DNA from: a virus
Reading direction: 5' to 3' (one strand)
Virus record (IMG/VR): IMGVR_UViG_3300046450_000634
Coordinates: 1-25,228 of that record
Length of the DNA: 25,228 nt
Part shown: positions 1 to 25,228 of the stretch, in pieces
Layout of the letters: each line of letters begins with the position of its first letter
Position numbering within the stretch: the first letter of the stretch is position 1
The notes under the pieces: model-generated
Databases searched by the model: none
Seen by the model: only the letters and a program-made list of their open reading frames with translations
What the model was told of the DNA's origin: nothing
Position numbers and translations under genes: made by a program

Positions 1-303
1 TGTTACATCCTCAGGTGGAATAAGTTCAAGGTAATGTCTACCAGTTTTTGATGGTTTATTTCCATGAGTTTTATTATATACCATTCTATATAGTTTTTCT
101 GTTTTATCAAATTCGTAATTGGTATTAAAAAATAATGCTTTAACCTGTTTATGAGAATTATTCATCCAATCGATTTCTAATCTATAAAAAGATTTACGCA
201 TAACAAGTGCCGTAATAACGTCCATATTTGAAGTTCCTATTAGAACTCCGTTATTTCTACTGTCAATTATTAACCCGTATTGTGATGGAGCTGATGTAAA
301 CAT
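1..303 (-). CDS. Unknown protein, 3'-truncated by window edge
   Basis: An open frame starts with ATG at 303 and runs without a stop off the left edge, giving at least 101 residues. It begins MFTSAPSQYGLIIDSRNNGV and continues with a mixed hydrophilic sequence that contains YRLEIDWMNN and ends, as far as visible, in HYLELIPPEDVT. There is no signal peptide or membrane segment in the visible part. Its start overlaps the stop of the upstream cupin gene by one base (TAATG), so the two are very likely translationally coupled and part of one late operon that starts near 1240. I do not recognise the family. The reading as a real gene rests on the overlap, the long open frame and the codon use matching neighbours. 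Confidence 0.7.
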   Translation of the reverse strand, partial: MFTSAPSQYGLIIDSRNNGVLIGTSNMDVITALVMRKSFYRLEIDWMNNSHKQVKALFFNTNYEFDKTEKLYRMVYNKTHGNKPSKTGRHYLELIPPEDVT

Positions 304-953
304 TATTTAGATCCCATTAAATACGTTCTATTAAGCATAGTATGATTATCGTCAGTAGGTCCCCAATCGCCATCTGGATGATATGCAATAATTTTCATTT
401 CAGAATCAGTTGTTCTAAATCTATGATATTCACGTTCTTCAATACAAAAAATATTACCAGCTTCTAACAAATTATATACTCCATCTGCTAGTTCAGCAAT
501 ACCAGAACCACTTGCTACTAATCCTAATCTTACACTAGGATGGATATGAAACGTTTGATCAATTCCTTTAGGAAAGTGTAGAAGATTAACACTAGGATCT
601 CCAGCACGACTTGGATAGATTAATAAGCTATCACTGCACCCATCAATATAACAAAGACGGCCACTATCTTCAATTGGACCACCTAAGTTATTCTGATGCA
701 TATGTCCTAGTCTAGTAAAGAATACTGCTGTTCCGGTTACTGAAATACTGTATTCAGTTTTATCTGTGTAAGAAAAATATTCATTTGTTGTAGCAATCCA
801 GCCATTTGGCAATGTAACATTACCTGTTAACACAAATCCATATGTTGAACTATATGCTTCTGCATCCTTAGTGTCATCTGTTATGTTTTCTGCATATGAA
901 GGATACATTGTATTTCGTTTGTCAACAATCCCGGTTGATTTTAGTAGTTGCAT
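303..953 (-). CDS. Cupin-fold protein
   Basis: A 216-residue protein with a C-terminal cupin barrel. The first metal-binding motif is visible as FHIHPSVR (His136, His138) followed by a glycine-rich turn, and the second as GNIFCIEEREYHRF with His177; the usual glutamate of motif 1 is not obvious, so metal binding by three His or a variant site is likely. The N-terminal 100 residues hold another beta-rich stretch. Cupins of this size bind small ligands or act as dioxygenases or isomerases, and the substrate cannot be told from sequence. It lies 5 bases after the small exported gene at 959-1213 and overlaps the next gene by one base, so it sits mid-operon. The fold call is fairly safe; the role is unknown. 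Confidence 0.7.
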   Translation of the reverse strand: MQLLKSTGIVDKRNTMYPSYAENITDDTKDAEAYSSTYGFVLTGNVTLPNGWIATTNEYFSYTDKTEYSISVTGTAVFFTRLGHMHQNNLGGPIEDSGRLCYIDGCSDSLLIYPSRAGDPSVNLLHFPKGIDQTFHIHPSVRLGLVASGSGIAELADGVYNLLEAGNIFCIEEREYHRFRTTDSEMKIIAYHPDGDWGPTDDNHTMLNRTYLMGSK

Positions 954-958
954 TATGT

Positions 959-1213
959 TTATACCTTAAGTTGATTATTATTGTTAACTTTAATTAATTT
1001 ATCTAAGGCCTCTTTCGAGAGGCAGTATACAGTCTCTATATCTTGTGTAGGGAATTCGTATGACATTTTTGCAGTCAGTTCGTATTGGTTTGCTCCAACA
1101 TAAGTTAAGCATTCTCTAGGATTATTAAACGTAGGTTCAGTAAGTAAATACATGTGGTCTTGTGCTGGTGCATTCTGTTGCATTAATATCAATATAAAAA
1201 ATACCTTTATCAT
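959..1213 (-). CDS. Small exported protein with paired cysteines
   Basis: An 84-residue protein with a short N-terminal hydrophobic segment (MIKVFFILILMQQNAPAQ) that looks like a signal peptide or anchor, then about 65 polar residues. It holds two cysteines, one in PRECLTYVG and one in ETVYCLSKEA. The start is supported by GGAGAT about 9 bases upstream and by a TATAAATA late box at 1240-1233. The layout (hydrophobic start, MY, then C followed by a C-terminal YCL) is the same as in the 61-residue protein at 5684-5869 on the other strand, so the two may be distant paralogs. No lipobox is visible. It may act in the periplasm, for example during lysis, but that is a guess. Confidence 0.6.
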   Translation of the reverse strand: MIKVFFILILMQQNAPAQDHMYLLTEPTFNNPRECLTYVGANQYELTAKMSYEFPTQDIETVYCLSKEALDKLIKVNNNNQLKV

Positions 1214-1232
1214 TTTAGTAGATCTCCATTCT

Positions 1233-1240
1233 TATTTATA
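1233..1240 (-). promoter_or_regulatory. Late-type promoter box TATAAATA
   Basis: The minus strand reads TATAAATA here, identical to the T4 late-promoter core, 19 bases upstream of the ATG at 1213 and with no upstream -35 match. It would drive the operon of the small exported protein, the cupin and the edge gene. Confidence 0.55.
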
Positions 1241-1266
1241 TAAGAATATTAGTTCCGTTATTACCT

Positions 1267-2118
1267 TTAATTTAAAACTAAGAAATCTCCCCAATGCTCG
1301 TTAGAGTGCTTATAAAAACTATAATAACGATTCTCTAGATCTACTGGGACTTTCTTTATAAATTGTTGCTTTGATGATTTGTTTATCAAAGCAACCCTGT
1401 GAGGGCTAAATGCAATTGGTTCTAAATCTGTATTTGTTAAAATATCATAAAATAAACTCATCATCATCGGAAACTTAGGCAGTACATCATCTAAAATAAC
1501 AACAGACTGCTCGTGCATACAGTTTTCTAGGACATCATAAAATAAAGATTTATTTTCAAGATATCTACCAGCTGATAAATCAAAGGATACTAAATCATAC
1601 TTGTCATAGTGCAATTCAGTGTACATTGTCATGTTAGGTTTAGTAACATTAAATTCTAATGCTAATTTATCCCAGTACTGATTGAACTCATTAAGTGTGC
1701 TTGGTGGCAGGCCGTTATTAAACAATTTGGCAACATGAGGTTGTAAATTTTTCCATTCATCATATATAAATTGAGGTAGCCAATGCCCACTTAATTGCTT
1801 GTCTTGTTGTAAACAAACTACTAGCTCGTTTGTATAAAGCATGTTGTCTACTAAAGTCCATTCTGGTTGATAGACAGTGTTTGCTTTACGGCAGGCACCC
1901 TCAACAAAGAATGGTAAGCTACCAAAGAAGCTACCTAAGTCTAATATTTTTTTACTTGATTGGGAAACTGCTAGTATTGCAATAAATAAATTATCGATAA
2001 AAGATGCGTCATGTGGTACTAGCATACGCTTAGGATTTAAAAAAGCAGAACTGTCTAGATTATATAAGCCTTTATCAAATCCATCAAATCCGCGGCCTAA
2101 TTTTTCTATCTTTATCAT
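1267..2118 (-). CDS. Class I SAM-dependent methyltransferase-like protein
   Basis: A 283-residue protein with features of a Rossmann-fold methyltransferase. Motif I is seen as KILDLGSFFGSLPF (about residues 57-70), an acidic residue ends the next strand (WTLVDN, about 87-92), a motif IV-like strand appears as YDLVSFDLSAG (about 174-183) and a further strand as SVVILDDVLP (about 205-214). The glycine pattern of motif I is degenerate (DLGSFFG rather than GxGxG), so the protein could be a divergent methyltransferase or a non-catalytic relative. The substrate is unknown. The gene has its own late box at 2145-2138, a GAGGAAAT ribosome site just before ATG, and follows directly after tRNA-Thr. Confidence 0.55.
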   Translation of the reverse strand: MIKIEKLGRGFDGFDKGLYNLDSSAFLNPKRMLVPHDASFIDNLFIAILAVSQSSKKILDLGSFFGSLPFFVEGACRKANTVYQPEWTLVDNMLYTNELVVCLQQDKQLSGHWLPQFIYDEWKNLQPHVAKLFNNGLPPSTLNEFNQYWDKLALEFNVTKPNMTMYTELHYDKYDLVSFDLSAGRYLENKSLFYDVLENCMHEQSVVILDDVLPKFPMMMSLFYDILTNTDLEPIAFSPHRVALINKSSKQQFIKKVPVDLENRYYSFYKHSNEHWGDFLVLN

Positions 2119-2137
2119 ATTATTAAATTTCCTCGAA

Positions 2138-2145
2138 TATTTATA
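2138..2145 (-). promoter_or_regulatory. Late-type promoter box TATAAATA
   Basis: The minus strand reads TATAAATA, 19 bases before the ATG of the methyltransferase-like gene at 2118 and 4 bases after the CCA end of tRNA-Thr. The short leader still holds the ribosome binding site GAGGAAAT. Confidence 0.55.
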
Positions 2146-2149
2146 AGAA

Positions 2150-2225
2150 TGGTGCCGGCGCCAAGATTCGAACTCGGGACCTGATGCTTACAAAGCAACT
2201 GCTCTACCAACTGAGCTACGCCGGC
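2150..2225 (-). tRNA. tRNA-Thr (anticodon UGU)
   Basis: A 76-base cloverleaf with encoded CCA. The acceptor stem GCCGGCG/CGCCGGC is perfect, the D arm is GCTC/GAGC, the T arm is CCGAG-TTCGAAT-CTTGG with one G-T pair, and the seven-base anticodon loop TTTGTAA places UGU at 34-36. The anticodon stem GTTGC/GCATC has one T-T mismatch. It reads ACA codons, common in this AT-rich genome. Its first 10 bases overlap the end of the upstream protein gene, whose stop TAG is tRNA positions 8-10 of the gene. Processing of the tRNA would therefore cut that message. Confidence 0.95.
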
Positions 2226-2659
2226 ACTGAATATTCATAATTAATTGTCTCTTCGTTAACTTTATATATGACAGCTCCGTTCCTAAGATGGAACCTTTCA
2301 GCTATTCTTGTTTTTGGACTTAGTGTTACAAATCTTGTAATAGCTGTATTTTCTTTTAATATTGTGTCAACTGCATCAAAGATTATTTTTCTGCCGGCAC
2401 CTGGTTTATTACTCCAGATAGTATAAAAAATTGCAATCTTGTTATTGCCCGCTAGATTAAACAGTTCAGATTCTGACTTAGGAACTTCTTCTGAGTAGGC
2501 TACACATACTACTGCATTAAATTCGCCATTATCAGATACATCAACAAAGATGTCTTTATTTTCTCCAAGACGATCTTCTGCTTGTATACTGGGCCTAACC
2601 GGGTCGTTTAATAACTCTTCCCTAATTTCCGGCGTCAATTTCTCTACCTTGTTGATCAT
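2216..2659 (-). CDS. GNAT-like acetyltransferase domain protein
   Basis: A protein of 147 residues from the ATG at 2659; the frame is open to an ATG at 2713, which would add 18 residues (165 total) and overlap the upstream gene by 40 bases. I prefer 2659 because it leaves a 14-base gap and lies just after an AATAAATA box, though neither start has a good ribosome site. The C-terminal part (TRFVTLSPKTRIAERFHLRN, then a final strand ending NYEYSV) has the look of the last strands of a GNAT acetyltransferase, and the middle has VVCVAYS and KIAIFYTIW beta strands. The acetyl-CoA loop is not clear. The substrate is unknown. The stop codon lies inside the tRNA-Thr gene. Confidence 0.6.
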   Translation of the reverse strand: MINKVEKLTPEIREELLNDPVRPSIQAEDRLGENKDIFVDVSDNGEFNAVVCVAYSEEVPKSESELFNLAGNNKIAIFYTIWSNKPGAGRKIIFDAVDTILKENTAITRFVTLSPKTRIAERFHLRNGAVIYKVNEETINYEYSVPA

Positions 2660-2670
2660 CGTATTAAATA

Positions 2671-2678
2671 TATTTATT
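2671..2678 (-). promoter_or_regulatory. Late-type promoter box AATAAATA (weak case)
   Basis: AATAAATA on the minus strand overlaps the stop of the upstream gene (2674) and lies 11 bases before the ATG at 2659. If used, it would give an almost leaderless message. Confidence 0.35.
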
Positions 2679-3348
2679 CTTCTTTTGCTAATAGATTGCA
2701 TAGTCGTTCCCATGTATTTCTAGTACTTTTAGTTGTTTTGTCTACTACTTTACATGTTACTGTTATTCGTAGTCCGTCACCTTGTATAACATGATGAGGC
2801 AAGTCTGTTCTTACTAATGCACTTGAACACGAAGTAGCAGTAGACCAAATTGGTAGAGGAATCTTACTCCAATCCCGATGCTGTTGTTTAAACTCGACAA
2901 CCCAAGGCCAAGTATAATCAATAAAGTCATTACCGTCTAGATTTTTATGTATCTCCTCATATCCATCTGTAGTATCCGGAAACCATCTAACAATTCCAGG
3001 TGAGGTTGTTAATTCGTAAAAATTTAACCTAGTTTCTAATCTAGCAGAATCGCTATGTATATTCCAATCATAAGTGTTTGCATTAACAATAAAGATACCC
3101 ATTGTTTCTGCTTCTAAATTAAATTGGTCAAGGAATTTGTTTGCATGTTGACGAGTATCTTCTAACGGATCACCAGTCGAAGTTGCTGTATTAAACCACA
3201 ATCTGTCACTTAACGCATGTTTTTGTTTTAGATTTTTAATTATCCCGTTGTTAAGTTTATCAACATCTATTTTAGGAAGTGATAATGTAAGAGGTATAAA
3301 GAAATCTTTATGTGCTTGTACTGATTGTTCTAAACTGTCAGATACCAT
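2674..3348 (-). CDS. Putative Fe(II)/2-oxoglutarate oxygenase-like protein
   Basis: A 224-residue protein that I read as a divergent double-stranded beta-helix oxygenase. It has WNIHSDSARLETRLNFYEL around residues 96-112 with a candidate HxD pair (His98, Asp100), and a candidate distal His plus Arg in LPHHVIQGDGLRITVTCKVV (His185 or His186, Arg194). Such enzymes use Fe(II), O2 and 2-oxoglutarate to hydroxylate proteins, nucleic acids or small molecules. It overlaps the 3' end of the upstream AspH-like gene by 11 bases, so the two hydroxylase-like proteins are co-transcribed and may act together. The start is supported by AAGAAGAT upstream of ATG. The family call is moderate because only motif spacing supports it. 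Confidence 0.5.
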   Translation of the reverse strand: MVSDSLEQSVQAHKDFFIPLTLSLPKIDVDKLNNGIIKNLKQKHALSDRLWFNTATSTGDPLEDTRQHANKFLDQFNLEAETMGIFIVNANTYDWNIHSDSARLETRLNFYELTTSPGIVRWFPDTTDGYEEIHKNLDGNDFIDYTWPWVVEFKQQHRDWSKIPLPIWSTATSCSSALVRTDLPHHVIQGDGLRITVTCKVVDKTTKSTRNTWERLCNLLAKEE

Positions 3349-4069
3349 ATATCTTCTTCCGTGGTATTGGAAATCCGTCTATATGGTCGATGTACTGATC
3401 GTATAACTTGTGTTCAGTTGGAAGTCCGTGTAATATATGCAAGGCATTTTGAGAGCCAAATGGTAGAATACTACGTTCTGTATACTGAAATACTTCTTTA
3501 GGCAAAAAGTCTACTACTAAATGTAACCTATTTGTATCTCCGAGATTCTTAATATGTTGTTTCCTTTTATTATTAAAAATAAAACTATCTCCAACTTTAA
3601 ATTTAGGATCTTTGGACTCTGATGCAAATCTAAATAATACTTTATTATTTGTCTCTAATACAACATGACACCTTGTTGCGTAATCACTATAAAAATGATT
3701 ATCCGTATGTGGTAAAATACTTGCGCCAGGAAAAACCACATTTAATTCTGCACCAAATGGTATCCAATCTTTATGCTCTGTTGCCTTGTGTAAACTGACC
3801 CATAATTCTTTAACTATGTCGTTTGTTGAAGAGTGTAATTCTGATTGCATTAATCCAATAATGCTGTGATGATTAATAGGAGAATAATAAGGAACAAACG
3901 AACAATATGGAAATTTGTACCAACCACATTCTGCAAAGAAACTCTCGGACTTACGTTCTCTCCATACTGATTTGCTACGATAAAACGTATCAGTTAAGTT
4001 TTTTAATTGACCAGTACGAAAGACTGTTTCCAAATATTGATAATTTGGATATTGCTCAATAAGCGGCAA
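3338..4069 (-). CDS. Aspartyl/asparaginyl beta-hydroxylase (AspH) family oxygenase
   Basis: A 243-residue protein with the core of the AspH family. The sequence ASILPHTDNHFYSDYATRCH gives the Fe-binding His121 (with Asp123) and Arg133, and FKVGDSFIFNNKRKQHIKNL gives the second His172, followed by TNRLHLVVDF with Arg181 for 2-oxoglutarate. Family members hydroxylate Asp or Asn side chains in proteins, or free amino acids and lipids in bacteria. The start is TTG at 4069, 7 bases after a perfect AGGAGGG ribosome site; no ATG is close. That ribosome site forms one arm of a 9-base-pair hairpin, with a late-type box in the loop, which would allow translation only from late transcripts. The phage substrate is unknown. 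Confidence 0.8.
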   Translation of the reverse strand: MPLIEQYPNYQYLETVFRTGQLKNLTDTFYRSKSVWRERKSESFFAECGWYKFPYCSFVPYYSPINHHSIIGLMQSELHSSTNDIVKELWVSLHKATEHKDWIPFGAELNVVFPGASILPHTDNHFYSDYATRCHVVLETNNKVLFRFASESKDPKFKVGDSFIFNNKRKQHIKNLGDTNRLHLVVDFLPKEVFQYTERSILPFGSQNALHILHGLPTEHKLYDQYIDHIDGFPIPRKKIYGI

Positions 4070-4076
4070 AGTAATA

Positions 4077-4125
4077 CCCTCCTCTTAACGCATTACACTA
4101 TTAGTTATGCATTTATAGAGGAGGG
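4077..4125 (-). promoter_or_regulatory. Hairpin that can hide the ribosome site of the AspH-like gene
   Basis: On the minus strand CCCTCCTCT (4125-4117) is perfectly complementary to AGAGGAGGG (4085-4077), which holds the Shine-Dalgarno site of the TTG start at 4069. The loop is 31 bases and contains a TATAAATG box. A transcript running through from the porin gene would include both arms and mask the site; one started from the loop would lack the upstream arm. The same arrangement is known for T4 late genes such as e and soc. Confidence 0.6.
4110..4117 (-). promoter_or_regulatory. Late-type promoter box TATAAATG
   Basis: One mismatch from TATAAATA, placed between the two arms of the hairpin so that a start about 6-7 bases downstream (near 4103) would exclude the upstream arm. 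It would drive the two hydroxylase-like genes. Confidence 0.45.
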
Positions 4126-4138
4126 CATTTGTTCTAAA

Positions 4139-5050
4139 TTAGAACGTGAAGCTTAAACCTGTGCGTAAGGTAGCATCATCTGTAGTTAAATCATAGTCTA
4201 CATTTGTAAAGAATACCGAACTCTTTGCAATTTTAAACTGTGACTCAAGTGTAGCATTACCATCATCAAGAGCAACATCTGTATCCTGATAACCGGCAAG
4301 TACTGTTAGGTTAGTAGAAACATCATATGATCCAGCTAATTCATAACCAACTGCATCATTTGCTTGAGTATCATCATCTAATGCTGTTACACTTGCAAAT
4401 AAGCCAGTTTTGCCTATTTTATGAGCAACACCAAAGCCATAGTAGTCTGAAGAGTTAATTTCGTCTCTTGCGTAAGTTACTCCGACTCCTTTGTAACCAA
4501 CACCTACTTGATAAAGATCTAAATTATGGTTAGCGGCATCATCGGTCATTTGTGTCTGAAACCCTACATCAATGCCGTTGAATGAATTAGTATATTTTAA
4601 ACTATTATTCATATAAAATGAAGTCTTTTGTACACCTTGATTACCAGCTCCGTAAAATACATCTGCTTTATCAGTAAATGTGTCTACTAGACTCATTGTG
4701 CGACCAATAGCTAAGTCACCATATTTGTCATTACCTACACCAATATAACCAAATCGGGTAGTAATGTCGTCTGCTCCGTCTGCACTTGAAAGATCAGCAT
4801 CAAGTGAAATTTCTCCAAATACATAAACAGGCTGTTGTGTCTTAAATTGTAATCCGAGCTTACTACTTGATGATTTGATTTCTGTATCAACGTTTGTAGC
4901 AGTTGAGCTTTCAACATATGCCCGGATTTCTCCATATGTTGTAATGTCTACTCCATCGACTTTAGGGATTACGAGCTTATCAGCTTCCGCGGCCCATGCC
5001 GTAGAGATACCAGCGAACAAAATGATCGCAGTTAAGGGCAATATTTTCAT
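4139..5050 (-). CDS. Outer membrane porin (Gram-negative porin type)
   Basis: A 303-residue protein with a clear Sec signal peptide (MKILPLTAIILFAGISTAWA, cleavage after AWA) and a mature part of alternating beta strands rich in Gly, Asp and aromatic residues. It ends in LRTGLSFTF, with the C-terminal Phe used by the Bam machinery for outer membrane insertion. Early mature sequence TTYGEIRAYVES and later IGVGNDKYGDLAIGRTMSL match the general look of proteobacterial trimeric porins. It would form a diffusion channel in the host outer membrane. Together with the TRAP transporter in this window it could raise uptake of small acids. Its promoter candidate is TATAAGTA at 5102-5095. No terminator is visible after it. 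Confidence 0.85.
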   Translation of the reverse strand: MKILPLTAIILFAGISTAWAAEADKLVIPKVDGVDITTYGEIRAYVESSTATNVDTEIKSSSSKLGLQFKTQQPVYVFGEISLDADLSSADGADDITTRFGYIGVGNDKYGDLAIGRTMSLVDTFTDKADVFYGAGNQGVQKTSFYMNNSLKYTNSFNGIDVGFQTQMTDDAANHNLDLYQVGVGYKGVGVTYARDEINSSDYYGFGVAHKIGKTGLFASVTALDDDTQANDAVGYELAGSYDVSTNLTVLAGYQDTDVALDDGNATLESQFKIAKSSVFFTNVDYDLTTDDATLRTGLSFTF

Positions 5051-5094
5051 TGAATTTCCTTTTGTGAATGTGATTATCTATTAATCAACAGTCT

Positions 5095-5102
5095 TACTTA
5101 TA
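5095..5102 (-). promoter_or_regulatory. Late-type promoter variant TATAAGTA
   Basis: TATAAGTA on the minus strand lies 44 bases before the porin ATG. The same A-to-G variant occurs as CATAAGTA before the kinase/nucleotidyltransferase gene at 7386-7379. Confidence 0.4.
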
Positions 5103-5105
5103 TAA

Positions 5106-5187
5106 AAATACCAATACACCGTTAACCAGATCGCCGTATAAAGTGGACCTGTTTTATAAATACAGTGAAACCCAATAATTGGTATTT
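5106..5187. repeat. 10-bp inverted repeat in divergent promoter region
   Basis: AAATACCAAT at 5106-5115 and its exact complement ATTGGTATTT at 5178-5187 flank the plus-strand late box at 5155-5162. The right arm also forms a short local palindrome CCAATAATTGG. It sits between the divergent porin and plus-strand cluster and could be a protein-binding pair of sites or an RNA stem. Confidence 0.45.
5155..5162 (+). promoter_or_regulatory. Late-type promoter box TATAAATA, plus strand
   Basis: An exact TATAAATA 51 bases before the ATG at 5214. It is the only late-type box on the plus strand that lies before a gene and it fits the only plus-strand gene cluster here. Confidence 0.55.
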
Positions 5188-5213
5188 GTGTCTCTTAGGA
5201 AAGGAGATTTGAA

Positions 5214-5687
5214 ATGATAGCAGAAACCCTAGCAGGAATCGCTTTGATCAAACAAAGCGTGTCCTTTATTAAAGATCAGATTCAAGTTTGTAACGACATT
5301 GGAGACATAGCCGGTGCTATTGATAAGATGTTTGAAGGAAATAGTCAAATGAACTCTAAAAGGAGCGGGAACATTTCTATAGCAGACCAGTTTAGCACGG
5401 CAAATGTTGCGAGAGAAACTATCGATGCTAAGATAGCACAAGAGCAGATGCAAGAAGTAGCCACATTGATTAATTTACGTTTTGGACCAGGTACCTGGGC
5501 AGGTATAATTCAAGAAAGAGCTAATAGAATACAAGAAAGAAAAGAAGCCGAGCTAATAATGAGAAAGAAGAAAGCAAAAGAAGCAAAAGAGCTGATAGAT
5601 GGACTTAAAATGATTGGTTGGATGGTATTATTTGCCGTTGTAGTACTTGGAGGAATGTTTGCCGCACTGAAATTTTATATGACATGA
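5214..5687 (+). CDS. Coiled-coil protein with C-terminal membrane anchor
   Basis: A 157-residue protein, first of four plus-strand genes. The N-terminal half begins with a hydrophobic helix (MIAETLAGIALIKQSVSFIK), the middle (about residues 98-128) is a highly charged Lys/Glu/Arg helix likely to be a coiled coil, and the C-terminus has one strong membrane segment (about 130-153, MIGWMVLFAVVVLGGMFAAL). This is the layout of a tail-anchored inner membrane protein with its bulk in the cytoplasm. AGGAAAGGAG gives a strong ribosome site. Its stop overlaps the next ATG (ATGA at 5684-5687). Possible roles are membrane remodelling or lysis timing, but no family is recognised. Confidence 0.7.
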   Translation: MIAETLAGIALIKQSVSFIKDQIQVCNDIGDIAGAIDKMFEGNSQMNSKRSGNISIADQFSTANVARETIDAKIAQEQMQEVATLINLRFGPGTWAGIIQERANRIQERKEAELIMRKKKAKEAKELIDGLKMIGWMVLFAVVVLGGMFAALKFYMT

Positions 5688-5869
5688 TACACGTTTTTGT
5701 ATTATTCGTATTTCTAGGAATAGGTGAAGATAAACAGTTAAAATCCTCGGACATGTATTTTTATGATATACAACGGTGCAATTACTTTGCAGATCAGATG
5801 AGGAAGAGTGATATTACCACATATTGCCTTCCTCGTAAAGTACCAGAGGATACAGTAGTATATAGATAG
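5684..5869 (+). CDS. Small exported protein with paired cysteines
   Basis: A 61-residue protein from the ATG at 5684, which overlaps the preceding stop (ATGA); the frame is open further upstream but that would be inside the preceding gene. It starts MIHVFVLFVFLGIGED, a short hydrophobic segment, then has DMYFYDIQRCNYFADQ and ITTYCLPRKV, giving two cysteines. The overall pattern matches the 84-residue protein at 959-1213. It is probably exported or anchored to the inner membrane through its N-terminus. There is no lipobox. Function unknown. Confidence 0.65.
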   Translation: MIHVFVLFVFLGIGEDKQLKSSDMYFYDIQRCNYFADQMRKSDITTYCLPRKVPEDTVVYR

Positions 5870-5877
5870 GAGGAAGT

Positions 5878-6198
5878 TTGAAATTATTAATGTTATTGGT
5901 ATTAATACCCACTATTGCTTTAGCAGGTGCTAAAACAGTTGGTGAAAAAAAGCAATACACTAAACAGCAAAAGATACAACGAGGTGAAACTGAAATTATA
6001 AAGTATACTACTTGCAGACTTAAGAAAAGAGTTGTTACAGCAGGTGGAGAAGTTTGTATATATGTAGGCGGAAATAAAACACATGAAATGGTCATTGAAA
6101 TGAAATGTCCAAGGTCTTTTAAATGTGTCTACAATCCAAACAGTCCAGAACCCAGCATCAACGATGTTGTAGACAGTTTAAATAAGGTAGGAAAGTAA
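5878..6198 (+). CDS. Small exported four-cysteine protein
   Basis: A 106-residue protein with a typical signal peptide (MKLLMLLVLIPTIALA, cleavage before GAKT). The mature part is basic near its N-terminus (EKKQYTKQQKIQR) and has four cysteines, in TTCRLKK, GEVCIYV, MKCPRSF and FKCVYN, likely to form two disulfides in the periplasm. I take the TTG at 5878 as start because AGGAGG lies 4 bases before it; the in-frame ATG at 5890 would be 16 bases away and would shorten the signal peptide. The stop overlaps the next ATG (TAATG). Function unknown. Confidence 0.7.
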   Translation: MKLLMLLVLIPTIALAGAKTVGEKKQYTKQQKIQRGETEIIKYTTCRLKKRVVTAGGEVCIYVGGNKTHEMVIEMKCPRSFKCVYNPNSPEPSINDVVDSLNKVGK

Positions 6199-6485
6199 TG
6201 ATTTTTCAGCATGAAGATATAGAGCTAGATTCTACTATATCATCTAAGGCGAAATTATATAAGGCTGGTAGATTGCTTTTTATTGGAGATGGTTATAAAG
6301 CAATAACTATGATGCTTAATATAGCACAGGATAAAGAGCCAGTTAAAGCAAAGTTTCATGCTCAATTAACTTTAAGAGAGAAACCTAAATTTTCACCAAT
6401 GGATGATATAGACAAAATAAGACGTGAAGCTCTAGAAGAACAACACGCCTTAGATTTAAAAAATAAAAAAGTAAAAAAACGTTAA
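6198..6485 (+). CDS. Unknown small charged protein
   Basis: A 95-residue protein, last of the plus-strand cluster, start coupled to the preceding stop by TAATG. The first 60 residues look globular (KAGRLLFIGDGYKAITMMLN, about 26-45), and the C-terminal 30 residues are strongly charged and end in a Lys-rich tail (DLKNKKVKKR). No signal peptide or membrane segment. It ends one base before the stop of the converging gene, and no terminator hairpin separates the two, so overlapping antisense transcripts are likely here. I do not recognise it. Confidence 0.65.
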   Translation: MIFQHEDIELDSTISSKAKLYKAGRLLFIGDGYKAITMMLNIAQDKEPVKAKFHAQLTLREKPKFSPMDDIDKIRREALEEQHALDLKNKKVKKR

Positions 6486-6486
6486 G

Positions 6487-7347
6487 CTATTTTACACCTA
6501 AGTCTTTTCTAACATTTGTTGCAGAGATACTAGTTATAGCTTCATCAAATGTCTCCTCGCCTGATGTGTAACCTACTCCTCTTCCCCAACCAATATGCAC
6601 AATGTTAGGAACCACTTGAATTTCATATTGTCCTTGATACAATGGATCTAGATCGGCTTTAATAAATCTAGTAACTTGCTCAATTTGAAAAGGATTTGAT
6701 CCTTCCCATCCTTGCACATCTCTAATTTGTATAACTACTTGACCAGTTTTACTTAATAGTCTTTCAAATAATGCTCTATGTCCGTCATGCCAAGGTTGCC
6801 AACGTCCTAGCATTTGTACTGTTTCTTTTTTCCAATCAAAAATTGGACGCCTATCATCTTCTGCAATCTTTTTACCAATAAATGCAGACCACTTGTCAGC
6901 ATCTTGTTCCGGAACTCTGAAATCGTAAACTGTTGGTTCAGCAAATGCCTTATTTGTATCTTCGTATCTACCTTCTTTAATAGAGTCTATCCAAATAGTC
7001 CAGTCTGCTTTATAATTGTTTCTCATCTCAACTAACGGAGCCACAAAATCACAAATAACAAAGTCAGAAACTGACTTTTTAGATAATTCAAACATACGCA
7101 AACTTTGACGGATTCTGCCTTCAGGTGAAAAATCCCAGTCATTATATTGCTTTCGTATCTCGTCAGCATTAAACCATTCTACAGTACATTTATATTCATC
7201 TAATTTAGGTGATTCAATTATTCTAATTTGTTTATCTAATGGTGCTGAACTTATACCAGAATTATCTTCTAGATAAGTTTTTAATTTCTCTGCTAGTGTT
7301 GTTTTTCCTGCGCCTGGTAATCCCATAATTAGGATACGTTTTGCCAT
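6487..7347 (-). CDS. Fusion of APS-kinase-like P-loop kinase and NMNAT-like nucleotidyltransferase
   Basis: A 286-residue two-domain protein. The N-terminal domain has a Walker A motif GLPGAGKTT (9-17) and APS-kinase-like features: WFNADEIRKQYND.DFSPEGR (58-78) and VICDFVAPLVEMR (97-109). The C-terminal domain starts at GRWQPWHDGH (181-190), the HxGH signature of nucleotidyltransferases, and ends with ISATNVR (274-280), like the ISxTxxR motif of NMN or pantetheine adenylyltransferases. A role in NAD salvage is possible, but the kinase half resembles CysC more than the NadR kinase and the order is reversed from NadR. The C-domain is too short for ATP sulfurylase. ATG at 7347 follows a purine-rich AGAAAGAGAG; an ATG at 7368 has no ribosome site. 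Confidence 0.75.
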   Translation of the reverse strand: MAKRILIMGLPGAGKTTLAEKLKTYLEDNSGISSAPLDKQIRIIESPKLDEYKCTVEWFNADEIRKQYNDWDFSPEGRIRQSLRMFELSKKSVSDFVICDFVAPLVEMRNNYKADWTIWIDSIKEGRYEDTNKAFAEPTVYDFRVPEQDADKWSAFIGKKIAEDDRRPIFDWKKETVQMLGRWQPWHDGHRALFERLLSKTGQVVIQIRDVQGWEGSNPFQIEQVTRFIKADLDPLYQGQYEIQVVPNIVHIGWGRGVGYTSGEETFDEAITSISATNVRKDLGVK

Positions 7348-7378
7348 ATTAATCTCTCTTTCTTGCATCTATGCATGA

Positions 7379-7386
7379 TACTTATG
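7379..7386 (-). promoter_or_regulatory. Late-type promoter variant CATAAGTA
   Basis: CATAAGTA on the minus strand, 31 bases before the ATG at 7347 and just after the terminator at 7392-7419, so it is well placed to restart transcription for the fusion gene. Confidence 0.35.
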
Positions 7387-7391
7387 TCAAA

Positions 7392-7419
7392 GAAATAGGA
7401 GGCCGAGACCTCCTATTTC
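7392..7419 (-). terminator. Terminator hairpin after the HTH gene
   Basis: A perfect 11-base-pair stem, GAAATAGGAGG/CCTCCTATTTC, with a 6-base loop, 23 bases after the stop of the HTH gene at 7442. The stem is GC-rich at its top and followed by only TTTG, so it may be a moderate terminator or an RNA end stabiliser. Confidence 0.7.
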
Positions 7420-7441
7420 AAATCAGGTATGAAACTACTGT

Positions 7442-7738
7442 TTATACAGTAATACCAAGTCCCTGTGCCTTATAGGCCAAGGCAACCATACGCCTAGAAG
7501 GTGTGCCATGTGTATATTCAGTAACAGCAACACCGTTTCCGGCTGTACGTTGGTTTGCATAGATAGCATAACCACGTTGGCGAATGTTCGATACAGTCGC
7601 GGTAGGATTTGCAATACCAAATCGCTTCTTAATTGCTGATTTAGTAAGAGCTTGCTTCTCTAGCACTAGTGCGTGAAAGAGCTTGCCTTGTTTTGTCTTA
7701 AGGTCGAAAGCCTTAATTGACTGGGTAGTTTTTGACAT
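7442..7738 (-). CDS. Small winged-helix/HTH-like DNA-binding protein
   Basis: A 98-residue basic protein. Residues about 15-62 have helix-turn-helix character: GKLFHALVLEKQALTKSAIK followed by a recognition-helix candidate NPTATVSNIRQRGYAIY, and then a beta-wing-like segment around GVAVTEYTHG. Such small proteins in T4-like marine phages are usually regulators of phage or host transcription. It is alone between two terminator-like or promoter elements, has AAAGGAAAAT as ribosome site, a strong sigma70 promoter (7789-7818) and a palindrome at the transcription start (7759-7781), which suggests early expression and self-repression. The DNA target is an inference. Confidence 0.65.
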   Translation of the reverse strand: MSKTTQSIKAFDLKTKQGKLFHALVLEKQALTKSAIKKRFGIANPTATVSNIRQRGYAIYANQRTAGNGVAVTEYTHGTPSRRMVALAYKAQGLGITV

Positions 7739-7758
7739 AAATTTTCCTTTATCAAAAG

Positions 7759-7781
7759 TAGTTAAAAGTTCGTTTTAACTA
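7759..7781. promoter_or_regulatory. Palindromic operator candidate
   Basis: Perfect 9-base arms TAGTTAAAA and TTTTAACTA around GTTCG, starting right at the expected transcription start (about 7782) of the HTH gene. Position and symmetry fit a dimeric repressor site, most simply for the HTH protein itself. As RNA it would also fold into an AU-rich hairpin in the leader. Confidence 0.5.
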
Positions 7782-7788
7782 TGTTACT

Positions 7789-7818
7789 ATTATAACACAT
7801 CATTGGTGTTGAAGTCAA
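7789..7818 (-). promoter_or_regulatory. Sigma70-type promoter of the HTH gene
   Basis: On the minus strand TTGACT (7818-7813) and TATAAT (7794-7789) are separated by 18 bases. AGG precedes the -35, as at two other promoters in this window (12896, 19147). Confidence 0.75.
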
Positions 7819-7821
7819 CCT

Positions 7822-8880
7822 CTATTTTAGCCATTTTGCAATAGAATTGTCCGGATTGTAAAATAACGCTGAATCAAAATCTTTAAAATTAATACGGTTC
7901 ATATCTGTATCAATTGCACTAGCACTTTGGTGACCAAAATACAATGTAGTTGACTGGTGTTTGATTTTGTAATCATAATAACTTTGATCCTTAGTGTAAT
8001 CAAATATAATATCTTTGGGAACCAATTTTAAAGTTTCTTGAGAAGTTAAATTTGGTTTATGATTTACACTCCAATTTTGAAAATCATAAGAACTAAAGAA
8101 AGTTTGAAGCACATTACCTTTTGCAATCCTAGGCAAGAATTTAACTCCAATCATTTGCCATTTAAAATTAAAATTGTGCCACCAACACCAGTCAAACATA
8201 GTGCTTATAGGTCTAGGTGAAAACTTGGTAGTTTGGTGGTAAATTTCATAGATGCATTTATGAGTGTCTGAATCAGAAAGGCCCATAAACTCAAATACTC
8301 TAACAGTATTTTCATATGAATATGGTTCAAGTAATAAATCACGTTGTTGTCCTCTTAACAAAATATTTGCAAATGGAGAACCAAATAATTGATCAGCATG
8401 TTCAGAATTTACTATAGTTCCAGGTAAAACTCCTGCACTTGCTTTTAACATGAATTCTTCAGTAGCCATTATATTAAACTTACCTAAGATAAATTTATTG
8501 TAAAATAATGCATATTCTCTTACACTATCTTTATTGCATATAATAGTAATATTATCTAGTGGTACGTCTGCTTGTAAAAATGAGACTACAGAACATGTAC
8601 TGTCTATTCCTCCTGACCAAAGTAAATATATTTTATCATTTATATTAACTAACTCTTTGGCCCTATTAACGCAACACTCTTCAAAGGAAATTGCACTAGT
8701 ATTAAAGTTAGGTAATTCATATTCTGGTAGTAGTTTGGTATGATAATAGAAGTCAACAGTTTTAGTACGATCTATCAGAAATGCATTTGAATCATATTTC
8801 CACATATTATCGTATATAATGAGGTCGGCAGGAGAATTATTAGTTATAACCCGTTGGCCCTGATGATATATTAATTGCAT
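7822..8880 (-). CDS. Asparagine-synthetase-like PP-loop enzyme, copy 1
   Basis: A 352-residue protein with the N-type ATP pyrophosphatase PP-loop SGGIDS (89-94) after strand KIYLLW, and a second conserved block SEHADQLFGSP (159-169) that corresponds to the GEGADELFGGY region of asparagine synthetase. It lacks the N-terminal glutaminase domain (no Cys2), so any amine donor must come from elsewhere. A block DWCWWHNFNFKWQ (about 226-238) and the C-terminal LFYNPDNSIAKWL are shared with copy 2 at 9595-10647. Relatives adenylate a carboxylate and transfer it to an amine, as in asparagine, beta-lactam or lasso-peptide synthesis. Its ATG overlaps the stop of the partner gene at 8880 by one base. The substrate is unknown. 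Confidence 0.8.
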   Translation of the reverse strand: MQLIYHQGQRVITNNSPADLIIYDNMWKYDSNAFLIDRTKTVDFYYHTKLLPEYELPNFNTSAISFEECCVNRAKELVNINDKIYLLWSGGIDSTCSVVSFLQADVPLDNITIICNKDSVREYALFYNKFILGKFNIMATEEFMLKASAGVLPGTIVNSEHADQLFGSPFANILLRGQQRDLLLEPYSYENTVRVFEFMGLSDSDTHKCIYEIYHQTTKFSPRPISTMFDWCWWHNFNFKWQMIGVKFLPRIAKGNVLQTFFSSYDFQNWSVNHKPNLTSQETLKLVPKDIIFDYTKDQSYYDYKIKHQSTTLYFGHQSASAIDTDMNRINFKDFDSALFYNPDNSIAKWLK

Positions 8881-9602
8881 TACATTCCTGATCGTAATTT
8901 AAATTCTGCTAATGCTATTGTTTCTTGCATAAGACTTTGGTCGCTAAAATCTAATGAGTTTACATGTGATATAAACCATTTCCAATACGCATGTAAACGC
9001 ATAATTGTAATATTTGTAGAACTTACCACCATTTTACATTCTTGGTATGCTTGTTTAACTGGAAGGCCGGCTGAAATTGCCCAGGCTTCTAAACCAGGTG
9101 TATAATAATTGTTCTCAGGAATACATTTGTCAATTTCTGTAGTCATATAAGGAATAAACACATCATCAACAGTACTATGTACTACCCTGCCAGCATATCG
9201 TTCTAATTTTGTTTCAATTGAAGCTAATACATGCTGACGTCTATTTGCTAATTGTCTAGATACATTAAATTGTTCTGTAACATTATCCATTTTTTCTATA
9301 TCAAAAATAATTTCTTGCTCAGGAACTACTTTTGCTACGCTTAATTCTGCTGACGGAATAGCATATCCTTTTTCTGAACCAGATGTTGTTAATATATAAT
9401 TATTAGTTGAGCTTCTGTTATAATTTCTTATAATTTCATTGTGCTTTCCAGGAAGTTGTGCTACCATTAAAGACGAATTTGGTATGCCTTCTGCTAATGC
9501 GTTAATAACTGCTGGGCTAACTGAAACTGTTAGTATTCCAAATGTTTGTTGATCTACTAACATTGAGGATATATTTGCTTTTTTTGAAAATGTATCAAGC
9601 AT
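8880..9602 (-). CDS. Partner protein of PP-loop enzyme, copy 1
   Basis: A 240-residue protein of no family I know. It is homologous to the 215-residue protein at 10644-11291: both start ML.T, have VD..T.GILT near residues 17-25, IPN..LM about 20 residues later, an E.MD motif near the middle, and a C-terminal block FIPYMTTEIDKC followed by YTPGLEAWAISAGLPVKQAY (copy 2: FLPFIKRELEKC and YTDIIKDWAKIRGVDIKTAF). The N-terminal half looks beta-rich and the C-terminal half helical. It overlaps the PP-loop gene upstream by 8 bases with AAGGAGATT as ribosome site, and the one downstream by one base. It may present or bind the PP-loop substrate. Confidence 0.75.
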   Translation of the reverse strand: MLDTFSKKANISSMLVDQQTFGILTVSVSPAVINALAEGIPNSSLMVAQLPGKHNEIIRNYNRSSTNNYILTTSGSEKGYAIPSAELSVAKVVPEQEIIFDIEKMDNVTEQFNVSRQLANRRQHVLASIETKLERYAGRVVHSTVDDVFIPYMTTEIDKCIPENNYYTPGLEAWAISAGLPVKQAYQECKMVVSSTNITIMRLHAYWKWFISHVNSLDFSDQSLMQETIALAEFKLRSGM

Positions 9603-10647
9603 TAATTAATCTCCTTAAAGTATTATCTGCATTGTAGTAATCTATTAAATTTAGATCTCTTACAGGAATTCTATCCCATTTCTCGGTTAAACCTGCAGGT
9701 GAAGATAGGCTGTAATATAATGTAGATGAAGCAAACTTCTCTTTAGTTTTCCAATAGTTTCCATCTAATGTATAATCTAATATAATCTCTTTAAATTCTG
9801 ATTTTAAGTTTAAAACATTACCTGTTTGCTGTATGCTAGTATTTTGAAAATCATTACTAGAGTAAAAAGTAATAAGTTTAGTTGGATCTGCCATTCTAAC
9901 TGCTAATTTCATAGCTATTGTTTGCCATTTAAAATTAAATCCGTGCCACCAACACAGATCCCACATAGTCTTAATAGGCCTTGGACTTTTTTCAATAGTC
10001 ATATTGTAGATATTAATTAATATATCAATATGATATATTGGTACTCCTGCACTTAGTAAGAATTTCTCAAAATTTTCATCATTATAAGGAAGCCCTAACA
10101 TTGTTCTTCCTAGTTTCTTAGCAACCAAGTCTGAAATTGGTGATCCTACTAGCTGATCAGCATGTTCAGCTGATATTAACAATCCGTTAAATAAATTAGA
10201 CTGACCTACTAATAGCATTAATTCCTCTGTTGCTAATATTTGATAGGAAGGTAATATATTGGTTTTATAAAACCGAGGATACTCTTTAACAGAATCTTGA
10301 TTCAGTACAACTACTATTTGATCATTAGGTGCATGTTTCATAAAAGAAATAAGCATTAACGTACTATCAATGCCGCCGCTCCACATTACATATAATTTTT
10401 CTCCAGTCTTAACAAGTTCTTTAACCCTGTTGTCTGCACACTCTTGCCAAGATAAAGGTGTTGTTGTCGTTGTTAGCATTGGAAATATATTGTTTTCTGA
10501 AAACGGAAAAGATATTGTATCTGTTCTATCTACTAAGAAGGCATCTGCATCAATGTTAAACAAAGAACGAAATAACGTAATATCTTTATAATCATCATAT
10601 ATGTTAGAGTGTTTTAATTCAGTACTAAAGACATAATTTAATTTCAT
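9595..10647 (-). CDS. Asparagine-synthetase-like PP-loop enzyme, copy 2
   Basis: A 350-residue paralog of the enzyme at 7822-8880. It has SGGIDS (90-95) after KLYVMW, EHADQLVGSP in place of the asparagine-synthetase GADELFGG region, SPRPIKTMWDLCWWHGFNFK in the C-terminal half and a final YYNADNTLRRLI. Both copies share the N-terminal layout F-L-V/I-DRT (about 36-42) before the PP-loop. As in copy 1 there is no glutaminase domain. The two differ over most other positions, so the duplication is old or each copy was taken up separately and they may act on different substrates. The start is coupled to the upstream stop by ATGA. Confidence 0.8.
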   Translation of the reverse strand: MKLNYVFSTELKHSNIYDDYKDITLFRSLFNIDADAFLVDRTDTISFPFSENNIFPMLTTTTTPLSWQECADNRVKELVKTGEKLYVMWSGGIDSTLMLISFMKHAPNDQIVVVLNQDSVKEYPRFYKTNILPSYQILATEELMLLVGQSNLFNGLLISAEHADQLVGSPISDLVAKKLGRTMLGLPYNDENFEKFLLSAGVPIYHIDILINIYNMTIEKSPRPIKTMWDLCWWHGFNFKWQTIAMKLAVRMADPTKLITFYSSNDFQNTSIQQTGNVLNLKSEFKEIILDYTLDGNYWKTKEKFASSTLYYSLSSPAGLTEKWDRIPVRDLNLIDYYNADNTLRRLINA

Positions 10648-11291
10648 AAATGCACCTTGTTAGTCCAGGTGCTGTGTGCTTCTCTTATTGTAGACAATTC
10701 TTCCTTTACCTCAGTAGCTAACATACCAAATGCAGTTTTTATATCAACACCTCGTATTTTAGCCCAATCTTTTATAATATCAGTATATTCATCATTTTTA
10801 TAATCACATTTCTCAAGTTCTCTTTTTATAAAAGGTAAAAATATAGCATCTCCCATAAAACGTTTATCTTGGGCACTATCGGCTATTAGTTTTGTTTCAT
10901 TAATTCTATATTCGTATCTTAATTTAAATGCAAAATGCCGTGCTTCTATCCATTCTGGAGTAATGTCGTCTAGGTCCATTTCTTCTATACCATATATTCC
11001 TGGACCTTTAGTTGTTTTTACTATTTTTCCAAGGTTTGCAGTAGATGACGGCATTAGGCTGTTATGTGCTTTTACTAAAATAAAATTTGCATCTTCATTA
11101 AATTTTTCATGCATTCCTATAAGATTTAATATTTCGGCATTAGTTGATTCAATTATCATTAATTCTGCATTAGGTATAGTATAACAAATTGCATTTGATA
11201 AACTTACTGAATTACATAGAGTTAAAATTCCGTTGGTTACCGAATCTACTACTAGAAATTTATTATTCTTTAATGCATATGTTGATAGCAT
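10644..11291 (-). CDS. Partner protein of PP-loop enzyme, copy 2
   Basis: A 215-residue homolog of the 240-residue protein at 8880-9602, first gene of the four-gene operon. It shares VDSVTNGILTL (about 16-26), IPNAELMIIE, EEMDLDDIT and the C-terminal FLPFIKRELEKC block. The middle insert differs in length. There is no signal peptide. ATG at 11291 has no ribosome site and lies only 6 bases after a TATATT -10-like sequence, so the message could be leaderless or the start could be regulated unusually. The stop overlaps the next start as ATGA. Function unknown; tight pairing with the PP-loop gene suggests a direct partner. Confidence 0.75.
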   Translation of the reverse strand: MLSTYALKNNKFLVVDSVTNGILTLCNSVSLSNAICYTIPNAELMIIESTNAEILNLIGMHEKFNEDANFILVKAHNSLMPSSTANLGKIVKTTKGPGIYGIEEMDLDDITPEWIEARHFAFKLRYEYRINETKLIADSAQDKRFMGDAIFLPFIKRELEKCDYKNDEYTDIIKDWAKIRGVDIKTAFGMLATEVKEELSTIREAHSTWTNKVHL

Positions 11292-11309
11292 AACAATATA
11301 TAGTGCAAT

Positions 11310-11338
11310 AAAAAAATAGAGTCTAACCGTAGGACTCT
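11310..11338 (-). terminator. Rho-independent terminator before the PP-loop operon
   Basis: On the minus strand AGAGTC and GACTCT pair around a 9-base loop and are followed by A and seven T. It closes the transcription unit with the oxygenase and the two small genes, and separates it from the PP-loop operon. Confidence 0.75.
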
Positions 11339-11499
11339 GCGGGTTTATTTGGTAACCACCCCTTTAATAGTGCTGATTTTATTGTAATCGGAATGTCAGC
11401 TACCGTCGGTTTCTCTGCTAATCTACTAAAGATGGCACAGGCTGTTTGACCAGGATTACCTCTTATTAATAAAGTTGTAAAACTGCTCGGCTGTGTCAA
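11323..11499 (-). CDS. Possible small protein with TTG start
   Basis: A 58-residue frame starting at TTG 11499 inside the end of the preceding gene, with a GGAG about 11 bases upstream, and ending at a TAG in the terminator stem. The translation (MTQPSSFTTLLIRGNPGQTA at the start, PTVADIPITIKSALLKGWLP later) has the composition of a real protein, and it fills the otherwise empty 117 bases between the 92-residue gene and the terminator. It overlaps the upstream gene by 44 bases in another frame. No ATG is available and no family is recognised, so the call is tentative. Confidence 0.4.
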   Translation of the reverse strand: MTQPSSFTTLLIRGNPGQTACAIFSRLAEKPTVADIPITIKSALLKGWLPNKPAESYG

Positions 11500-11734
11500 G
11501 AATTGCGGATACTCCTGGTACTTCTGGAAGTACCGTTGTCGAAATTACTTCGCCATTTTCTGCACGAACTGTAGTTTGTTCCCAGGCGCCAAACTTAGCA
11601 TGAAAGTCGTTCCATTCATGGGCATTGGCCATTTCTAAAACCTGTGTACGGATTTCATAGCCATTTTTATTAAATGACATTTTAGGAATTGATGCAGAAA
11701 TTGCATCATTAAGGTTCTTGATTGTATCAGACAT
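11456..11734 (-). CDS. Unknown small phage protein
   Basis: A 92-residue soluble protein without signal peptide or membrane segment. It begins MSDTIKNLNDAISASIPKMS and has a mixed alpha/beta composition with FHAKFGAWEQTTVRAENGEV in the middle and a helical end (AILDTAEQFYNFINKR). AGAAGGAGACAT is a strong ribosome site 8 bases or so before ATG, which suggests high expression. It follows the 2-oxoglutarate oxygenase in the same direction after a 59-base gap that contains a small hairpin. I do not recognise the family. Confidence 0.7.
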   Translation of the reverse strand: MSDTIKNLNDAISASIPKMSFNKNGYEIRTQVLEMANAHEWNDFHAKFGAWEQTTVRAENGEVISTTVLPEVPGVSAILDTAEQFYNFINKR

Positions 11735-11761
11735 ATTATGTCTCCTTCTGTGTGTGTGTTT

Positions 11762-11780
11762 TGTAACTTAATTAGTTACA
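11762..11780. repeat. Short palindrome/hairpin in leader of the 92-residue gene
   Basis: TGTAACT and AGTTACA, 7-base perfect arms around TAATT. There is no T tract on the minus strand, so it is more likely an RNA processing or stability element than a terminator. Confidence 0.4.
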
Positions 11781-11793
11781 CATATAATTAGTT

Positions 11794-12564
11794 TTAATTA
11801 TCGTTTAGATTAACCCTAAATGCTATTCTAACAGGCATCCCGTCGGAATCCGGTGCGTTCTTAAAACTTATATGATTCTGATCATGTCTATATACAATTA
11901 TTCTACCAGGTTTGTGGCCAACAATCTGTTCCGGGAATCCTATGGGATAACCACCTTTAGGATGAACTTCGCCGTCGTCTTGTTTGTCGCTATAAAAAAC
12001 ATATTCGGCGCCCCAACTTGGCAACCATTTTGAATTAGTAACAAACAATACAGTTGCATAATTATTTTTATCAATATAACCAGGACCACTATCTTTATGG
12101 ATATATCCAGGATTGTGATTTCTTATCTGTTGGACTCTTTTTGAACCTGATGACTTTGCATTCATATAACATGTCCAACCTTTAATGGTATTATCATACT
12201 CGTATTTGTCAAAGAAATTCTTACCGTCACTATAAGAGGTTCGTATACTTTTAAGTCCGCCAATGTCTTCAGGTATGCCATCTATATTTGCTTTGCCTCC
12301 TAGTACTTTATCGTTTATATCTTGAAACAAATTATAAATTAATGGATGCCTAGTTTTCACCATATCAGTACTATTGCCAAACGGGTGTCGTATTATGCCT
12401 CGTTCTCCTTCTCCTAATTCAGTGTTTAAAGGATCTAGTGTAGCATCATAATCGTTTAAATGACGTAATGCACTATACCAAGTATGATTACATGCATATT
12501 CATGAACTTCATTTTGCATTTCCTTACTAATTAATCCATCATACACATTAATAACTTTTTCCAT
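11794..12564 (-). CDS. Fe(II)/2-oxoglutarate-dependent oxygenase
   Basis: A 256-residue protein with a complete double-stranded beta-helix oxygenase signature: GYIHKDSG with His156 and Asp158 as Fe ligands, WGAEYVFYSD (184-193) where related enzymes have WGGEL, the third ligand His231 in DQNHISFKN, and VRIAFRVNLN with Arg246 or Arg250 to bind 2-oxoglutarate. It resembles prolyl-hydroxylase-like enzymes found in many T4-like marine phages. The target may be protein, nucleic acid or metabolite. AAGGAGATAC before ATG is a good ribosome site. It follows the tmRNA gene with no visible terminator, so read-through from the tmRNA promoter is possible. Confidence 0.8.
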   Translation of the reverse strand: MEKVINVYDGLISKEMQNEVHEYACNHTWYSALRHLNDYDATLDPLNTELGEGERGIIRHPFGNSTDMVKTRHPLIYNLFQDINDKVLGGKANIDGIPEDIGGLKSIRTSYSDGKNFFDKYEYDNTIKGWTCYMNAKSSGSKRVQQIRNHNPGYIHKDSGPGYIDKNNYATVLFVTNSKWLPSWGAEYVFYSDKQDDGEVHPKGGYPIGFPEQIVGHKPGRIIVYRHDQNHISFKNAPDSDGMPVRIAFRVNLNDN

Positions 12565-12609
12565 ATTTTTGTATCTCCTTAATTAATACATAGTAATTAA
12601 ATGGCACTT

Positions 12610-12861
12610 CTGTTTCTAGGCAGTTCCCGCCCAGAGCAATTATGCCGCTAGGGCAAAATCCTCAGATGCAAAATTATCGTTTGCAATTATCGTTTTGTTC
12701 GCGTTAACCGAGCTTACATCCGGACAACTCCACATTCCTACTACTTGCCAGTCGATCCTATTTCGCCCCCATCATAAGCACTCTCAGTAAAAGTGTTTAT
12801 GGTGGAGGCGCTGGGTACTGCCCCCAGGTCCTGTGCAACGTTTGTTATGCTTCAACATTGT
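12610..12861 (-). ncRNA. ssrA: Circularly permuted two-piece tmRNA
   Basis: Read on the minus strand, the acceptor piece comes first: T-arm CTGGG-GGCAGTA-CCCAG (12827-12811), acceptor strand CGCCTCC, then A and CCA (12803-12800). A 29-base spacer with a small hairpin follows, then the 5' acceptor strand GGGGGCG (12770-12764), which pairs with CGCCTCC and gives the G3-U70 alanine identity pair. Next come a D-like region, a pseudoknot-like region and the tag frame at 12684-12640: ANDNFASEDFALAA then TAA. A hairpin CTGGGC/GCCTAG (about 12633-12615) ends it. Part of the 5' coding region (CTGGCAAGT) can pair with ACGTTGCACAG of the acceptor piece to form P2. The order is that of alphaproteobacterial tmRNA. 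Outer ends are approximate. Confidence 0.93.
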
Positions 12862-12865
12862 ATAC

Positions 12866-12896
12866 TATTTATAGCACTATACTGCCTTAGAGTCAA
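12866..12896 (-). promoter_or_regulatory. ssrA: Promoter of the tmRNA, sigma70-type and late-type combined
   Basis: TTGACT (12896-12891), a 17-base spacer and TATAAA (12873-12868). The -10 is also part of an exact TATAAATA (12873-12866), so the same site could serve host sigma70 early and the phage late sigma later. The start would be near 12861. Confidence 0.75.
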
Positions 12897-12937
12897 CCTT
12901 TATTTCTTCTTTTACGTCCGGAAATACTGGTCAAAAG

Positions 12938-12960
12938 AAAAGACGCACTAGGCGCCTTTT
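12938..12960 (-). terminator. Terminator after the 312-residue DctP-like gene
   Basis: On the minus strand AAAAGGCGC and GCGTCTTTT pair (one G-T) around CTAGT, followed by a C and more T. It lies 23 bases after the stop at 12983 and 42 bases before the tmRNA -35. Confidence 0.8.
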
Positions 12961-12982
12961 CAATATTAGTTGTAAAAAGAAT

Positions 12983-13921
12983 TTACTTAAGATCTTGGAT
13001 CTTTTTAACTGTTCCCATTAGCTCAGGAAACATGTCATATACATGTGCTGTAGCTTCTTTGAAACGAGCTCTTTCTTCTTGTGACATTCTACGAACTTCA
13101 ATGCCATCGCTTTCAGCTTTAGCTTGTGTAAGTGCAACGTCTTCAATACTAATTACACGTTCGTAATTAGCGGCTACTTTAGCGGCGTCTGCAACAATAC
13201 CTTGTAGTTCTTCACCTAAATCTGCCCAAAAGTCCTGGTTGATTAAGATGCTTGTTAGGAACAATGAGTGTTCTGTGTGGTTAATAACCTTAGAAACTTT
13301 GTCCTGTCCTAGAGCATAGATACGTGGGTAAGTAGACTCACCTACTTGAATATCTTTGTCTTGGATTGCGTCTGTCATTTCTTCAAGTTCCATAGGAACT
13401 ACGTCTGCACCAACTGCTTTGAAAGTCTCAATAGCAACAGGTGAGAATGAAGTACGAAGTTTTAGACCTCTTAGATCTTCAATTCTTGAAACTTCTTCTT
13501 GTCCTGGAATAATTCTAAATCCACCGGAATATGTAAAGGCAAGACCTTTAACTCCAGCTGACTGAGAAAGTCCTGCTAGTAGTGATTCACCAATTGGGCC
13601 TTCGAACACTCTAGTTGCGTGGTCATGAGACTCAAATAGGAATGGCATATCTAATGCACGGAATTCGTGATCATATTCGCCAATATCTACTGTGTAAGTT
13701 TGTGACATTTCAATGTCACCTCTGTTAATCATATCAACAAGTTCGTGCTTAGTAACAACGATACCGTTATTATACTTTGCAGAATACTCATTCATTGTCA
13801 TAACTTCAATATCTAAAGCTCCGTTTGCTCTTGCATTAACTTCAGATGCAAAAACTTTTGCGGCTCTTAAAAACAATTCGATAGGCTCGTGTGCGAGTAC
13901 CCATTTAATATTCTTTGTCAT
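12983..13921 (-). CDS. DctP-like TRAP solute-binding protein without signal peptide
   Basis: A 312-residue protein with the DctP fold: LAHEPIELFLRAAKVFASEV as first strand and helix, a central ALDMPFLFESHDHATRVFEG block, FTYSGGFRIIPG, LRGLKLRTSFSPVAIETFKA (the conserved Arg region that binds the ligand carboxylate) and a helical C-terminus. Unlike normal DctP it starts directly at strand 1 (MTKNIKWVLAHE) with no signal peptide, so it should stay in the cytoplasm. The start at 13921 is supported by AAAAAGGAGT upstream; the longer frame to 14020 has no ribosome site and still no signal peptide. It stands between two terminators, with a late box CATAAATA at 14031-14024. A similar protein lies at 17597-18703. 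The role inside the cell is unknown. Confidence 0.82.
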   Translation of the reverse strand: MTKNIKWVLAHEPIELFLRAAKVFASEVNARANGALDIEVMTMNEYSAKYNNGIVVTKHELVDMINRGDIEMSQTYTVDIGEYDHEFRALDMPFLFESHDHATRVFEGPIGESLLAGLSQSAGVKGLAFTYSGGFRIIPGQEEVSRIEDLRGLKLRTSFSPVAIETFKAVGADVVPMELEEMTDAIQDKDIQVGESTYPRIYALGQDKVSKVINHTEHSLFLTSILINQDFWADLGEELQGIVADAAKVAANYERVISIEDVALTQAKAESDGIEVRRMSQEERARFKEATAHVYDMFPELMGTVKKIQDLK

Positions 13922-14023
13922 TATAGACTCCTTTTTCTTAAGAAAAACAATTCTGCTACTGCAAAATTGTAGAAAGTTTTCAGCTTTTTCCGATAAGGTA
14001 TTAGACTGAATTCTATCCAAGTG

Positions 14024-14031
14024 TATTTATG
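14024..14031 (-). promoter_or_regulatory. Late-type promoter box CATAAATA
   Basis: It lies about 100 bases before the start at 13921 and just after the terminator at 14062-14092, so it can make a separate transcript for the DctP-like gene with a leader of nearly 100 bases. Confidence 0.5.
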
Positions 14032-14061
14032 CATTTATGACAAATATAGAAATAATAGCCA

Positions 14062-14092
14062 AAAAAATAGGATGCATAAGCACCCTATTTTT
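14062..14092 (-). terminator. Terminator after the TRAP operon
   Basis: On the minus strand AAAAATAGGGTGC pairs with GCATCCTATTTTT (one G-T) around TTAT, followed by more T. It lies about 20 bases after the stop of DctP at 14113. Confidence 0.85.
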
Positions 14093-14112
14093 AACGTTAT
14101 ATGCTTTTAAAC

Positions 14113-15207
14113 TTACTTTTTCTTCCAGTAGTAGTCTGCGGCATAGTTATAAGGCGTAAATGCTACGTTCTTAAATGGAACTACTTTCCTTGCCCATGCT
14201 TTCTGAGAAGCAAGTACTTTTGCAAAATAAGGATCCTTAGCGGCATTTTCTGCTAACATGATATCAATAGTTTCTAACTCAGCAACCAGAATATCTGCTG
14301 GAGTTTTCATAACTCTAATTCCATGCTCTTTAATCATTCTAGCAAGTGCTTGACCATTCTTTGCTTGAATGTCAGTTAACCACCATAGATATGATTCATA
14401 AGAGGCAGAACGAATTGCTGTCTGCTGTTGCTTACTCATTGAACGCCATACTTTACCATTAAGTAGTAAATCACCAGTATTTGAGTGCTCATGCAATGAA
14501 TTCAAGTAGTAGTATTTCCATACTGTAGGAAATCCAAGACGTTCGTCTTCGAGACCGCCAACAAATTCAGCACAATTAATAACTCCTTTTGCGGCCGCTG
14601 CCATGATCTCACCACCTGGCATACCGATAGTCTGCATACCCATTCTAGCATATAATTCTACGTTGGCGCCAGTTTGACGACATTTAAAATTCTTAAGATC
14701 TGCTAGATTCTTAATTGGTCGATGGAACCAACCTAATGGCTGATTCTGTGCTGGCATAACTGGAAAAGGAACAACATCTAATTTAAGTTCATTCTTATAG
14801 AAGTCGTTATACAATTCAAGTCCACCACCGTGGAACATCCAACCTAGGAAGTCGATCCCGTCCATACCGTAAGGTCCACCTAAAGGACTATTAAATAGTG
14901 CAAGAGTCTTTGACTTTCCGACCCAGTAATAAGATTGCGTCCATGCACCATCTACTGCACCTGACGCTGTAGCATCTAGCACCTTAAAAGAAGGAACTAA
15001 TGCACCAGACGGTCTGATTTTCATATCAATTTTTCCGTCTGTTAAAATTTTAACTCTGTCTGCGAGAAAGTTTGCTTGCTCGTTAAAAGTTGAGATTGCT
15101 CCAAAACTAGATGCAATCTGTAGTTCTTTGGCATTAACTGTTGCTACTGAAGCAAACATGCCAAATGACATTGCGGTAGCTAATACCGCTCCGATGAAAC
15201 GTTTCAT
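14113..15207 (-). CDS. dctP: TRAP transporter solute-binding protein, TakP-like
   Basis: A 364-residue periplasmic binding protein. The start at 15207 gives a standard signal peptide (MKRFIGAVLATAMSFGMFAS..VNA, cleavage near residue 26) and has GGAGAATAAAAAT upstream; the frame is open to 15279 but that would add 24 residues before the signal. The mature part matches the TakP group known for 2-oxoacid uptake: GGGLELYNDFY, LGWFHRPIKNLADLKNFKCR with the ligand-binding Arg, MPGGEIMAAAAKGVINCAEF and the WKYYYLNSLHEHS segment. It would capture a monocarboxylate or oxoacid and deliver it to DctQM. It is the third gene of the TRAP operon, 19 bases after DctM. The exact substrate is inferred only from family likeness. 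Confidence 0.92.
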   Translation of the reverse strand: MKRFIGAVLATAMSFGMFASVATVNAKELQIASSFGAISTFNEQANFLADRVKILTDGKIDMKIRPSGALVPSFKVLDATASGAVDGAWTQSYYWVGKSKTLALFNSPLGGPYGMDGIDFLGWMFHGGGLELYNDFYKNELKLDVVPFPVMPAQNQPLGWFHRPIKNLADLKNFKCRQTGANVELYARMGMQTIGMPGGEIMAAAAKGVINCAEFVGGLEDERLGFPTVWKYYYLNSLHEHSNTGDLLLNGKVWRSMSKQQQTAIRSASYESYLWWLTDIQAKNGQALARMIKEHGIRVMKTPADILVAELETIDIMLAENAAKDPYFAKVLASQKAWARKVVPFKNVAFTPYNYAADYYWKKK

Positions 15208-15226
15208 ATTTTTATTCTCCAAAATA

Positions 15227-16621
15227 TTATTGTCCAAGGACACCCAAAAAGTCAACTTCTTGGCCTTTGACATCATCACCTAGTACTTCTTGTACTACGT
15301 TTTTTCTTTGCTCTGCTAGGTAATTAGGTAACCACGTTGCAAGGCCAGGCGTAATAAACAATATTACTACACAAATAACCTGAATATACATAAACGGCAT
15401 CATTGCTTTGAATATTAATTTAAGGTCCCACGAAGGCACCACCTGTTTTAGATAGTATCCAGTTAAAGCCACTGGAGGTGTTAGATATGCTGTTTGTAAA
15501 ATAACACCCAAGGCGGCCGCAAACCAAATTAGATCAACTCCAGTATCAATTAATACTGGTAAGAATATTGGTAAGAACACTAGTACTACCACTGGCCACT
15601 CAAAGGGCCAGCCTAAAATATGACATAACACTAATATAGCTCCAACTACTGCCCATCCGGGTATGGGCAAAGAAGTTAACACTGATACAATGATTTTGTC
15701 ACCACCCAAGGAAGCAAATACAGCACCAAAGATTGTTGATGTAATTGCTAATAACATTACCACAGCCGAAGTATTGGTTGTTTTTAATAATGCTTCTTGA
15801 ATATTTGTTAAAGTTAATTTTCTGTTAATGGCGGCTAAACATAAGGCGCCAAACGCACCAAACGCACCAGCTTCTGTGCTAGTTGCTAGTCCAAATAACA
15901 TTGATCCTAATGTAATAAGAATCAATGATGCCAATGGTACAACATGCCATAACAATAACATAATTAACTTAAAATCTATTTCTACTCTTTCTTCTAGAGG
16001 TACCGTAGGTGCTACCCCTGGTTTTGTTTTTATAAGGAATACAACGTATACTAGATACATAAATGCAATTAGTAATCCTGGACCTATTGCGGCCGCATAC
16101 ACATCAATAATATTAAGATTCATTGTGGGCGCCATTACAATAAGCGGAATGGATGGAGGAATCATAATAAGAGATCCACCTCCTGCAATTACTCCTGCTG
16201 ATAGTTTAGCATCATACCCTTGTTTAATCATACTTGGAGCGGCCATAATGCCCAATAACGTTACTGATGCTCCGACTACTCCTGTTGCTAAACTGATCAA
16301 TACTGCAATACAGATAACAACAATGTATAAGTTGCCTGGAACACCAGACAATACCTTCTTTAAACTCTCAAATAAATTCTCTACCAGTCCGGCTCGTTCA
16401 GCAACGTAACCCATAAGGATAAACATAGGAATACTCATTAGCACTTCGTCTGAAAGTCCTCCTAATAGATTGAGATATGTAAGATCAAAAACACTTAATC
16501 CTAATCCCATCAATCCAAAAATTAATGCTAGAAATGTTAGTGTAAAACTAACTGGAACTCCAACAAAGATGCCAGCAATCATTGTAAATAACATTGTCAT
16601 TGCTAGCCATTCATTACTCAT
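15227..16621 (-). CDS. dctM: TRAP transporter large membrane subunit
   Basis: A 464-residue, very hydrophobic protein with about 12 membrane segments, the normal size for DctM. Typical features are the GVPVSFTLTFLALIFGLMGL start, GGGSLIMIPPSIPLIVMAPT in the middle, the STEAGAFGAFGALCLAAINR loop and AYLTPPVALTGYYLKQVVPS near the end. It forms the sodium-driven channel subunit with DctQ in the inner membrane. It overlaps DctQ by 8 bases; AGAAGGA about 10 bases upstream serves as ribosome site. The gene is intact with no frameshift, so a working transporter is plausible. Several Ala pairs are coded GCGGCC or GCCGC rather than with GCA or GCT. Confidence 0.93.
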   Translation of the reverse strand: MSNEWLAMTMLFTMIAGIFVGVPVSFTLTFLALIFGLMGLGLSVFDLTYLNLLGGLSDEVLMSIPMFILMGYVAERAGLVENLFESLKKVLSGVPGNLYIVVICIAVLISLATGVVGASVTLLGIMAAPSMIKQGYDAKLSAGVIAGGGSLIMIPPSIPLIVMAPTMNLNIIDVYAAAIGPGLLIAFMYLVYVVFLIKTKPGVAPTVPLEERVEIDFKLIMLLLWHVVPLASLILITLGSMLFGLATSTEAGAFGAFGALCLAAINRKLTLTNIQEALLKTTNTSAVVMLLAITSTIFGAVFASLGGDKIIVSVLTSLPIPGWAVVGAILVLCHILGWPFEWPVVVLVFLPIFLPVLIDTGVDLIWFAAALGVILQTAYLTPPVALTGYYLKQVVPSWDLKLIFKAMMPFMYIQVICVVILFITPGLATWLPNYLAEQRKNVVQEVLGDDVKGQEVDFLGVLGQ

Positions 16622-17111
16622 TATTGAAAATCCTTCTATAACATTTAATCATCTGACTCAAGGCTTGTATCATTAGAAGTACTAAGCCAAGTGTAATGCC
16701 AATCTTCATTGGCCATATAACAAGCTGAGCCATTGTTTCAGAACTACGTTCGTTCATTTCAATAGCGGCATATGTGTCGTTAAAACTAATGTATGTGATA
16801 AGTGCAAAGGAAGGGAAGAATAATAAGATATAACTTATAAAGTCAATAATTGCTTTTGTACGATCTTTATAGTTGCTCCAGAATAAATCTGTTCTAATAT
16901 GTGCTTCTTTGCCTAGAGAATAACTGCAACCAAACATAATAAGCATACCGTATAGTTGCCAGGTTGTATCGACTACAAAATCATTACGAATGTCAAAGTA
17001 ATACCTTCCTAGTACGTTAGTTACTACGAAAAGTACCATTAGTAATGCAAACCACGAATAGAATTTCGCAAATCTGCTTACAATATTGTCAATAAATTGT
17101 GTTACTTCCAT
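16614..17111 (-). CDS. dctQ: TRAP transporter small membrane subunit
   Basis: A 165-residue protein with four membrane segments (about residues 15-35, 47-65, 88-108 and 130-152), the usual DctQ layout. Signature pieces are FVVTNVLGRYYFDIRNDFVV and LGKEAHIRTDLFWSNY, the latter being the conserved HIRTDLF type motif between segments 2 and 3. It pairs with DctM to form the membrane part of the transporter. It is first in the operon. The leader of over 100 bases from the late box at 17222-17215 contains two hairpins; the ribosome site is a weak AAGAG, so translation may be tuned. Confidence 0.9.
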   Translation of the reverse strand: MEVTQFIDNIVSRFAKFYSWFALLMVLFVVTNVLGRYYFDIRNDFVVDTTWQLYGMLIMFGCSYSLGKEAHIRTDLFWSNYKDRTKAIIDFISYILLFFPSFALITYISFNDTYAAIEMNERSSETMAQLVIWPMKIGITLGLVLLMIQALSQMIKCYRRIFNNE

Positions 17112-17131
17112 CGACCAACTCTTTTAACCGT

Positions 17132-17187
17132 TTTGCTTTCTATAAGCAAAGTTTGTTATTATGTTTGATTGTTCAAAACAATCAAAC
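17132..17187 (-). promoter_or_regulatory. Two hairpins in the TRAP operon leader
   Basis: First a perfect 11-base stem GTTTGATTGTT/AACAATCAAAC with a 3-base loop (17187-17163), then a perfect 7-base stem TTTGCTT/AAGCAAA (17150-17132). Neither has a T tract behind it. They may stabilise the message or control dctQ translation. Confidence 0.5.
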
Positions 17188-17214
17188 TGATACATCATAA
17201 CATTAGTTATATGC

Positions 17215-17222
17215 TATTTATA
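17215..17222 (-). promoter_or_regulatory. Late-type promoter box TATAAATA for the TRAP operon
   Basis: Exact TATAAATA about 100 bases before the dctQ ATG at 17111 and 26 bases after the stop of the cold-shock gene. Confidence 0.55.
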
Positions 17223-17248
17223 CTGGCTATTAGCCATTGTAAATAAAT

Positions 17249-17470
17249 TTACTCTGATTCTATAAGAGTTATGTTGGCGGCTTGACGACCTTTATCACCT
17301 TGAACTACTTCAAATGATACTGCTTGGCCTTCTTTAAGAGATTTAAAACCATCAGAGTTGATTGCTGAATAATGAGCGAAAACGTCATCTGATCCATCGT
17401 CAGGTTTAATAAAACCCCAACCCTTTGCGTCTTGAAACCATTTTACTTTACCTGTTACTTGTTCTGCCAT
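17249..17470 (-). CDS. Cold-shock domain RNA/DNA-binding protein
   Basis: A 73-residue CspA-family protein from the ATG at 17470, preceded by GGAAGAAG; the frame is open 15 residues further but that part does not fit the family. RNP1 is visible as KGWGFI (16-21) and RNP2 as DVFAHYSAI (29-37), with the usual GKVKWF start and a [12 protein letters not shown] end. Trp replaces the more usual Phe in RNP1, as in some alphaproteobacterial members. It binds single-stranded RNA or DNA and could act as RNA chaperone or antiterminator during infection. It has its own GATAAATA late box at 17529-17522 and lies directly before the TRAP operon. Confidence 0.93.
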
Positions 17471-17521
17471 GTGTGTACTTCTTCCATTAATGTTGTAATG
17501 TGTTGTTATACACATTAACTT

Positions 17522-17529
17522 TATTTATC
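17522..17529 (-). promoter_or_regulatory. Late-type promoter box GATAAATA
   Basis: It lies 51 bases before the cold-shock ATG and about 10 bases after the structured terminator of the upstream gene. Confidence 0.5.
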
Positions 17530-17538
17530 AAACTAATA

Positions 17539-17583
17539 GGCTAGACAGGGTATTAGAATCATTCTAAATTGCCCCATCTAGCC
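17539..17583 (-). terminator. Nested-stem terminator or RNA end after the 368-residue DctP-like gene
   Basis: The outer arms GGCTAGA/TCTAGCC (7 pairs) enclose a GGGG/CCC stretch and an inner perfect stem TTAGAAT-G-ATTCTAA. It lies 13 bases after the stop at 17597. There is no long T tract, so it could be a processing-resistant 3' end rather than a classic terminator. Confidence 0.6.
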
Positions 17584-17596
17584 CTGTTTTTATTAC

Positions 17597-18703
17597 CTAC
17601 GCCGCTTGTATTTGCTCAACGAGGTTTTTACGTTTGTTATAAACATCAACTGACTGCTCACCTTGATGAACAAAGTTTGCATCTTCAGCTTCTTCTCTAG
17701 TTGCGAATGTTGTTGAATAAAACTGTTCATATGATCTATGAGCATTATTAGCAAGTATATCAGTTTCTTCTTGAGTAATTTCTCTTATCTGAACTCCATT
17801 TGCAACTGCGTCTCTCTCATATTTTTCACAGTCTTCAAGTGACCATTTTCTTTCAATTTTAGACACTGCATAGGCTGATTCTTTAAAAGCTTCTTGTTGT
17901 TCTAATGTTAACTTATCAAATAATTTTGATCCTGCTAAAATACTAGTTAAGAACATAGAATGATTTGTCTTCAAAATATGTGTTCCTTTGAATCTTAGAT
18001 AAGTTGTCTCAATAGCAGATTTAACACCTTTAGCAAAATCTTTCATTTCCTGAACATCTAATGCTTTCCTTGGAAACGCCTTAGCTTTAATATCTGGACT
18101 ATTAAACATTGCAGTTGTAGTTGGAACAGTTTGCATTGTTGTATCTTTTAATTCAAGAACACTTGCAATGTCATGATTAGAACCAACAATTCTAAAACCA
18201 CCAGAGTAAGTAAATCCTAAAGATTTAACACCAGTTGCAGTTTCTAGCATTCCACGAAGGTTTTCACCAATTGAACCATCTAACGCCCTGGTTACATGAT
18301 CATGATCCTTAAACAAGAAAGGAAGATCTAATGTTTCAAAAGGCTTGAATAGGAATGATCCTATTACTGTAGCTTGTGTCTGACTAATATCAATGCGGCC
18401 ATCTTTTATTGCGGTAAACAGTGATTTCCACTTTTTGTCGATTTCTTGTACGGCGACTGGTGTAAAAGTGTTATCTGAATCTTTGCTTTCCCAATCTTTT
18501 TCTAAACCTTCCATTGACGCAGGTTTGTTATTTAATTCCGGAATTTCGTTGTATTTTGCAATATATGTTTTCATATCTAGAATTTCAATGTCAAATTCTC
18601 CAGGACATCTTTTTTCTAACTCATCACGGAATGCTTTCGCAGTACGGACAAATAGATATTGTGGCTGGTGTGCAATGAGCCACTTTAATTTAATAGGTTC
18701 CAT
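17597..18703 (-). CDS. DctP-like TRAP solute-binding protein without signal peptide, longer form
   Basis: A 368-residue protein related to the 312-residue one at 12983-13921. Shared blocks are IKLKWLIAHQPQYLFVRTAK at the start, TLDLPFLFKDHDHVTRALDG, SLGFTYSGGFRIVGSNHDIA and HSMFLTSILAGSKLFDKLTL. It also begins directly at strand 1 and has no signal peptide. Against the shorter copy it has an insert of about 40 charged residues after strand 2 (around residues 53-92, LNNKPASMEGLEKDWESKDS) and a different ligand-arginine region (LKDTTMQTVPTT), so the carboxylate-binding Arg may be lost. It lies upstream of the TRAP operon, with AATAAATG at 18749-18742. It could be a cytoplasmic sensor or a repurposed structural protein; this is not known. 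Confidence 0.78.
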   Translation of the reverse strand: MEPIKLKWLIAHQPQYLFVRTAKAFRDELEKRCPGEFDIEILDMKTYIAKYNEIPELNNKPASMEGLEKDWESKDSDNTFTPVAVQEIDKKWKSLFTAIKDGRIDISQTQATVIGSFLFKPFETLDLPFLFKDHDHVTRALDGSIGENLRGMLETATGVKSLGFTYSGGFRIVGSNHDIASVLELKDTTMQTVPTTTAMFNSPDIKAKAFPRKALDVQEMKDFAKGVKSAIETTYLRFKGTHILKTNHSMFLTSILAGSKLFDKLTLEQQEAFKESAYAVSKIERKWSLEDCEKYERDAVANGVQIREITQEETDILANNAHRSYEQFYSTTFATREEAEDANFVHQGEQSVDVYNKRKNLVEQIQAA

Positions 18704-18741
18704 CTGGGGGTTAATACCTTTCAGTTTATAACATGCTCGAG

Positions 18742-18749
18742 CATTTATT
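18742..18749 (-). promoter_or_regulatory. Late-type box AATAAATG (weak)
   Basis: One base off NATAAATA, 38 bases before the ATG at 18703. Listed because nearly every other unit here has such a box. Confidence 0.35.
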
Positions 18750-18757
18750 AACGTTAT

Positions 18758-19084
18758 TTACCTAATTGGTACAAGAACACTTATATTACAACCACAGTAA
18801 GAATCATATGCAGATACTCTCTTATATCCGTAAGGCGCATTATCTATAATAATTGGTTGGTTATATGTTGGTGCTGATTCGTCTGCGTAATACCAATCCC
18901 AGTATTCGCGATCTCTTTGAGCATAATACCGATTATAATAAGGATTGTTACTATTATACCCGTTAGTGTCCCAGGTATCATTGCTATTATGATAATGTTT
19001 GTACGAATATTCGTGTGCATTAACTGTCGATGAAGCAATTATTAAGCCAAAAGCAATTAACGCACCAGTTATAAGTTTAATCAT
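18758..19084 (-). CDS. Small exported Tyr/Asn-rich protein
   Basis: A 108-residue protein from ATG 19084, with AAAGGATGA upstream; the frame runs to 19147 but the added part would precede the signal peptide and cover the promoter. Residues 1-23 are a clear signal peptide (MIKLITGALIAFGLIIASST, cleavage after VNA). The mature part is rich in Tyr, Asn, His and Asp (HEYSYKHYHNSNDTWDTNGY) and ends with a Cys-Gly-Cys in YCGCNISVLVPIR. It is exported to the periplasm or cell surface. The promoter is sigma70-type, so early expression is likely, unlike its neighbours. It resembles small surface proteins of the host type more than phage proteins; family unknown. Confidence 0.7.
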   Translation of the reverse strand: MIKLITGALIAFGLIIASSTVNAHEYSYKHYHNSNDTWDTNGYNSNNPYYNRYYAQRDREYWDWYYADESAPTYNQPIIIDNAPYGYKRVSAYDSYCGCNISVLVPIR

Positions 19085-19118
19085 TATATCATCCTTTGAG
19101 TTAAGTAGCATTATGTAT

Positions 19119-19147
19119 AATATAGCACCCTTATGCCAATAAGTCAA
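19119..19147 (-). promoter_or_regulatory. Sigma70-type promoter of the small exported protein
   Basis: TTGACT (19147-19142), 17-base spacer, TATATT (19124-19119) on the minus strand, about 28 bases before the likely ATG. AGG precedes the -35 as at the other two sigma70-type promoters. Confidence 0.7.
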
Positions 19148-19155
19148 CCTCTTTT

Positions 19156-21018
19156 TTAAGTTATTTTTATTAAACCGTAAATACTTCCATCTTCATTGCT
19201 GTATGTTAGGTAATCAGGGAACGTATCATCTACTTCAATAAGCATATTTTCACCGTTTATTAAGTTAGCAATAGCACGTTTCCAGGTCTTAATAAGGATA
19301 GGAGTTCCTCCTGTTAGGCTATCGTATACTGTTGAACCGTCTTCTACCCATATCTCTCCTGGTTCGTCTGGTAACGGACTTTGAATTAAATTACTTTTAA
19401 TTAATCTACCTTCAGCATCAATTATCTTGTTTATATCATTTGGATCTGGGATAAAATCAGGAATAAATGCCTGTGCCCATGTTAAAAAATCTTCATTACG
19501 TCCATTAGCTTCATCTAAGAACTCAGAGAATTCAAAACGAACCAGCCCATTTGACCACCTTTTAGTTATGTCTGGTACTCTATTACTGTTACTGTCTAAT
19601 TTGGCTTCGTATATGAAAAATTCCTGTCCAGGCGGTAAATTATACAAAATTCTGCTTCGTACGGCTGTTAAACCGTTATCTTTATAGCCATAATTGCTAA
19701 TTTCCAAACTATTGACATTTGGGTTACTTGGTGGCAAACTTATTAGGTGTGTTTTACCTCTAAAAATTTCTATTTCAGGATTTAAAGATAATGCTGGAGT
19801 TAGTACTTTGCAATCAAACTCATCAAGTACCAATGTTTCTTCTGTAACTCCGGTAACCGCCCAACCAACCCTGTTTTGAGCTGGTGCATCAATCCATAAT
19901 AGATTATAACTGGTATCTGTTTGAGTTAGATCTGCATCTGTTATGTCAGGTAACCCGGCACTTTCAATATCACCTGTAATTGCTGTGGTTACTTGACCTG
20001 TAACCCTGCCACAATAATCATACACATCTTCTGTTTGACCTACAAACGGATCATCATTATTTAAAGCATCTAATGCTAATGCATATACTTCTGGACCTAA
20101 TGTCCTAGCCCATAAATTCTTGTCACTGTTAATTGGATAACTTGCACTGTTAGCAACGTTTGCAACTAACGTCTGTGCTTGCTTTGTAGCATCAGTTAGG
20201 TTTGGTGTTTTAGCAGGAGGAAAGGAGCTTGCCGCTAGTTCAAACTCTGGCCCACTAGTTGATGTTAATCCAGCAACTGCGGCAATATCTGCATCTGATG
20301 GTCTTGGACCTATTGTTATAGCAGGAGCACCAGCAACAACCGGGGCACCTGTTAATAAATTATGCTTATGTCTAAAGTCAGGAAATAATTCCTTTGCCCT
20401 TGCTTGTTTAATACTTGTAGCAATTCCACCAATCTCATTTTTAAATCCAGAAGTTAGACTTGCTGGAATTGATGTACCAGCTGATAATGCATTCTGTGAT
20501 GCTTTCCTAATATTATCAAGTATACTACCTGGGTTAAAAGATCCAGTATTGATTTTCCCACTAGCATCAATACAGATTTTAGGTTTTAGCAATGGTCCAA
20601 ATGCACTTAGTACACCTTGTAAGTTGTTAAAAACATTGTCAGTAACCTGATCTAAAATGTCTCCGTTAATATTTGGAATTTTAATAGGAACTGGACATAG
20701 TCCTCCTAAACTCAACAAATAACGTACTTCTCCTAATGCATTATTAATCCTATCTGTAATGTCAGATACTCCAAGGTGATCGTTAAATGCTTTAACTTCA
20801 TCTTGCAGTAATCTTAATTCGTCTTTAATATCATATAGATTTGCATATCCAGCATCTTCTAGCATTTCATTAATGTTTGCTTCAATGCATATCAAGTTTC
20901 CTTTTAAAAGGTTACCAAGGCCGCCAAATAGTACTGCACAAATAATATCTTTAATAGACTTATTAAGTATGCCGCCTGTTTGCACTTTAATTCCTGGTAT
21001 TACTGGGATAGAAACCAT
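19156..21018 (-). CDS. Putative virion structural protein next to PAAR
   Basis: A 620-residue protein. The N-terminal quarter has hydrophobic and helical segments (IPGIKVQTGGILNKSIKDII, then a coiled-coil-like stretch DIKDELRLLQDEVKAFNDHL around residues 62-81). The middle (about 215-300) is Ala/Pro/Ser-rich and low in charge, like a linker, and the C-terminal half is beta-rich and acidic. No enzymatic motif is visible. It starts one base after the stop of the PAAR gene, so it is co-translated with a tail-tip protein and is probably a baseplate or tail-spike component of T4-like phages. The late genes around it agree with that. The family is not recognised. Confidence 0.7.
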   Translation of the reverse strand: MVSIPVIPGIKVQTGGILNKSIKDIICAVLFGGLGNLLKGNLICIEANINEMLEDAGYANLYDIKDELRLLQDEVKAFNDHLGVSDITDRINNALGEVRYLLSLGGLCPVPIKIPNINGDILDQVTDNVFNNLQGVLSAFGPLLKPKICIDASGKINTGSFNPGSILDNIRKASQNALSAGTSIPASLTSGFKNEIGGIATSIKQARAKELFPDFRHKHNLLTGAPVVAGAPAITIGPRPSDADIAAVAGLTSTSGPEFELAASSFPPAKTPNLTDATKQAQTLVANVANSASYPINSDKNLWARTLGPEVYALALDALNNDDPFVGQTEDVYDYCGRVTGQVTTAITGDIESAGLPDITDADLTQTDTSYNLLWIDAPAQNRVGWAVTGVTEETLVLDEFDCKVLTPALSLNPEIEIFRGKTHLISLPPSNPNVNSLEISNYGYKDNGLTAVRSRILYNLPPGQEFFIYEAKLDSNSNRVPDITKRWSNGLVRFEFSEFLDEANGRNEDFLTWAQAFIPDFIPDPNDINKIIDAEGRLIKSNLIQSPLPDEPGEIWVEDGSTVYDSLTGGTPILIKTWKRAIANLINGENMLIEVDDTFPDYLTYSNEDGSIYGLIKIT

Positions 21019-21019
21019 A

Positions 21020-21304
21020 TCAGCTACCTACAAACACGTTAGGAGAACCCGATGATGTACTTGGCTCACAGTGAGGTGGTATTGGACAAATTTTATCAGG
21101 ATTTGCAGAGTCACCATTTTCAACAATTAATTCATTTTCTACATAAACATTTTTTGTGCTTGCAATAATATTGCCGGCGCCGTGATTATTTGGATCCTTA
21201 TCAACACTTGCTAATAAGTTATTAACAAACACTGTCGAATTACCAGCAACTACTGTTGCCGCACCGCATATCCTTGAATCAGTATCTCTGTGAACTTCTG
21301 TCAT
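21020..21304 (-). CDS. PAAR-repeat tail-tip protein
   Basis: A 94-residue protein with the look of phage PAAR proteins: a chain of short beta strands with Val/Asn/Gly patterns (VVAGNSTVFVNNLLASVDKD, then KNVYVENELIVENGDSAN), the His in NNHGAGN and a late PPHCEPSTSSGSPNVFVG, where His78 and Cys79 are likely Zn ligands. PAAR proteins sharpen the spike at the tip of the contractile tail (T4 gp5.4-like) and help pierce the outer membrane. It follows the Sm-like gene after 11 bases, and its ATG has no ribosome site, so translation is probably coupled to the upstream gene or leaderless. Confidence 0.85.
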   Translation of the reverse strand: MTEVHRDTDSRICGAATVVAGNSTVFVNNLLASVDKDPNNHGAGNIIASTKNVYVENELIVENGDSANPDKICPIPPHCEPSTSSGSPNVFVGS

Positions 21305-21309
21305 ACAAG

Positions 21310-21317
21310 TATTTATT
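21310..21317 (-). promoter_or_regulatory. Late-type promoter box AATAAATA
   Basis: It overlaps the stop codon of the upstream gene and ends 5 bases before the PAAR ATG, so a transcript from it would start at or next to the ATG. Confidence 0.4.
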
Positions 21318-21642
21318 AAACTATTACCCCTGGGGAAGGCGGTGCTTGTATAATTCCTGACATTGCTGAAGTATATTGAGTTGCTAATGGCTTATCTGTA
21401 TCTGCAATCATAACAACTAAATTCCTATTCAATTCAATATCTCGAGTTGCATCAGGTGATGCTGTTAAGAAAAAAGGCATTAATGCCGGGGCACCATTTG
21501 GCCCTGTTGACAATGAAACTGGTCTATCAATAATTAATACATCACTTCTTGCTTCACACCAACTAGCAATAAGCTCTTCGCCGTTACTTAATTTAATAGA
21601 AACAATGTCTCCTTTTGTTCTCGCCTTTGATGATATTATCAT
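21316..21642 (-). CDS. Small protein with Sm-like N-terminus
   Basis: A 108-residue protein between nrdB and the PAAR gene; ATG overlaps the stop of nrdB (ATGA). The first 40 residues, KGDIVSIKLSNGEELIASWC and following strand VLIIDRPVSLS, resemble the five-strand Sm/Hfq barrel start (VxVxLxNGxxxxG). The rest contains PFFLTASPDATRDIELNRNL and a Pro-rich end. It could be a small RNA-binding protein or a virion part; proteins of this type lie beside PAAR genes in several T4-like marine phages as far as I recall. No firm function. Confidence 0.65.
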   Translation of the reverse strand: MIISSKARTKGDIVSIKLSNGEELIASWCEARSDVLIIDRPVSLSTGPNGAPALMPFFLTASPDATRDIELNRNLVVMIADTDKPLATQYTSAMSGIIQAPPSPGVIV

Positions 21643-22748
21643 AATTTAAATCCTTTAAAACTATCCTCTTTTACGTCTTGCTTAATGCCACCAATAACAT
21701 AACTCTCAATCTCTGTTTCTTGAGGTGCATTTTGTACACCTTTATTTGAAAGCCAATGTGATGTCCAAGGTAATGGATTATCATTAGGACTTTGAGCATA
21801 TCTTGTTGCTAATCCTAAACTTTTAAGACGCTTGTTTGCAATATGCTCAATAAACATATGCAACAATTTCTCATTTAATCCAACAATAGAACCATTTGTA
21901 AACAAATAATCAGCCCATTCTTTTTCTTCTTCTACTACCTTGTCATATATAAGACCAATTTCTTCTTCGCACTCTTTTGCAATAGAAACCATATCTGGGT
22001 CATCACCTTTAATCCAATTCTTGATAATATGTGTGCTAATTGCTAAATGCTGGCTTTCATCACGAGCAATTAAACTAACAATCTTAGCAGAGCCTTCCAT
22101 TGTTTTTAACTCGCCAAATGCAAACGTACATGCAAAGGAAACATAAAAACGCAAACCTTCTAACGCATTAACATTTACCATTGCTAGGTAAAGTTTCTTT
22201 TTAAGTTCTCTAAGATCTCCTTTACCAGTAGCAGTATAATATTGAGCATCATTAATAAAATCATCATATGCTCTTGTTACACTTTCTGCCCTAGCAACAA
22301 TCTTCTCATCATCAAGAATAGTGTTAAACACATCACTAGGATCAGGGTAAATATTTTTAATAATATGTGTGTAACTACGACTATGAATTGTTTCAAAGAA
22401 ATCCCAAGTAATTAAACATGCTTCTAACTCCGGTAAAGTACAATAAGGCACAAATGCAAGAGCTGGTCCGCGTCCTTGAACACTGTCAAGTAATGTTTGA
22501 TATTTTAAATTACTTGTAAAAATAAACTTTTGAGAATCTGTAAAATTTAAATAATCACTTCGATCCTTTTGCAAACTAACTTCTTCTGGTCTCCAAAAAT
22601 ATCCAAGTTGTGTTTGTGTTAACTTATCAAATACCGGATAACGAAATTCATCAAATCGTTGCGAGCTTAATTGTTCTCCAAAGAACATAGGTTGTTTTGT
22701 ATAATCAATTTTGTTTTTGTTGAATACAGTTGTTTTTAAATGTTGCAT
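21639..22748 (-). CDS. nrdB: Ribonucleotide reductase class Ia, beta subunit
   Basis: A 369-residue R2 protein. All iron ligands and the radical tyrosine are present: Asp88 in LLDSVQG, Glu119, His122 and Tyr126 in FFETIHSRSYTHI, Glu in NALEGLRFYVSF, and the Glu and His of ARDESQHLAI. It therefore should form the di-iron tyrosyl radical that starts nucleotide reduction in NrdA. Length equals that of the E. coli protein (376) and similarity to the E. coli type is very clear around the SNLKYQTLLDSVQG segment. It overlaps the end of nrdA by 13 bases and the next gene by 4. It supplies dNTPs for phage DNA synthesis. Confidence 0.98.
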   Translation of the reverse strand: MQHLKTTVFNKNKIDYTKQPMFFGEQLSSQRFDEFRYPVFDKLTQTQLGYFWRPEEVSLQKDRSDYLNFTDSQKFIFTSNLKYQTLLDSVQGRGPALAFVPYCTLPELEACLITWDFFETIHSRSYTHIIKNIYPDPSDVFNTILDDEKIVARAESVTRAYDDFINDAQYYTATGKGDLRELKKKLYLAMVNVNALEGLRFYVSFACTFAFGELKTMEGSAKIVSLIARDESQHLAISTHIIKNWIKGDDPDMVSIAKECEEEIGLIYDKVVEEEKEWADYLFTNGSIVGLNEKLLHMFIEHIANKRLKSLGLATRYAQSPNDNPLPWTSHWLSNKGVQNAPQETEIESYVIGGIKQDVKEDSFKGFKL

Positions 22749-25051
22749 GCTTCACACTCTTCTTCCTCTTGATCAATGGTTATTGAAAATGCCGGTATTA
22801 CTTCTTGGGAGATCTCAAGTTCGTCTAACATCTCTTCATCTTCTCCTTTTGAATCGTAAGTATTCTGGTAGTAACTTGTCTTCCAGCCATACTTGTATGT
22901 GGTTAATAAGTCATTAAACATGACACTCATTGGTACTTCGTTATCTGGATAAAATTTAGGATTGTAACTCCAATTACCACTAATTGATTGATCAAAGTAT
23001 TTTTGCATTGCTGAAACAATACGGATATAACCTTCGTTAACACCTTCGTCCCATAAAAAGCTATAATGATTTTTAAGTTTATTATACTGAGGTACAATTT
23101 GCTTTAATGGACCTTTTTTACTTTTCTTAGTATTCATATATGCCCTAGGAGGTTCGATACCATTAGTTTCATTGCTAACAACAGACGAACTCTCTGACGG
23201 CATTTGTGCAGATAATGTGCTATGACGCATTCCATGTTTAGCTACCTTAAATCGTAACTCTTCCCAATCGTACTGCAAATCTTTTCCTAGGAATTCGTCA
23301 ACATCTGTTTTGTAAGTATCAATTGGTAATATACCTCTTGAATATTTTGTATCATCGTATGCAGAGCAAGGTCCTTGCTCTTTTGCTAAGTCAACACTTG
23401 CTAAAATTAAATAATATTGGAATGCTTCAGACAATCTATTGACTTCTTTTGCTGATTCAACATCATTATAATGTAACTCACGTTTTGCTAGGTAATGTGC
23501 AAGCCCTATGTATCCTACTCCTAAACTACGTCTAGATTTAGTTGACAATTCTGCGGCTTTAACTGGATAACGTTGATAATCAATAATCTGATCTAATGCT
23601 CGGACTGCAAGATCACATAGATTCTTTAAGTCATCTAAATTTCGCAAGGTGCCAACATTGATAGCACTAAGAATGCATAAAGCTATCTCTCCCGATGCAT
23701 CATCTAACCCTTGTATTGGTGTAGTTGGCAATGTAATTTCTTGGCAAAGATTACTCATTCGAATCATAGGATCAAAACTACTATGACTATTACAATGATC
23801 AATATTCATAATATAGATACGTCCTGTTTCAGCACGTTCTTTTAATATATCGCCAAATAATTCTGTTGCCGGTACTTCAATGCGATCAATTGAGCTATCA
23901 TTCTCGTAACTAGTATATAAATTATCAAACTTATCATTATCTCCAAATGCTTCATACAACCCAGGAACTTCATGAGGTGAAAAAAGGCTAATCTTAGTAC
24001 CACTAATTAACCTTTCGTAGAATAGTTTGCTTATTTGAATTGAATAATCTAGTTTACGGACACGATTATCTTCTGTCCCTTTATTGTTTTTTAAAACAAT
24101 GATATCTTGGATTTCTTTGTGCCATATTGGAAAATGCACTGTAGCACTACCACCACGAACACCATTTTGTGTGCATGAACGCACAACTGATTCGTAAACT
24201 TTTAAGAAAGGAACTACTCCAGTATGTGCTACCTCACCACCACGAATTTTTGATCCAATGCTACGAATGCGTCCTAAGTTAAGTCCTATTCCAGCACGTT
24301 GAGCAATATAATATCCAACTGCTGAAGAACTATTAAAAATTGATGGCAATGTATCATCTACGTCAACTAAGACGCAGGAAGCAAATTGTCTAATAGGAGT
24401 ACGAACACCTGACATTATTGGTGTAGGAATATTAATTTTAAATGTAGATATTGCATCATAGTAACGACGGATATATCCAATCCTTGTTTCTGCTGGATAA
24501 GTTGAAAAGATAGTTGCAGAAATTAACATATACATATATTGAGGAGTTTCGTAAATATGACCCGTGCTCCTGTCTTGGACAAGATATTTGTCCGCTACTT
24601 GACGCATGCCAGCATATGTAAAATCTAAATCACGTTGATGATTAATATACGAATCTAATTGATTCCAGTCATCTTTTGTATATAGTTCTAATAATTCTGG
24701 ATCATATACTCCTTGCTCAACATTTTTTACAACTATATCATATAACGGAGAGTAATCAAATTTTCCAAATACATCTTTACGCAGTCCGTATAATAGTAGT
24801 CGGGCGGCGACAAACTGATAATTTGGATTATCCAAACTAATCAAATCACTTGCACTTCGAACTAAAATTTCCTGAATGTCTGCTGTATTAATACCGTTTG
24901 TAAACTGTAAATCTGCATTCATTTCTACTTGTGAAACACTAACACCAGCTAATCCTTCGCATGCTTCTTCGACCATCTTATGTATCTTGTTAATATCAAG
25001 AGATTCTATCTTTCCGTCTCGTTTTACTACATTTACTCCGGTGCTATTCAT
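22736..25051 (-). CDS. nrdA: Ribonucleotide reductase class Ia, alpha subunit
   Basis: A 771-residue R1 protein. An ATP-cone is present at the N-terminus (VVKRDGKIESLDINKIHKMV). The active site is complete: Cys226 in FASCVLVD, Asn434, Cys436 and Glu438 in MSNLCQEI, Cys459 in GEIALCILS; the radical-transfer tyrosines are in KTSYYQNTY, and the C-terminal redox pair is in ECEACNI. It reduces NDPs to dNDPs with NrdB and takes electrons from thioredoxin or glutaredoxin. It is uninterrupted by intron or intein. AAAGGAAATG lies before ATG and an AATAAATA box about 34 bases upstream. It overlaps nrdB by 13 bases. Overall close to the E. coli NrdA type. Confidence 0.98.
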   Translation of the reverse strand: MNSTGVNVVKRDGKIESLDINKIHKMVEEACEGLAGVSVSQVEMNADLQFTNGINTADIQEILVRSASDLISLDNPNYQFVAARLLLYGLRKDVFGKFDYSPLYDIVVKNVEQGVYDPELLELYTKDDWNQLDSYINHQRDLDFTYAGMRQVADKYLVQDRSTGHIYETPQYMYMLISATIFSTYPAETRIGYIRRYYDAISTFKINIPTPIMSGVRTPIRQFASCVLVDVDDTLPSIFNSSSAVGYYIAQRAGIGLNLGRIRSIGSKIRGGEVAHTGVVPFLKVYESVVRSCTQNGVRGGSATVHFPIWHKEIQDIIVLKNNKGTEDNRVRKLDYSIQISKLFYERLISGTKISLFSPHEVPGLYEAFGDNDKFDNLYTSYENDSSIDRIEVPATELFGDILKERAETGRIYIMNIDHCNSHSSFDPMIRMSNLCQEITLPTTPIQGLDDASGEIALCILSAINVGTLRNLDDLKNLCDLAVRALDQIIDYQRYPVKAAELSTKSRRSLGVGYIGLAHYLAKRELHYNDVESAKEVNRLSEAFQYYLILASVDLAKEQGPCSAYDDTKYSRGILPIDTYKTDVDEFLGKDLQYDWEELRFKVAKHGMRHSTLSAQMPSESSSVVSNETNGIEPPRAYMNTKKSKKGPLKQIVPQYNKLKNHYSFLWDEGVNEGYIRIVSAMQKYFDQSISGNWSYNPKFYPDNEVPMSVMFNDLLTTYKYGWKTSYYQNTYDSKGEDEEMLDELEISQEVIPAFSITIDQEEEECEACNI

Positions 25052-25084
25052 CTATTTCATTTCCTTTAAATCGTCTATTGCTTA

Positions 25085-25092
25085 TATTTATT
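25085..25092 (-). promoter_or_regulatory. Late-type promoter box AATAAATA before nrdA
   Basis: It lies 33 bases before the nrdA ATG. Nucleotide metabolism genes are usually early or middle, so this match may be chance in AT-rich sequence. Confidence 0.35.
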
Positions 25093-25114
25093 TCGTTCTC
25101 ATCATGCCATACAG

Positions 25115-25228
25115 TTATACTTTATCCACGGTATATACATCAGTAGGCTGGTAAATTCTTATAAGATCATACTGGGATTCTGATACATAACATGCATCAC
25201 CCTCATAGTAATTTAACAGTTTTTCTTG
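25115..25228 (-). CDS. C-terminal end of an unknown gene, 5'-truncated by window edge
   Basis: An open frame enters from the right edge and stops with TAA at 25115, giving the last 37 residues (ending QYDLIRIYQPTDVYTVDKV). It is in the same direction as nrdA and ends 63 bases before it, so it is probably the preceding gene. Too little is visible to name a family. Confidence 0.55.
   Translation of the reverse strand, partial: QEKLLNYYEGDACYVSESQYDLIRIYQPTDVYTVDKV

Follow-up and report, generated by a model that had tools for sequence, protein, structure and literature searches.

Beta-lactam and carbapenam synthetases are AMP-forming, ring-closing relatives of asparagine synthetase which use no ammonia. 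Unlike the phage enzyme described here, they retain an Ntn domain in vestigial form and lack a partner protein. Other asparagine-synthetase-like enzymes amidate peptides or make nitriles (PesC, PMC13060819), which gives a precedent for acting on peptide C-termini. PesC-type enzymes and the hydroxyamidotransferase TsnB9 also differ from the phage enzyme, since they belong to natural-product clusters and use glutamine-derived ammonia; neither a homologous partner nor a cupin or DctP context is reported for them. In phages, DUF4376 proteins are tail-fibre chaperones of Alteromonas phages (PMC7289586, PMC10579305), and a cyanophage secondary-metabolite cluster (PMC7824862) contains a cupin and 2OG oxygenases, with carbamoyl transferases and a halogenase as its core.

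We analysed a window of 25,228 nucleotides from a marine bacterial virus, in which a PP-loop enzyme shares with asparagine synthetase B (Asn_synthase, PF00733) the SGG.DS PP-loop, the GE..D..FG block and the predicted fold of the synthetase half. Unlike asparagine synthetase B, the phage enzyme has no glutaminase domain and no PF00733 match, and it has a dedicated partner gene; its own parts are the N-terminal 65-80 residues and the C-terminal blocks WWH.FNFKWQ and DFQ.WS. The locus resembles the cyanophage cluster as a phage-borne tailoring set with cupin-like and 2OG-Fe enzymes, but no PP-loop pair is reported in that cluster.

Gene pairs and their insertion site

Four ORFs, overlapping by 1-8 bases, occupy 7822-11291 on the minus strand, and they form two homologous pairs as the original prediction held. 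Partner protein A (P0004, 215 aa; 10644..11291) is the first gene of the operon, followed by PP-loop synthetase A (P0003, 350 aa; 9595..10647), partner protein B (P0002, 240 aa; 8880..9602) and PP-loop synthetase B (P0001, 352 aa; 7822..8880). The two synthetases share 39% identity over 332 aa (E 2e-75) and the two partners share 28% identity (E 4e-21). Against the nearest relative, L003, dN/dS is 0.20-0.35 across all four genes (0.20 for synthetase B, 0.35 for partner A), and this purifying selection indicates that all of them are maintained as proteins.

The pairs lie between two conserved phage genes on the minus strand, one on the upstream side (11456..11734) and one on the downstream side (7442..7738), the latter with a weak winged-helix match. 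This one syntenic site contains 0, 1, 1.5 or 2 pairs in relatives, so the two genes of a pair move together. In L036, L120, L121/L122, L123 and L125 the site is empty and 58-130 bp long. A sigma-70-like promoter is located at 7818-7789, beside the downstream flank gene. Partner distances mirror enzyme distances (r 0.77, 0 of 10,000 permutations), so the proposed fixed pairing through duplication is borne out, while the partner diverges faster (43-65% identity between the window and L003, vs 60-79% for the enzymes).

In seven other loci, too, a gene of the partner family is found upstream of a PP-loop gene. Every partner locus found has a PP-loop neighbour, and the single orphan second partner (L004/L005) still stands behind an intact first pair; the wide occurrence of partners without PP-loop genes, named beforehand as evidence against the system, was not seen. 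Co-occurrence holds in this direction only, because the enzyme occurs without a recognisable A2-type partner in several phage loci and most bacterial loci. The partner is thus not strictly required by the enzyme family.

Motifs, fold and family status of the two proteins

Both PP-loop proteins of the window contain SGGIDS and EHADQL.GSP. SGGIDS covers residues 90-95 of synthetase A (10363..10380, minus strand), invariant in the 30-sequence alignment A3, and residues 89-94 of synthetase B (8599..8616, minus strand). The acid block GE..D..(F/L)G comes after the PP-loop, with E161 and D164 in P0003. Across the enzyme family SGGIDS, S..E and GE..DQ.FG are conserved, and SGG.DS is intact in 100 of 108 members, a count biased upward by search patterns that favoured WSGGI. 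Besides, the family profile aligns its two motif blocks onto a bona fide PF00733 protein, encoded by a neighbouring gene in L093.

The AlphaFold2 model of synthetase A (pLDDT 91.6) was compared with known structures by VIA-align. It turned out that the asparagine, beta-lactam, carbapenam and TsnB9 enzymes come first, with Z of 10-12.4. The best match is TsnB9 (PDB 7ylz; 12.4), followed by human ASNS (11.8) and beta-lactam synthetase (11.5); asparagine synthetase B (PDB 1ct9, 8sue) gives 11-12, and the beta-lactam and carbapenam synthetases (PDB 1jgt, 1q15) give 10-11.5. GMP synthetase (Z about 9) comes next, and LarE reaches about 8. For the PP-loop protein, the model predicts with high confidence the synthetase-half fold of asparagine, beta-lactam and hydroxyamido synthetases. 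The comparison with asparagine and beta-lactam enzymes that had been called for thus agrees with the proposal of a synthetase-type enzyme with an intact ATP site.

An N-terminal Ntn glutaminase with a catalytic Cys was not found in P0001 or P0003, whose N-terminus of 65-80 aa has no match, in keeping with the predicted absence of this domain. PF00733 matches neither protein at E<=1, and the best family member reaches 14 bits against a cut-off of 21. No family describing the PP-loop protein exists in Pfam, PHROG, NCBIfam, PADLOC or PDB, and the anti-phage defence models of PADLOC-DB gave no match for eight proteins. The PP-loop proteins are an undescribed branch of asparagine-synthetase-type enzymes, accompanied by a partner of their own and repeatedly by a cupin.

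The partner was likewise said to belong to no known family, and searches of Pfam, PHROGs, NCBIfam, PADLOC and PDB, by sequence and by PDB fold, gave nothing confident. The AlphaFold2 model of partner B (pLDDT 81.9) has an N-terminal beta-beta-alpha-beta part and a C-terminal helical part. Two sequence blocks had been described for the partners, VD..T.GILT and (F)(I/L)P(Y/F)...E(I/L)(D/E)KC; they hold in the close clade but not across the nine partners aligned, which have nine invariant columns only. The A9 set (L098/L116-type loci) is related to the A2 partners, mostly via its third-pair members. Small overlapping proteins also occur in L046-type loci (A7) and in L036/L027/Xanthomonas-type loci (A8), but profile comparison of these with the A2 partners gave nothing significant, so we do not claim that they share an ancestor.

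Cupin, host range and gene neighbourhood

The system had been confined to 7822-11291, and this limit does not stand: a cupin gene (216 aa; 303..953, minus strand) belongs to it too, and the longer contig G001 contains a third partner and PP-loop pair, which the cupin overlaps in the order cupin-partner-PP. The whole virus (116 kb) has four members of the family. In the cupin, His 135, 137 and 176 (A4 numbering) are invariant in 18 of 18 sequences and fit the HxH...H metal-site pattern within a domain like Cupin_2; the match to Cupin_2 is just under the cut-off (E 8e-6), and the best PDB relative is BacB (E 2e-5). The association between cupin and enzyme is absent from the original prediction. 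A homologue of the window cupin adjoins the enzyme in most bacterial loci, and 19 of the 26 enzyme-carrying bacterial genomes have a strong one; one of 249 Flavobacteriaceae has a strong cupin, and it is the genome that has the enzyme, which is consistent but comes from one positive genome. The cupin also adjoins family genes in at least three further phage lineages.

The enzyme family is found in many uncultured phages, marine and other, in one cultured Pseudomonas phage (Cygsa01), and in chromosomes of Bacteroidota, Pseudomonadota, Verrucomicrobiota and Planctomycetota. The maximum is six copies, in one 244-kb genome. The Cygsa01 copies are automatically annotated as mnmA, a label that rests on weak grounds, and the published paper on this phage does not mention these genes. 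A conserved small precursor peptide beside the bacterial copies was not seen on reading the loci, which was not a systematic search.

In the window, a DctP-type solute-binding protein (12983..13918, minus strand; PF03480, E 1.1e-54) begins without an evident signal peptide and is given as context only; in other phages its relatives are neighbours of PP-loop genes. The Pfam families seen most often beside phage members are DctP and TctC. Of 12 contigs having both, seven have DctP/TctC within 1 kb of a family gene (expected 2.3, p 0.002), a moderate enrichment (p 0.001-0.015 depending on the measure).

Proposed function of the pairs

We tentatively favour, at a little under even confidence, the explanation that each pair is a two-subunit AMP-forming synthetase, with carboxylate activation in the PP-loop subunit and substrate choice in the partner. 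The PP-loop subunit would bind ATP through SGGIDS and adenylate the carboxylate, and an amine or ammonia would displace AMP to give an amide bond, as suggested by the predicted fold and the motifs. The partner may be its dedicated subunit for targeting, which would recognise the molecule bearing the acid or amine and present it to the enzyme; the constant pairing, the overlap of the genes, their parallel divergence and their joint insertion point to this role. Several diverged pairs per genome could serve different substrates or successive steps. Where present, the cupin probably tailors the product of the same pair, judging from its adjacency in phages and bacteria. Judged from motifs and predicted structure, the module probably joins or amidates an acid-bearing substrate. 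The likeliest candidates are an amino acid or organic acid and a small peptide or protein that the infected cell makes. The proximity of DctP/TctC, a carboxylate context, supports the two-subunit synthetase, as do the cupin linkage and the purifying selection on all four genes. Against it stand the missing PF00733 match, Foldseek E-values of just about 0.002-0.01 for the enzyme model, the loss of the PP-loop motif in some members (L050, L052, L054), the many members without an A2-type partner, and four cupin lineages without an adjoining PP-loop gene.

Cupins are mostly enzymes on small molecules. It is possible, though somewhat doubtful, that the synthetases, the cupin and the solute-binding or transport genes belong to a pathway which produces or consumes a small amino or organic acid, and that the partner is an accessory subunit of the ordinary kind. 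The closeness of DctP/TctC fits such a pathway, as do an Asp/Glu racemase and a GltP-type symporter adjoining the enzyme in one locus (L027), ABC amino-acid permeases in another (L026) and amino-acid-receptor-like genes near three bacterial copies; auxiliary metabolism, a signal or an antibiotic would be possible roles. The neighbour genes vary between loci, however, the enrichment is moderate, and in many of the phage DctP proteins no signal peptide is evident at the start, so that import is not their obvious role.

An unlikely explanation is modification of tail fibres, in which the partner acts as a chaperone-like adaptor that brings a fibre protein and the synthetase amidates or ligates it, altering the phage adhesin; a virion role had been named beforehand as evidence against the system. 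The partner is similar in length to the DUF4376 chaperones V22 gp27 and A5 gp9 of Alteromonas phages, with its C-terminal domain in the same place, and among the distant Foldseek matches of its model in a viral library is one DUF4376 model (E 0.12, probability 0.99, TM-t 0.61, 128 columns). Tail-fibre genes flank family members in seven phage loci, the enzyme of L053 shares one reading frame with a collagen-like repeat protein, and the X. albilineans genes come after a polyproline protein inside a tail cluster. But DUF4376 membership finds no support in the sequence, as PF14301 matches no partner at E<=10 in 18 contigs; DUF4376 chaperones, unlike the partner, have no paired enzyme; about 8 kb separate the window's pairs from the closest recognised tail gene; and bacterial copies have the cupin and a small protein, mostly without tail genes.

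It is quite unlikely that the partner is itself the substrate. It would then be a RiPP-like protein or a carrier, and the enzyme would amidate, cyclise or load its terminus or a side chain. The pairing of each enzyme with a partner of its own, the faster divergence of the partner and the peptide C-terminus chemistry of known asparagine-synthetase-like enzymes agree with this idea, but the partner is a folded protein of 215-240 aa (pLDDT 82), bigger than usual precursors, and its C-terminal residues, encoded in the overlap with the following gene, are conserved in subclades only (LRSG). Modification of tRNA or nucleotides of the TilS/MnmA/QueC/LarE kind, substrates the original prediction had listed without later support, is barely credible and was set aside: besides the mnmA label there are weak matches to QueC-like PHROGs (<50 residues covered) and LarE models (best 19.4 bits against a cut-off of 150), but the matches are confined to stretches of about 20-75 residues at the PP-loop and the fold comparison clearly ranks asparagine-synthetase-type enzymes first.

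In conclusion, an enzyme branch missing from the family libraries searched occurs in two- and three-gene cassettes, which are small, easy to express and have an intact ATP site, so that their chemistry is directly testable. It would be a long shot that several synthetase and adaptor pairs, with adaptors related to tail-fibre chaperones, act chemically on different adhesins of the virion, or make a small molecule that an adhesin carries; if true, receptor-binding tips would carry non-standard chemistry made during infection.

The paired operon and its insertion site

The window is a 25-kb fragment of a marine T4-like phage, for which near-identical longer contigs of 116 kb and 67 kb exist. The four ORFs that the original prediction placed at 7822-11291, as two partner-plus-PP-loop pairs, were confirmed on the minus strand, and neighbours overlap by 1-8 bases. 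The two PP-loop proteins share 39% identity and the two partners 28%, while dN/dS against the closest relative is 0.20-0.35 for all four genes. In curated-family searches, including PADLOC-DB, no family was matched by the operon proteins.

In close relatives, a partner gene lies immediately upstream of every PP-loop gene. Partner distances follow enzyme distances over 12 pairs (r 0.77; 0 of 10000 permutations as high), copies a, b and c cluster alike in both trees, and no partner locus lacking the enzyme occurred among the loci recovered by partner scans. We consider it probable that partner and enzyme form a complex. The pairs lie between two conserved phage genes (window 7442-7738 and 11456-11734). 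Between homologues of these genes, the site is empty (58-130 bp) in L036, L120, L121/L122, L123 and L125, and holds one pair in L007 and L010, partner-enzyme-partner in L004/L005, and two pairs in the window and its nearest relative, L003. The second partner of L004/L005 (9031-9750) is an orphan with no PP-loop gene of its own, both flanking genes being retained; apparently the second enzyme was lost. In the window, ARAGORN reported a tmRNA gene marked as permuted (12549-12895; tag ANDNFASEDFALAA), and the beginning of a 2OG-oxygenase-like gene overlaps with it.

Enzyme fold and partner protein

The model of the PP-loop protein P0003 (30-sequence alignment) reached a mean pLDDT of 91.6 and a pTM of 0.91. 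With VIA-align, its best matches were TsnB9 (Z 12.4), human asparagine synthetase (11.8) and beta-lactam synthetase (11.5), followed by AsnB (11.3) and carbapenam synthetase (10.4), then GMP synthetases (about 9) and LarE (about 8); Foldseek by itself gave weak matches (E 0.002-0.01). The motifs WSGGIDST and GELGDQLFG of the family profile line up with the equivalent blocks in a PF00733 protein, the product of the gene adjoining bacterial copy L093, and motifs of this type are intact in both window copies. The enzyme is very probably of the asparagine synthetase type. It carries no glutaminase, so the nucleophile would be free ammonia or another amine. In some other phages a copy with a lost ATP motif adjoins an intact one (L050 4446-5537, L052 2862-3971, L054 4565-5617), possibly as its pseudoenzyme partner.

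The model of partner P0002 (pLDDT 82) combines a beta-beta-alpha-beta arrangement at the N-terminus with a helical C-terminal part. PDB searches gave no useful match to it. The viral library yielded good matches to two phage proteins without a name (E 2e-8 and 2e-6) and a weak match to one DUF4376 protein. In Alteromonas phages, proteins of the DUF4376 family are chaperones of tail fibres (PMC7289586, PMC10579305); PF14301 (DUF4376) matched none of the partners.

Cupin linkage and the wider family

A cupin gene (window 303-953) overlaps a third partner gene in the 116-kb contig, and a third PP-loop gene then follows. Downstream are two PP-loop genes of another type (13461-14771 and 14771-15718 of L098, the locus in the window's virus), with relatives in L008 and L106. 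The window's virus has four family members, and a related 244-kb contig six. A run of apparent tailoring genes adjoins the cupin (window 1267-4069; methyltransferase-, acetyltransferase- and Asp/Asn hydroxylase-like), and similar sets recur in L005, L120, L121 and L123.

One alignment-based scan found 43 viral family loci and another found 37 in bacterial genomes, where a short operon of enzyme, cupin and small lineage-specific protein is common. The small protein is of a 127-residue type in 11 loci (mostly Bacteroidota, one Desulfobacteraceae); in seven Lewinella-like loci it has 154-171 residues and a membrane-type N-terminus. Of 26 bacterial genomes carrying the enzyme, 19 have a strong cupin match, but of 249 Flavobacteriaceae only one does, itself an enzyme carrier. 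Among phages, cupin and family members are adjacent in the window group, L114/L115, L116/L117, L118/L119, L124 and L126/L127. Four phage lineages have a cupin with no adjoining PP-loop gene, two of their contigs having a PP-loop family match elsewhere (one weak). Two family genes of Pseudomonas phage Cygsa01 (L058; PP179332.1) are annotated as tRNA 2-thiouridylase MnmA, probably from the PP-loop alone. The catalytic fold is already known; the enzyme family, partner, copy-number site and cupin linkage were absent from the libraries and literature searched.

Substrate clues

We propose, tentatively and at somewhat under even chances, an asparagine synthetase-type complex that adenylates a carboxylate on a substrate selected by the partner. 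Assignment to a small-molecule pathway, which overlaps this proposal and differs chiefly in substrate, is unlikely as a specific target. Among the Pfam families adjoining phage family genes, the DctP and TctC solute-binding proteins are the most frequent, and in 7 of the 12 contigs with both a solute-binding and a family gene the two are no more than 1 kb apart (expected 2.3, p 0.002); many phage DctP-like proteins, read by eye, start with no evident signal peptide. The window itself carries TRAP transporter genes (12983-18703), namely three DctP-type binding proteins, two of them lacking an evident signal peptide, and DctQ- and DctM-like genes. TctC/TctA tripartite tricarboxylate transporter genes adjoin PP-loop genes in phage contigs (L098 12538-13464, L025 4118-5077, L037 2633-3598, L033 453-3064), and genes like prokaryotic amino-acid receptors or binding proteins adjoin bacterial enzyme-cupin operons (L063 8959-10011, L078 9886-11004).

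Tail-fibre modification, likewise overlapping our proposal and differing mainly in substrate, is slightly less probable still as the specific target. Tail-fibre genes are also frequent neighbours, a collagen-like repeat protein shares one frame with a family enzyme (L053 3-1814; either a natural fusion or a frame coincidence), and in X. albilineans the enzyme follows a polyproline protein within a tail cluster. Xanthomonas prophage-like tail clusters (L081 6242-11580, L066) have the order polyproline protein, 199-aa small protein, PP-loop enzyme, cupin and 2OG-Fe hydroxylase-like gene. Taken as a whole, gene context points in two directions for the substrate of the proposed partner-directed synthetase, a small acid or a virion protein.

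Follow-up and report, generated by a model that had tools for sequence, protein, structure and literature searches.

Phage tmRNAs have been reported from 402 of 18,146 genomes, with 53 unique two-piece forms, 50 of which are marine or aquatic (PMC9004378). Two-piece tmRNAs are documented for the marine phages Melnitz, a phage of Methylophilales (MZ577097.1), and Mosig, a phage of Pelagibacter (MT647606.1); the Melnitz tmRNA was placed with SAR11-type ones and is of the alpha type in a phage whose host is not an alphaproteobacterium, and its promoter is listed only as an early promoter (PMC9004378). The gene described here lies in a record of IMG/VR that is 25,228 bases long (the window) and is likewise a permuted tmRNA of a T4-like marine phage. 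With Melnitz it shares the alpha type and a hybrid promoter, which we read in Melnitz as TTGACA-N17-TATAAATA, whereas the region upstream of the Mosig gene lacks the TATAAATA box. Both phages have other tags (that of Melnitz reads ANDNYVPVDYALAA). Melnitz further differs from the window in possessing a 54-aa ATG frame in its spacer, unannotated in its record, where the window spacer is minimal, and in the glutamine riboswitch and late-transcription coactivator gene that follow its tmRNA, in contrast to the TRAP-transporter neighbours of the window gene.

All elements of the gene are on the minus strand, which the earlier note had left unstated, and the complete gene spans 12896-12599. ARAGORN predicts a tmRNA of the permuted type (tmRNA*) at 12549-12895 on this strand, with the tag ANDNFASEDFALAA. 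The covariance models that the earlier note had proposed as a check match over their full lengths and above the gathering thresholds of Rfam, RF01849 alpha_tmRNA at 12900-12599 (minus strand, model 1-355, 121 bits, E 7e-33, cut-off 50 bits) and RF04321 tmRNA_permuted at 12862-12640 (minus strand, model 1-213, 123.9 bits, E 4e-24, cut-off 47 bits). The acceptor piece precedes the coding piece, as the earlier note had it. It occupies 12862-12800, its 5' end being an estimate from the covariance model (RF04321 start at 12862) and the promoter spacing, and comprises the T arm, the 3' acceptor strand CGCCTCC (12810-12804) and the encoded ACCA (12803-12800, with the CCA at 12802-12800). An intervening spacer of 28-29 nt (12799-12771, from sequence reading and the fold) leads to the coding piece, which starts with the 5' acceptor strand GGGGGCG (12770-12764) and ends at approximately 12602, the RF01849 match extending to 12599. 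Within it, ARAGORN and our own reading place the tag frame at 12684-12640, where ANDNFASEDFALAA, starting with ANDN and ending with AA, is followed by TAA.

The acceptor stem GGGGGCG/CGCCTCC is paired at seven of seven positions and contains the G3-U70 pair, in agreement with the first reading of this DNA. Among 253 related sequences that we read, 252 keep the stem and G3-U70, and substitutions within the stem occur as paired changes, e.g., GGGGGTG/CACCTCC or GGGGGAG/CTCCTCC. The spacer holds no ORF and folds into a hairpin continuous with the acceptor stem, so that the flanking strands and the hairpin together constitute one long fold (-24.8 kcal/mol, z -7.15). Bacterial alpha tmRNAs (RF01849; Caulobacter and relatives) have the same gene order and acceptor stem, and likewise a short spacer, an encoded CCA and an ANDN... 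tag, but two of these score about 250-312 bits (251 and 312) against 121 in the phage, and we interpret the far lower score as a reduction of some helices. A low score could also mark a decayed, non-functional copy. However, stem, CCA, tag frame, hairpin and promoter are all intact, and the identical gene occurs in two larger records and in close copies in several more, which makes decay extremely unlikely.

A terminator scan found no intrinsic terminator directly 3' of the tmRNA, so that read-through may occur into the downstream gene at 12564-11794 (minus strand). This gene has a Shine-Dalgarno sequence AAGGAG at 12580-12575 and encodes a protein of 256 aa from a family without assignment; by eye, the protein shows an HxD...H pattern similar to that of 2OG-Fe(II) oxygenases. 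The gene upstream of the tmRNA (12983-14020, minus strand) encodes a TRAP solute-binding protein, DctP (Pfam PF03480, E 1.6e-54).

The contig belongs to a phage, a T4-like large marine myovirus. This disposes of the alternative, raised in the earlier note, of a piece of bacterial chromosome, as related larger records carry both the same gene and a T4-type capsid gene. A near-identical record of 116 kb (IMGVR_UViG_3300046532_001566, G002) encodes proteins identical to those of the window, a second record of 244 kb (IMGVR_UViG_3300017786_003484, G001) encodes proteins 80-96% similar to them, and each encodes a tmRNA as well as Gp23, the major capsid protein of T4 type (E ~1e-98). The NrdB protein of the window (21639-22748, minus strand) is closest to those of cyanophages (66% identity) and of Pelagibacter phage Mosig (65%).

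Several further features of the window deserve mention. A TRAP transporter set at 12983-18703 comprises DctQ, DctM and three DctP solute-binding proteins. Relatives of DctM at 63-100% identity are found in 24 viral contigs; the nearest bacterial DctM is just 46-47% identical, and the TRAP genes are therefore uninformative about the host. A second match to RF01849 in the 244-kb record, at the DctM gene (111237-111401), reaches 17.9 bits, below the cut-off, and is taken as chance. Two tandem pairs of similar genes are located at 7822-8880, 8880-9602, 9595-10647 and 10644-11291; in each pair, the larger protein carries the PP-loop motif SGGIDST, and Pfam and PHROG scans of three of these proteins gave no match. 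A gene for a Gram-negative porin (PF13609, E 1e-20) is present at 4139-5050. Finally, a 620-aa protein beside a PAAR-like protein (19156-21304) has 51 viral relatives and no match in the annotated phages searched; in this phage group it probably serves as a virion protein.

The promoter elements are as the earlier note described them, a -35 element TTGACT at 12896-12891 and TATAAATA at 12873-12866, both on the minus strand and separated by 17 nt (equivalent to TTGAC-N18-TATAAATA). We read TATAAATA as a sigma-70-like -10 element combined with a T4-type late box, and TTGAC is kept at the same spacing in relatives. A generic sigma-70 scan did not list the tmRNA site of the window, which we attribute to the -10 hexamer TATAAA ending in A and not in T; for the same lack of a final T, early sigma-70 activity of the promoter is uncertain. 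Because such a scan cannot tell the tmRNA promoter from background, conservation was used instead. We compared 69 non-redundant viral tmRNAs whose upstream sequence is long enough, collected with a core probe and a tag probe, with 38 bacterial alpha tmRNAs chosen for similarity to the window and from small genomes. Of the viral genes, 60 have the TATAAATA box and 45 the full hybrid (TTGAC, then 16-19 nt, then TATAAATA); of the bacterial ones, none has either. Given how both sets were drawn, these proportions are not population values. Resampling of sequences under a Markov model predicts 0.025 full hybrids per set by chance. The spacing is nearly invariant, 18 nt after TTGAC in 44 of the 45 hybrids. 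The bacterial genes have CTATATTA-like -10 boxes instead, with boxes of the TATATT or TATAAT type in 28 of the 38.

Other hybrid sites in these loci belong to tmRNAs missed by ARAGORN, to gp32 genes and to one other gene. The gp32 single-strand-binding genes (PHROG 224, E ~1e-115) stand behind TTGAC-N18-TATAAATA at six loci (L003, L007, L028, L044, L059 and L115). T4-type phages need gp32 during replication and late in infection, and the occurrence of the hybrid at these genes fits a promoter used throughout infection. Expression of the tmRNA throughout infection from this conserved promoter is plausible. At the Gp23 loci of the nearest phages (L267 and L268) no exact TATAAATA was found on either strand, so that the box is only a candidate late signal in this phage group. 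As far as the searched papers show, the conserved hybrid promoter goes beyond published accounts.

The earlier note had regarded a two-piece tmRNA of the alphaproteobacterial form in a phage as unusual. This does not agree with the 53 forms already published (PMC9004378), nor with our searches, in which a 21-base core probe of the tmRNA matched at least 120 IMG/VR stretches. Among annotated phage records only the Melnitz isolates, Mosig and Rhodobacter phage RcSimone-Hastad were matched; the tmRNA-like match in the latter (L322) is unannotated and lies around 32156-32323 of MW677525.1, between genes for a HIRAN-domain protein and a topoisomerase. The expectation that the gene points to the host lineage likewise had to be given up, since Melnitz combines an alpha-type tmRNA with a host outside the alphaproteobacteria and, in our sample, phage and bacterial tmRNAs fall into separate groups. 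The best match in 385 alphaproteobacterial genomes is just 70% identical. The proposed comparison of tags led to no host either: a degenerate search for the tag pattern ANDNFASEDFA found 25 viral stretches and nothing in 84,980 bacterial and archaeal genomes.

In a tree built from the DNA of 103 viral and 39 bacterial tmRNAs (142 rows, of which some viral ones may be bacterial fragments in IMG/VR) two label changes suffice, compared with 34 in shuffles. The window groups with the viral loci L002, L006 and L012 (98%), followed by L008/L013. Such a pattern bears on the question of whether the phage merely carries a recently captured host ssrA gene, acquired e.g. by imprecise excision at an ssrA attachment site, as a passenger with no selected role. 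The ssrA gene is a common integration site, and captures of this kind have been discussed for Melnitz (PMC9004378). Yet the phage tmRNAs stand apart from the 39 bacterial ones in the tree, the same tag recurs in the 25 viral stretches and in none of the genomes searched, a phage-type hybrid takes the place of bacterial promoters, and full pairing of the stem is kept across wide divergence. We therefore disfavour a recent capture and regard it as very unlikely. The tree separation and the intact acceptor stem with its paired substitutions suggest a maintained phage gene, and we interpret the phage tmRNAs as a long-lived viral lineage and not as stray host copies. This separate lineage appears to be undescribed in the papers searched.

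The gene probably encodes a two-piece tmRNA that is functional and belongs to the phage itself, a large T4-like myovirus of the sea; it would be expressed from a dual-read promoter and serve ribosome rescue. Generally, tmRNA arises from a precursor by removal of a spacer, its two pieces remain paired, and it is charged with alanine via G3-U70; it enters stalled ribosomes in dependence on SmpB and adds a tag that directs degradation by ClpXP. From these principles we infer the timing of transcription, the processing, the charging, the use of SmpB and the benefit of the phage RNA. Early in infection, host RNA polymerase with sigma-70 would read TTGACT and the extended -10 TGC-TATAAA, and later a T4-type late sigma of the phage would read TATAAATA of the same promoter. 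In the precursor, the spacer hairpin would keep the acceptor strands together until host enzymes remove the spacer, RNase P by cleavage at G12770 and 3' trimming up to the encoded CCA, and the acceptor and coding pieces would then be joined by base pairing. The host alanyl-tRNA synthetase would recognise G3-U70. No SmpB was found in five such phage records, which may be incomplete, although the same search detected it in 10 of 14 control genomes; this suggests that host SmpB is needed. With it, the tmRNA would free ribosomes that have stalled on broken mRNAs of host and phage, and would append ANDNFASEDFALAA to the stalled peptides as a degradation tag of the ClpXP type. Non-stop mRNAs arise when T4-type phages degrade the mRNA of their host early in infection, and a rescue RNA made early and late offers the simplest benefit: ribosome recycling would continue while the phage destroys host mRNA and transcription of host ssrA falls.

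Alternatively, the RNA might interfere with its host counterpart, competing with host tmRNA and attaching another tag, so as to send selected host proteins to degradation or to alter the handling of phage products. The absence of the tag ANDNFASEDFA from all sampled bacterial genomes would be in line with this, the CDS-less tmRNA of phage DS6A is reported to inhibit E. coli tmRNA (PMC11915505), and selective tagging has likewise been proposed (PMC9004378). Against this reading, the tag ends in ALAA as ordinary alphaproteobacterial tags do, one bacterial tag (L271, ANDNVASQDFALAA) differs little from it, and tagging targets stalled ribosomes and not chosen proteins. We consider such retagging unlikely and retain ribosome rescue as the preferred function.

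Relatives of the window gene provide insight into a possible second use of the locus. Spacers of the bacterial alpha tmRNAs that we read measure 2-70 nt, with one of 332 nt, and those of viral tmRNAs 2 to 265 nt. An ATG frame covers at least 80% of the spacer in 20 of the 42 non-redundant viral spacers of 95 nt or more, compared with a mean of 1.33 and a maximum of 5 under dinucleotide shuffling. Such frames are found at L054, L048, L040, L038, L062, L039, L085, L008/L013/L014, L133, L321 (Melnitz; shuffle p 0.013) and others; they fall into several unrelated protein families that recur, many with a Shine-Dalgarno sequence just 3' of the CCA. Family A (38-44 aa, hydrophobic, ...WSICAD...) and family B (35-36 aa, ...ICINNYS...) have pN/pS ratios of 0.33 and 0.32, pooled across all pairs and uncorrected for kinship, and both are interpreted as being under purifying selection. 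A PHROGs search assigned the spacer proteins to no credible family.

Members of both families are likewise found outside tmRNAs. Family A has 275 relatives in IMG/VR; among the best 80 of these (L324-L403), 71 adjoin a tmRNA coding piece, both flanks being recognised in 65, and nine are free-standing. The 72 loci of family B (L404-L475) are divided into 48 at a tmRNA and 24 free-standing between ordinary genes. A short acidic frame (M..xGDSDEEPS...) overlaps and precedes family A, in tmRNAs as well as in free-standing copies. That the same families occur both lodged in tmRNAs and on their own suggests real protein genes in the discarded part of the tmRNA, and we lean slightly towards the view that tmRNA spacers of marine T4-like phages hold nested small genes that are translated. 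The only spacer contents named in PMC11915505 are one tRNA-Ala and one repeat. Our search of the PMC literature, whose partial coverage makes absence a weak argument, found no paper on spacer genes, which so far appear undescribed in the papers searched.

The window itself is an empty-slot member without a spacer gene. Its closest relatives have spacers of 52 nt (L012) and of 198 nt (L006, L016, L019, L022 and L263, the last being G001:115897-116367), compared with the 28-29 nt of the window. The 198-nt spacer contains a start-less frame (...CRIFYIVKGHL...NECYIYEEGFEESY...) resembling small genes upstream of other phage tmRNAs (L008, L012), and looks like a decayed gene. We propose to read the spacer as a slot in which small phage genes come and go, occupied by several unrelated families of which at least two have free-standing copies, and in many members one hybrid early/late promoter would drive both the two-piece tmRNA and the nested gene. 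Where the stop codon of a nested frame is the TAG within GGGGGCGAAATAG of the tmRNA, one may speculate that processing removes it, by which the mRNA would become a substrate of its own tmRNA in a feedback.

The window gene adds one further phage tmRNA to the two-piece forms already known in ocean phages. A viral tmRNA lineage with a phage-style promoter suggests that abundant ocean viruses supply ribosome rescue themselves. Should the genes nested in the spacers be translated, they would represent a means, so far unreported, of fitting a protein gene into the part of a structural RNA that is thrown away, and Melnitz, being in culture with its host Methylophilales H5P1, makes such a gene directly testable.
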